A DNA stretch of 64,000 bases, taken from assembly GCA_028554795.2 (NCBI GenBank), contig CM068832.1, positions 87,393,511-87,457,510 on the forward strand, in the 5' to 3' direction. Shown one piece after another: positions 1 to 64,000 of the stretch. Position 1 is the first letter of the stretch; every line of letters starts with the position of its first letter. The stretch comes from Sinohyriopsis cumingii. Lineage: Eukaryota; Mollusca; Bivalvia; Unionida; Unionidae. Position numbers and translations under genes: made by a program. Under the pieces are notes generated by a model. It made no database searches, was not told where the DNA came from, and saw only the letters and a program-made list of their open reading frames with translations.

Positions 1-149
1 CACAGATACATTTTTTCAAATGGTCTGAGGATGAAGGTCTCCCCAACAAAAGTGCTGATGAAGTAAAACAAAATCTACTTAATATCATATGTCGCCTTGG
101 TTCTATCGATCAGGGAAAAGAGTTCACAAACCTTTCACTCAGTCTTTAA
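1..149 (+). CDS. 3' end of a host gene, last coding exon (partial)
   Basis: The frame that starts at base 3 is open from the window edge to a TAA at 147-149 and encodes 48 residues. The reading begins QIHFFKWSEDEGLPNKSADE and ends TNLSLSL. The mixed, polar composition with Trp and Cys is protein-like and unlike the poly-Phe/Ile readings typical of this AT-rich DNA. A canonical AATAAA lies at 317-322, about 170 bases downstream, as expected for a short 3' UTR. I see no splice acceptor in the window, so the exon starts upstream. I do not recognise the family. It could be a chance open frame, since 48 codons is short. Confidence 0.45.
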   Translation, partial: QIHFFKWSEDEGLPNKSADEVKQNLLNIICRLGSIDQGKEFTNLSLSL

Positions 150-319
150 TTTATTAACAAAACCTTGCAAATGACTATTTTAATATAGTGTTAGGCTACT
201 ACTAAGAAGTATGAACAATAATTAAAAGCGGTATTTTATTCCATGTAGGTGATCTTTGAAAGGTTATTAGTCTGAAATTGTAATCTGTATTAAATTTAAT
301 GTAATGGCTCATTTGAAAT
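150..319. other. probable 3' UTR, no gene seen
   Basis: AT-rich sequence without coding potential follows the stop codon at 149. An AATAAA hexamer at 317-322 is a candidate polyadenylation signal for the gene ending at 149. Confidence 0.3.
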
Positions 320-600
320 AAATCCGATATGAGTTTGTTACATGAGCTTATTACATGTATTATATTTCACATGTTCCCCCCCCCCCCCCGATTTGTTTAG
401 TGACCCATTCTATGTATGGTATTTCACTTGTAGGCCTTAAGTATATTACGATAGAACCCATTAATAATAAGAAAATATTTGGTTGGGGGTGGGGGGAATA
501 ATCAGCTAGCTGATTCTGGCCCTCCGACCCTTTTGTTAAGTGACCCATTACATGTATGATATTTCACATGTGGACATTAAGCTTATTACCAATTAGTCCA
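320..600. repeat. degenerate tandem repeat, about 140-bp unit
   Basis: A block reading roughly tagtgacccatt, then tgtatg, tatttcac and cattaag occurs at about 397-452 and again at about 537-592, so the period is near 140 bp. A more diverged partial copy (ttacatgtattatatttcac) lies at 350-370. Poly-C and G-rich tracts at 376-389 and 483-498 lie between the copies. Confidence 0.55.
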
Positions 601-1975
601 GGAGGGGAGGGAGCGGGAATTGGCTAAGCTAAGTTATCTATGTGAACAAATTAGTTAATCAGTAGGTTATGCAATTGGCATCGGTGATGTTGTTGATAAA
701 ACTTTTTATCAAGGTTTAAATATGAAACTGTCCCCAAAGTTGTTTTACTTTTTTATTGTCTCATAATGAGTTAATTAAAATAATATATCTAGACTGATCA
801 ATAATAGATTGTTCTGAGGAATTATAAAGTCCTAAGATGACCAAATATCGGGACCAGGTTTTTCTGTGGCTCCACCTTTTGTAAAGATAACTTGCTACGT
901 TCCCTCATTGAATCATGTTCATCCATAATTGTTGTGTGCAGGGTAAAACATGCTGTTTTATAATGTGACCAGGAACATTATATTTTTATTTCTTCATACA
1001 AAATATTTGAAAACAGTTGAATAGATTCGTTGCACTTGGTAACCATTTTATTAGTCTTACATGAAATGAGGCTTTATATACAATACTTCAAAAAAATTAA
1101 CTGTTTTATCATATAGTGTTGTGTTCAATTAAAAAGTTTTATAGAAATTATAACTAAGCAACTGTACACTGAAGTTTTGTATTATTAGCTGAAATGAAGA
1201 TTATGCTTAAGGTGGAGATCGAATTTAGTATTAATATATTTGCATTGCTAATATTCTTAATGTTTGGAAAGTTGTATTGTCTTTAAACTGCATTGTTTGA
1301 GGAAACAATATGGGCATTTACTGGCATCTATTGGTCAGTATGACTAGCCACATTTATTTTCAAACCATGGTTAATTGCCTGACCTGGTATGGGAGTTGAA
1401 GATAAAAATACCAATTTTTTCTTTTTTTATAGATGAAAATCGCAACCTCTTGTTTGACAGTGGTGACACAAACAATTTTACTAAGACTTGTACAGTAATC
1501 AACTGACAAAGTTAGCCACAAAGACCTTGTCTCATCCTCCCATGACTACATATATCACTATGCCTTTGGTTAATATTTCCTTACAATTTTTTTTATACAG
1601 TCATGAAATTCGATTAATTATTTTAAGTTTGTTTTACTCATTTGCAAAAAAATGTAGAACTGTGACCAACATTTCAGGTTTGGTTAATTATGTTCTTTGT
1701 TTACATTAAGCTGACTTTCTGACATCTTGGATACTGTTGCCTGTTGAAATATGAAACTTTTTTTTTTATATTTATTAACTAAACCAATTATTAACAAGAG
1801 TTAAGAGTTGGTCAAAGCAACATATTATTGAACATTAATGCATATTTATCTGTATTAAAAAAATCATGACACTAATCATCACATGTATATACATTTTCAT
1901 TCATCACTGGTAAAAATAGGTCATATTTAGCAAGAGTTGGTCAAAGCAACCAAACAACTTTTTTATTTTGTTTGT
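601..1975. other. AT-rich non-coding DNA
   Basis: No open frame here has protein-like composition, and I see no terminal repeats or strong splice-bounded exon. Confidence 0.5.
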
Positions 1976-2640
1976 GGTGCAGATCTGACATTAGATGTGA
2001 CTGTTATGGCAGCCATCATAGAAATATTATTACTCATCTCATGAATGGAAACTCATATTGACATGTGGTTTTGCACCAGATGATTTATTATCAAGCCTAT
2101 ATGAAAGTAAATGACAATGGTTCCAATCTTCCAATCAACATGGCTACCATTGTAGCCATCTTGATTTTTTTTTTGCATTCTTCTAAATGGATAGATATTT
2201 GGTTTTCACCAAAAGGCTTTTAATGGTCATAAATCAAAATATTGCGGAGGTGACATCCACAATGACCACTATGGCAGCCATCATAACATTTTAAGTTATT
2301 AATAATTATCTCACATTGTTTGATTTTATATTTTATTTAAGTAGATTTATATTTTGGAAGACTTGAATGCTTGTTTGGTTTTACCTGGTCTTGTTACCTT
2401 AGTTCAGGCCCTATGACTTAACGTTGGTCTTTAATGATGCCAATCTGCACAGAGAGTATGATAGCTACTATCTTGAAAAACATTGTATCTCTACTCTTCC
2501 TAAATGAATGTTCATATTGACATAGTGTTTTCACCAGAAAACTTTACATACAAAAATGGCCCTAATCTTGCATCGATTATGGTTCTCATGGTGGCCATTT
2601 TGAAAATTGTCTTTTTCCTCCAGAATATCAGAGATAGTTC
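1976..2640. repeat. diverged interspersed or tandem repeat with 'atggcagccatcat' motif
   Basis: Related phrases recur in the same order. A 'tatggcagccatcata' block occurs at about 2008 and 2268, with variants ending 'gccatcttga' and 'gccattttga' near 2150 and 2595. A 'catattgacat..tgttttcaccaga' block occurs at about 2055 and 2513. The spacing is irregular (about 250-450 bp), so this is either an old tandem array or several fragments of one repeat family. Confidence 0.5.
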
Positions 2641-3888
2641 CACACCATCAGTTAACAGAAAGAAACAGTCGTTGGTTCCTGGAAATTCATTTCAGCCAGC
2701 GGAGTATCATTGTATGAAGGAGCTCTTGTTTTACTTGACATGGCTGTAAAGCCAAGTGACATTTTGCTATTAACACCTTTTTGTGCTTTGGTATTGCCTT
2801 TTGTCCATCGTGCATCATTTTGTCGGCAACTGCTATATTAATCTTGACACAAATTTCAACTAGACTTGTTAACCTTGTAAACATGTTTAGGTTTAAAACA
2901 TTGCATGTTTATTTCATGGTTTTGAGTTAAAGAAGCTTATTTTTATTATTAAATATGGTGATTTTTGAAAAAAGAAAAGGCTTTTTTATTTATTGAAAAC
3001 AAATTGACATGCTCTTTCACCTTTCTTTCTTTCAGTCTTGGTTATGTTTTCTTTCTCATCAATCCAATCGGAAGGTTGTATTCCTTTACACCTGTGCTTT
3101 CCCCTAGTAAATTGGTGGTTTCATTAGTCTTACCACCAGTCATTGACTCATGAACCAAACAAAATAAGTAGATCAGTTGAGCCCAGGTACACATGCAAAG
3201 GGTCTCACTAGGTCTTATTCAGAAGAAGATGGACAAAAAGACTTTCATGACTTTACTTTTATAAGCAATTTTTCATTATGACCCTGATATGCATTAATGC
3301 ATGTGTGGTAAAGAAAGTGACCCTTCTGCATTACACACAAAGCTGAAGTTTTCAATCAGGCGCATATTATTGATTCTGGCTATACTACAAATTATTGTGT
3401 AAAGGCAGAAATAGGAATATTGATCACCACTACAATGACTTTATTTTCTGTGGCAGAGATAGTTTGAAATTATTTTCTACAACCTGCAGCAGAGGTGGTT
3501 TTTATATTAGACAATTACCGCACTATATATAAATGGCAAAAAAGTCACAGATTGATATTATAGTATTTTGAAAGAATGTATTGACATATGAAATTGTGGT
3601 TTCATTTTACCAGATCAGTGAATTATGCACAATGCTACAGGTAAAGATTGAATTACTGTTTCACATAAATATATCATAAAGTTTAGTCAGAGACTTGTTA
3701 AAGACATAGCCTGGACATATTGATAATGTATTAAACTTAGAAATTGTCTTGGAGTAGCAATGATGTACCGGTAGACATGACCTGGGAGAAGAAAAAAATC
3801 CTGGAAAGTCCTTTGATGTTGTATAGGAAATAACTGAAGTAGTTAGCATTTAGAGAACCCAAAAATGAAAAAAAGCTGCAATGATGAT
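2641..3888. other. non-coding DNA, nothing recognised
   Basis: Open frames in this stretch are short and low in complexity. I found no paired terminal repeats, tRNA-like boxes or coding homology. Confidence 0.5.
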
Positions 3889-4018
3889 GACATTGAAAAC
3901 ATTAAGTGAATAAAGTAGCCTAAGAGTTATGATCATCAAGAATGAAATAATGGTGACATTGAAAACATTAAGTGAATAAAGTAGCCTAAGAGTTATGATC
4001 ATCAAGAATGAAATAATT
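3889..4018. repeat. two-copy tandem duplication, 66-bp unit
   Basis: The unit starting gacattgaaaacattaagtg at 3889 is repeated from 3955 almost without change, including the phrase gatcatcaagaatgaaataat. The near-identity points to a recent local duplication. Confidence 0.85.
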
Positions 4019-4548
4019 AGAGAAAGATGTCTTTAGCATTAATATACTGAATTACGAACAACACCTTTACATGAATAATATGAGACTTTTTTCGATGATG
4101 AAGAATGTAAGCAAATGATGCAGTGTTATAAGTTTTGTGGAAAGACATTCACATGCAAAGAGAAAAGCTATAGTGTCAATATACAAGCAGTGCTTTAAGA
4201 ACATCAGATATAATTGTACAAGCTTTGGTCATTTATGTTTTTGTATAATACATTGTGATCATATTAATCAGCACTCCGTGATTTGATCAGATACTAAATT
4301 AAAGAAAACTATGTTAAGACACACAATTATATTTGACATTTATCCTTGGTTGATGCAGACTGGTGTAAAAATGTTTGTAAAATGCACTACCACAGGCTTG
4401 CACATTACTTTTGCAGTGATGTATTTTACAGCAAATGGCCATACAATCAAATACTGTCCACTGCGAGTATTTTGAAGACCATATGTATATGCTGAGGAGC
4501 ACATGCACCTGATAATACGTACACCATCATTCCAACCAAAAAAAAGTA

Positions 4549-4665
4549 GGGGCCCTGGAGGTGCCTAACTGGTCTAAAGGGGTCAGTGCCATGTTACATT
4601 TCCATGGGTTCAATTCACCGGCTAGGCCAATGTAGGTATGTGAGAAAGCTTGCCAGCATATACGT
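4549..4665 (+). repeat. tRNA-derived SINE, family 1, truncated
   Basis: The head ggggccctggaggtgcctaa, the A-box-like ctggtctaaagg, the B-box-like gggttcaattc and the following 'ccaatgtaggtatgtgagaaagcttgcca' match the same positions in the copies at 12.0, 14.0 and 19.4 kb, on the opposite strand. The 3' half and tail are missing. Confidence 0.7.
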
Positions 4666-5189
4666 ACGGTCTTCAAAATACTGGCAACAATTAGAAACAT
4701 AAATCATGATTTTTATGAAAGCACAGATGATTATTTCTGTTAGAATACAATTTATAAATATATAAAGTTCAGTGGCATTGGTATGTAATGACTCTAGAAG
4801 TGTTGGCCTTGGAAAATGTTAACTATTAAGCCGAATTTGCCATTATGTATACTGTAAATTACATTTGCTCGCATGACATGTTGGAATAGGTGTCTTAAAT
4901 GTGGCATCCGAGTTAAATCACATATCCAGCCTTGCCGACCTTGTGGATCTGTTAGTGAGTATTATTGTGCACTCCGACAATGATTCGCTAAGATATATGT
5001 CAATAAAAACACCCTGTAACATTAACACTGTAGAGGAAACACATATGTTGATGAAGTAACATCCAGGGCTGAAGCAATTACAGTTTCTTATCCTGATAGA
5101 GTAAACAAACTAAAGCAAAATTATTGATGGAATTTGTAATTAGAGAAAGATTTTCCTTTATATACCATTACCAGTAAATGCAAAAGTTC

Positions 5190-6145
5190 AGTGGGATATT
5201 TCCATTTGTCACAGAGATTTCAGTGCTGTTAGCAGTGGTAAAATCAAACATCTTTTAGGTGTCTTTATGCGGGGAACATGAGTCGAGGATTCCACGAAAA
5301 ATACAAAATGGCATTGTTAACCTAGATTTGACTACGGGACCTAGAATGCATTGGGTAGCATACATACTAAGACCCAAACATATTTTATATTTTGACTTGT
5401 ATTGGCTTGTACCGCTTCCTAAAATTGTTAATTATTTAACCCATGGTGATAGCCCAGACTGACAGCCATCATAGTCAAATGGGCCAAAATATGGTCATGT
5501 TGTTGTTAAAGAATTGCATGCACTTGAGCATTCACCATCCCAGCAAATGTGTATTGAAATTACGTTTCAGTTTGCTTAACATTATTCAAAATGTATGCTA
5601 ATATTTACTCAGATGTTGTATTGATGAAAATCTGAGCAGATTTTCCACCAAAGCAGATTTGGCTGAGATTTGGCTTAGTTTACCAGCCACATTGTTGCTG
5701 ACATTGACCCAGATGAGATTGTGAATTTTGAAGATCGAACTGGTAAACTTAAAATGTGTAACATGTTATTTGTGGAATCGATATGGCAACAGCCTTTGGT
5801 CTGAGTGTGGTATGAATCGCAACCACATTGACTATTACACTGCAGCCAGTGGAATTGTCGGAACCAGTGTCACAGGTGGTGCTGGTAAAATTATTTCGTT
5901 ATGGCTGCATTCTGGAATACTTGTTTATTCCAAATTTTCATGGCAGCACAAAGCAGTTTCAATACAAATAATAACTCGATGGCTATTGAGGATCAAAGAA
6001 TTAGCAAGGCCGAGTTTGAGTTAGTGTTGGTGGAAATGGAAAACCACTGGCAACTATGTGCACATGTACGAAACCAGGGGTTTGATGATTTACAAAGAGT
6101 ACAGGTCGAGCAATTTCCTTTTAAAATAAAATGTTTATAAATACC
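5190..6145 (+). mobile_element. Polinton/adintovirus-like element, fossil copy (protease plus fibre part)
   Basis: This is a broken fragment of the same family as the element at 21.1-28.1 kb, on the opposite strand. At about 5215-5530 the translation resembles an adenain-type cysteine protease: IVNLDLTTGP, followed by HWVAY and RPKHILYFD, which is the spacing seen around the catalytic His in these proteases. At about 5640-5760 the reading DIDPDEIVNFEDRTGKLK parallels VGVDPDEVVIFQDRYGKLK in the fibre gene of the 24-kb element. The order protease then fibre is the same in both copies. From 5940 to 6140 a reading with KAEFELVLVEMENHWQLCAH could be a further viral part, but I do not recognise it. 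The copy is heavily decayed with several breaks and looks older than the main element. No ends were identified. Confidence 0.7.
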
Positions 6146-6659
6146 AAAAAGAAGAGCAGTTCGTTGTATTTATCATGTCACAATCATAAAGACATGGTTT
6201 TCAAGTAGAGTTGTATGAACAGTATTTTGTTGGTTTCCAATATAATTCACAATATTTTACTCCACATGACTATCCTCTTGCATGGACTGTTGGTAACTTT
6301 CATGGATTATAATCCACAGTTCACATGCATACATGTATGATTTCATAAGATATGATGACTAAGTCATGTTGGATAGAGGGTTGTCACCTGTATCAGTAAA
6401 TGGTAACAGTCTATAGTCATAAACTAAGTCATAGAAGGAAAAAAAAAAAAAAACAGAAAAAAATCTAAGAGTGACATATAAATATGAACTGAATCCAAAA
6501 TAATCATATTAAGGTCCAAAAGAATGAAATGTTCAGAATAATTTTCAGATACAAGAATATACTTGTTTGCCAACAATCCAGATGTGTCAAAATGGTGTCA
6601 TTCAGAACTTGTTTGAATAATTCCCACTAGTTCCAAAACCAACTATAGTCCAATGAGCA
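6146..6659. other. non-coding DNA
   Basis: AT-rich sequence with a poly-A run near 6440-6453. No gene or terminal repeat recognised. Confidence 0.4.
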
Positions 6660-7940
6660 CCGTCTATTTCCACTGAATAATCCAAACATTTCCAAAATCA
6701 GTTTCTTTTTAACTTTGTAAGGACAGTTAATATCTAACGTAACTCGGATTTTGAAGTCTTGGCAAGAGAGACAGAACTTTATCACCAGGTTGAAAAAGTC
6801 TTACCTTTGTACTTTTGACCTGCCTTAATCGTAATTTTGAGTGAGTAGACAGAAGATTATATCTTGCTACTTCACAATCAGAGATATAATTTAAAAAGAC
6901 TAGTATCAGATTCCTCTGTATAAAAAAGCATTTTCTTTTAACAAGTCCATTGATAACATATGTCCCAAAAAAATAGTTCAAAAGAACTGAAACCAGCCAT
7001 TGACAAATTAAACAAGATCTACAATATTTGGAAACATGATGTAAGACGATGTAAAAATTATACAAGAACTTCTGATGGGTTTCATTGACTCATAAATGAC
7101 CAGCCAAGATAGTTTAATGAGCTAAACTATGAATTTCCTATCTATATGACATAAGAGCAACAGTTTGATACCTCACTGACCACTCTTCACCAGCGGGTGC
7201 CTCAGATGGTCTCGATTTAATCATAACGACCCATTTTCCAAAACTATCAAGTTGTTACATCTGCAGAATCAGCTTCACTAATAACCCTCTGAAACAAACT
7301 GGAGATATCAAGATCTTTTTCCTTTTCGACGACAAGTGAATGTCATTTGCCAGCCTGATTAGAAATAAAAGAATGAGTAGTTAAAATATGATCACAATGA
7401 TCAATACCTTTTTATCGATCAGTAACAGGAGCAGAGGTGTGCACATCAAAAGTCTGACCAACACATGTGTCAGGCAAAGGAATAATTTCCTGAAAAACAT
7501 CTTTCGCAAGAGCGTTATTTTTTGCCATATCATTAGTAACTGCATAAGCAGGGTATAAAAAAGGGATTTCGTTTTCAATAAGTCGTTGCCTATCAATAAA
7601 TAAACATCCTCAATGGGCAAGGAACTCACAGCGCTGATAGTCGTTGGTCCTGAAACTAGGTGGGAAGATAAATTAACGTTATGGAGTGGAATGGAAGAAA
7701 AGAGCACTCTACACCCTAAACAAGAACACTTTCATCAGAAGAAGACTTCTCAGACAAAGTACCTGATAATGCAATATTGCAAGAAGCTCCTGCTTCCCTT
7801 AATATTTTTATTGGGATAGGATTGACCCAATTACCAATAAGTGATATAAAACCTTTTAACATAAATGGGTTATAATTCTCCATATAATCTGACCGGGGTT
7901 TATTTGACTCCGCAAATGTATTTTTCCCATACATGACTAT
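6660..7940 (-). mobile_element. Ty3/Gypsy LTR retrotransposon pol fossil
   Basis: Read on the minus strand, pieces of a Gypsy polyprotein follow one another in the expected order. From about 7935 to 7400 is a retropepsin-like region (KPRSDYMENYNPF, then ILREAGAS where these elements have the DTGAS active site, then PLHNVNLSSHLVSGP). At about 7340-7150 is the stretch that precedes integrase. From 7065 to 6727 are the integrase zinc-finger phrase KYCRSCLICQ and the C-terminal FQPGDKVL module. The element is old and broken in many places, and no LTRs were found on either side. The family call rests on remembered Gypsy motif order, not on a search. Confidence 0.75.
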
Positions 7941-8679
7941 GACCTCGACCTCAAAGATTAAAACTTTCTCAATAGTTGTCTTTATTCTTTAGCAATAATA
8001 AATAATGTACCTGTTCTATTCCACTGAATAATCAAAACAACTTTTTCTTCTTAAATAATAGCTAAATACAACATATAATTAGACCGCAAACTCATTTTAA
8101 CAAATGAAATTATAATCCAAAATAAGAATTAATTAGATTGCTCAGTTCTCTTATATAAACCTTCAAGAGTCTTAATACAAATGTTTGTCGCAATAAACGC
8201 CATGGTACATATCTAACTGCTTAATCTAACATTTCAAAATACCTGTTCACGTGAGCTAATGTATAAAATAGGAAATAACATTTCTTCTAAGAACCCACCT
8301 AACCGACCTGTCCAGTGGAAAACAACCCAAAACGTGTCCATAGATTTACTAATTTTGTTATTAATAACAGCAAACACGCGCGTCAGCATCTATTTATAGA
8401 TACTGTGCAATTTTACGTTCATAATATCTTAATATAGAACCTATGAACGTGCGAATTTTCAACTAAAGATAATCACTGCCATTTTCAGTCATGAATAATA
8501 ATTTTAAAAAAAAACACAAAAAAATTTAATTATAGATCTACATCAATCAAAAACCTCTATTATTACTCTACTGTTTGTATGTAAGTATAGCACGTATGCA
8601 TAAACATTCCGAAACTTTTCGCAGGATAGCAGGATTGTGTGCTTGAACAGTGATCCAAAAGCAGGATTGATTAAAATCA
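7941..8679. other. non-coding DNA
   Basis: Low-complexity AT-rich sequence. It might include more of the Gypsy fossil (gag side), but I see no recognisable motif. Confidence 0.35.
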
Positions 8680-8962
8680 GATCTCCACTGTTGTACGTGA
8701 AGATCTGACAGCAACAACTTAGGGATCGTGTTCTGGTAACCTGTTATTACCATAATCGCTAATTTTATCAGCCAGTCAGATGAAGTCTTATATCTTGCGT
8801 CTGGAGACTGAGCAGTGTGGATGAAGAATGACAATGTGTACGGAACGATTTGATTCACTGTCAGATTTTTTAGAGCTGCGTTTCTGTTGGCAAATTCAAA
8901 GGTCACCAGAACATGACCCTTAAACGGTCGTCGTCATATCTTCACGTTTGACAGCGGAGATC
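8680..8962. repeat. fold-back element with ~30-bp inverted arms
   Basis: The arm gatctccactgttgtacgtg at 8680, continuing to agatctgac, is mirrored at 8933-8962 by gtcatatcttcacgtttgac followed by agcggagatc. This is an imperfect inverted repeat spanning about 283 bp. Related direct phrases (gtgatccaaaagcaggatt and gtgatcaaaaagcggttgc) lie just outside on both sides, near 8650 and 9008. It is probably a MITE or fold-back transposon remnant. Confidence 0.55.
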
Positions 8963-9316
8963 TGGTCTTATTGAGATTGCTGGATTGTAGTCTGTGTCTT
9001 TGGATAGTGATCAAAAAGCGGTTGCATGATTATGAGACACGTGTATCGCACTAAAAACAAAACGGGTAGCTAGATTGTAAATGTAGCGTATTAGATTTTA
9101 TTTTTTAATAAAAATAATATCATTCCGAAAATTCCTGTTTGGCTCCAGGAACACACAATGTTAAATTACTGTTTGGCTCTAGAGTGCTTCTTATGTAAAC
9201 CTACAGTATGGCATAATTTTTAAAACAAACTTCTCATCTGTCTCTAGCGTGACCCATACATGAACTCGCCGGCAATGACAAATTTAGAAAAAAACGGAAA
9301 CGGGTAAGAGCTGAAC

Positions 9317-9318
<2 letters not shown>

Positions 9319-9358
<40 letters not shown>
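9319..9358. repeat. (GT)n microsatellite
   Basis: About 20 uninterrupted GT dinucleotides. Confidence 0.95.
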
Positions 9359-9360
<2 letters not shown>

Positions 9361-9589
9361 AAAATTTAAATTTCACAGAACTACATCAACAACATGAGTG
9401 GAAGCCTAACATTAGATTATAAATCATGCCAGAAATACATGGAGAAAAACAAGACGCACATGACATTCATTCACCATACTAGTAGAAATCGATACAATGA
9501 ACGCACAATTCTGCATTGTTTTAATTAATAGTGATATGGCTTCGCCTTGTATATTCCCAAAGGAAAAACGAGTAATATAGCAGTGACAT

Positions 9590-10125
9590 GTTTAGGACTT
9601 AAAAAGTTGCTATATGGTTCAAACCTATCAAACACTTCAGGAGCGGATGATAAAATCAAAATGTACTTAAGGCACTATCTTCTGATATGACACAATTACT
9701 TACACACCTTTCAACAATCACTGGACATTTACAACATCCCAAGATGGTATCTGGAAAATAAATGGCATGGCCACTGCTGGAAAAAGGTAATCATTCAATG
9801 GCCAATAATTACCGCCCGTTGTCACTCACCAGTGTACTTTGCAAAGAGCTTGCACATATTGTCTGTTCTAATCATGAAACACTTGGATAACTATATGATA
9901 AAGATGATGTATTACGGAAATTTCAGAGTTCGAAACACACCTCGCTAAGTTATTAATGATCGGGCTAAATATGTGGATAAAGGTGACCAAGTAGACAATT
10001 TGTATTTTTGACTTGGAAAAAAAAAACTTTTGACAGGTCCCCCATGAATTGTGGAATTGCAAGCAAAAGTCAACGCTGGATAGGCGCTTTTTACAACATC
10101 TTATGTAGTGACAATTAGTCCAAAA
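9590..10125 (+). mobile_element. LINE (jockey/CR1/Rex1-like) reverse transcriptase, N-terminal half
   Basis: Fragments of a non-LTR reverse transcriptase are readable on the + strand. Around 9597-9690 is GLKKLLYGSNLSNTSGADD, equivalent to the 'GLK..L..L..SKASGPDD' entry. At about 9800-9880 is NNYRPLSLTSVLCKELAHIV, equivalent to the conserved 'NYRPVSLTSVVCK.LE.IV' block. Near 9990-10040 a reading like 'DLEKAFDRVPHELL' (RT block A) can still be followed in fragments. Several frameshifts and stops separate these blocks, so it is inactive. The second half resumes at 11,066 on the same strand, so this is one element interrupted by an insertion. Confidence 0.75.
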
Positions 10126-11065
10126 TGTGGCTGGTGTTACAAGTCTATGTTCTTAAAACAAGTAACAAAAAAGTGAAAATCAACAAGCTTTGTAAAATTC
10201 AACAAATAATTTCTTTGCCTTGAATACAAAGTGAAAATTGAAAAAGAACTTACGGTATTACAAATTAAATCCAAAATAATCATAATTATAGACACAAGTC
10301 CTAATAATTTAAAATTTTGAATAAACTTAGAAATCCAAAATTAAATTCAACGCTGAAAGAGTTGGTGTGTCTGTGATGACCTGTATCATGCTGATTTGCC
10401 AACAGTCTTTTATTAAAACACTAATAAAATTCCAGGTTTTAATTCACTGCAAATACTAATGAATGTCTCTATCCAAGAATATTATTTTTTGTGGGCACTC
10501 TGCATTTCCAGAGAAAAGAATCAATGAATTAAATAATTTGAAGAAATAAATTCCAAAATAATAATGGACACAACAGTAATACAAATTAATTATTTGGCAC
10601 GAGTGAATAATCTTTCCAGTGACAAGATTGTATAGTCCCCTACTTAACCTAGGTTCACAATCAAATGGGGAAAAACAGATGCAAAATAACCTTCTATAAA
10701 GTTCTGAATGATTACAAAATAAAATGTTGTTTATTATTAGAAAGTCTGTTGCTAAAATTATAATATATAACCTGGACTATACCAGGTAAATTGTTGGGGA
10801 ATGCGAATAACATAGACCCAGACCCAAATAAACATATTTGTTTATATTAATAATGATCCTGATAATAACCCATGCATTTAGAGAATATTTTGCTACATAT
10901 TAGTTGTTTACATAATAAAATAAAAACATAAAACAATTAAGGTCAAATAGAAAATAAACTTGATTTTGGACAAGGTTATGTCCAATATGCAATGTTACTT
11001 TACAATAGCATACAATGAAATATAAAAAATAAAAACTAACAAACAATGCAGAGTAAATATACATA
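10126..11065. mobile_element. AT-rich insertion (~0.94 kb) inside the LINE
   Basis: The RT reading before about 10,125 and after about 11,066 belongs to consecutive parts of one reverse transcriptase, so the AT-rich segment between them is inserted DNA, replacement DNA, or a rearrangement. It has no protein-like open frame. I could not see convincing terminal inverted repeats or a target duplication. A non-autonomous transposon is the simplest explanation, by inference. Confidence 0.45.
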
Positions 11066-11795
11066 ATACTAGTACAACGTAGGTTATAGAGTGCCGCAAG
11101 GAACAATACTTTGATCAGCACTCTTCTCCTAGCAACAGCAGTGACATCCTAATTGAAATTGACTAAGAACGTCGACTATTCGCAGATGACTGTATATGCT
11201 ACTGATTGATCAAAACCAAGCGTGATACTAAGATATTGCAAATGACATTAAAAAAGCTTGGACGATGGGTTCGAAAATGTGGCATGCAATTCCAACTTAA
11301 CAATGCAGCATATGCCTATTGGCAAGAAAGAAATGACATAAAACCAATATGTCGTATTTACTAGAAGATACTATGTTAAAAAACCTCAATCAAACAAAAT
11401 ATTTAAAGCTCACAAGTACATGTGATCTGAAATGGAACCTTCAAATTTAACTCGAACTTTAATCCAGTAAAGACGTATCGCATCTTATCATCTTGCGAAA
11501 ATGCAAAAGAACTCGCTAACAAAGGTTTAGTAAGACCTAATTTAGATTACGTTTGTACAGTACGGGACCCCAATTCCTTGGATTTAGAAGATGAAATTGA
11601 AAAGATTTCGGAAAACGAGCAGCCATGTTTGTTACATTAAATTATGACTATATGCCAGGAAGTATGACCTCGATATTGGATAAGTTGTCTTGGAAAGCAT
11701 TATAAATACGTAGATTGAAAAATAGATTAGTATTTTTCTATAAAGGTCTAAAACCAAAGCAAATATACCCTTCCATAATTTAATGAAGCCTAAAA
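11066..11795 (+). mobile_element. LINE (jockey/CR1/Rex1-like) reverse transcriptase, C-terminal half
   Basis: The stretch opens with YRVPQGTIL (RT motif 'SGVPQGTVLGPLLF') at about 11,083-11,110. It continues with a 'RLFADDC' block near 11,175 (active-site region), then 'LKKLGRWVRKCGMQFQL', 'LKLTSTCDLKWNL' and 'ELANKGLVRPNLDYVCTV.DP'. It ends with a 'LNYDYMPGSMTSILDKLSWKAL' tail near 11,636-11,705, which is the typical order of thumb and C-terminal segments in jockey/CR1-type elements. Frameshifts and stops are scattered through it. The match in order and spacing to the half at 9590-10,125 shows one original copy. Confidence 0.75.
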
Positions 11796-11966
11796 GAACC
11801 AGATAATAAATCAAGACAATATATATATGATATCATGCACACGAACCGATAGTTACAAATTCAGCTCCTCCCCCCCCCCCCAATATTAACCAGAACTGCC
11901 GAATCCTCAGAAAACCTAATTAAGAGAGATAGTGGGGACACATTTTTTAAAATAAAGTTAGTTCTT

Positions 11967-12223
11967 TTTTGTTGTTGCTGTTCTTGTAGGGTTTAACGCC
12001 ACTTTTCAGCACAAGATAGGCTATACATAGCGGCCAGTATTAGTGGTGGAAGAATAACCCAAGGAAACCTCGGAAAGAATCACAGACCCACGAGAAGCTA
12101 CTGGCAAGCTTTCTCACATTCCCACATTGGCTAAATGCGAGACTCGAACCTACGCAGACAGAGATGAGATGGCAGTGATCCGTAACGGAGAGCGCTTTAG
12201 ACCACTCGGTCACTCGGGGCCCC
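11967..12223 (-). repeat. tRNA-derived SINE, family 1
   Basis: Read on the minus strand, the head is ggggccccgagtgaccgagt followed by ggtctaaagcgct (A box) and ggttcgagtc (B box). Next come 'ccaatgtgggaatgtgagaaagcttgcca', a body with 'ggccgctatgtatagcctatcttgtgctg', and the 3' end 'ggcgttaaaccctac' with a CAA-type tail. Copies of the same layout lie at 4.5, 13.9, 15.1, 19.3 and 48.5 kb. The tRNA-like head may derive from a long-variable-arm tRNA such as Leu or Ser (inference). Confidence 0.85.
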
Positions 12224-12335
12224 CAGTTCTTTCTGTAATGAAGCAAACCCGACATTATGATCTAGCACCGAACGTATCATGATACACGAAGAACGAGCTT
12301 ATAAGACTCAGTTTTGTACATCCTACTCTGCGAAC

Positions 12336-12628
12336 GCTCCGGTGGCCTAGTGATTAGAGCGTCCGCCTCGGATGCTAGAGGTCGCGGGTTCGAACCCCGG
12401 CCGAGTCATATCAAATACAAAATTGGTACAAACGGATGCCTCGCTATACGCTAAGCATTACGAGGTTAGTGTTAGGACTGGTAGGCCTAGTGTCAGGATA
12501 ATGTGACTGGGTGGGACATCATGCTACATGTCTACCTTATGATTCCTCAGTGCTAGACATCAATGTAAACCACCACATATCGTAGCGATATCACTGAATA
12601 ATTGTTAAATCTACGTTATAAATCCAAA

Positions 12629-12631
<3 letters not shown>
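12336..12631 (+). repeat. tRNA-derived SINE, family 2, near full length
   Basis: The head gctccggtggcctagtgatt with A box (tggcctagtgattagagcg) and B box (ggttcgaaccc) is followed by a body containing 'ctggtaggcctagtgtcagg', 'gggtgggacatcatgctac' and 'atatcgtagcgatatcactg'. It ends at a (CA)n run. Copies of the whole unit lie at 36.3 and 43.5 kb on the minus strand, and a 3' fragment lies at 32.05 kb. This is the least diverged head of the three, and an intact Pol III promoter is visible. Confidence 0.88.

Positions 12632-12669
<38 letters not shown>
12632..12669. repeat. (CA)n microsatellite, 3' tail of SINE family 2
   Basis: About 19 CA units directly abut the SINE 3' end. The related copy at 43.5 kb has a short 'tgtgatgtgatg' run at the same place, so the tail probably seeds the microsatellite. 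Confidence 0.9.
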
Positions 12670-12670
<1 letters not shown>

Positions 12671-13880
12671 CCTTATCTGCGAACCTATCACTTTTCACTA
12701 CAAGAGACACGAAATTATTGTTTGCATCAAATTAAAAGTAAAGTCATAAAACTGCTTTTAGATACTGCAATGACGTTTTCTTGTTCATGTAAAACCTATT
12801 TAGATCCAAACTGAATCTATACTTTACAGTCACTATCAAAACTTAAATTCAATTTCTACCAATTGACATTATGTCAATTAGCCGGTATATATGTATATTG
12901 GATTCGCGGTACTAATAATATGCACAACTATGGACCAATTTAGCAATGAGTGACCATAACATGGAGTATATGAGTTTTAATGGCCCATAATTAATTCTGA
13001 AATGTAAAGTTTTTGCGAAAGAAAGTGACAATATAATTTTGACGTAAATTTAGTATTTATATAGACTTGACTTAGGGACTAGAACCTGATTCGTTGGGCA
13101 CGGTATATATAAAGCATTTCATGCGCATGAAGATGACAAAAATATCGTTGCAACCGGACATGTCGTTTTCACCACAGGGGCTCGTATCGTTGCTTACAAT
13201 TGACCTGTCATACATGTACTATATACTAACTACAAGGGAGGACACTTGTCTCCCTGCTCGCGCGACCTAATTGCTGATATTTCAAGCTACGCTTTGCGTA
13301 GCTTAATAAATTTGATACCGATATTTAGCTCAGGCAGTCGACTGTGTATCCCTATCAAACGTATGACTTGATATCATACGATTAAGGAATGTCATATCAT
13401 TTCCCCACGCTACTGCTCGACATGGCCGTGATCGCGCTCGCTTAATATGTGAGATCCGCCTGAATGGAATACTGTAACCTCATTGGTTAAAATAAAACGC
13501 TGTCCTGTATTTATTTATAACTGATTTTCAGTTGACCAATGATAAGGTAGTAATACATTTAGCGCGTTGTTCTTGTGTTGGTTTTGCTTCTTTATGTTAC
13601 TTATTTTAAGGCCAATGAGTCCTAACAAGCCAGATAACTTTGAAAATATGACTCTTAATTTTGATCCAAGTAGCAATAAAAAAGAACAACAATATATTAT
13701 TGTTATACATATATAATATATTCAATTTTAAATGATGCTAATAATTTCAGTTGAATGTTCATATATAAGAAGTGAATTGATTCAGTTCTCGGATCCTTGG
13801 GGAAATGCATCTAGGGTCACTTGCAGATAGTCGTAATGCATTATAGCGATTGCTGAAATGAAAGAAACCATCAGGGTATG
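12670..13880. other. non-coding DNA with two short hairpins
   Basis: No gene seen. A perfect 9-bp-arm hairpin (aagctacgc ttt gcgtagctt) lies at about 13,287-13,307. An imperfect one (cgtatga..tcatacg) lies at about 13,360-13,380. Confidence 0.45.
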
Positions 13881-14127
13881 TTTGTTGTTGTTGTTGTTAT
13901 TGTTGTTGTAGGGTTTAACGCCATTTTTTAGCACAAGAGAGGCTATACATGGCAGCCAGTATTAATGGTAAAGGGAGAACCCTGGAAATAATCACCGACC
14001 CACGAGATGCTACTGGCAAGCTTTCTCACATACCCACATTGGCCGAACCCGAGACTCGAACCCACGCAGACAGAGGTGATATTGCAGTGATCCATAATGG
14101 TTAGCGCTTTAGACCACTCGGGGCCCC
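13881..14127 (-). repeat. tRNA-derived SINE, family 1
   Basis: It has the same organisation as the copy at 11,967-12,223: CAA/GTT-type tail, 'gggtttaacgcc', 'gcacaagagaggctatacatgg', 'gagactcgaaccc' (B box complement) and a 'ggggcccc' head. The tRNA head is slightly shortened next to the A box. Confidence 0.85.
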
Positions 14128-15097
14128 TGAGTGTGTTTGAAAAGTACACTCCGATAGCTACATGTATAAAGGGAAGGAGGTGCTGTGTATATTTTGTATA
14201 CATGAAACTATTCTTTTATGTAATTATGAAACTTTTTTTGTCATGTACCTAACTCGATACCTGATGCAGGAATGGAGGAAATAAAGATCAATGAGCGAAA
14301 AAATAGTCTATACATAAGTATTGTTAATGTCAGCCGTGTTAGAAAGAAACATGTCGATACGACTATTATCTTCGGATGGTAGAGACAATATAATTTCCAA
14401 AATATCTTCCCTAGTGACCATATCCAATGGATATTATTTCTGCATAGAAGTACCTAGACATCAAGACAAACATTGCATATAATTTCATTGCGTTTTACCC
14501 AGAAATATTTGACACTGGTGAAATGGCCACGTTTGTCTGCTCTGGTTTGGTTGGGGTGTAGTGAAATGTGATTAGGTACGAGTAGGGATTGAGTTTAGGT
14601 ATAATCGATTTTTATAATCACGCCCCCACCCCAACACAAAACCTTCCAACCCCATCACCTTCTATCCGAGTTTGAGTTGAATCTCTTTTGACGGAAGTCA
14701 TCCAGTTTACCCACTGGATTGTTTGTAGTAAAGTTTACATAGAACATATAATTCACCCACCCACCCCGACCTCCCCATGATATTTTGGTCATAGATTTAA
14801 CATTGGTGTAGTGTATAACATGAGAAACACTTTGGCCAAGTGTGTTAATCAACAACATTCGTAACTTCAGAATGGTTGATAATTAGGAATTTACACACAA
14901 TGAGGTTACCTCCATTGATGTCTAAACTAGCTGATAACCATTCATACCATTTCTATAGTTCTTCAAAGTTACAAATCGGAGATAACGTCTGAGTGTTATT
15001 GTATTTTGACGTAACAAAAGTTTCTCTCATACATAATGCAAGAGTCAATTAGGAAAGGAACCCCGAGCATTAACGCATGTTAAAGTACTTTGTTTAT
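14128..15097. other. non-coding DNA
   Basis: Nothing recognised beyond C-rich stretches near 14,622-14,660 and 14,755-14,776. Confidence 0.4.
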
Positions 15098-15285
15098 TTG
15101 TTTGTTTTGTTGTTGCTGTTGTTGTTGTTATTATTTATCTGATTTGACGCGTTGGCGGACTTAACGATGGATATGTTTTCTTAAATTCTAGCCCGAAATT
15201 AAAGTCACCTGAAGCGAGCGAGATGAGAATATTTTGTGATTTTAAAGGCGAACATCTTAGACCACTCGGGTACCTGAGCCATTGA
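15098..15285 (-). repeat. degenerate SINE family 1 remnant
   Basis: A GTT-rich tail at 15,098-15,137 and a head-like phrase 'acatcttagaccactcgggtacctgag' at 15,252-15,280 bracket a diverged body, in the same orientation and at nearly the same spacing as the intact copies. Confidence 0.4.
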
Positions 15286-15604
15286 TTTTCCTTTTCTATT
15301 TGTTAAGTTGTTTTTCAGTATGTTTCTTTCCTCCCATTCCTAGGCGGGGAAGCCGTGCAGTTCATATCTTAGAGCTCCTCTCTTCTACTGCAAGAGGTAT
15401 GTCTGACTGCCCTTTCTGGAAATGCACCAACCCCTACCATCATTGCCCCCCCCCCCCCCGCCCGCCCTTCTGTGTTTCGGCGAATTTCTAATTTACTAGG
15501 TCAATTGCCCGTCCTTGGACGGGAATATAAAAACGTAATTTATTTTGGGAGCAGCGACTTTAAACAAAACAAGTTTAAACATACAAATGCAAATAAAGTT
15601 TTGA

Positions 15605-15845
15605 AAGAATTGTGATGCCGCCACTCGTTTCGAACTCGCGACGTCTTGTTTGGCAGCCTGGATTCCACAGTAAAACAAATGTGGGTGTTTTTATATGATA
15701 TTTTGATTGCCCGGGAGAGAGTTTAAAAGAAGTTTGTTGATAAATATATAAAGGTAATTAAAAAAAATATATTGCGAATGCCGCTACGAGTTTCAAACTC
15801 GTGACCTCTTGTTTGGCAGCCGGAACATATAGAAAGACAAATATG
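15605..15845. repeat. two direct copies of a tRNA-like (B-box) segment
   Basis: The phrase 'atgccgccactcgtttcgaa...cgtcttgtttggcagcc' at about 15,612-15,660 recurs as 'atgccgctacgagtttcaaa...cctcttgtttggcagcc' at about 15,779-15,826. On the minus strand both contain a B-box-like gagttcgaaac. An A-box-like tggtagagc lies upstream on that strand near 15,946. They are probably remnants of a third tRNA-derived SINE. Confidence 0.5.
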
Positions 15846-16089
15846 ATTTTTGTATGTATAAGATATAACAGGTTTTCTACAATGCCGTGTTGTTGTTTTT
15901 TTTTTTTTTTTTTTTCTTCTTTCTTTCAAATCGGAAAAGATGCTCTACCACATCTGATCAAGACATCTGTAATGCAATTTATTATTTCTTTGTATAGCTC
16001 TTTGCTATTTTTATCCGTTGTGTATACAGTAGTACGCTTTCTGTCTGAATGGTACGATCCTTAGTTTTTATTTTTGCAGTTAATTTCGT

Positions 16090-18200
16090 TCTCTCTTTAC
16101 TTGTTTTTCAGTTCAATATCGAATGACTTTTTGGCGTATAAACTTTGTTTTACAAAAAGTGATATACGGGTAATTTTTTAAATATCTTCTTAATGATACA
16201 TCTCCAGTTAGCCAAACAAATTTTTCTTCAGTCAATATTTTCTTGATCTGACTATATATTTAGGAACTATAGTTTTTATATATCTCATTTTTGTTGGTGG
16301 TTCTATTATTTTGGTTATATTATTGTTTCTGTATATCCCATGCATTTGTTTCAACGTATACAAAAAGAAATATATATCTTTTACACAGACTCCCCTTTAT
16401 CTAGTTTATTTTTTAATGCTTTTCAAATATTTTCCAATTTATAATGTCTAAGATGTTTGATTATTTAGTCATCCCTACTTTATGAGTTTCGCTGAGGAGG
16501 TAATGTAACTTATCTCCCTGTATGAACAGGATTATTTATTTGTCAAAGGTATCTATCATACTGTCCTTTAAATCTACCTAGTTAAACATATGCCATATGT
16601 TAATATACATATCTCTGAGCGACCTGCATTCGATCCATTATATTCAAATTTGCATGTGCCTACATTTGTAAGTTAGTTTGTAGTTTTTTCTCAATTGTGT
16701 TGAATTTGTATACTCTTATACCCCCCCCCCCCCGCAGATACACACAAGTCACTCCTAAACCTATTACACGTGTCGTTACAAGTTCTGGTTCGAGTCCAGG
16801 GTTGTTCTCCCGCCAGTTACTTATTAACAATTTAATTTGTCTTGCATGATTAATTTTAGATTCTAATGCTTTCCCGAAGTCCATAAATTCCTTTTCTAAA
16901 TGTTTGAAGGTGTAGGCATCGGATGTAAAATTTGTATTAGTGACGAACATACTGTACCATTAATAGTTCCTTTTTGAGTTAAATTTCCTTGATATTTTTA
17001 TTGTAATGTATTTTTATTCGGAGGGCTTCTATTGCTATTACAAATAATATCGATAAGGAACAATCCTGTCTCGCGGAACGTTCTATATTAAATTTCATCG
17101 TGCATATATAAGAAACTATATCTATGTAACTATACTATATTCTGTCAAAAGCCTTTTCTTGATATATAAGATCAAGGCCCCTCCATTCTTTAGTTTCCAA
17201 AAAATCAATCGCTGCTTTTAAGGTTACAATTTTGTTATGAATATAAGGTTAATTATGTTTCCGACACATGTTAGAAAGGATCTTACTATGTATTTTATAG
17301 TCTGTATTTAAAAACGATATCGATATCCAACTCGTTATGTCTTTTACATCTCCTTTCCACTTATACATAAGTGTTTCTACCCCTTCTTTCATCGTGGACG
17401 TCATTTCATTATTTAATAGAATATTAACATATCGTATCTTTAATATTGGAATTAAGAGATATTGTAAGGTAATATATACGTATGTCGTTAAGCCACGACC
17501 AACACATGATTTTGCTTTATGGAGTTGCTTGAATGCTGCAATTATTTCATTTGATATTATACTAGTTTCGCATAGAGACCTAGAGTCCTGTGTGATTTGC
17601 GTCAATTCTATATTCCCAGCGTATTCTTCTATCACCCCTCCCCCCGTGATATATTTGTGTAGCGTTTAGTTCATTTTAAAAGCTGTATATTTCTTCCATT
17701 ATGTGTGTTGGTTTAGTTATGGTAACATTTTTTTTTTAGTTTTTCCATATGCCTGCTATTTCCTTTTCTTATTTCTTCCATGATTTGCATCCTTTTTGCT
17801 TTTATATGTAAATTGGAGAATTCTCCTGCCATCATTTTGTGCCAGTTAATTTGTAATCTTATAAAGCTTCGTGCTTTCATCACTTTTATTTTATCCTCTT
17901 CCTTTTGTATTTAAATATTTATTATTGTATTGCACTCTCTTTGTCTTCCCCGTCTTATGGTTTGTTTGACTTGACAATATGTTTTGGTTATTGATTTAAT
18001 TTTCTTCTTAATTCCCCTCTATAACTCTTCCATTAGGTTGTAATATTCCCTATTTAAAAAGGTACTAACAGTACTTTAAGTATGGCTTTGTATTCTTCGT
18101 CATCTACAACTGAGTAGTTTAATTGTTATAGGTTCTGACCCAATCCTGCCCAGCTTCACTTGGTAACAGGTAAATCGTAGATAAATTAACGGTCGAAGAA
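16090..18200 (-). mobile_element. LINE of the L1/Tx1 group, degraded ORF2
   Basis: Read on the minus strand, the motifs of an L1/Tx1-type ORF2 follow in order. Near 18,150 is a 'GQDWVRTYNN' linker with 'DDEEYKAILK' just after it. At 17,635-17,249 is the RT entry, with EIIAAFKQLHKAKSC, then 'MKEGVETLMYKWKGDVKDIT' and ISFLNTDYKIHSKIL, equivalent to 'WRPISLLNTDYKILSKIL'. At about 17,230-17,000 come pieces like ' IDFLETKEW', 'YQEKAFDRI' and 'ARQDCSLSILFVIAIEALRI'. At 16,950-16,660 is the segment 'ALESKINHARQIKLLISNWRENNPGLEPE'. The C-terminal region can be followed to about 16,090. Multiple stops and frameshifts make it inactive. No endonuclease domain is recognisable, so it is probably 5'-truncated. 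Confidence 0.75.
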
Positions 18201-18525
18201 TTCAGTTTTGTTGTATTTCTTTGCAGTTTTGACTGCATTATACGAATCTTTATTTCAGGATGCCTGGAACGGCTGCGATCAGTACACGTACTGATGAAAA
18301 TAAAATTCAAACTTTCGCTTGCTATTATGGTGTTTTTTGTAACAGCTCGCAAAACTTTATATGAATTGGACGGTGACGACTACATTTGAAACTATCGAAG
18401 TGAGCCAAGTCTAAAACTTTCATCAAACGTTTTACAAACTCATTTTTTTTATATCAGTAAATTGTTTAAAGATAGCATATATCCTTTGGGTTGTGCCCTT
18501 GCCACACAACTTTGGAAATAGTTCA

Positions 18526-18746
18526 GAGAGCTTCTCCATTTACCATCATGGATATAAAATAAAGGTATGCTGTTTTTCGATAGAGAGTATTTGCTTCTAT
18601 CGAGTGAATAATGATATATTTCAGTTATTTAATTTTTTGGGATGGAATATATCCGTTATTCACTCAATACTAGCCGGTTTTACTATATGTTCCGCTCGAA
18701 CGTATTGGCTAGCAAAATGTATAATAAATTGAAGGAGAAGCTCTCT
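18526..18746. repeat. nested inverted repeats (fold-back / MITE candidate)
   Basis: Outer arms gagagcttctcc (18,526) and ggagaagctctc (about 18,735) are perfect 12-bp inverted repeats. Inside, 'tatcgagtgaataatgatat' (about 18,597) is mirrored by 'atatccgttattcactcaata' (about 18,648), and a further small stem (ctagcc / ggctag) follows. The total span is about 221 bp. Confidence 0.6.
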
Positions 18747-19310
18747 TGCTGGATAATGTCAGCTGATCACCATTTATTTTCTGCTGTGTGTTTCATGATA
18801 TTTGTATAGAAAATAGTAGTAGTAACAGAGCCTGCTTTCTTTTCGGCCAATTGGACCGATGAAGCCCAATTAGGCCCCGCATTCAAGGTGCCCCGCGCAT
18901 TAGTAAATGTTAAAAATATATCTACAGAAAGAAAGTAACTTTAGATCGATGGAAGAAATGTTAAGTTCGATATTGTATAAAACTTGTTTAAAAGATTATT
19001 TCCAAATGCAGTGCTTACAGGAGGCCCCTCACGTAAATCCAGAGGTTCCGCCAAATAGTCCAAATCCAGCCACGCGTTTGCTAAGGCCACTGCTTAGTAA
19101 TAACATAGTTCTCTTTCATAACTCAACGTTGAATACACATAGTCAAAAAGAAAAATGAAAAGTAGGTTGCTGGATTCCAACCTGGTACACCTGCGTGATA
19201 TGTGGATATGTTTACCATTAAATTAAGCATATTACGAAAATGATCTTCTATGTTCTTATTCATAATGTTATCAACGTCTATCGATTACATTAGGACAAAA
19301 CCAGTTTAAT
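18747..19310. other. non-coding DNA
   Basis: A short open frame at 18,907-19,158 (+) has no recognisable domain and lacks splice context, so I do not call a gene. Confidence 0.35.
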
Positions 19311-19311
19311 T

Positions 19312-19564
19312 TGATTGGTTGGTTGGTTGGTTGGTATGTGTACGTGTACGTGTATAACACCAATTTATGTGGCTCTACATGGCGGCCAGTATTTTTGGTG
19401 GAAAAAGAACCAGAGAGGAACCACTGACCCACATGAAGCTACTGGCAAGTTTTCTCGCATGCCCACGTAGGTAGAGTCAAGACTCGAACCCATGCGGACG
19501 GATGGCAGTGACAGTGATATAATAAAGGTGAGCGCCTTAGACCAATCGGCCACCCGTGACCCCA
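19312..19564 (-). repeat. tRNA-derived SINE, family 1
   Basis: The element has a (GGTT)n tail at 19,312-19,334, the family-1 body phrase 'ctctacatggcggccagtat', 'gactcgaaccc' (B box complement) and the head 'ggccacccgtgacccc' at 19,549-19,564. It is more diverged than the copies at 12 and 14 kb. Confidence 0.75.
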
Positions 19565-19788
19565 TTCATAAATGACTCCAGTGAATTATGAAAAAAATAT
19601 TTTAAATGGAAAATCGGCTGATTCGCAGACTAGCATATAACAAAAAAAATACGTATAATCATCTGAAATTCATGTACATAATGATTGCTATATACAGTAT
19701 AAAAAAATATAAAGATTAAACAACAATCTCTCCCATAAAATATTTGCAAAATCGATCTATATCTAAATAACCACACCTATCTTTAAGA

Positions 19789-20238
19789 TTAAAACTGTAT
19801 ACAGTCCGAATTAAAACCATTACGCTGTTCCGGATTACGGCCAGTTATTCCAGTCCCGTTTAATAAGTATACTAAAACAGTCGCCTGATTACGAGAAGTG
19901 ATCACATAAGCCAATATGTTATGGATGCCGACAGCAGAACCCCGATATTCAGACCGTCCAACGCATGCGATCACTTTATTTCCGTCTCGCTGGTAATCGT
20001 AATAGCTAAATACACTGTACATAATACTGTTAGGTGACACATATAAATTATACATCAGCGAGATATATACTAAACCTTTTGGCGACACATCAACCATTCG
20101 GCGACCGGTCGCCCAAAGGTTGGTTTTTTGCATGAGCGCACATAGTTTTACTTTTCGGCGACAGTAAATGGGCGACAAAAAATGTATGTTTGTCATTTTT
20201 TTTATATTACCACTTTTTCGTGTGTTTTCATATTCCAT
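19789..20238 (-). CDS. orphan 149-codon open frame, uncertain
   Basis: This is a long uninterrupted frame for this AT-rich DNA. The last ~95 residues look protein-like (GLVYISLMYNLYVSP, IACVGRSEYRGSAVGIHNIL, ATVLVYLLNGTGITG): alternating hydrophobic and polar residues suggesting beta-strands, with a terminal stop at 19,789. The first ~55 residues are low-confidence and overlap the 'ttcggcgac' repeat cluster, so the real coding part may begin near 20,080, possibly as a last exon. I do not recognise the family. It lies 0.9 kb beyond the 3' side of the virus-like element on the same strand, so it might be host, viral or transposon-derived. Confidence 0.3.
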   Translation of the reverse strand: MEYENTRKSGNIKKMTNIHFLSPIYCRRKVKLCALMQKTNLWATGRRMVDVSPKGLVYISLMYNLYVSPNSIMYSVFSYYDYQRDGNKVIACVGRSEYRGSAVGIHNILAYVITSRNQATVLVYLLNGTGITGRNPEQRNGFNSDCIQF

Positions 20239-20347
20239 TCAGTATTCTGTACAGTATTCACTATATAGGCACAATCATGACCTAAACATATTCAGTATAC
20301 AACGATGTCGCCGAAAGGTTGCAATTTAGACGCTGTCGCCGAAAGGT
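20073..20347. repeat. cluster of 'ttcggcgac' motifs in both orientations
   Basis: On the + strand, accttttggcgaca lies near 20,075 and ttcggcgac at about 20,097 and 20,154. The complementary form tgtcgccgaaaggt lies at about 20,305 and again at about 20,334. The first and last occurrences form an inverted pair about 270 bp apart, bounded on the right by the TA microsatellite. Confidence 0.6.
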
Positions 20348-20353
20348 CGGATT

Positions 20354-20358
<5 letters not shown>

Positions 20359-20420
<62 letters not shown>
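20359..20420. repeat. (TA)n microsatellite
   Basis: About 31 uninterrupted AT dinucleotides. Confidence 0.95.
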
Positions 20421-20423
<3 letters not shown>

Positions 20424-20689
20424 TATGATGCACTTATATGATGCACTTATATGAAAATTGAGAAATTGAGGGATTTTAGTTTCCCTGCAGTATATATCAG
20501 TATATAATTTAATGTTAAAGTATATAAGATTACGAAAATGCCAAACAACATCTGACCCATTGATCAAGATCTACAAAAGAACAATGACAATGGAACTTTT
20601 CCATTAAGGACTGAGGTCAGGCTAGACAAATGTACTACGATGAGTGATCAAAACTCCATTGTGCAGTCAGTCATTTAGAATACAACACG

Positions 20690-21085
20690 TGCAATATCGG
20701 TAAAAATTACAAAAAATCAGTAAAATTAGCTCAAATATCAGTAAAATTAGCTCAAATATCAGTAAAATTAGCTCAAAAAATATGTACATTTTTACTGATT
20801 TACTGGTTTTTACTGGTTTTGATATTTTATTCAATTAAAATCAATTAGAGAATCAAGCAACTTTACCCGACGATCTAATAGACAAAATCACCCAAGATGG
20901 GTAAAATACACCTCAAAAACACGAAATTTATTGATGTTTCACTGAAATTCAGAAATAAAATAAAATATTTCTGATAAAATAAAATAAATCAAAATATTTC
21001 TGATAAAATAAAATAAATTATTTCTGATAAAATAAAATAAAATATTTCTGATAAAATAAAACATTTCTGATAAAATTAAAACCCT
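20690..21085. repeat. short tandem repeats
   Basis: Three copies of 'atcagtaaaattagctcaa' lie at about 20,717-20,775. About six copies of a 'tttctgataaaataaaata' unit lie at about 20,965-21,078, close to the 3' end of the virus-like element. Confidence 0.75.
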
Positions 21086-21099
21086 CACGTGCTGGTACA

Positions 21100-22030
21100 T
21101 TATATAATATTTACTTGATTAATTAAGATTTCACATACAGATTTATTACAAGCTCTTCTCCACGTATGTCAATTAAGCGATTAAGGTGGTCTGTGAGCTT
21201 AAAATTTATTCGTGTTAACATATTATTATGACACCGCAGGTACACAGGATTAGTTGGTTCTTGCACGATTAAACTTCCAGGGACAATTTGTGGTGTAAAT
21301 GTATATAAAATATATCCCTGTTGAGCCTGATTTGATTTTCCGAGATCTATTTGATAGCTACCATCGACTACGTCACAAACCAGATCGTGCTGGTTATATT
21401 AACGATTCTCGGAGATACGTGCCTGCCACCTCCATGTGGATCATTATTATATCTTAAAACAGTTGGAGGTGGTGCTAGTTTTCTCCACGCATCGAGTATT
21501 TTAGGAAAGTTCTCATCAATGACATCATTGACAGATTTTTTTAGTTCATTCGCGTTATATCCGGAGAATTTAAAATTTGGTAGATCAGCTTCCTTTATTT
21601 TATACTTGTCTAAAAAATTATTTTTGCCATGGTAGTCTGCTTTAGTATTAATTACTGTATTAATTAATCGTTGGTTAAGATATTCCATGTCGGATACAAG
21701 TTGATTTAATATTTCTATACGCGTAATGATTTCTTTGCGTGAGTTTGTTATATCAAAAAGATGCTCTTGAAAGTACTGTTGTAGTTGCTGTAGTTGTTGT
21801 TTATGATGTTTATTAATTTCTGTAAATATTTTAGTAAGTTCAATTGTGTTAATAATAACTAGGGCAGCTGTTCCGAATTCTGTTTTTTCAGACGAAAATG
21901 ACCAATAAAATGTATCTCTATCAGGGGGATAAAAAAAAACGTATCACCAGCCTTTGAATTGTTTGCATCAGTTAACGTTTTTTTATACACTGTATCAATT
22001 TCGTGATATGATTGTCCATCTGTGATATAA
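21100..22030 (-). pseudogene. last part of the virus-like element, unrecognised protein (fossil)
   Basis: Protein-like readings on the minus strand cover most of this interval, for example ADLPNFKFSGYNANELKKSV and VIDENFPKILDAWRKLAPPP at about 21,470-21,600, and a polar, Gln-rich helical stretch near 21,740-21,840. It follows the candidate penton gene directly and is on the same strand, so it belongs to the element. Broken. I do not recognise the family. Confidence 0.45.
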
Positions 22031-22573
22031 TCAGATTTTTTTCGGTTCTGGTGGTCCTTCATACACCGGGGGAACATCCGGCCAACCCAGTATGGATCTT
22101 ATCGTGGACTGATAAATATCAACGGCATAATCAGGAGAATGTATTTCAACCGTCGAGGACGGCGTCGGCTCATGAACGTTAATTGATATTTTCGCTTCTT
22201 TTCCTGTTATTGATTTTATTCTACGTTGAAATTCATCATTGATATCTTCAATCTCATAACTACCAGTTGGTATTCCAACATCTGTCCAGTCAGGAGTACT
22301 ATCTGGTTTGTTCTTGTTAGCAAATACAAGCGAATTATTTGCTGGTGTACCATTAAATGATTTTGATCTGATATTTGGCCAGCTGTAATATACTCGTAAT
22401 TGCGCTAGTGCTATTTCCTTTACTGGAATTGCAGTAGGAAAGTTAATACTAAATTCAGGATTAGTTGAACTTACCGAGATCATCGTTATCTTTGGCGGAG
22501 TTGTGTTAGTCACGATCTGCTGGAGTAATTCTGTCATTATTAATACTTGTATCTTTAATACCAATGCATTCAT
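22031..22573 (-). CDS. candidate penton / minor capsid protein of the virus-like element
   Basis: An open frame of 180 codons. The visible signature is IALAQLRVYYSWPNI, then IPTGSYEIEDINDEF, then a hydrophobic 'SILGWPD' block near the end. The pattern 'IAL..L..Y.SWPNI ... GSYEI.DIN ... S..S.LGF' is one I associate with a conserved protein that accompanies capsid genes in Polinton/adintovirus-type elements of cnidarians and arthropods (family memory, not a search). The predicted fold is beta-rich, compatible with a single jelly-roll. An AT-rich TATA-like stretch sits just before the start. The start is uncertain: a Met at residue 13 is an alternative. Confidence 0.5.
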   Translation of the reverse strand: MNALVLKIQVLIMTELLQQIVTNTTPPKITMISVSSTNPEFSINFPTAIPVKEIALAQLRVYYSWPNIRSKSFNGTPANNSLVFANKNKPDSTPDWTDVGIPTGSYEIEDINDEFQRRIKSITGKEAKISINVHEPTPSSTVEIHSPDYAVDIYQSTIRSILGWPDVPPVYEGPPEPKKI

Positions 22574-22687
22574 GATATATTTTAGTTATCATTGAAAACT
22601 AGAAATCAGATATAATTCCATCACTGAGACTCGCTGATAAAAACGAGGATAATTTCGAGTATGCTACCGTCGCTGTGTGTAATTTTA

Positions 22688-22991
22688 TTATGTAATCGGA
22701 TAATTTTTCGTTCGTGCAAGTACATATTGTTTTGCGATGATATTAAGCACACCTGCAATAGTTGTTGCTGCTGAAATACAAATAGTTACGGCTACTGGTG
22801 CCATCATTGTCACCGCTGATAATATAACACCGGTTCCAGCAACAATAGCGGATCCTGAATAAACAATCACGTCGACGATAACTAATCGTCGTCGATATTT
22901 TTTTTACTTTTACTGTATATTGTTCGACTCGATCTTTTAATGCTGCCTGCCATTCACGCGCTTGATTGTACCTGTATTGTGCACCGTCCAT
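22688..22991 (-). pseudogene. small membrane protein of the virus-like element (fossil)
   Basis: The N-terminal part is charged (MDGAQYRYNQAREWQAAL, then VKVKK). The C-terminal part has two hydrophobic segments rich in Ala, Val, Thr and Ile (IVAGTGVILSAVTMMAPVAV and a following ISAATTIAGVL), consistent with a two-helix membrane protein. It lies between the fibre and the candidate penton gene. Broken. Function unknown; small membrane proteins are common in internal-membrane virions of this class (inference). Confidence 0.45.
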
Positions 22992-24001
22992 ATATTTTTA
23001 TGTAGTAACCAATTGAGGTGTTTCAGCTACAAATTCCAAACACCACCAGTAAGATGTTGAGGTTAATTTCTTATCAGCTGCTTCCAGAATAAATATTTCT
23101 TCGGTTCCGCTATTTAATATAACAGATACAACCCCGGAAAACCTATCCGTTGAATGACGCCATGGATACGTTGTAAATATTTCAAATTTTTCAGCACTAA
23201 ACACAGACAACCTGTACACGCCTGTGACTGTTGCGGTATATTTGATAGTTTTATTTTGCTGCGACCATGTTGCAAATCCCGATGATACTGTGTATAGGCT
23301 GTTTGTGATATGTCCGGGAGTTATTCCAGCTGGAGTTTTAATCAAATTGGTTTTATTAACGATCTCAGGAATCTCCGCTACGATGTCTTGTTGTGTTCGT
23401 TTGATCGTGTCTAGGTTAGTTTTGATATCAACGAGTTTCATGTCAATGGCGTGCTGAGTGACGAAGAATTCTTCTGCGTTTTTTTGATAGTTTCTACGAA
23501 ATCTTGCAAAAGCGCCCACGTGAACGTCATACTCAGCCCGCAGCGTGGATAATTTACCATCTACGGTGTCGATGTATTTTTTTTTGTTGCTGCATCTTCG
23601 TCGGATGTTGAATCTCTTAAAACTACTATTTTATTTCCGTTCATGCTTAGTTCACCGGTCATTGTGTCACCGGTGTTTCTTACACGATTAGCAACGCTTC
23701 TTGCAATTTCATCTCTGATGGTTGTAAACGATATACTTGAATCCCTGATTTTTCCGCTGTCAGTAAACACGGGAATATTATCCGTAACTGCACCGAGTAC
23801 TCGTCGAACTATATCATTCCATCTGATGTTGCTCGTTTTTAGTTTACCATATCGATCCTGAAAAATAACAACCTCATCTGGATCAACTCCAACAAGATTC
23901 ATGATATCAGCGAGTTCATCTTTAGTCGCATACTTCGACAGGTCAACGTCGCCGGGTTTTTTCTTAACGCGTGAAGATCTTCTTCCGTAAATATCAACCA
24001 T
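22992..24001 (-). pseudogene. fibre-like protein of the virus-like element (fossil)
   Basis: The N-terminal part reads MVDIYGRRSSRVKKKPGDVD, then KYATKDELADIMNLVGVDPD. It then shows GDTMTGELSMNGN followed by LRDSTSDEDAATKK, the repeat well known from phage tail fibre and tail-collar proteins ('GDTMTG.L.M.GN...L..P...DAATK.YVD'). The downstream region begins with a helical segment (about 23,520-23,400) and ends in a beta-rich Trp-containing domain with 'VSSGFATWSQQNKTIKYTAT', resembling a receptor-binding head. The homologous stretch is present in the fragment at 5.6 kb. Broken. A vertex fibre role is inferred from the motif and gene order. Confidence 0.65.
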
Positions 24002-24448
24002 TATAATAAGACCAGTTGTTTAAAACGCTTTACGCGCAACGAATCGGTTGCTTGTATAATCATGCACGACTTTATGTGGCGGTCTGGATGATTTTGATAT
24101 AGCGTTAAGTACATTAATTACCTCACGGCCACATATTGGCGGATCTGTCATTGTTTGTGTGGGTAGCGTTGGATACCAAACTTTTGAACCAGAGGTTCTT
24201 GCGTGAAGTGGTGCGACATACTTGATAAATTCAACGGGTGGGGCTAACCAGTATTAATCAAAATAAACGATTCAACGTGGATCAATCGCGTATGAGTACC
24301 GGGTCCTGAATTCGAGTCTAGATTAATAATACCGGTTTCGAGTTTGTTTGGTCGGTCCGGTAATTGATCTCGCAAAAAACACCTCTAAAATGTTTTATTG
24401 TTAATTTTTTAGCAACATCAAGTAAATCAAAATTTGATGCTGGAACGT
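24002..24448 (-). pseudogene. adenain-type cysteine protease of the virus-like element (fossil)
   Basis: Near the start the minus strand reads FDLLDVAKKLTIKHFRGVF, then LPDRPNK..TGIINLDSNSGPGTH, matching the N-terminal half of adenovirus/Polinton-type proteases in which a 'GPGTHW' phrase carries the catalytic His. A later 'PPVEFIKYV'-like stretch is also typical. The same gene is present at 5.2-5.5 kb in the second copy. The family processes capsid proteins during maturation (established for adenain). Broken. Confidence 0.65.
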
Positions 24449-24703
24449 CTAACGTGGAAGCCTCAGACCTCTTCCCCAGCGAGATCCCGGTAATCTTAGA
24501 CCGCGTCCCTTTTTTTGGCTATATCGTCCACCAGTAAATTTTTCGAAAACTTTTTTACCCGCCGCTCCAGCAGCACCTAACGCAGCAGCTTTTGCTAACG
24601 CCGGTGCAGCAGCTGCGGCTATCGCAGGTAACACAGCAGCTTTTGCTGCAAGTAGTGCTGGTATTGCAGCTAATAGTGGGAAAAATCCACCTACTTTAAT
24701 CAT
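24449..24703 (-). CDS. small Ala-rich virion protein with basic tail (minor capsid / core-type)
   Basis: An 84-codon open frame. Residues 1-50 form a hydrophobic, Ala-rich segment beginning MIKVGGFFPLLAAIPALLA. The C-terminus is basic and repetitive (KKGRGLRLPGSRWGRGLRLP). The layout of an N-terminal 'GGF.P.L.ALPAL' helix with an Arg/Lys-rich tail resembles small membrane-lytic or core proteins (pX/pVI-like) of adenovirus-related elements. A TATAAAA box lies about ten bases before the start codon. The role is inferred from composition and position between capsid and protease genes. Confidence 0.5.
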   Translation of the reverse strand: MIKVGGFFPLLAAIPALLAAKAAVLPAIAAAAAPALAKAAALGAAGAAGKKVFEKFTGGRYSQKKGRGLRLPGSRWGRGLRLPR

Positions 24704-24748
24704 ATCTTTTATAGCGCTCGGAGAAAGATGTAATTGAACTCCAGTTTT

Positions 24749-24967
24749 TTATTCTAGGGCTTTATTGAAATGTTCAATCTGATTTTTTGTCAACGATAAT
24801 TTGTTTGGACCACCACCAATCTGATCTCGTTTTAGTGATATTTTAGTTCCACATTTGTTGGCGGTTTTTGATTGAAGCTTTTTGACCTTACCAGGAGTCA
24901 GAGTAACATTAACATGACCATACGACATTTTTATATAAAAATATATTTTTCTAAATAACATGATCAA
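24749..24967 (-). CDS. small conserved protein of the virus-like element
   Basis: A 72-codon frame; the better start is the internal Met at residue 14 (MSYGHVNVTLTPGKVKKLQS), which directly follows a 'tatataaaa' box. The body has the pattern 'VTLTPGKVKKLQ...GTKISLKRDQIGGGPNKLSLTKNQI..', two similar halves of about 25 residues ('L.P.Q..K....G....L...QI'). I associate this with small proteins next to capsid genes in Polinton-like elements. Function unknown; the fold is probably beta-hairpin/helix repeats. Confidence 0.5.
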   Translation of the reverse strand: MIMLFRKIYFYIKMSYGHVNVTLTPGKVKKLQSKTANKCGTKISLKRDQIGGGPNKLSLTKNQIEHFNKALE

Positions 24968-25079
24968 AGATTTTCCACTGGTGCATCAGCAACTCTCATT
25001 CGACCACTACCACCTTCAAGTAACATGGCTTTATCGCTGAGTATGACCGCGATTGCTCTGTAGAAGGCACCACCACCTG

Positions 25080-26394
25080 GCGGGTTAGTAACACGAGCTC
25101 GAAAATGTATATCAACGACAGACTATTTAGACAAATCAAGATGTTCCAATGAAAAATAATAAATCGGATATAATGTTGTAAAATCTAGTTGTGATATTTT
25201 CAAACCAGTATCTGTATTTTGATCACGTCCCATGAATGACATTAAACGATGATATACACGCACTACGTGATTTTGATCAGAATTTAACAATATATCTTCA
25301 GTTAGTTCTTGATGTCCATTTATCCGCAAGGAAACTTCATTAACTCCAAGGTCGTCAAATATCATATGTGAACGTTGTTGATTATTCGTCCGATTATTAT
25401 CTTGTAGCGCAATTAAAATATGTCGTGGTGCAGAAACACCTTGTTGTGATGCTATATGCCATGTAAATAAACCAATAACATTACTTTGAACAGCATCTGT
25501 GGCTACTGTTAACCATGATAGCAATGATTTACCGCCTTGATCCATAAAAGAGAGTAATTATTGTTCCTCAGTAATTGATGGAGTCATTACTGGCATCCAC
25601 AATGAAAGTTTTGATATATTTACTTTACCATCAGCAACACCAGCACCTCGCCAGATTGCATCATTATCATCACCTTTTCTTACGAGCACAACTGTATGTT
25701 TAGCTCCAAAGATGACCTTTCTAACATTTCTGCAAAATCCAAAGATGTGAGATAATAGAATTGCACACGAAAAATTTATATTATCCCCTGACAACTCCGC
25801 TCGACGTGTTGCAAACCCTAATTTGCAATTATCGCTATCACCTCGTACAATATCAAAAGCAGCACCTGGTCTGTCTGCGTATTCAGGATCATCAGCAACT
25901 GGTTGTGGATCAACTGCTGTATTTTGTGGTGTTCGTATTTTAGCATACCTGATATGATCAGCGTGGTCAGTAATATCCTTGGCAAACATCATTGTTGGAC
26001 CGGCTGATCTTGTGTAATCATCATAATATCTCGCTAGACCAATTATTGTTGTAGCAACATCAACATCCTTCTGAACTGATTCAATATTTTTTCCATCAAT
26101 CATGTATGTGGCGCTATCAAACAACGTCATAATCCCGTTGTTGACAAAACCAACACGTGCATTGATACCATATGGTGTATTAGCTACAACATTCGTTACA
26201 AGTCTACCTTCTACTTCAATAAACGCCTCAGCGGGCAAGAAATATATACTTGTATCTTGAACCTGTAATTCTATTCTTCCCCGCTGATTTGGTTGTCTTG
26301 CGTCATAGGAATAAAACTGATAATCACGTATTGATTCATACTTAAGGACAGGTGCTTCCATACCAAATGCTGTGTCTGTTTCGCGCTTGAACAT
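25080..26394 (-). pseudogene. double jelly-roll major capsid protein of the virus-like element (fossil)
   Basis: The 5' portion starts MFKRETDTAFGMEAPVLKYE and contains 'IELQVQDTSIYFLPAEAFIE' and 'NNGIMTLFDSATYMIDGKNI', as in the first jelly-roll of Polinton and PLV capsid proteins. The 3' portion contains 'PRHILIALQDN' and 'FDDLGVNEVSLRINGHQ', the second jelly-roll signature ('PR.I...LQ....N...FD...V..I...LN...'). Total coding length is near that expected for a short double jelly-roll capsid (about 420 residues). The gene is the largest in the block. An AT-rich 'ttataataaaa' stretch abuts the start. Broken. Confidence 0.7.
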
Positions 26395-26432
26395 TTTTAT
26401 TATAATACCATTTTTCCAAATGGTGATCTAAA

Positions 26433-26864
26433 TCATCGTCGACGAAGACCGCTTCCTGCTATTAAATTTGCTGTTATATTTTTTTCTGCTTCTTCAGATA
26501 ATTTCGCTAGTTTTTTATTTGCAGCCTGATTTATTATTTTACTGACATCTGCGGGCATAATTTCAGTACTTGGTAATTTTACTGGTTGTTGTTTTCGTCG
26601 CAATAATCGTGCTAGTCTTTCTTTGATCGCCGAGAACGCCTTACCAGCAACATTGACAATTGCTTCAGGAGCTTTATCACGAACAATATCGATAGCTTTC
26701 ATCGATAATTGTTTTGCAACGGGTGCTACTTTTGGAGCTATCCTTGTAAACAATCCTTGTGTAACATCACCAAGTCCATCTCCGTAAGTAGCTCTATAAA
26801 TTGGTAATCGTGAGTTTACCGCTCTGACCTGTACGGGTTTACGATGATTATTATGTATGATCAT
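26433..26864 (-). CDS. basic core-like protein of the virus-like element
   Basis: A 143-codon open frame, strongly basic. The centre holds amphipathic helices (VTQGLFTRIAPKVAPVAKQL, then AIVNVAGKAFSAIKERLARL) followed by LLRRKQQPVK. The C-terminus ends GSGLRRR. A GSG-L-basic ending also fits a protease-processed or DNA-binding virion protein (inference). It lies directly upstream of the capsid gene, as minor capsid/core genes often do. Not recognised by name. Confidence 0.5.
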   Translation of the reverse strand: MIIHNNHRKPVQVRAVNSRLPIYRATYGDGLGDVTQGLFTRIAPKVAPVAKQLSMKAIDIVRDKAPEAIVNVAGKAFSAIKERLARLLRRKQQPVKLPSTEIMPADVSKIINQAANKKLAKLSEEAEKNITANLIAGSGLRRR

Positions 26865-26879
26865 CTTATTTTATTTGTT

Positions 26880-27420
26880 ATTTATCTAACAACTGGTCAA
26901 CAACAAGTTAAGTTCATCGATAAGCTCTCGGCAAACGCCGATATCCATGATACCACCTTGAAATAATCGTCGACAAATATCGGATGCTTCATTAACTATT
27001 TCTGGTGAATTATTTCCGGCACGTTTTTCTCCTATGAGAACTTCTAACCGTGACACATCATTAATAATATTATCAGGACAAAGAAAATTATTTCCCAGAC
27101 CACTACCAGTAGCACCTGGTACATCATCGTCAGGATCTTCTTTTTTAGAATCTATTTTACTTGATATAAGAGACAATTTCTTTTTCCGCTCAGTCTCTCT
27201 CTCACTCAATTCTTCTTTTTTTTTGTCTCGCTCTTTCATTTTTTTGTTCTATTTCTGCCAGCATCCTTTCCCTTTCTTTTTTAAACTCTTCAATTGACTC
27301 CCGCTTCGATGAAGAAGATTGTTGTTGTTCTATTTGTTGCAGAGGTGGAGGAAGTTGATACTGGGAGAGTTCTTCTTGTTCTAGTTGTTTCAGTCTCTCT
27401 ATCTGTAAAGTATTTTTATT
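26880..27420 (-). CDS. charged coiled-coil protein of the virus-like element
   Basis: An open frame of 117 codons ends at 26,886. Its start is rich in Lys, Glu and Arg (MKERDKKKEELSERETERKK), a clear coiled-coil. The second half (CPDNIINDVSRLEVLIGEKR, then EIVNEASDICRRLF) is a helical domain with several Cys residues. Glu/Gln-rich readings continue upstream to about 27,400 on the same strand, so the gene probably begins further up. No family recognised. Confidence 0.4.
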
Positions 27421-27535
27421 TCTTTATAAAGATCTTTGTATTTTGAATCGTCACTTCTAACCTGTCTTTTGTTTGCATGCATGCGATATATCCATTTAAT
27501 AAGATTATCATCATTTATTCTCTTATGAGGGTGGT

Positions 27536-28105
27536 TTAAAATATCAGATTTGTTAAATATATAAAATAATATTTTTTCGGTAATTTTTCTCTTTCAGTAT
27601 TTCTAATATCTTCAACAACCCCTTCCTTAAATCTTGCAATTAATTTTATATTTTCTTTTATTGGCTTGGATTTAGGTGCATGTTCTTTTTGCACGTCGGC
27701 GACTTCAGCACGAAGTTTTCCAATTTCCTCACCATCAGTTGGAGGTTGAGCCGCAGCTATATCAGCTGGAAGATCTCGTAAAATCTTCTTTGTCTGTTTA
27801 GTTCTTCTTGCTATATTTTCGGTTTGTGCCGCAGTTTGTTCTAATACCGGAAAAATACCCTTTTTCCTCTTCTCATCTTCCTCCGCAATATCTCCCCATA
27901 TAGTTTTTTCAACAGCCGCCGAAACTTTCTTAGTAGCTGCAGTGATAGGTTTGGACAGTTTTTTAGTATCTTCTTCGTACTCAACTTGTGCTTCTTGTTG
28001 CGCTTGTAGATTTTTTCTGAATGAGTCTCTGACAGGAAGAAATGTTTTAATTGCTTCTAATCGTTCTCGTGCTATTCTTGCAGTATGAGATTCCGGATGT
28101 ACCAT
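27536..28105 (-). CDS. helical protein at the 5' side of the virus-like element
   Basis: A 189-codon open frame, intact. It is predominantly helical and charged (ARERLEAIKTFLPVRDSFRK, then QQEAQVEYEEDTKKLSKPI), with a likely coiled-coil around residues 110-165. The final ~12 residues (KYYFIYLTNLIF) look like read-through into AT-rich DNA. The start is preceded by an AT-rich 'gttatatcaaaataatgg' context like that of its neighbours. It is the first gene of the block as transcribed. Function unknown. Confidence 0.5.
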   Translation of the reverse strand: MVHPESHTARIARERLEAIKTFLPVRDSFRKNLQAQQEAQVEYEEDTKKLSKPITAATKKVSAAVEKTIWGDIAEEDEKRKKGIFPVLEQTAAQTENIARRTKQTKKILRDLPADIAAAQPPTDGEEIGKLRAEVADVQKEHAPKSKPIKENIKLIARFKEGVVEDIRNTEREKLPKKYYFIYLTNLIF

Positions 28106-28134
28106 TATTTTGATATAACAATTTTTTAATTAAT

Positions 28135-28390
28135 AGCAGCAGAGAGGGCGCCTACCAATGTTGGTCGTCCGTGGAAATTAAACAAAAAGTAAATAAACAC
28201 GTAGAGTACTTTATTTTTTTCAGCTACCTTTTCGAACTAAGGTTTTATTGATGGGGGTGGTTTCAACAAAAATAAAAACCTCCCAGGAAACGTTTATTTG
28301 TAAAAATCTGGACCTTTCTACGAGATGATTTTAATTTTGTTTATATTTTTTTTGTCGGAATTCTTGGGTCTGTTCGCCCTCTCTGCTGCT
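28135..28390. mobile_element. 256-bp unit with perfect 16-bp terminal inverted repeats
   Basis: agcagcagagagggcg at 28,135-28,150 is the exact reverse complement of 28,375-28,390. The inside has no coding frame and is unrelated on the two sides. It begins 30 bases beyond the start codon of the first gene of the virus-like element, so it is either a MITE inserted at the element edge or part of the element's terminus. No clear target-site duplication was seen. Confidence 0.65.
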
Positions 28391-29370
28391 CAAGTTCATT
28401 TGGAAAATGGGAAATTGTATTACCTTAATCCTTATTTTCAAAGTCGCTAAAGATTAATGAGTGGAAATTCATCATTGATATTTTGAAATAAACTCAATAG
28501 CACCAACTTCCAAGAATATTTTTGATGTGCGTATACTTCAGCCATTGACGGATCACAAATTGATCTACCAGTTGTATTGGTATATCAGTATCTTTTATAC
28601 CAATACTTTAAAAGCAATTATATTTTTTAATGTATGTGGTAGAAGTTAGATAAATTTTAAATGTTATTATATGGTGATTAGAACCCATATTCGCAGGAAA
28701 ACGGCATACATCGCCGAGCCTGCACACACCGGTCTATATTTTATCACGATGCGACCGAGTCGACGAGACGGTGTTAGATGCATTCGTGCGTAGCAGACTT
28801 ACTTGCATGGTGACGCAGTAATTAACACCGACTCAGTCACATTAAATTTGCATAGTATTATAATAAATAATATTGATTTATATTGTGTTCGACACAGAGC
28901 ATCCTCCCTACAAGTAGATTAACAACAATAATAACAACAAATAAAAAGCACTTACGTACATACAAGTGTGTGAAATGTGGTATAAAAAAATATAAATGTA
29001 TCTTAGGACACAAATTGTCTGGTGGTGATATCGCTGCTTCATTATGAAAATTACCAGAACTCCATGGGCTAAATACCCATGATAAAAACATTTTCCTGGA
29101 TATAACTATTGTGGTCCTGGAAGCAGACTTGATATTTGATTTGACGAATGATGTCAACCAAGACTGGAGAGTATCCAATAAATGCAATTGATCAATCATG
29201 TCACGGTCGTGTTGTAGCGTATACAAATAAGGATTTACAACAACGACATATTGCAGATGTGAAGTTGATTCACTTGCTAAATTCTGTAAAAGATAAAACT
29301 CTCACAGAAAAATTTGCTAGCTTCCTAGTAAGATCTGCGATGAAAGGTAAACTGTTAATTAGTCAGCCGA
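28391..29370. other. non-coding stretch with a GC-richer inverted repeat
   Basis: At 28,740-28,850 GC rises sharply. 'gaccgagtcgacgagacggtgtta' (about 28,756) is partly mirrored by 'taacaccgactcagtc' (about 28,829). An open frame at 29,148-29,402 (+) has a protein-like reading (GEYPINAIDQSCHGRVVAYT, then 'LLNSVKDKTLTEKFASFLVR') that I cannot assign; it runs up to the integrase-like piece and may be part of the same element. Confidence 0.35.
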
Positions 29371-29735
29371 TTATTATTATAATGAAATCGATTTATTTAT
29401 AGCCCAAGAGGATATTGGAAAGGTAGATCAGCATTAGTAAACTTGCTGATGCAGCAAATGTCACACGTTATGTTGCTGCAAATTGGTTACCAGTACTGGG
29501 TAATGTGACTGTAAGGTATTTTTATGAACTTGGTGAACTTGAAGGTGGTAAAAAAGAGTGACTGATCCAGTCTGGAGTGTAACCACACATACAATTTTAG
29601 CGCGGTAAGATGCACTGGTAGACCTTCAATCTACAGATTAGATTCAACTGCTCCTCAATGTGGATTTGAATGCAAACAATTACAAGAAATTCCTGAAGAC
29701 ACACAATTACCACTGCGTTTACCTTTGTAATCTAG
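29371..29735 (+). mobile_element. Polinton-type integrase N-terminal fragment (fossil)
   Basis: Around 29,390-29,480 the + strand gives a reading with a GYWKG-type phrase followed by 'SALVNL' and 'DAANVTRYVAANWL', matching the N-terminal region of Polinton/Maverick c-integrases ('..GYWKG..A..KLA..A.V....A..WL'). It is short and broken. It lies 1.3 kb beyond the 5' edge of the structural block on the opposite strand, so it may be another gene of the same element or a separate fragment. Confidence 0.45.
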
Positions 29736-31078
29736 CGCCTCGACGTCGATTACGTTCAAGACAGGTCAGCATCACACTTTTGCATGTGTGATTAAGACTA
29801 ATGTTAATTCCATCTGCTGTAAACCGTGTTGGATTATTATTTGAATACTGCCACAACATTACTGTGTTACAGGTCACACAATGATTATTCTGTTGTTTCA
29901 ATATCATGATAAATTCAACATCAAAATCAAAGTCATGTTTATTTTTTGGCTATCCAGTCACAAGATTGATGGTTGTCCTTATGTCTTGAAACATTCAGTT
30001 CCTGTCTGTTTCATTTATATAATTTTCTTTATCTTTTCCATATGCTGCATAGTCTTTTTGTTTGCCCTTTTATGAGTTTTAGTGCCATTATGTTGTATTA
30101 AAAGATGTATAACTTCATAACAAACCTAGTAAAACATTGTCGTACAATTGCACATAAAATCATGTAACAAATTGTGGTCTGACATTCAAAACCCTAACAG
30201 ACTATTAATTTGAATAATATAATCATATCTATATCTGAATTAAAATTTCTTAAACATTTAACTCAAACTGGAAAATAAATATGCATTTATTGAATGTTAA
30301 AGATTTGGTTACAAATTTGCATTGCGTTTGATTTACATTTCTTTTTGGCTAATTTGATGCATTTGCCTGGAGTGATTGGGCATCTACTTTCCGCCAAAAT
30401 TCATAGCAATGGTCAAACTAATGTTCATCTATAGATGTGGAAACAACTAATAATACAAGTCATCCATATCACCTATATAGTACCAACATGTGTTTGATTG
30501 GTACAGGTTTTACAAACTTGGCAACATCAGCCGACACAACCAAAGGTATGTCCATAAGAAGGATTCAAACAGATTGCCGACAAATCAGTTAGATTTGAAA
30601 CTACCATCAACAAATAATGGTGTTTCGTTTCAGATCAGTGATGAAAACATTATGAAGCAAGTGTAATGAGGCATAGTCACTATCCCCTCTGCGCTTGGAG
30701 CACGCATAATGTGACTCCATGTGCTGACTGGAAACATAGTTTTGTCCTCTTAAAACAGACATAACAAGATTTAAATCTCTTTAAGATTGCAATGCAAAAA
30801 GTAGCCACAACTCTCTTTTTCACAATGGTATTTGTTTTTGTAAATATTTCTTCTAAATGACAATAATTTGTTAGTTGCATCAAGATTCATTTTTAATATT
30901 TATATAAATCCAAAATAAATCCAGATGTTCTAATTTACAACAAAACCACCACTGCTGCTTGCATCTTCTGTTTTCATTTGTTTTAGTTGAGCTTTAGATT
31001 TAATTGAACATATAATTAATTATCAGTATTGGTGACACGGTATATGATTGCAACTACCGAACTCTATCTGATTTTCAG
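29736..31078. other. non-coding DNA
   Basis: No gene recognised. A reading around 30,433-30,590 (+) containing 'HPYHLYSTNMCLIGTGFTN' is vaguely protein-like and precedes the receptor pseudogene on the same strand, so it could be a decayed upstream exon. Confidence 0.35.
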
Positions 31079-32200
31079 ACATTGGCGTAAATATTGGCTC
31101 AGTTCTTCGAGGTATTGTTTGTCTTTAGTTTGTGGTGCTCCTTATATAAATTTCATGAAAAGGATGTCACAGAGGTAAGTATCAACCTCAGACACATTCA
31201 ATAATTCATTTTAGTGTACAACTACATTATTATGTTCTATAATCATGGGATGTATATTACTAATACAAGGTGCTTTGATATTTCATGACTATTCATCAGT
31301 AATAAATGCAGCCAAGGTGCTGACATTTCTAAAATAGATTTCTTAGAGGAACATAAATTCCTTTCTCCCTGTGACATATTCCATATTTTCATGACTATTT
31401 GTCAGTAATCAACACAACCACTGCAGTGATATTCAACCCAATACACCTTATTTTGCACCACACATACATTTCCTTTAGGAACGCTACATAAAGAATAGAA
31501 ATCAGTTTCAATCTATTCCTTTTCATAATTCATATCCTCTTGCACTACTTCTAAGCTTATGAATGTTATCTTTCCTGTTTCTCTTCAGAACTTGAAGGAC
31601 AGATTTAACAAAACAGAATTCAAATATGAATGACTTGAGACTGAATGAAGCACTGGAAATTCTTTAGATAAGCCAGATGATATTATATTACAACCTGAAA
31701 CTACCAATGGAGGATCTGTTTCTGCCATAAGTTATCATGAAGAATATAATGGCGTTATTGTAGAAAAAATATATGTACCAAGTAATTTGATCCATTCTTA
31801 TTTGAAGCTAGAACATGACGATACAAATTATATGCCGATTTAAAAAAAACATGGTCAAAACTATCCATGATAGCACAAATTCCAATGGTGTTAGCTACAA
31901 CAACCTAGGCTATAGAAAATAATCTGGAAGTAAAACTATGACCAGAAATCTTTAAGATAAATCTAACTTCCATCTCAGAGATGTAAGTGAAAGTTAACTT
32001 GAGAACAGTTATGACACAACTGGTGAATGTACCAAACCTTTTAGTAAAAGTGTGTATGTGTGTGTATGATTTGGATTTTTAACATAACTTTAACAAAAAG
32101 TGAAATGGACAGTGACAAAACTAGCCATAAGCACTATGGAAAAGATGACATGACATATATTAACATAAGTAACAGGGACTCTACTTATGATCATGTGTAA
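31079..32200 (+). pseudogene. unprocessed pseudogene: transmembrane and cytoplasmic exons of a receptor-like gene
   Basis: A segment at 31,079-31,174 is bounded by a consensus acceptor (ttttcag) and donor (gtaagt). It translates to IGVNIGSVLRGIVCL plus a hydrophobic run ending in basic residues, as in a single transmembrane helix, but contains three stops. A second segment has acceptor 'tgtttctcttcag' and begins at 31,589. It gives a polar tail rich in Ser, Asn and Tyr, with pieces DIILQPETTNGGSVSAISYH, 'SNGVSYNNLGYRK', 'ENSYDTTGECTKPF' and a terminal 'YINISNRDSTYDHV' before TAA at 32,198-32,200. In-frame stops occur at about 31,631 and 31,646 and further on, and a SINE fragment sits inside. 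The YxN/STYDH-type tail recalls multi-EGF receptors (MEGF-like) of molluscs; this is inference. Confidence 0.55.
32052..32096 (-). repeat. 3' fragment of SINE family 2
   Basis: 'atttggatttttaacataactttaac' matches the 3' end of the SINEs at 36,345 and 43,506, preceded by a short 'gtgtgtatgtgtgtg' tail. It interrupts the receptor-tail pseudogene. Confidence 0.6.
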
Positions 32201-32414
32201 CAGCAAAGAACAAAATGTATTTTAAATTTACTCTCATATATAAATATTCATTGAGTATAACTTAAAAGGTTGTTGACAGCACAAATGCATTCAAGAGAAT
32301 TATATCTTGTTCAAATGCACATTTTTCCTTAACTTGAAACTTTTATGAAACTACTAAACTTTATTTTCAATACTTAACAATAGTTTTCAGCATCCAAAGC
32401 CAAAAAAACAAACA

Positions 32415-32760
32415 AAAGAATGTAGTAGCTGTCTGCCCACTCTGCCAACAAAAAAGAATGTAGTAGCTGTCTGCCCCACTCTGCCAACAAATAAGAATGT
32501 AGTAGCTGTCTGCCCAACAAAAGAATGTAGTAGCTGTCTGCCCACTCTGCCAACAAAAAAGAATGTAGTAGCTGTCTGCCCCACTCTGCCAACAAATAAG
32601 AATGTAGAAGCTATCTGCCCCACTCTGCCAACAAAAAGAATGTAGTAGCTGTCTGCCCCACTCTGCCAACAAAAAAGAATACAGTAGCTGTCTGTCCCAC
32701 TCTGCCAACAAAAAAGAATGTAGTAGCTGTCTGGCCCACTCTGCCAAAAAAAGGAATGTA
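32415..32760. repeat. minisatellite, ~39-bp unit, about nine copies
   Basis: The unit reads 'gaatgtagtagctgtctgcc' plus 'ccactctgccaacaaaaaa'. Copies vary from about 26 to 41 bp through changes in the A-run and one shortened copy near 32,516. On the minus strand this gives repetitive LLAEWGRQLLHSF-type readings in all frames, which I regard as non-genic. Confidence 0.9.
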
Positions 32761-32829
32761 GATCCTGAAGAAGCAACTAAAGTCTGAAGAATCAAGTTAT
32801 TTGTTAATCTGTACAACACATCTTGAGAA

Positions 32830-33765
32830 GAATGTTTTCTGAAGTGTATTTAAAATCTGATCATGGGGTCCTTTAGAATGTCTGAACCAATTGTTCTGAC
32901 CATCAGTTTTGTTTGTTCCTCATAAACATAAGATTTGGGCCAGTTGTCATGAGCATTCAGATAGATAAGGGTCTCCTGATTTAAGAGAAAATGAAACAAA
33001 TTGCTCTTTCTGTCTGGTCAATCCAATATGCCGAAGACCAGGGCAGTGGTGTCAGTCAAATTAATTTAAAATGACAAAATAACCATTATAAATGAAACAA
33101 TAAGGATCTGTCCCATTTTGAGATGATTCACATTACTCAACCTATGATATAAGACATTATCGTTACACATATTAACTTGATCTGTTTATCTTCAGAAGGT
33201 ATCCCAGTAGAAGTAAGGTTCCATGTTTTGAGTTGCAATAGAATTTGTATTTCAAGTATGCACATTACTTAGATTTATCATTTTTATCATATGCCATTCC
33301 CATAACAAAATTTAAAAAAATACTTCCACAGTTACTACCTGTCAGATGGATTTTTATTCAGATTGGTTGTATTTCAAATATGCACGTTACAAACAAAGAT
33401 GTATCATTTTTATGGTATGACATTCCCATTTATAACTAAACAAGAAATGCTTCCACACATGACCTGTCAGATGGTGGGTATGTATTCAAGCTTTCATGCC
33501 ATTTCAGGCTGCTTTATTTTCTTTTTTTTATTGCTCAAGAGCATTTGAATCTGAACATTGGGTCTTTCAAAATGGTGGAACCAATTATTTTGTCTATCCA
33601 TTGTGTTTCTTCCTTTTAACAAATTCTTTGCATTTACTGAAATGAAAGTTCAGAATGACACAGATATCATGGTATAAGAGCAAGATAAAAAAGTCACTTT
33701 GTCTCTGTCTGATCCAACATACCAAAGATAACAGAAGTGATGTCAGTAAATTTATTATAAAACAG
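32830..33765. repeat. internally duplicated region (two nested duplications)
   Basis: The block 32,835-33,070 ('atctgatcatggggtccttt', 'ccaattgttctgaccatc', 'gtctggtcaatccaatatgcc', 'ggcagtggtgtcagt') recurs diverged at 33,545-33,745. Between them a ~130-bp unit ('tttgtatttcaagtatgcac ... acctgtcagatgg') is present twice, at about 33,245-33,360 and 33,368-33,475. Confidence 0.65.
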
Positions 33766-34766
33766 ATAACATAGAATTTGGGATGAAATGACATATGTCA
33801 AAGACGTGTGTGCACTTAATGTTTATCAATTATATCTTAGCTAGAATGTCCTCGGGTTTTTTTCAAGTACATCGGTATCAAAACATAATTTATTTACGTC
33901 TTAAGTAGTTTCAAAATGCCAAGTTCAATTCAACCAATGCAAAATGTGAAAACTGCTTGCACTGAGAAAACTGATTAACTGGGGCTTTGTCAGGAAGCTA
34001 TCCACTTAATGGAACAATACTCAGGTGTAGAGATATGTGAAATATAAAATTGCACTCCGTTTATGCTATCCGTATTGTACAGTAGCATGTGATACATTGG
34101 ATGTCCCAGCATTTGTTCTAAATCTTTACAGATAATCAATATGCCATGTTATTAGATGCACTATATTTTGTTTTCAAGAGAGCTGTTTTATTACTGAACA
34201 GATGGATTCACTTAAATGTTGCATGTATTAAAGAATTAGAAAGTGTTTCAGTTCTTATAGCTCTGTAGGATTATTCTTGTTGGTTAGATTCATGCAAAAA
34301 ACCTAGTTATTATAATAATAACTGTATACAGTAGTTCCAATGAAATGCTCAAAGATTTAACAAGTAGATTCATGTACACAAAAGTGTCACCTATATCGCT
34401 GCATTTGTACTTGACCATTTCCATGTACATGTACTACACGGATGTATATATTATATTTCCAACTGGTTGAGGATGTATGATTTTGATGGATGTGGAGTCA
34501 TAGGGCTCAGTACAGTTTTGTATCACGTGCTTTTGATAGTGGTAATGTTGATTCAGAGGAAGATCCTTGTTTTCTTGTAGTGAGGGATCAGACAAAGCAT
34601 TGGGACCAAAACACTTGTCATCTACTGGATGCCATGAGTTATATATTCCATTGTTAAATTATTCAGTACACTATTTGAGTGAAAATCAAATACAAATATG
34701 CATCATTACTATATGAGAAAAAAATCATATACATTTGTACATATCCTACTTATGTAAGAAACAGTA
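33766..34766. other. non-coding DNA
   Basis: AT-rich sequence without recognisable features. Confidence 0.45.
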
Positions 34767-35992
34767 CAGTGGTCCCCCACTTATACGGCCACCTGTTCTG
34801 CACTAGGAACGTGGCATTATAAGATGGGTGGTCCTTCCAGAGGGGGACTAAATTTTATGTGAGAAGTATATGTAATGGACATAATAAGAAAGCTACATAC
34901 TTCAAAGCATTTAATATCTTTGTTTAAAAGTAACAATAATTATTAAAAGGTTCTTATTGTTATAATAATAGACTTAATTCAACTAAATATACATTAATAG
35001 TTCTTATTCTTGGCACAAGCATGATATGCAAGTGAGTATTGTTGTAATACACATTGCAAAACCATTCAAAAACATCATTTGAATCTTGGTACATACATCA
35101 TTCTCTTTCCATTTGTTCCATTTTCCCATTGCTGCTGAATAACCTCCTTAATAATTAAGACATAGTTTATTCAAGTCATTTCTACATAAAATTGCTCGGC
35201 AAGTCCCCACTCACCAATGCACCCAATGTTGTCAAGTTGTCAATAACCGACTTACTTCTAAAATAATATGTTTCCATTTACGTGATTGCATGGTAATGTT
35301 TGGTAAAGATTTATTCAGATGTTGCTAACTGTATGCAATTTAATTATGCAGATTAAACTTTTGTTGAGTGGATGAAATGCCTTCTTCAAAAAGGAAGCGA
35401 TAAATGTGTTGTCACGTGATTTTTTTGGTGTTTGTCTGTACCCTGATTTGTTCAAGGTTAATTTCACAGTTTGTGTCTGTGCATGTTAATGCACAAAATC
35501 TATTTTTAGCCCATGCTAACCCTGTTATGATCTTGACAATTATGTCCAATTGTAATCATCAAAGAGAAGAACTTGACAGATGTGTAAAGCCCAAATCTCC
35601 TAACATTATTGAGCCCATTTCCTCTAAATGATGGCTTTTATAGATAATGATAAGATATCAATCTTAGTGTTACATATACTTTAGTCAACACTTCTTTCAG
35701 TAACGGAAACTTGACTTTGGGATACATGTATCAACAACTGAGATTATCTGATTACTTACATTACATCATGATATGAATTAATTAGTGGTTCTGAATACAT
35801 TGAAAAAAAAGTGGCCGCTCGTGAGGGGAACATTTTGTGTACTTGTACTTACATGCTGGCCGCTTGTTGCGTTAGAGGGGTGGCCATTCTTGAGGTGTAC
35901 TTTTGAACACAATCTTGTCGGTGCCATTGGAATCTGGTCATAAGAAGCGGGTGGCCGCTGGTCAGGGGGGCCATTCAAGAGGGGGACTACTG
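34767..35992. mobile_element. pogo/Tigger-like (Tc1/mariner superfamily) DNA transposon, decayed
   Basis: The left end cagtggtcccccacttatac and the right end gagggggactactg form inverted termini (CAGTRGTCCCCC), flanked by TA on both sides (34,765-34,766 and 35,993-35,994), the target duplication of this superfamily. Subterminal GC-rich 'ggtggccgctggtcagg' motifs repeat on the right side. At about 35,377 the + strand starts MPSSKRKR and then stops; pogo/Tigger transposases commonly begin with a similar basic phrase, so this is probably the remnant of the transposase start. At 1,226 bp it is shorter than autonomous members and no DDE core is readable. Confidence 0.75.
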
Positions 35993-36344
35993 TATTTGCA
36001 TTTGCACAAATTCCACACCTTGTGTAAATCCATACTGTTTGGGTAAATTCATATACTTTGACAGCCTTAATGTAGATTAATCATTGTTGATTTGTGATGA
36101 TTAATTTCAATAACATGGATCATCCAGGGTGATATTTTCATAAGTCAACCATATTTTTTTATAATCTCATCCATTGAGTTCTTCTCTTTGATGTTCAAGA
36201 CTGGAAATATTTAGTCACATTCTGACAGCAACAGTCACAATCGAAAGTCTGAATTAGGTCGTAATGATAAGTGCAATATAACACTTTAACAAGAATTCAT
36301 TATATCCCTCGAAAATCATTAATAGTGCATGTATATGTATCTGT

Positions 36345-36646
36345 GCGCAATTTGGATTTTTAACAAAGTTTTTTTTAAAAATCAGTCATATCGCTAAGAT
36401 GTCCGCAGTGTGGCAGTTTACAGTGATGTCTAGCACTGGGGTGTCATGCCGAATACATGTAGCATGTTGTGCAACCCAGTCATATTATCCTGATGCCAAG
36501 CCGCCCAGTTATAACACTAACCTCTTAATGCTGTGGACTAAGTGAGGCAGCTGCTAGTACCATTTTTATGAGTCTTTCATATGAATCAAACCTATATCCT
36601 CCCCCATCCGGCGTAAATTCTCTAACCACTAAGGTCATCAGAGTGG
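36345..36646 (-). repeat. tRNA-derived SINE, family 2
   Basis: The copy contains the body phrases 'cagtcatatcgctaagatgt', 'gtgatgtctagcactggggt' and 'cctctaatgctg'-like text, then 'tctctaaccactaaggtcat' (A box complement) and 'cagagtgg' at the head. It is more diverged than the 12.3-kb and 43.5-kb copies, and the B box is damaged. Confidence 0.8.
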
Positions 36647-37756
36647 TAAGCACATCCAAGTACAGAATGTGACTATGTATGACTAGAGGTACATGATAAT
36701 TTGGAAATACCAGTTTACTGAGATAACTATTTAAGGTTGTATGTACCACTGTACTTTTTCACTGTACTTGCATGCAGTAGTTTCCATCAGTAAGGAATAT
36801 ATGGAAAATCTAGAGTGTGCCTCATTATGAATTTATCTAATAGCATGATTTAATTTTTCATGCAAAAATAATTAAAAAATGTATTGCTTATTCTTACAAA
36901 ACAATTGTATTTGTATCAAACTTATTTTAAATATGGCAAATATAATCATATTTATAATCCTTGAATCACATGCTAGACATGTGCAATCAAATGGAAATGT
37001 GATACCGAAATGGGATGTTGTAAAATATATATGGACCAAGTGCAACGTTTGGAAAAATATCGGATTTAGAGAAAAGAAGTCATTTTTAGTTATTTACAAG
37101 CATATGTATTTCTTTGTAACACTGTTAATTATTCTAGGGTGGTAAGGAGAGTACTTGTCTCTTGTTTGATTATTATGCAATTGCTTAAGTCCTTTAAATA
37201 TTTCCTCACTCCTGAGTAAATGTGTTTTAAGTTTACTGGATGTTTAAATGCCCTCTCTGATAATTATCTTGCCTGGGTATTGGCATCCCACTCAAAGTTT
37301 CCATCTCTATTATCACAGTAGTGTAGCTAGTATTATATGAATATAACTAGTAAATTGTAGGCTTCAGTGTCAACGCTTCCTATTATCAACAACTCTCTAA
37401 TTTCAGCAAAATGCCTTTCACAGGGTATTTCTGAAAGTGTAAGCTTAATCATCCCACCATGGTTACAGTGTCTAGATTACAATTTAATAGCTATTAATAT
37501 GCACAGTAAATCCATCTACTCTTAGATAATTTCAGGGCTGACAAGGGAGGTTGCAATTTTCTTTTGAGCTGAGATTGTAAAAAATTCAGTCGCAAGATAG
37601 TTATTTTTTTAAAAATATAATGGGTTTAATAGACTGGGATTTTTGCCATAAATCAGTGCAAGATATTTTTCACCTCTTGAAAGGAGGAACCGTTTTAATA
37701 AAACAGTGTCAGGACCCTGCCAACAACATACAATCGTTGGTCATTGATACAAATGC
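36647..37756. other. non-coding DNA
   Basis: No feature recognised. This is the region downstream of the minus-strand hot-dog gene. Confidence 0.4.
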
Positions 37757-37960
37757 AGTATACCATGGTATGTATCATGGTATATTTAGAAATACTATGA
37801 CATACCATGGTACAAACCTTTTGTAGTACCCAGCTCTTTTCATGACCATAACACAGAATATGATATGGACATAAACAAATAACAGTATAATTCCAAGCAA
37901 TCTGGTATATATGGATATAAGCAAATAACAGTATAATTCCAAGCAATCTGGTATAACATT
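37757..37960. repeat. palindrome and 50-bp tandem duplication
   Basis: 'taccatggtatgtatcatgg' at about 37,761 is partly mirrored by 'acataccatggta' at about 37,801. From about 37,866 a unit of roughly 50 bp ('ataa(a/g)caaataacagtataattccaagcaatctggtat') occurs twice in tandem. Confidence 0.7.
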
Positions 37961-38037
37961 CATTCATGTTTACCTCAATAAAACAATGTCTGCAACATCG
38001 TTTCAAAATTTAACCAGGCAATGGTTCATAGTTAAAC

Positions 38038-38792
38038 CTACAACTGACATGTAGCCAAAGATGAGTGATAGTCAATTATACACTGAAATATGCACTTGTC
38101 TCCTTTATAAATATGTGATGTAATTCTATTGTCTACATGATCTTCCCTCCATATGTGAACAACTAGATTGTCTCCCTCTAAACTCTCTCCCAGATAGAGC
38201 ATCTCCAAACGCTTGATCCAGTTTCTGCAAATGTTTTTCTTGCCCTTGAAATGGCCCTGACTGATATGATTATTTACTGAGTTGATGCAATACATAGGAT
38301 ATGATAGCCAGTTTGTGTGTTGATTCTCATCTGTATCATTATGCACCACTATTACATTTGAAATGAGAGTGTCATGTGGTCTACCCAAAATTACAAACGT
38401 GTACTGTTTCTTGCCAACCGCAAACTTTTCATACTTATTCTTCCACCAGTCTGGAAGTCTGGTGGGTTGACGTGTTTTGTTATCTACTAGCACTACCTGA
38501 TACTGGCAGTTTAGTAGAATCTGTCCATGGACAGTGGAAGTACTAGTATGACTTTCATATGACGTATTTCCAATATAACCTAGCCACATTTTATGGATAA
38601 ACTGACTTTTAGAGGTAGCTGGCAAATAAAAGTTCTGAGAAATGTTTACAATAGAGCCAATGGAAAATGTCAGCTTTTTATCTACAAGCCTTGCAAAGTC
38701 CAGAAAACCCTGTCCATAGGTTGTAACAGTATACCATGCCAGGTTCTCTGCAACCTCCGTTTTCTTGAGGAATTGGAATACTTCAGAGATGG
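38038..38792 (-). CDS. double hot-dog (thioesterase-like) protein, last exon
   Basis: This is the last and largest exon (752 coding bases plus stop) of a host gene on the minus strand. The acceptor is a strong polypyrimidine tract ending cag at 38,793-38,795, and the first two bases complete a Ser codon with the preceding exon. Joined with 49,094-49,212 and 51,556-51,623, all phases fit and give 313 residues. The product shows two hot-dog repeats. Repeat one has 'KLTFSIGSIVNISQNFYLPA' and 'MWLGYIGNTSYESH', then 'QVVLVDNKTRQPTRLPDWW'. Repeat two starts ISNVIVVHNDTDENQHTNWL and has 'KRLEMLYLGESLEGDNL'. 'DTDENQHTNWLSY' matches the 4HBT-type signature (D-x-GH-NN-Y), with the Asp conserved. Acyl-CoA or acyl-ACP thioesterase activity is inferred. 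No signal or transmembrane segment is seen. Confidence 0.8.
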
Positions 38793-38949
38793 CTGAAAAA
38801 AAAATAACATATTGACTACCTTGCCACAGTATGGAAATTAATCAGTTCTGGCTTGTTCCTTTTGTGATCTATTAATATGTTGCCCTCAATTTAACTCAGC
38901 CCCTATTATCTGACAGAGATGACAGTGGATTCTTTTAAGATAGGCATCC

Positions 38950-40860
38950 ACCATATGGTACAGTGAATATCATGGAGATGATAATAGGTCCTAATAATAC
39001 TGGGTTCCACAATATACAAGTCTCTGGTATAAGGTGGAGATGGCCATGGATCGTATTACTATGAGGTGCCTTGATACAACACACATTACTATATCATGCA
39101 GAAGACCATGGATCATATTACCATGACAGGAAACTCAATATAACATATACCATAATATATCATGGAGATGGTCATAGAATGTGTTACTATGAGGTAACCT
39201 AATAAATATACCACACTCCATAATAGATCATATAAATACCAATGGATCATATTACTAAGAGGCGACCAATTATATATCACATACCATAATATATCATACA
39301 AAATAGCCATGGATCATATTACTATGAGGTGACCAATTATATATCACATACCATAATATATCATACAAAATAGCCATGGATCATATTACTATGAGGTGAC
39401 CAATTATATATCACATACCATAATATATCATACAAAATAGCCATGGATCATATTACTATGAGGTGACCAATTATATATCACATACCATAATATATCATAC
39501 TAAATAGCCTTGGATCATATTACTATGAGGTGACCAATTACATATCACACACCATAATATATTATATAAATAGCCATGGATCATATTACTAAGAGGTGAC
39601 CAATTATATGTCACACACCATAATATATCATACAAAATAGCCATGGATCATATTACTATGAGGTGACCAATTATATATCACAAACCATAATATATTATAT
39701 AAATAACCACGGATCATATTACTATGAGGTGACCAATTATATATCACACACCATAATATATCATACAAAATAGCCTTGGATCATATTACTATGAGGTGAC
39801 CAATTATATATCACATACCATAATATATCATACAAAATAGCCATGGATCATATTACTATGAGGTGACCAATTATATATCACATACCATAATATATCATAC
39901 AAAATAGCCATGGATCATATTACTATGAGGTGACCAATTATATATTACATACCATAATATATCATACAAAATAGCCATGGATCATATTACTATGAGGTGA
40001 CCAATTATATATCACATACCATAATATATCATACAAAATAGCCTTGGATCATATTACTATGAGGTGACCAATTATATATCACATACCATAATATATCATA
40101 CAAAATAGCCATGGATCATATTACTATGAGGTGACCAATTATATATCACAAACCATAATATATTATATAAATAGCCATGGATCATATTACTATGAGGTGA
40201 CCAATTATATATCACATACCATAATATATCATACAAAACAGCCATGGTTCATATTACTATGAGGTGACCAAGATATATCACATACCATAATATATCATAG
40301 AAATAGCCATGGATCATATTACTAAGAGATGACCAAGATATATCACATACCATAATATATCATAGAAATAGCCATGGATCATATTACTATGAGGTGACCG
40401 ATTATATATCACACACCATAATATATTATATAAACAGCCATGGATCATATTACTGTGAGGTGACCAATTATATATCACACACCATAATATATCATACAAA
40501 ACAGCCATGAATCATATTACTAAGAGGTGACCAAGTACATGTATATATCACACACCATAATATATCATAGAAATAGCTATGGATCATATTACTAAGAGAT
40601 GACCAAGATATATCACATACCATAATATATCCCAGAAATAGCCATGGATCATATTACTAAGAGATGACCAAGATATATTACATACCATAATATATCATAG
40701 AAATAGCATGGATCATATTACTAAGAGATGACCAAGATATATCACATACCATAATATATCATACAAAATAGCCATGTATCATATTACTAAGAGGTGACCA
40801 ATTATATATCACACACCATAATAGATCATAGAAAAAAGCCATGGATCATATTACTATGAA
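38950..40860. repeat. 67-bp satellite, about 28 copies
   Basis: The unit reads 'ccatggatcatattactatg' + 'aggtgaccaattatatatca' + 'cataccataatatatcatac' + 'aaaatag'. Successive ccatgg starts at 39,307 and 39,374 give the 67-bp period. The central copies are nearly identical, while edge copies (38,950-39,290 and after 40,500) are more diverged, as expected for unequal exchange. It lies in the intron of the hot-dog gene. Confidence 0.95.
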
Positions 40861-41394
40861 TGGAAATAACAATTTATAAAGGTATCACTGCTATATAATC
40901 ATGTTAACCTAATTTCTTACAAAATAAGGGTACAAGACAATTAATTCAAAGTCATGGGACCAATTGTACACACGGGAACTGTTAGATGTAAATGACAAAA
41001 TATATGTCAATTTTGAAGGTAATTCATGAAAGCTATGATTTTAGTTAAACACAAAATAAGTCTAATATTTAATGCCACAATGACAAATCTGGTGAAAATC
41101 TTGAAATTAAATGTCTATTGCATATCAACTCGATTGACGATAGACAGAGCTTATTACCTGTAAAGTATTCAATACAATAATTCCTACACTGTCTACAGAC
41201 ACTGAGTCAGAATAAAATGTTCTTTAAAATGTTTAAATTGGAGAAACTAACATGTGATATGTGTCATTATGCACTGAGGTTGCTATGGTTATTCCTGAGA
41301 ATGTCATAATATAAGTGTAATAAGGATCTGTGCAGAAAAAGTTTCTTATAGCTTCATCCAGTCAAATATTGGAGTTGTAGATACCATTTCAGCT
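40861..41394. other. intronic DNA, nothing recognised
   Basis: This is a spacer between two satellite arrays, inside the same intron. Confidence 0.4.
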
Positions 41395-42545
41395 AGTTAC
41401 ATATGCCAGTGGTTGATGAGGAATGAAGTGGTTGATGACCCTGGGATAGCAAAGATGCATCAGAGTGTTGAATGGCTGACAACCCTGGGTTAATGAAGAT
41501 TATCAGAGTGTGAAGTGGCTGACAACCCTGTGATAGTAAAGATTCATCAGAGTGTTAAGTGGCTGACAACCTTGAGATAGTAAAGATGCATTAGAGTGTA
41601 AAGTGGCCAACAACCCTGGGATAGCAAAGATGCACTGGAGGGTGAAGTGATTGATGACCCAGGGCTATTGAAGATGCATCAGAGTGAGAAGTGGCTGACA
41701 ACCATCGGATAGTGAAGATGCATTATAATGTGAAATTGCTGATAACCCAAGGCTGGTGAAGATACATCAGAGTGTGAAGTGGTTGACCAGTGTAGACTAG
41801 CATAGATGGATTTAAGTTGAAGTGGTCAGCAACCCTTGGATAGTGAAGATAAATTTTAGTATGAAGTGATTGACAACCCTGCAAAAAAATGCATCAGAGT
41901 GAGAAGTGGTGACAACCCTGGGACTGTAAAGATACATCTTAGTATGAAGTGGTTGACAACCCTGCAAAAAAATGCATCAGAGTGAGAAGTGGTGACAACC
42001 CTGGGACTGTAAAGATACATCTTAGTGTGAAGTGGTTGACAACCCTGCAAAAAATGCATTAGAGTGAGAAGAGGTTGACAACCCTGGGATTGTAAAGACA
42101 CATCTTAGTGTGAAGTGGTTGACAACCCTGCAAAAAATGCATTAGAGTGAGAAGAGGTTGACAACCCTGGGATTGTAAAGATACATCAGAGTGTGAAGTG
42201 GTTGACAACCCTTGGATAGCCAAGATGCATCAGAGTATCAATGGGTGACATGGTTGACTACCCTGAGATAGCAAAGATACATCAGAGTGTGAAGTGGTTG
42301 ACTACCCTGGGATAGAAATGGTACATCTTAGTGTGAAGTGGCTGATAACCCTGGGATAGCAAAATGCATCAGAGTGTGAAGTGGTTGACAACAATGAGTT
42401 AGTAAAAAAGCATCAGAATGTTAAATTGTTGATGACCATGAGCTAGCAAATATGTGACAGTGTGAAATGGTTCATGACTCTGAGCTAGCATAGATGTGTC
42501 AGTGTGAAATGAGTGATAAACCTGAGCTTTTGAACATGTGTCAGA
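41395..42545. repeat. 44-bp satellite, about 26 copies
   Basis: The unit reads 'gatgcatcagagtgtgaagt' + 'ggttgacaaccctgggatag' + 'caaa'. Copies differ by 10-20%. A higher-order unit of two copies ('...cctgcaaaaaaatgcatcagagtgagaag...') is repeated about four times between 41,875 and 42,170. Confidence 0.92.
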
Positions 42546-43254
42546 CTACTTTAACAGGATGATAAGCATATGGTGACTTCACATAAAAAATGTCTACCAA
42601 GTTTTATGTGTTGTTATCCTAAGCGGCAAGACTATGTGTACACATGGGAATTAATATTATAGTAAATCCCCATCAGATGGAGCATATTGGGATCATTAAG
42701 GACTTTATATTTTCTGCAAACTAGTTTCCTTCTTGAAATCCCCCTGCCTTTACTTTGGACCTTTTAAACCCAGAATTGACGTGTTTTCGCTGCATGTCAT
42801 CTCATAAGTCAATTAAATGTAAGTGGAAGAAAACTTATGCAGTTGTTGGAACTATGTTTTCTTCTACAATACCAATGAATTTAAATACTGAATTATTCAT
42901 TCCAGAGTAAATACATTTTCCCATGACTCCAACGCAGGCATACAAACAGTTTTCAGAAATGTACATGGTAAAAAATTCAAGATATTAAATAGGGAAGAAA
43001 CTGATCATTATTAAAATGAACTATAAGAGATTTCTTCAGATTTCATTCTAGTATTAGGAGCTTTTGATAATACTGTTCTCATGCACAAACTGTCGCAACA
43101 TCAACAACTGTAAAAATGAATATATATATGACACTTTATCATACTAACGTAAAAATGAAAATATATATGACACTGAATACAGGTATTCGATAGATAACAC
43201 TAGTTAGCATGAGTGTTTGTTCATGTTACAAATGTACTCAAAAGATGCTGCTTT
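42546..43254. other. intronic DNA, nothing recognised
   Basis: A short duplication (aaaatgaa(t/a)atatatatgacact) occurs at about 43,112 and 43,152. Otherwise no feature. Confidence 0.4.
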
Positions 43255-43505
43255 ATTTTGCATGTGTATGTGTGCCACAGAATGTAGGTACTCCAAGGAT
43301 AAAGCTATAGTTTGCATGGGAATGGGCTTTGTGAAGTAACAGTACACCAAGGATATAGCTACAGTTGACATGGGTATTGGCTTTGTGGAATATGGGTACT
43401 CCAAAGATAAACCATGGGCATGGGCTTTGTGGAATATGGGTACTCCAAGGATAAAACAGAAATATATACGGTTACTCCAAGGATATAGCTATAGTTTGCA
43501 TGGGG

Positions 43506-43831
43506 TGTGATGTGATGTGATGTGATTTTGATTTTTAACGTAGCTTTAACAATTTTTCAGTCATATCGCTACGATGTCTGCAATGTGGCAGTTTATAGTG
43601 ATGTCTAGCACTGGGGCATCATGCAGCAGACATGTAGCATGATGTCCCACCCAATAACATTATCCTGACACCAGGCCGACCAGTCCTAACACTAACCTCT
43701 TAATGCTGAACGCCAAGCGAGGCAGCTGTTAGTACCATTTTTTAAGTCTCTGGTATGACTCAGCCGGGGATCAAAGCCACGACCTCCCGCATCCGAGGTG
43801 GATGCTCTAACCACTAGGCCACCGGAGTGGT
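43506..43831 (-). repeat. tRNA-derived SINE, family 2, inserted in the satellite
   Basis: A complete copy. The head (complement of ccactccggtggcctagtgg) lies at 43,812-43,831, the B box 'ggatcaaagcc' complement at about 43,768, and the body ends in a (tgtga)n-like tail at 43,506-43,526. The flanks agtttgcatgggg (43,493-43,505) and agtttgtatgggg (43,833-43,845) form a ~13-bp target duplication with one change. Confidence 0.88.
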
Positions 43832-43973
43832 CAGTTTGTATGGGGATGTACATTGTGGAATATGGGTACTCCAACAGTAAAGCTATAGTTGGCATGGGTA
43901 GTGGCTTTGTGGAATATGGGTACTCCAAGGATAAACCATGGGCATAGACTTTGTGGAATATGGGTACTCTAAG

Positions 43974-45227
43974 TAGGGCTGTCAAAAATCAAGAAAAACC
44001 AACCCGGGTACCCGTTGCGAAATTTAACGGGTACCCGGGTACCCGTTAGCACATGAATGACATGTACAACCGTAGACCAACTAATTGTTATCCCCATTTC
44101 TTTAATATTTTGTATGGAGATAGAGGCTAACCGTGTAATGCACTACTCGGTCTGATGCGTCCGCACTGATGTAGCTGCGAATGATCTGACCGCACGCTAT
44201 TAATTAATAAATTTATTTAGAATGACCATTGTACACAGATGGTAGGTATAATCCAACTTTTAATGATCACTGTGATCAGCCGCGTTAAATCCTTTAGAAC
44301 ACTCACCTTTTTTAAAGTATAAGTCCTTGTTAGAACAGACCACGTTTATTCACCGGCTTTTGACCGCAGATTTGAATTACCCACGCATGCGTGTAAAGCA
44401 GCTTTACCACATGTCAAGAGTAATGCGTTAAAACCGTCTTTGTGTGTGTGTGTGTGTGTGTGAGTGAGAGAGTGAGATAATATTACTAAGAGTCACTATA
44501 ATAACTGTTTTGTTCGACACATGAAGCTCTTCTAAAATGGCAATAACAAATAGGGCTATTATGCCCCACTTATACCACGTGACCACGCAGTCCCAGAAGT
44601 GATATTATTTTGGAATTATAATTCTTAAGATAGTTATGATAAAAACGTAGTAGTATCGAAAGAAGAAATATCAGTATATGTATGATGGCTAACTTTCAAA
44701 CTTAGCAGAGCTAGTCAACTAGAAAAACAACGAGCTGCTCAAAGATTACTTTGAGGCATTACGAAGATTTCAAGGTGTCTAGGTGATAATTGTTCATAAT
44801 ATAAATTGTGGGATTTCTTTGACATGTGTGTTCGGAAATCAAAGGTATCCATCTGGATTTCATTAAAAGAGCACGCAATGTACCGATCATTTAGCACCCA
44901 CAATCAATAGTTATTGTCTACAAAGAGGTTTATTACCTGTAGAACAATGCTATGTTTTAACCTTGGTATATAATGCCTCGGGATAACGGTTTGTCCTGTT
45001 GCACAATGCCAATGAATTTTATTAATCCAAACAGACTCTCTGATGTATTGTTTATTTATATTAAGCAGGGATCTGGTTTCTAATTAAAGCCATAGCTGTC
45101 ACACCTGTTTGAAGTGGTTGGCGAGTGTGGCGATTTTTTTTTATGGGTACCCGCGTTTACGTTTCAATACCCGGGTTTTTCAATATGGTCGGGTACCCGG
45201 GTACCTGAGTACCCGTTGACAGCCCTA
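43974..45227. mobile_element. non-autonomous hAT-type DNA transposon
   Basis: The ends TAGGGCTGTCAA and TTGACAGCCCTA are perfect 12-bp inverted repeats. The 8-bp flanks actctaag (43,966-43,973) and actccaag (45,228-45,235) are a target duplication with one difference, diagnostic of the hAT superfamily, and the insertion splits a satellite unit. Both subterminal regions carry clusters of the palindrome GGGTACCC (about 44,014-44,046 and 45,146-45,213), probably transposase binding sites (inference). The 1.25-kb interior has a (GT)n run at about 44,443-44,462 and no transposase frame, so it depends on an autonomous relative. Confidence 0.88.
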
Positions 45228-46023
45228 ACTCCAAGGATACACCATGGGCTTGGGCTTTGTGGAATATGGGTACTCCAAGAGTAAAGCTATAGTTGGCATG
45301 GGTACTGGCTTTGTGGAATAAATGTACTCCAAGGATAAACCTTGAGTATGGGCTTTGTGGAACATGGGTACTCACAGGATATAGCTATAGTTGGTATGGG
45401 TATTGGCTTTGTTGAATATGGGTACACCAACGATAAACCATGAGTATGGGCTTTGTGGAATATTGGTACTCCAAGGATAAACCATGAGTATGAGCTTTGT
45501 GGAATATGTGTACTCAGTGATATAGCTATAGTTGGCATGGGTACTGGATTTGTGGAGTATGGGTACTCCAAGGATATAGCTATAGTTGGCATGGATACTG
45601 GCTTTGTTGAATATGGGTACTCCAAGGATAAACCATGTTCATGGGCTTTCTGGAATATGGGTACTCCAAGGATTAACCATGTGTATGGGCTTTGTGGAAT
45701 ATGGGTACTCCAAGGATACAGCTATAGTTGGCATGGGTATTGGCTTTGTTGAATATGGGTTCTCCAAGGATAAACCATGGGCATTGGCTTTCTGGAATAT
45801 GGGTACTCCAATGATTAACCATGTGTATGGGCTTTGTGGAATATGGGTACTCCAAGGATATAGCTATAGTTGGCATGGGTATTGGATTTGTGGAATATGG
45901 ATAAGCCAAGAATAGAACTATAACTGGCATGGATACTGGCTTTGTGGAATATGGGTACTCCAATGATAAAGGTATAGTTGGCATGGGAACTGGCTTTGTG
46001 GAATATGTGTACTCCAAGGATAA

Positions 46024-46660
46024 GGTGGCTCTCTACAGTTTCGTATTTTGCATAGGGTTAGGATTTTAAAGAAAAAGAATTTCCCCAGCTTTCCTCACTG
46101 GTTATACTGGCTATTTAAAAAAGACCTTGTATATCTTAGAAATAATGCAAAGAACCTTTAATTCCCTTTATTTTGGTGTATGATTGATGGGTGTACTATG
46201 GGTTATAGAGTATACAGCTTGGCCTTAGTTCAGATGTGCACCTTTCAAAAAAGTGCTAGCTCTACTTGGTCATTTTCACTTCCTGAACTTCAGAGGTAAA
46301 TTGAAAAAAAAGAGCCGATAACTTTTTTACATTTTATATATTTGGTAATTCATTCATTGCACTTTCAGAAGCTGGTATTGTCTAGTCTGGCAAAATTAAT
46401 TTTCCCTATTTTAATAGCTGCTATGTATAGTGTACTTTAGACTAATTCAGGCTAATGTTTTTAATACAAGCGAGCGGTCATTTTACTTAGCAGTGTGCTT
46501 AAATCACGTAAAATTTCCAAAAGTACAACATCCACATTACATTAATGTAGCATAGAGGTATGCCAACATTCTCTCTATTGTGCATGTTTTAAATGCGAAC
46601 TACTTCACCTTACATACGTCACTCTCTCAAAAGTACATATTATCTGGTGTGTGCCCCCAT
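46024..46660 (+). repeat. 0.64-kb direct repeat, copy 1
   Basis: It starts 'gtggctctctacagtttcgt' and ends near 'tatctggtgtgtgccccc'. It is about 95% like 47,372-48,014. The left flank is satellite DNA ('ccaaggataag'). See copy 2 for interpretation. Confidence 0.85.
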
Positions 46661-47371
46661 AAAGAGAATATAGGTATTATTTTTGTATGATTTAATTATG
46701 TTTATAAGGCTGAAACATTTAAGTCGCAAGCAACAAAACAATCCTTTTGAATAATTATCCTGCCTTTGCCCCCACAGAATAGTATTTATGAGTGTCAGAG
46801 TCTCTAACAAGTCCAGCCTCCCCCCATGATAAAAAGTGAGCCTTTTTAAGAATACATATTACATTTTGTAAACATAGCAACCAAAGTTATGCTGAAAGAC
46901 AGGAATATGAAACTTGCCAGAATTATTTCCGAGATATCAACAATGAATTTTACAATTTGAAAAGGGAGGTAACTCATCAGGTTCATAAAGGTCAAAGGTC
47001 AAAGTGCAAAATATTTGCCTATTGTTTAATATGGAAGAAGCGAATTCACTTTCTCATCATTTATTTTTTATTTCATTGCAAATAAATGAAAAGGAACATT
47101 TTCACAATATATTTCTGTCACTTATTGCAACAGTTTAAAATTTAAATTGACTCTATTCCTATATTCTAAGACTTCTAATTTCCCCATAATTAAGGTCACT
47201 ACTCACACAAACATGCCTCATGGCAAATTATGTAAGCAAGAGCAAAATGATCATAATTAGCTTATTTTCATGCTTAACATCAATATGAATGTACCATTTT
47301 ATTCAGAACATCATACATAATTATATGAAAATAAAAAAAATAATTGCAAACATTTTTATATTTGCTTTAAT
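46661..47371. other. segment between the two direct repeats
   Basis: About 0.7 kb of AT-rich DNA that is not satellite and has no coding frame. If the direct repeats are terminal, this is the interior of one inserted element. Confidence 0.4.
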
Positions 47372-48014
47372 GTGGCACTCTACAGTTTCGTATTTTGCAT
47401 AGGGTTAGATTTTAAAGAAAAAGAATTTCCCCAGCTTTCCTCACTGGTTATATTGGCTATTTAAAAAAGACCTCAAATATCTTAGATATAATGCAAAGAA
47501 CCTTTAATTCCCTTTATTTTGGTGTATGAATGATGGGTGTACTATGGATTATAGAGTATACAGCTTGGTCTTAGTTCAGATGTGCACCTTTCAAAAAGTG
47601 CTAGCTCTACTTGGTCATTTTCACTTCCTGAACTTCAGAGGTAAATTGAAAAAAAAAGAGCCAATAACTTTTTTACATTTTATATATTTGGTAATTCATT
47701 CATTGCACTTTCAGAAGCTGGTATTGTCTAGTCTGGCAAAATTAATTTTCCCTATTTTAATAGCTGCTATGTATAGGGTACTTTAGATTAATTCAGGCTG
47801 ATTTTTTAACACAAAGGAGCAGTCATTTTACTTAGCAGTATGCTTAAATCACGTAAAAATTCCAAAAGTACAATATCCAAAAGAAATATCCACATTACAT
47901 TAATGTAGCATAGATGTATGCCAACATTCTCTCCATTGTGCATGTTTTAAATGCGAACTACTTCGCCTTACATACATCACTCTCTCAAAAGTACATATTA
48001 TCTGGTGAGCGCCC
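47372..48014 (+). repeat. 0.64-kb direct repeat, copy 2
   Basis: It starts 'gtggcactctacagtttcgt' and ends 'tatctggtgagcgccccc', where the satellite resumes ('taaaccatgggctttgtgg'). Because satellite DNA abuts the left side of copy 1 and the right side of copy 2, the 2-kb block 46,024-48,014 behaves as a single insertion with long direct terminal repeats. Each repeat also has weakly inverted ends (ggtggctctc / gggggcgctc), so two related MITE-like copies are an alternative. No protein-coding part is seen. Confidence 0.8.
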
Positions 48015-48501
48015 CCTAAACCATGGGCTTTGTGGAATATGGGTATTCCAAGAATAAAACTATAGTTGGCATGAATATGGGCTTTGTGGAATATGGGTAC
48101 TCCAAAGATATAGCTATAGTTGGCATGGTTATTGGCCGTGTTGAATATGGGTACTCCAAGGATAAACCATGGCAATGAGCTTTGTAGAATATGGGTACTC
48201 CAAGAATAAACCATGGGTATGGGCTTTGTGGAATATGGGTACTCCAAGGATAAACCATGAGTATGGGCTTTGTGGAATATGGGTATTTCAAGGAAAGCAC
48301 TTTAATTTTCATATGGGTTTTGTAGAATACTAGTAGTACAAAGGAAAATACTTTATTTTAGATATGTTTGGGTTTCATGAAACACTGGTACTCCAAGGAT
48401 AATGTTTTATTTTTCATAAGATATGGGCTTCATAGAATACTTGTAACACACAGGTAACACTTTATTTTGTATGAATGGGCACCATAATCAAGCCGTCTAC
48501 A

Positions 48502-48725
48502 ATTTGTTGTTATTGTTGTTGTTTTCAGCACACAATAGGCTATACATGACAGCCAGTATACATAACTGGTGGAGGGAAGAACCTGGGAAACCCCAGGAAG
48601 AACCACTGCCCCATATTAAACTACTGGCAAACTTTCTCATCAACCCTCATTTACTGAGTCCAAGACTCAAACACACAGTCAGATGTGAGATGTAAGTGAT
48701 TGATAATGTTTAGTGTTTTAGAACA
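48502..48725 (-). repeat. tRNA-derived SINE, family 1, diverged
   Basis: It shows a GTT-type tail at 48,502-48,523, then 'ttcagcacacaataggctat' and 'acatgacagccagtat', 'actactggcaaactttctca' and 'ccaagactcaaac' (B box complement, altered). The head is poorly preserved. Confidence 0.7.
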
Positions 48726-49093
48726 TATTGAATCTTGCATCCCTATTTACAATTTGCTTGTAAAATATAAAATCTGCTTAACAACATACATGTACATAAG
48801 GTTTTAGAATAAGGATGAAGCCAGGCTATTTGACTCATTTCATAGCAACCAATGAATATCAAATTGCTGAATGTCATAATAATTAAATTATCACTTGAGT
48901 CTGAACCTAATGCAATTCATCCAAATAAATAAAGGAAAGTTTAATATATTAATCTTGTACAAAACTGGCATAAAAATATATCCAATAATTAAAATCACTT
49001 ATGCTATATCCTTGTAAGCTAATTCAAAAACTTGTCATAAACAGATGGAACAGATCATTGTCAAACAAATCAGCCTTAAATATAACAGCTTAC
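48726..49093. other. intronic DNA
   Basis: This is the start of the 10.3-kb intron as transcribed on the minus strand. Nothing recognised apart from the donor gtaagc at 49,088-49,093. Confidence 0.4.
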
Positions 49094-49212
49094 ATTTAAA
49101 AGCATCATCATCACATGTCTGTCCAAGACATGTTACTGTACATTCCATCTTGAGTGGATCAACAGAAAGTCCACAATTGAAACTGTCTTGAGAAAACTTC
49201 AGTAAATGTGCT
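49094..49212 (-). CDS. double hot-dog protein, internal exon
   Basis: This 119-base exon has acceptor 'ttattatttcag' (ending 49,213) and donor 'aaat|gtaagc'. It encodes AHLLKFSQDSFNCGLSVDPL then 'KMECTVTCLGQTCDDDAFK'. The first base completes an Arg codon with the exon at 51,556, and the last base starts the Ser codon completed at 38,792. It has five Cys in 39 residues; the significance is unknown. The in-phase join on both sides is the main support. Confidence 0.7.
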
Positions 49213-49365
49213 CTGAAATAATAATAAAATAAATACCAACAATACAAGGGTTTCATTTATCTCTCTTTCTCTCATTCTCTGTGTGTGTGTATACATATAT
49301 ATATATGTACTGCAGTACAAAATATTAATAAAACAAATACCAACATTTATCTCTCTTTCTCTCAC

Positions 49366-49368
<3 letters not shown>

Positions 49369-49428
<60 letters not shown>
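49369..49428. repeat. (TA)n microsatellite within a ~110-bp local duplication
   Basis: About 30 TA units. The flanking text ('aaataccaaca...tttatctctctttctctca...' and 'gcagtacaaaatat') also occurs at 49,228-49,330, so the segment is a tandem duplication that carried the microsatellite. Confidence 0.9.
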
Positions 49429-49430
<2 letters not shown>

Positions 49431-49819
49431 CAGTACAAAATATACAACCTTACAAAATGTCACATTTTATTTATAATGCAGAGGTACATGCAGTTCCCAT
49501 TTTGTTCCTGAGAGAAGCTTAAATTCGTTTAACATTTAAAAGTTATGAGTAAATATGTAAATGAAAGCTCAGTGTATTGTTTGCATTATGATAAAAATCT
49601 GCCTTAGATTTTTAATCACCATCATGAAATTTGAAAATTTTAATAAGATTTCATAAATTGTGTTAGCATGTCTTTCATATATTTTCTCAGCAAAGAAGAT
49701 TTGATTAAATATCAATCATTGCAAATGTTGATAACTTACTATTGGTGGCAACAATCTAAGAAATTAATAACAATTAATGACTTATTACCATGTCAATTTT
49801 TTATTTGTTTTGTTTAATT

Positions 49820-50185
49820 AGTATCCCCATACACCTGAGTGTAGGGTGATTTTTATTGGTATGAAATCACACTAATTAATGTGTGTGAGCTAATCAGTAT
49901 CTCCATATACCTGAGTGTAGGGTGATTTTTATTGGTATGAAGTCACACTAATTAATGTGTGTGAGCTAATCAGTATCTCCATATACCTGAGTGTAGGGTG
50001 ATTTTTATTGGTATGAAGTCACACTAATTAATGTGTGTGAGCTAATCAGTATCTCCATATACCTGAGTGTAGGGTGATTTTTACTGGTATGAAGTCACAC
50101 TAATTAATGTGTGTGAGCTAATCAGTATCTCCATATACCTGAGTGTAGGGTGATTTTTACTGGTATGAAGTCACACTAATTCCCT
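49820..50185. repeat. 76-bp tandem repeat, about 4.7 copies
   Basis: The unit reads 'gtatctccatatacctgagt' + 'gtagggtgatttttattggt' + 'atgaagtcacactaattaat' + 'gtgtgtgagctaatca'. The 'ctgagtgtag' starts at 49,835 and 49,911 give the period. Copies are nearly identical. Each contains a near-palindrome (cacactaattaatgtgtg). Confidence 0.95.
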
Positions 50186-51555
50186 TGAGGAGTAGTAGCT
50201 ATAAGAAGTTTCTTCAAGATGACTTTCATGGTGGCTGTATCAGATGAATGGACAACACCATTTTCTTGTATGACGAACTAGACCATGTAACAGTCATGTA
50301 TGTAATGAATGTTGGCAAACATCCAAGCAGTTTAGGAGAAGTCACAATTACAATATTGTGCTAGCAAACTAATGGACAATGGATGTAGACAACATGCCAG
50401 CCCATGAGCATTTCTGGCTTATGATGTAGACAAAATGCCATCCCATAAGCATTTCTGGCATATGATCAGTAGAGCTGAAAAATAAGATGGTAGCTTGAAA
50501 CCATGTAAGCCAGATTCAATTTATGTGCCAAAGAAAGCATAGAAGGAACTTGAATATTATATTGAAAGCTTTGAGAATTTCTATATAGCTCAATATGAAC
50601 AATTAACATTTGTTATTATAACTAGCATATGACAGGTATGTTTACAAATGTATAAAATAACATAATATTATACAGTAGTCAACTGGGCAACCTAACTTAT
50701 TTCTGGAAGCCACTGGGATTTTGGCACAAAACATGACAGACTTTGCATTAACTTAGTTGTGGTGTGCAAGGCATGCACATCCCATGATGCACATTTAGCA
50801 TCACTTTGAAGTATTTGATGCAAAGATGTTGGAAATACAGCATACATAATTGTAATCCATTTTTAATAAACCTTGGGAAAGTAGGTCACAGTGACACAAT
50901 ATTGGTGCACAACACATGCTCAGAACATGATATAACATCAGTGGAATTTTATGATAATAAATGAAATAATATATAAATAATAGTTCACATAATGAGAACA
51001 AATGGAGGGAAACATTGAGAGAGAAGCAATGTTAATCATTTGGTATATAATGCCCTCTTCTCAACGTGAGGGCATTACAAAGAAATTAGTCATGAATACA
51101 ATAACTGTAAGGCAGGTTAGCACAACACAGAACTATTATTTTCACACACTATATATTAAGACTACAAAAGATACAAAAACATGTTGCATATAATTATATT
51201 CCCCAAAGTACCTGCTCTATAATCCTCAGTATATTAGCTGAACTACACAGGTAAAAGATATGAATGAGGGGCATTAGGGGCATTGCATATTCCATCTTCC
51301 ATTTGTTACTATTTGCAGATCTGAACTATATGTAAGTCTTGCCTTTTTTTTAATAAATGAATAAATACATGCATAGTGATCCTTTTGTTGTGGCAATGGC
51401 AGCAGCAACAGCATCAACTCAGTGTTACAAATTTTGAGAAAATCAATAATTGACGTTTTGTAAATTCTCTCTCTTTAATAACATGGTTGAAACCTCCCCA
51501 CCACACATTTATTGATTCCAGATTTAGACTTTTGTAAGAAGGGGTGATATACAAC
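50186..51555. other. intronic DNA
   Basis: Part of the intron between the first and second coding exons of the hot-dog gene. A small duplication ('agcccatgagcatttctggc...tatgatgtagacaa') lies at about 50,380-50,470. Otherwise nothing recognised. Confidence 0.4.
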
Positions 51556-51628
51556 CTGTATGCTGTCAAATCCAGACCTCCTTCCTCCTCTTCTGCTGCT
51601 GAGCTTGACTTGGACTTTTCCATTTTCA
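51556..51628 (-). CDS. double hot-dog protein, first coding exon
   Basis: A 73-base exon on the minus strand has acceptor 'gaatcctttag' (ending at 51,629) and donor 'atacag|gttgta'. The start codon I prefer is at 51,621-51,623. It gives MEKSKSSSAAEEEEGGLDLT then AY, and the two remaining bases AG join the next exon as AGA (Arg). The N-terminus is acidic, disordered and not a signal peptide, so the product is likely cytosolic or nuclear. The five bases before the ATG would be 5' UTR continued from an upstream exon. The non-consensus donor (gttgta) is a weak point. Confidence 0.55.
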
Positions 51629-51728
51629 CTAAAGGATTCAAAATAATTACTAAGCAATAAGTAAATTGGGCTCTTCACATTTGCTTCTTCTTGTACACTG
51701 GGCATGTGGCATCAGATGTACTGAGAAG

Positions 51729-51744
<16 letters not shown>

Positions 51745-51796
<52 letters not shown>
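51745..51796. repeat. (TA)n microsatellite with poly-A
   Basis: About 26 TA units follow a ~15-base A run. Confidence 0.92.
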
Positions 51797-51799
<3 letters not shown>

Positions 51800-52335
51800 C
51801 AATTAAGCAACAAAAATTGTTCCATTTAATATTTAATAGGCAAACCTAAACAAATACATTAAATAAAACAATAGCAAAGAGATTTTTAAATACAATTTGA
51901 AAATTGTCTTTGTTATGAATTTGTTTCTGAAAGAGAAAGAATATATTAATATTGTTTCAAAAGTGAGTAGCTATCTCATTCTTTTAGCAACATAGACTGG
52001 ACAGTTATCTTCCAGAATGGATAATTCCCCATCAGAGAATTATTCATTTGAAATTAACAGTCAAAATGTTTCATCAAAGTAATGATGTTAAACTAGCCAA
52101 TGTGCCTTCAGTCAGATTTATAACACCACTTCAGGTAACATACCCCCAGTGTGTTATTAAAATATTCTTGAAAGGCACTATATAGACTTAATCCACATTC
52201 TTTGATGGGTTTTAACTAAACATGAACTGCTGCAGTTGTCCAAAACATTTTTCTTAACACTAAAAGTTAGACTATATCTGTGACTTTCAACTTATATCTC
52301 TCTTTACACAGGTAACACATGACCCACAATTCAGT

Positions 52336-52445
52336 GAAGAAATCAGTTTGATTCCTTTCAGTGGACAAATCAGGATGATTCCTATCAGTAGAGAAATCAA
52401 ACTGATTCTATTAAATGTAAACATCTGTTTGATTCCTTTAATTGC
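52336..52445. repeat. short degenerate tandem repeat, ~33-bp unit
   Basis: Four copies of a unit like 'aaatcagtttgattcctttcagtggac' lie in a row with diverged spacers. Confidence 0.6.
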
Positions 52446-55400
52446 ATCTTTTGAATATGTAACTCTTTAATCTTCTGACAGATCCAATAAACATTCACAA
52501 TAATATTCTTAAAATGGATAATTGGGTCCTGGAAAGATTGTCATGGATATCTAATGTTTGGTCTTCCCACCCATTTCTTGCTTTCTGTGGGCCATTTTAT
52601 GTAAGTCAAATTTGTCTGAATTGCAAAATGCAATATTCCAGCAAATACATATACTGTTCTACCACTAAAATCTTTCCTGGCTAACTGATTCATCACTTGC
52701 TTCTAATCAACAGTCATTTTCTATACCACGAGGTGCCATATTTTGTTTATAAGTGAAATCTAAAAATTAAGCTTGCTGCAAGATTACAATTTCAGACTAT
52801 AATTTGTTATGTATATTTAATTTGTACTGTTTTTTTTATATTAATTTGGTTCTCCAATATTATGATGTTGTTTAATTGTATCTTGGAAATAACCTTGTCC
52901 CAAATCACGTTCACTATGAACAAGTACGATCCTGACTAAATACAGTGACGAACTGCATTAAGTCATAGTATTTCCTGAAAATGCTAATTGTGATCTAGGT
53001 CAAGTAGAAGGCTTTATAATCTTGTTTATCTAGAAAATATTCATTTGTACTGTAAAGATCATGAAGCAGAATCAACTGTATTGTTGTTATGAGAATTTTG
53101 ACTTGGGTGATATTTATTCGAATTATTATTCTCTGTAATTATAAAGTGCTTAATAATATTCTTGGGCAGAGACTATTAATTTGGAATTATAGTGATTTCA
53201 AACAAAGATATCTTGGATTATATCTGTGTAATTCTGTTGGCACACCATCACACTTCAGGTCATTGGTACATCATCACATTAAAGACAACAGGCACATCAA
53301 TAATTTTAGTCCTGGACCTTATTTTTAAAGCCACATGAATTTAATTAGAACTTTGTTCATTAGGAATGGGGATAGAACATTTTTGAACTATTAAATTAAT
53401 TCTCAATACTGCGTGTTCTTTTTAAATTTTCACTTTGTATTCTAATGAAATAAATTATTTATTGAACATACAAAACTAACTGGGTATGGCTCTTTTCTAT
53501 TACTTAGTTTAAGACAAAAGAATTGTAATAACATATTAAGTTCATGTGTGCACACTCATTAAACCATGATGTCAGACTAATTCTTATCAATACAGTGGCC
53601 ATATGAAATAACACTGTACTATTATGCAATTTCATTTTTTCTCACTGGTGGATGCTCATTTTCACCATACATTGTACGATCCAGTCACATAATTTAATCC
53701 TAATTTTATAACCATGGCAAGTTCATTGAATTGTGATCACCATGGACAGATAATGTAGACATTTTCAAACAATGATAATGTTTGTAAAGACCTGCAGTTA
53801 CTTTCTTAGAATACTAAATGCAATATCAATGTTTACTCCTATAATAGTTGAGATAATAAGTTAACCAAATTAAACCACAGAGATATAATAATCTACCTTC
53901 ACTTATGAAATGATTTGCAGATCGGAGCATCTTAAAGTCATGTTTTATGTTACTGTTTCAATGCAGCAAGATCTGGACTAAGATCAACAAATTGTCCAAA
54001 AAAATTCCTGAGTCACTATCTGTTATTTTTAAGTGATCAATCCTGTGCACTGCCATGTCTGCTGTTTGAGACACTAGCCATGTATACTGACACCTAATAA
54101 CAGTGTTCTCTCCCGAAAATTATGATGGCATATCTCCTTTTATGAGCATGGATATCCTAATACATCACATTTGATTAGGCATTTCAACCTCATGAGACTA
54201 AATTCATGACTTTCCCCTTTTTAAAAATAAAACATTGAAATTTCAAACATCTTTGCAATTTTTCAAAACCTAATTTGTGCATCAATAAACAGACACCTAA
54301 ACATATGGATACGCAAATGAAATGAAACATGTAATGATTTTGGTTATAGTTCAAGTTTAAAACCAATCATTAATATATCATTCAGATTTATAAAAGCATT
54401 TTAAGAGTATACGGTTTTGATATTTTACAAAAAGTCATGATCTGTTGGGTATGTTTCATTTTAAGACCATGAAGATGAAACATCTTTGAGCAGTGCTTGC
54501 TTTCATACAATATCATCATCTGCCCTTCATCTCCACCAAAAATACAATATTTGACCATACTAATTCAAATTTGTTTGCCAATTGTCTTTGGCACAAACAC
54601 TTGCTTTTGCAAAAGTATTTGTACATAAAAGGTCTAGCATAATCCAGAGTATGAAATTTTAATTCTGTAACTAATATTCTATCCCAAATTTCACTGTCTA
54701 GAAATACTCTATCATGACAGCATTGTTCATGACAAAATACATGATCAAGTTTTTCGTAAAAATCACAATAAATAGCTACATTTCAATTTGACACTAATAT
54801 GCAGGCTTGCAGTTCCAACTTCTGATATAAGAGAGGAAACTTACAACTTTATTTTGTCTTTGGTTTTAAAGGGATGCTAAATTTCAAATATTATCTATGT
54901 ATCAATTTGACAAATTAAATATCTTTATTTACAATTAAATAAGATCATTTTAGTCTTGAATATATGCAATGCTGACAAAGGTTTAGAGAATCACAATGGT
55001 GACTAAGGTATGTGCACAATGCATTGTGGGAATTTGCACACAATCATGAGGTCTGTGAAAACAGCCAATCAGGGATGGATATCAGTATGTAGGGATCTCT
55101 TTCTGGATGTAGGCCAGATCTGGCCCTCAAGATATCTCATGCACTCATACATATATTGCAAGTAAAGTACACCTTTGGAAACAGAAGAGTAATGGTGAGT
55201 CATTTTTCTATTCATCCCTCACTAATGTTACACTAAATGATAATTTTACTCCCCTTTTACGTGCTTTAATATTTCCAAACCTCCCCCCTCCAAGGTAAGC
55301 CCCACCCACTTTGACAGCTTATGCCTGCAACTATTTCTAATGAAAGCCAATCAAACTGAAATGTCCCAGATAGGGTCAGAGAGCACATTATGCCATCAAA

Positions 55401-57252
55401 TAACTTGAGAATATCAAATGTGTTTCAGGAATGTTTAAAACATTTTTGAATTCTGATGTACTTAAGTTATAAGCTAAAGATACAGTGGACAACTCATGCC
55501 CATTTACTTTTTCTGCATGTGGATGTTATTTTGTATTAGATAAGGGCTACATTGACAATGAACTGAAAATACAGAAAATATGTTGACAGGGTTGCCACTA
55601 ATCCTGCAATATAAGTCACCTCCCTTGACATTTACTATCAATAACAACATAACTGGATAGCACTTCAGTCAGGCTGAGTGCCACTATTTTACTATTTTTG
55701 TACAGAAAGGGTACCCCACTTACAGGGCTACCATTCTTTTAATTTTGATCAGATAATTTCATGAAAAGTGGGAAAATTTTACGTGATAACCCGCGCAAAG
55801 GAAACCATTTGGCTTTTCTCTTAAACTATATGTTATTGGTATGAATCTGATATGGCTCAAATAATATTTTCATGAAAAATCCACAAAACGTGTGTATCAT
55901 AGAGGGTTTCACACGGGGAAAGTTTTATTTATCTATCTAAATATAGAATGTGCCAAAAATATTCTGGTACTTAACTTCGTTTCGTGGGAATAGGGTAATT
56001 GCTATATAACATACCCTCCATCTCATCTTTAACCAGAAATATCAGTTCTCTCCCTTGAGCACCTGGTAGCGGTATCAACCACAGAGTCTGACATTTTATC
56101 AATAAAGGACAAAAAATCTGTGACAACATGAGACCATCTTATCAGCATAATAAATATAAATATATTTATAGTACATTCAGGTGATTTATTGTAAGGTACT
56201 TTACTGACAAAAAGTCAAGACTCCTTTGGTAGAAACTATATGCCCAATGAATATAAATATCATTGCTACTGTTACCGTAACCAGCAGTTTGTTTTTATCA
56301 TTACTGCTACAAAATAGTATAAAACCTGTTTGAAATTAATGTAGTAGTAAAAAAGATAAATACAAATTTATATTGTGTCTTCACAGATGAGATGTGATTG
56401 TTTTCTGTTTGAAGAATAAGACCCCCCCCCACTGTAATAATTCAAAAGAAACTTTTGTAGTCTTTAAGGTTACTCACAGTTCAGGCTGTTGTAGCATCCA
56501 TACCCCCTGCATAAACATCTTCATTTATCTGTGATTTTATTGTAATTTTACACTGCTTAAAAGGTAAGTTAATAGTATTATGACAAAAAATGCCAGCACA
56601 ATCCAACTATGTAATAAAACAATTGCAAAATAAATAAATAAATAAAAATAAAAAGTATATACAGTACTGTATTTAACTTTTCACAGGAAATATTAGAGAC
56701 AAATAAATATTTAATGTAAACTTTCAGTCACAAAAACGATATTTTTAGATGAATTAGTCAAAACAAATTCTAATACAGGTAGACATTTAACAAGAATAAA
56801 TACCTGGATTTTCTTGTTACAATGTCCTTATAGATTTATTTGAAAAGTAAGAAGGCAGATGTTACCAAACCCTTTCTTCACTTTCACATGAATAAAACGT
56901 GAATAAAATCAAAGCTGTACACATAATAAAGCTTTGGGTTTGGGCATACACTCCAAACTGTAAATTCTGAGTAATTAAAGCTGCAAATTCTAGATTGGCC
57001 GTGGCACATTTCACAAAAATGTCCTTTTATATACCACATGCTAGTTGTAGCCTCAACTTGATTTGTTGTGGTTGAGGCTACGAACTGATCCCATATCATG
57101 TAATGGAGCAAAAACAATCATCACTAAAGTGAGAAAAACAAACAGTGTAGAAATCAACTACATAAGTATAATCATGTTGTGAAAGAAGTTTGGCTTATTT
57201 TGAATTTATTAAGCCCTTACATGATAAAATAAATTGGCATGGTTACACTAAC
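52446..57252. other. AT-rich DNA, presumed intron 1 of the hot-dog gene
   Basis: No exon, transposon end or tRNA-like feature was recognised in about 4.8 kb. If the candidate exon at 57.25 kb is right, this belongs to the first intron. Confidence 0.35.
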
Positions 57253-57320
57253 CTCATTCTGTCCGCCATGACAGATAACGCGAGACTCTCACCGTTACCT
57301 CTTTTCTACATAAAGCTTGC
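57253..57320 (-). other. candidate 5' exon and promoter side of the hot-dog gene
   Basis: On the minus strand, 'gagagtctcgcgttatctgt' + 'catggcggacagaatgag' ends at 57,253 with a donor-like gttagt. Local GC is higher than in the surroundings. The small frame MADRMR does not continue in phase into the exon at 51,556, so this would be a 5' UTR exon with an upstream AUG, or the first exon of another transcript. It is the only first-exon-like signal seen between 51.6 and 58 kb on this strand. Confidence 0.3.
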
Positions 57321-57597
57321 CAGATCATATTTGGATATTCTACGCTATATTATATGAATCAAGTGTGAATAATCGCTTCTTGGTGGAATTTCAAAGTTGC
57401 CGATAAACCTTATTTACTTTTAATGCGCAGAATTTCTGACCCAAACCGCACCAAATTTTTACTACAATTTGTTCACATTTCCAAATAAGGCGTCAATGTC
57501 CTTATATGGCACACAAACAAATGAGGCTGAGAACGGAAGTAATCATTATTTGAAATAATATGGCAGACGATCTAAACGAAAATATCGGCTAAAAAAG

Positions 57598-60481
<2,884 letters not shown>

Positions 60482-61398
60482 TAAATTATTAATAGAATAT
60501 TCATATTCATGATAAAATATCGAGTTAAGTTTTTGGGGATGTTATACATTAAATTCGTTAAATACCATGATTCAAACCTATATAATAATACATTTCAAAT
60601 AGTTTTATTTTATTATTATTAACTTTAAGTTGTTTTGTATTGACAACAGTTGAAGGAAAACTGAAAAAGATTGTGATCTTCAAGAACTAAATTTTAATTA
60701 ATTTCAGTGACTATTACTAATAAACACGGATATATACCACTATAACAAATTGGAACCTCACACAATAGGAGTATCTTGTCATAATATGAACATATTAGTG
60801 ATTTTATATGAAATGACATTTTACAACATTTCAAACCCTGGTTCCTTCAGGCTGTATATGGCAAATAAATAACCTGCAAATATATATGTACGCATACATG
60901 ATTTTTTATATATCTTTGTACAGATAACCAATATCATTTTTTCATGACTGGCGTATCTTCGACATGGTGAATTATTACTGATCAATGACAAAGCTTGTGA
61001 TTCATCCACTTTGTCTGACATTAATTAGACACTATGATCCTGGACTGGTGTTTTCGGGGACTTTCCCTCTGTACTCGTCTTGTCAGCTTTATGCTGTGAT
61101 GAATTAACACACAAATAATGTTCATCGTATTATTTATAGCATCGAGAAGCCGTAGTATCCCAATTAGGAGAACATACCTGGACCGCGTCATTACATAGTA
61201 GTATCACGGCTATATGGGCATGAAACATGTTGACACAATTTATTAATAAATGCTTAACAGTTTTATTAGAATGATAATAATCGGTGTGCAGAATTTTACT
61301 TTACTAAAGCATTAAAATCAAAAACAAAACTGGAGAACAAATGTTTATAAATTTGCAAATTTTGCCTTAGTTCAACTATTTCACTGTATATCTCACCA
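60482..61398. other. non-coding DNA
   Basis: An open frame at 60,821-61,021 (-) starts MSDKVDESQALSLISNNSPC and looks protein-like for 35 residues, but nothing around it supports an exon. Confidence 0.3.
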
Positions 61399-61409
61399 CA
61401 CACACACAC

Positions 61410-61454
<45 letters not shown>

Positions 61455-61542
61455 ACACTGTATGTTGCGCTGTCTAGAACAAATGGAAATTTGTATACTA
61501 ATTGGCACACACATAAACACACACACACACACACACACACAC
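61399..61542. repeat. compound (CA)n/(CT)n microsatellites
   Basis: A short CA run is at 61,399-61,408, (CT)n at about 61,413-61,451, and (CA)n at about 61,511-61,541. Confidence 0.92.
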
Positions 61543-61700
61543 GCATTTACTTAAAATGTTTATAAACCCCACTTAATTTGTCAACATCAGAAAATGACTC
61601 ATAGTAAATCATATATTACCTGACTGGCTCATAGCGAAACAACGTGATTAGCTATGCAGAACGGATTTATTTCCTGAATGCTCATTGTCACTGGAGAAGT

Positions 61701-61761
61701 ATGAATGTGTGGATGCTACCAGTCTGTTTGGGAATTGTGCACTTTTTCCCTTTAAATCATG
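61701..61761 (+). CDS. candidate first coding exon with signal peptide
   Basis: An ATG at 61,701 opens MNVWMLPVCLGIVHFFPLNH, a hydrophobic run of about 15 residues typical of a secretory signal peptide. It is followed directly by a perfect donor (g|gtaagt, 61,762-61,767). The exon would end in phase 1. If real, the rest of the gene lies to the right, probably outside the window. The nearest acceptor-like site (about 62,058) leads to a stop after 11 codons, so it is not the partner. Chance occurrence cannot be excluded. Confidence 0.3.
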
Positions 61762-61767
61762 GTAAGT

Positions 61768-62304
61768 AGACTCGGTGGATATTACATTTTTAAATAGTTT
61801 TCCAACGACACGAGGCAACATTCATATCTGGTTTCTTTCGGTTGAAAAGGTTTGGTTACCAAGCTTGTGTGATTTTTGAAAATTTCATTCGGTTGAAAGA
61901 GATTTGTATCCTGACTTTCGTGGTTTTTGAAAGTGTGTACATTTCCGTAAACAATATCATACAAGGTTTGTCCAGACACGATTAAGGTACGCTATTTTTA
62001 ACTTTACACGTGAAAAGACAGTGGGTTGTTTTGTTGTTTTATTTTTTATTCAGTGCCTTTAAGTTCTGAAAATGGCCACATCTCGCCATGAGGTGGAATT
62101 GAATTTGTTAATTTATATACGTGACATTGGCAATTTTAGAGATCCAATCACTCAACATTTATTGAAGTTAAAAGATGTAATGGTTATAAATTATTTTTTT
62201 CTTCTAAAACCAATAGAACCGAACTGTGTTGTGTCTTTTTCTTCTCTAAGATCGCACGTTTTAAAAAAAGGCGGCAAATGTTCCGTTAAGAATAAACTTC
62301 GATC

Positions 62305-62335
<31 letters not shown>

Positions 62336-64000
62336 TCTTTTATAGGCAAACAATTGTTAAAAAAATGAATAATCAAGTGTTATAAATTTGAAATTTTAAA
62401 GAGAGAAAGTTGACTTAAACGTATCCTTGAAAATCCAAGCAATTTATTTAGATATGATAAATAACAACTAACTATATATATATAGTCAATCATAAATCTG
62501 TCAGTCAGAAAAGTATTCATTTGAATCAGTACTATAAGACATATTAGTCCGCTTATATTTGTGTGTTGCAAGTGACTGATGACACAGTATTAGCTTATCA
62601 AGAAGTGGCATAAAAGCGTCTTTACCATTAGCATCTTGATACAGCTTCCTTTTTCTGACCTGACCGGATATATTGGTTACATGGTTGTTGACAATTACCA
62701 GCCACTTTATTCAACTACTGCGTAACAACTTTATAACGAGAGTGTTGTGATCGAAAAAATGTATGTCAATACGAATAAAGGAACTCGTAATTATCACACG
62801 ATTTACTAATTTTTCCACAGCAACCTTGTTTACTACATCGATTGTAAACAGTCAGGAAAGAAAGGATTATCAAATGTGACAGCTGAAAAAAAAAAACAAA
62901 TATAAAAATGGGAACGTGTTAAAATGTGTATCAAATACGTCAGTAGTGTGCATTTAAAAGGATCGAGGATAAGCGATGTCGTGTTATTCTATTTAGGAAG
63001 TCATCATCATTAAAATTTTAAAGGATTAAATGGCGGTATGATTCCACTTTATCGTTTTACAGACTATATAAAATGAAATAGCATTACGTACCTCCAACTG
63101 AAATACAAACAGGAACTGAAAGCAAACTAAACAAATGGGACAGATAAAAAAAAAAAATACTCAGTGGAAAACATCAACACACAAGACGTTGGTCAATTCT
63201 GAGGAAAAACAGATCGAAAAAACAAGAGTAATGTTTAAATGAAAATACATTTAATTATTGACCTGATGCTTGATATGAGGATAAAGTAACCTTAAAAACC
63301 AGAAGCGAACGAAGATGAAGAATACCCAACGGTAAACTATTTAATTTTGCTGCCATGAACGTTTTATAAACGTTTTGCAGATATATCATACATCAGTATT
63401 TCTTATGAATGTTTCGAATGAACTGCAGACTTTAAAAGAATCATTTTCTAATTTTACGTTGAAAGTCTCACCCCTCCGCGCTGATGCGTTAGCGACTTAC
63501 TTTAGCTTATAATACACAGTCCATCTTCTTTTGAATCTTTGCTAGCCAAGGTTCCGATATGTTAACTCTGTCTACACCTTGGCGGATCGATCAGATATGT
63601 CCGTGCTTGGTCATAGTGACATCTATTGGATTTCATGACTTTCCTCCTTTAGCACATAAAGCTAACAAACCCACAACGTCTTACAGCGGTACATTGTATA
63701 TAGGCCGAAAACGGTGCTAGCAATTGACTTCAAAAGGATACTTTGTACATTTAACATGGAATGTATGTCTATCTACCAGAGAGAAGCTATTACTTTTGTA
63801 TTTGAGGGAAAGGGTGCGTTTTGTTCACAAGCGGATATGCAATGGAAAATTTCTTATGTATGAGTCAATTCGTGTTGCTTGATCTACTTGTAGATCATGT
63901 AGGAACTATGTTCAAAATTAAACAACTTTATTTTGATTGGCTATGGTGACTTGCCGTCGCATCCAATGAAATTCACAAACCCTTAAGCACTGAAATATAT
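61768..64000. other. non-coding DNA, possible intron
   Basis: An (ATT)n run lies at about 62,307-62,336. The frame at 62,072-62,368 (+) starts MATSRHEVELNLLIYIRDIG but ends in poly-Ile from the microsatellite and is not called as a gene. Nothing else recognised. Confidence 0.35.

What the first reader, a model, noticed from the sequence alone, without database searches (positions are those of the whole stretch)
21100..28110. A compact virus-like structural gene block without a visible polymerase
About eleven small genes in a row on one strand include a double jelly-roll capsid protein, an adenain-type protease, a fibre and several small virion-like proteins. This gene set is known from Polintons/adintoviruses and Polinton-like viruses, but no PolB or packaging ATPase is recognisable between these bounds. 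The capsid gene looks short for the class, and several neighbours match no family I know. It could be an undescribed lineage or a partial copy.
Basis: partly seen in the sequence, partly recalled or inferred. Interest (0 to 1): 0.82.

Follow-up and report, generated by a model that had tools for sequence, protein, structure and literature searches.

The report
Broken copy of abundant animal provirus
The block is a cut-off, decayed copy of a 16-17 kb virus-like element whose end sequence occurs thousands of times in this animal genome; the complete copies examined carry an integrase, a packaging motor and, in place of the usual Polinton polymerase, what looks like a polymerase-helicase fusion otherwise described from protist elements.

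Summary
The structural block is real, but it is one 3'-truncated, decayed copy of a large family. It begins at the family's exact terminus (window 28390, minus strand) and ends near 20700. A double jelly-roll capsid match is confirmed. The capsid looks short because of two in-frame stops; the "eleven genes" are about eight genes broken into more open frames. The 24-base terminus (up to one mismatch) occurs 7,228 times in the 2.9 Gb genome, against 0 for a reversed control. Of the first 100 listed sites, 62 form pairs 12.0-17.5 kb apart.

Two full copies have ~320-bp inverted repeats and 5-bp target duplications. They encode what the window lacks: rve integrase, A32-type packaging ATPase, PLA2-like protein, HNH endonuclease, and a ~1,180-aa replicase with polymerase-like motifs and a superfamily 1 helicase. 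It resembles the Tlr1-type pPolB-helicase fusion of ciliate and algal Polinton-like viruses, not classical PolB, which other elements in this genome carry. The polymerase assignment rests on motifs only. Ten paper searches in an open-licence library found no animal element with this replicase; key papers were not held.

The parts
28148..28390 (-). left terminal region of the element; terminus reads AGCAGCAGAGAGGGCGAACAGACC inward from 28390
   Evidence: same terminus in the nine sampled copies printed, each followed by different flanking DNA (window end again); 7,228 sites genome-wide with up to one mismatch
26910..28123 (-). first gene (387 codons open in copy C2b); here four matched pieces in three frames
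   Evidence: tblastn pieces 64%, 48%, 80%, 80%; no Pfam family for the C2b frame at E 0.1
26439..26870 (-). small protein, 145 aa, open frame, 88% identical to copy C2b
   Evidence: dN/dS 0.25 against C2b; weak DUF6866_N (0.2 in the window, 0.049 in C2b)
24967..26394 (-). double jelly-roll major capsid protein gene, broken by two in-frame stops (25560, 25125)
   Evidence: PF21738 3.9e-8 and 6.7e-5 on two pieces searched apart; stops; open 496-aa relative L011 PF21738 1.1e-19
24455..24940 (-). small Ala/Gly-rich protein (156 codons in C2b), with a stop inside here
   Evidence: 72% identity; two frames with a stop between; no family
24026..24515 (-). adenain-type cysteine protease gene, three fragments in three frames
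   Evidence: PF00770 0.0018 (below cut-off) on the open frame of copy C2b
23004..24019 (-). fibre-like protein (340 codons in C2b); two pieces in two frames
   Evidence: phrog_2647 head decoration 4.6e-5 and phrog_2710 tail fibre 0.0021 on C2b; phrog_2710 0.0061 on the window piece
22467..22994 (-). 184-codon protein of unknown role, degraded
   Evidence: 65% identity to C2b
21129..22561 (-). candidate penton (minor capsid) gene, 484 codons in C2b; two pieces in two frames
   Evidence: 64% and 93% identity; penton role inferred from position and recalled sequence character only; no penton family hit, poor fold model
20700..21128 (-). last homologous stretch before truncation
   Evidence: 89-95% identity to the C6 copy up to window 20700
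28856..29949 (.). separate, more diverged relic just upstream: PLA2-like (+), integrase (+, only its two ends matched) and replicase C-terminus (-) fragments
   Evidence: tblastn 39-80% identity, best E 4e-36

Best explanation
The block is the 5' ~7.7 kb of an inserted, now decayed member of a 16-17 kb Polinton-like endogenous virus family. The two complete members taken have ~320-bp inverted repeats beginning AGCAGC. Inferred life cycle: the rve integrase inserts the linear DNA and makes a 5-bp duplication (duplication shown in 2 of 2 copies; the enzyme's role inferred). A large replicase copies the genome from its ends: an N-terminal region, then polymerase-palm-like motifs, then a superfamily 1 helicase (motifs shown; protein-primed replication inferred from the Tlr1/Polinton kind). 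DJR capsid, penton-like and fibre-like proteins form a shell, the adenain-like protease matures it, the A32-type ATPase packages DNA, and the PLA2-like protein helps membrane crossing (all inferred from families). The window copy lost its right part, with replicase, integrase, ATPase and right terminus, and has stops and frame changes in most of its remaining genes.
For: Shared terminus with different flanks in nine copies and the window. Window homology stops at 20700-21075 while 8 of 10 sampled copies stay alike beyond it. TIR identity 314 of 321 and 310 of 316; TSDs TCCTT and GGGTG. rve 1.1e-7 and 1.5e-8, Pox_A32 1.1e-12 and 2e-11, PLA2-like 7.7e-13 and 7.6e-13. AAA_19 1.7e-10, HNH_3 3.2e-13. 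Motif order A 446, B 595, C 689 (VATDS, first Asp absent), Walker A 768, Walker B 834. 7,228 termini, control 0; 31 neighbour pairs at 12.0-17.5 kb, median 16.9 kb, among the 100 listed termini. No stop in the replicase match in 45 of 50 scored copies. dN/dS 0.04-0.44 in 12 of 13 comparisons.
Against: No sequence-level match of the replicase to PolB: Pfam lists none at E 0.1, hhalign to a PolB of this genome gave probability 0.1, blastp E 7.2, PDB none at E 1; phage-record tblastn matched only the helicase part of T4-type helicases, at E 0.05 or worse. The motif test was framed after seeing the sequence. PDB searches of the capsid gave no capsid (best an unrelated protein at 0.03, none). Fold models of two window proteins failed (pLDDT 31 and 39). 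Protease and penton assignments are weak, and several genes give only weak hits to unrelated families that I treat as chance (e.g. AlphaC_N2 0.0052, DUF3231 0.003). One dN/dS value is 0.63. No free-virus relative was found by six narrow scans.
Confidence: 0.85

Rival explanations
1. The block is a complete small lineage: a virion-gene cassette that moves without its own replicase, using enzymes of full-length relatives.
For: It has one intact terminus and a compact gene set; one listed terminus pair lies only 2.15 kb apart, so short derivatives may exist.
Against: No inverted copy of the left end lies within window 10,000-45,000. Most of its genes are broken. Of 43 adjacent +/- terminus pairs, 31 are 12.0-17.5 kb apart and none lies between 2.2 and 12.0 kb. 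The block ends inside a stretch that continues in other copies.
Confidence: 0.05
2. The full element is an ordinary Polinton or adintovirus whose PolB is merely diverged; the helicase is an added domain.
For: rve integrase, A32-type ATPase, DJR capsid, AG-starting inverted repeats and PLA2 fit Polintons (PMC4642659 passages). The palm assignment is by motifs only.
Against: PF03175 finds classical PolB elsewhere in the genome (75 candidates scored of 21,500) but not in the 902-aa replicase piece. On the part of C1 listed, 3 of 3 replicase copies lie inside a terminus pair and 0 of 3 PolB matches do. Motif C lacks the first Asp, a trait described for Tlr1-like proteins, though also for some other active PolBs such as that of mavirus (PMC11071308 section 10).
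Confidence: 0.12
3. The capsid-block genes were domesticated by the host.
For: Endogenous viral genes can be kept; the 145-aa frame is open.
Against: Capsid, protease, fibre and penton-like genes are broken; a large sister family explains the similarity.
Confidence: 0.01

Closest known systems
Tlr1 element of Tetrahymena and Tlr1-type Polinton-like viruses (pPolB-S1H fusion)
   Same: rve integrase (in Tlr1) plus a large protein with polymerase motifs followed by a C-terminal superfamily 1 helicase; motif C lacks the first Asp; DJR capsid; packaging ATPase (PMC11071308 sections 4 and 10; PMC4028283 passages)
   Different: Animal genome; adenain-like protease present (reported absent in Tlr, PMC4028283 passage); PLA2-like protein; HNH endonuclease as a separate minus-strand gene, not a C-terminal domain
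Polintons (Mavericks) of animals
   Same: Size, inverted repeats, short target duplication, rve, ATPase, protease, DJR capsid; PLA2-type lipase in some (PMC4642659 passage)
   Different: No classical PolB found in the replicase piece; helicase fusion instead
Adintoviruses and other meldviruses
   Same: Animal-associated adenovirus-class virion genes and integrase; chimeras without recognisable PolB and integrase are described (PMC11071296 section 16)
   Different: Adintoviruses are defined there by an OTU-PolB, a hexon recognisable by BLASTp and an integrase with chromodomain; PolB and chromodomain were not found by Pfam here, the hexon was not compared
Oxyrrhis marina PLV (helicase SF1-pPolB)
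   Same: SF1 helicase joined to protein-primed polymerase; TIR-bounded multi-copy endogenous element (PMC12721341 passages)
   Different: Helicase is N-terminal there; tyrosine recombinase, no rve detected, no target duplication

Membership tests
Polinton/Maverick | DJR major capsid protein | tested here: met
   PF21738, (sequence profile; fold model failed)
Polinton/Maverick | single jelly-roll penton | tested here: inconclusive
   No penton family hit; fold model poor
Polinton/Maverick | adenovirus-like protease | tested here: inconclusive
   PF00770 0.0018, below cut-off, in copy C2b
Polinton/Maverick | A32/FtsK-type packaging ATPase | tested here: met
   PF04665 1.1e-12 and 2e-11 in two full copies; not present in the truncated window copy
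Polinton/Maverick | rve integrase | tested here: met
   PF00665 1.1e-7 (32.4 bits, just under the cut-off of 32.6) and 1.5e-8 (35.2 bits, over it) in two full copies
Polinton/Maverick | classical pPolB with exonuclease and palm | tested here: not met
   PF03175 not listed for the 902-aa replicase piece though it rings for other elements of this genome
Polinton/Maverick | terminal inverted repeats of hundreds of bases starting AG, short target duplication (numbers recalled) | tested here: met
   321 and 316 bp, 5-bp duplication in 2 of 2 copies
Tlr1-type PLV (pPolB-S1H) | C-terminal superfamily 1 helicase | tested here: met
   AAA_19 1.7e-10, AAA_30 1.6e-7; UvrD_C_2 and Herpes_Helicase only weak in the following frame
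Tlr1-type PLV (pPolB-S1H) | palm domain with motifs A and B, motif C lacking the first Asp | tested here: inconclusive
   motifs in order, 0 of 20,000 shuffles, but patterns chosen after sight and no fold available
Tlr1-type PLV (pPolB-S1H) | vOTU domain before the palm | not tested
   possible Cys/His residues seen by eye only
Tlr1-type PLV (pPolB-S1H) | capsid or helicase phylogeny with Tlr1/PLVs | not testable with these tools
   no reference sequences reached
Adintovirus | PolB with OTU-like domain | tested here: not met
   no PolB hit in the 902-aa replicase piece
Adintovirus | integrase with C-terminal chromodomain | tested here: not met
   Pfam at E up to 1 lists rve and DUF6140 only, in both integrases
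Adintovirus | hexon recognisable by BLASTp to adintovirus hexons | not tested
   no adintovirus hexon at hand

The most novel reading that the evidence does not exclude
A lineage of endogenous DNA viruses of animals that combines a Polinton-type capsid, protease, integrase and packaging set with a Tlr1-type polymerase-helicase replicase otherwise described from protist elements, and that has recently spread to thousands of copies beside classical PolB Polintons in the same genome.
Probability: 0.5. Interest if true: 0.75.

Novelty: new variant of a known kind. Interest (0 to 1): 0.6.

Why it matters
Polinton-like viruses with the polymerase-helicase fusion are described from protists and giant-virus parasites (PMC11071308, sections 4, 10 and 11), and cnidarian capsids were the only animal ones outside the main Maverick-Polinton cluster in one survey (PMC10120064, passage). 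An animal family with this replicase would widen the host range of that branch and point to replicase exchange among animal DNA viruses. Thousands of termini, many open replicase frames among the best copies, and purifying selection in most genes sampled make it possible to ask directly whether such elements still spread as viruses. For the window itself the message is sober: a missing polymerase in one copy is a truncation, not a new kind of element.

Tried and rejected
Rejected: short capsid class (two stops explain it); complete mini-element (no second terminus; pair spacing); adintovirus (no PolB or chromodomain hit). Led nowhere: phage-record tblastn, PDB searches of capsid and replicase, six viral-contig scans, two fold jobs, PHROGs on ten window pieces, Pfam on 54 of the 71 surrounding frames of 75 aa or more listed, which itself filtered low-complexity frames; 17 dropped, one in the block and 16 in tandem-repeat zones. 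The first genome search, for a common helicase family, served only to learn what the genome is. Host: nuclear-receptor zinc fingers match in 75 places, which marks an animal (recalled family range); mollusc haemocyanin and arthropod cuticle families gave 0, but no control rang, and a myosin piece pointed to no particular species. A recalled repeat motif had no match in the window.

Papers: I read sections 13, 14, 16 of PMC11071296 and 4, 10, 11 of PMC11071308, with their outlines and abstracts, and passages of PMC7805220, PMC10120064, PMC11071296, PMC10328495, PMC12721341, PMC4642659 and PMC4028283; the rest were search listings only. PMC5499653 and PMC8502044 are not held. 'No report found in animals' rests on ten searches, whose listings I did not read through in full text.
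Full report
What is in the window. The minus strand from 28390 down to about 20700 holds the left part of a virus-like element. Open-frame listing, Pfam and comparison with other copies give this order: a 387-codon gene in pieces, a 145-aa frame that is still open, the double jelly-roll capsid, a small Ala/Gly-rich protein, an adenain-like protease, a fibre-like protein, a 184-codon protein, and a candidate penton of 484 codons (codon numbers from copy C2b). The capsid pieces, searched apart, match PF21738 at 3.9e-8 and 6.7e-5. The protease and the first gene each lie in three frames, the fibre and penton-like genes in two each. No polymerase, ATPase or integrase family was found in 20 frames of the block or in 54 of 71 surrounding frames of 75 aa or more.

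A partial copy of a large family. Besides the window copy itself, 39 scored copies of the capsid DNA are 91-96% identical; the first look had 9,978 candidates and only the best 40 were scored. I fetched 10-kb stretches on both sides of ten copies. On the upstream side, window and copies share an exact terminus, AGCAGCAGAGAGGGYGAACAGACC, followed by different DNA; this was printed for nine of the ten copies and the window. On the downstream side the window copy stops being alike at about 21075, or 20700 against one copy, while eight of the ten copies stay alike to each other at 6-10 kb from the capsid; the other two (C3, C15) break off earlier. No inverted copy of the terminus lies within window 10,000-45,000. 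The block is therefore truncated on the right.

What complete copies contain. For two copies (called C2b and C4) I took a further stretch each. Both end in an inverted repeat of the left end, 314 of 321 and 310 of 316 bases identical, and are flanked by 5-bp duplications, TCCTT and GGGTG; C2b spans about 16.7 kb by coordinates. Their right halves encode an rve integrase (1.1e-7 and 1.5e-8), a PLA2-like protein with DUF5679 (7.7e-13 and 7.6e-13) and an A32-type packaging ATPase (1.1e-12 and 2e-11). C2b also has an HNH/NUMOD endonuclease (3.2e-13 in Pfam, 4.1e-25 in PHROGs) and a long replicase whose first 902 residues end in a superfamily 1 helicase domain (AAA_19 1.7e-10).

The replicase. In the 902-aa piece, polymerase-like motifs stand in order before the helicase: DMVACYP at 446, GKFTQ at 595, VATDS at 689, then Walker A at 768 and Walker B at 834. 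None of 20,000 shuffles had motifs A, B and C in order, but I chose the patterns after seeing the sequence. The loss of the first Asp of motif C and the order palm then helicase are what Krupovic and colleagues describe for Tlr1-like proteins of Polinton-like viruses and transpovirons (PMC11071308, section 10); they note that the same Asp is also missing in some other PolBs. I hold the Tlr1-type reading at about three in four.

Numbers. The terminal 24-mer with up to one mismatch occurs 3,647 times forward and 3,581 times reverse in 2.90 Gb; the pattern read backwards occurs 0 times. Among the first 100 listed sites, all on C1, 43 adjacent +/- pairs were found: 31 lie 12.0-17.5 kb apart with a median of 16.9 kb, one lies 2.15 kb apart and 11 lie more than 30 kb apart. 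If C1 is typical, this means roughly two thousand near-full-length copies; that is an extrapolation. The replicase piece was scored in 50 of 34,321 candidates: 98-100% identical, 45 of 50 without a stop, open frames of 898-1,214 aa; these are the best-scoring copies, one of them the query itself, not a random sample. Twelve of 13 gene comparisons gave dN/dS of 0.04-0.44; the thirteenth, the penton-like gene, gave 0.63, and the comparison of two capsid lineages (0.14) has saturated dS. The comparisons share copies and are not independent. They suggest that the genes worked while the family spread.

Surroundings. Classical PolB elements live in the same genome (PF03175, 75 candidates scored of 21,500). 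On the part of C1 covered by the terminus list, 3 of 3 replicase copies lie inside a terminus pair and 0 of 3 PolB matches do, which suggests separate families. A second capsid lineage is 59% identical to this one (one member read); frames of its length are frequent among the 126 capsid matches listed from 15,190 candidates. Its replicase is unknown. In the window, a more diverged relic of a related element lies at 28856-29949 just outside the block's terminus, and small protease and fibre relics lie at 5292-5765. The host is an animal by its nuclear-receptor zinc fingers (recalled family range); I could not name it.

How it most likely works. By family knowledge, the linear DNA is inserted by the integrase, copied from its ends by a protein-primed polymerase helped by the fused helicase, packaged by the A32-type ATPase into a double jelly-roll shell matured by the protease, with the PLA2-like protein aiding entry as proposed for such lipases (PMC4642659, passage). 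Shown here: gene set, termini, duplications, number of termini and signs of selection. Inferred: every biochemical step. The window copy, truncated and broken, can hardly do any of this alone; it is best seen as a fossil.

Novelty. Tlr1 combines rve integrase, ATPase, capsid and penton with a superfamily 1 helicase protein but lacks the protease (PMC4028283, passages). Animal Polintons have the protease, and some Polintons a PLA2-type lipase (PMC4642659, passage), with classical PolB. This family seems to join the two sets in an animal. Buck and colleagues already describe animal-associated virion-gene sets without recognisable PolB (PMC11071296, section 16) and an exotic polymerase, HelPol, with remote similarity to cellular PolBc (section 13), which I could not compare. 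Ten paper searches found no animal element with the Tlr1-type fusion, but I read few of the listed papers and the key 2016 and 2021 papers were not held. I therefore call it a new variant of a known kind, with modest certainty that it is unreported.

Noticed in passing
window 28856-29949: Diverged relic of a related element: PLA2-like, integrase-end and replicase C-terminal fragments, ordered as the right end of an element whose genes run on the minus strand, directly upstream of the block's terminus.
   Followed up: partly
window 5292-5765 (+): Short protease (44%) and fibre (58%) fragments of another related relic.
   Followed up: no
L044 435-1799 (-) and listing: A second DJR capsid lineage (455-aa frame read, 59% identical to this family's capsid), probably frequent in the same genome; replicase unknown.
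   Followed up: partly
L042 886-3723 (-) and listing: Classical PolB elements (open frames up to 1,363 aa) coexist with the helicase-fusion family.
   Followed up: partly
G000 C1:18201231-18203382: Terminus pair only 2.15 kb apart, possibly a short internally deleted derivative of the family.
   Followed up: no
L025 165-2544; L031 976-4197; L039 6204-7034: Diverged relatives (67-73% DNA identity) lie within 10 kb of family copies in three of ten sampled places, hinting at nested or clustered insertion.
   Followed up: no
window 39100-40874, 41424-42467, 43261-48347, 49724-50181, 32411-32775: Several tandem arrays (spacings 67, 44, 44/54, 76 and 105/39 bp); the last makes chance open frames of repeated peptides.
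   Followed up: no
window 46062-48016: Neighbouring repeat copies about 1.35 kb apart, 91-97% identical.
   Followed up: no
window 38041-38841 (-): 267-codon open frame without any Pfam match at 0.01.
   Followed up: no
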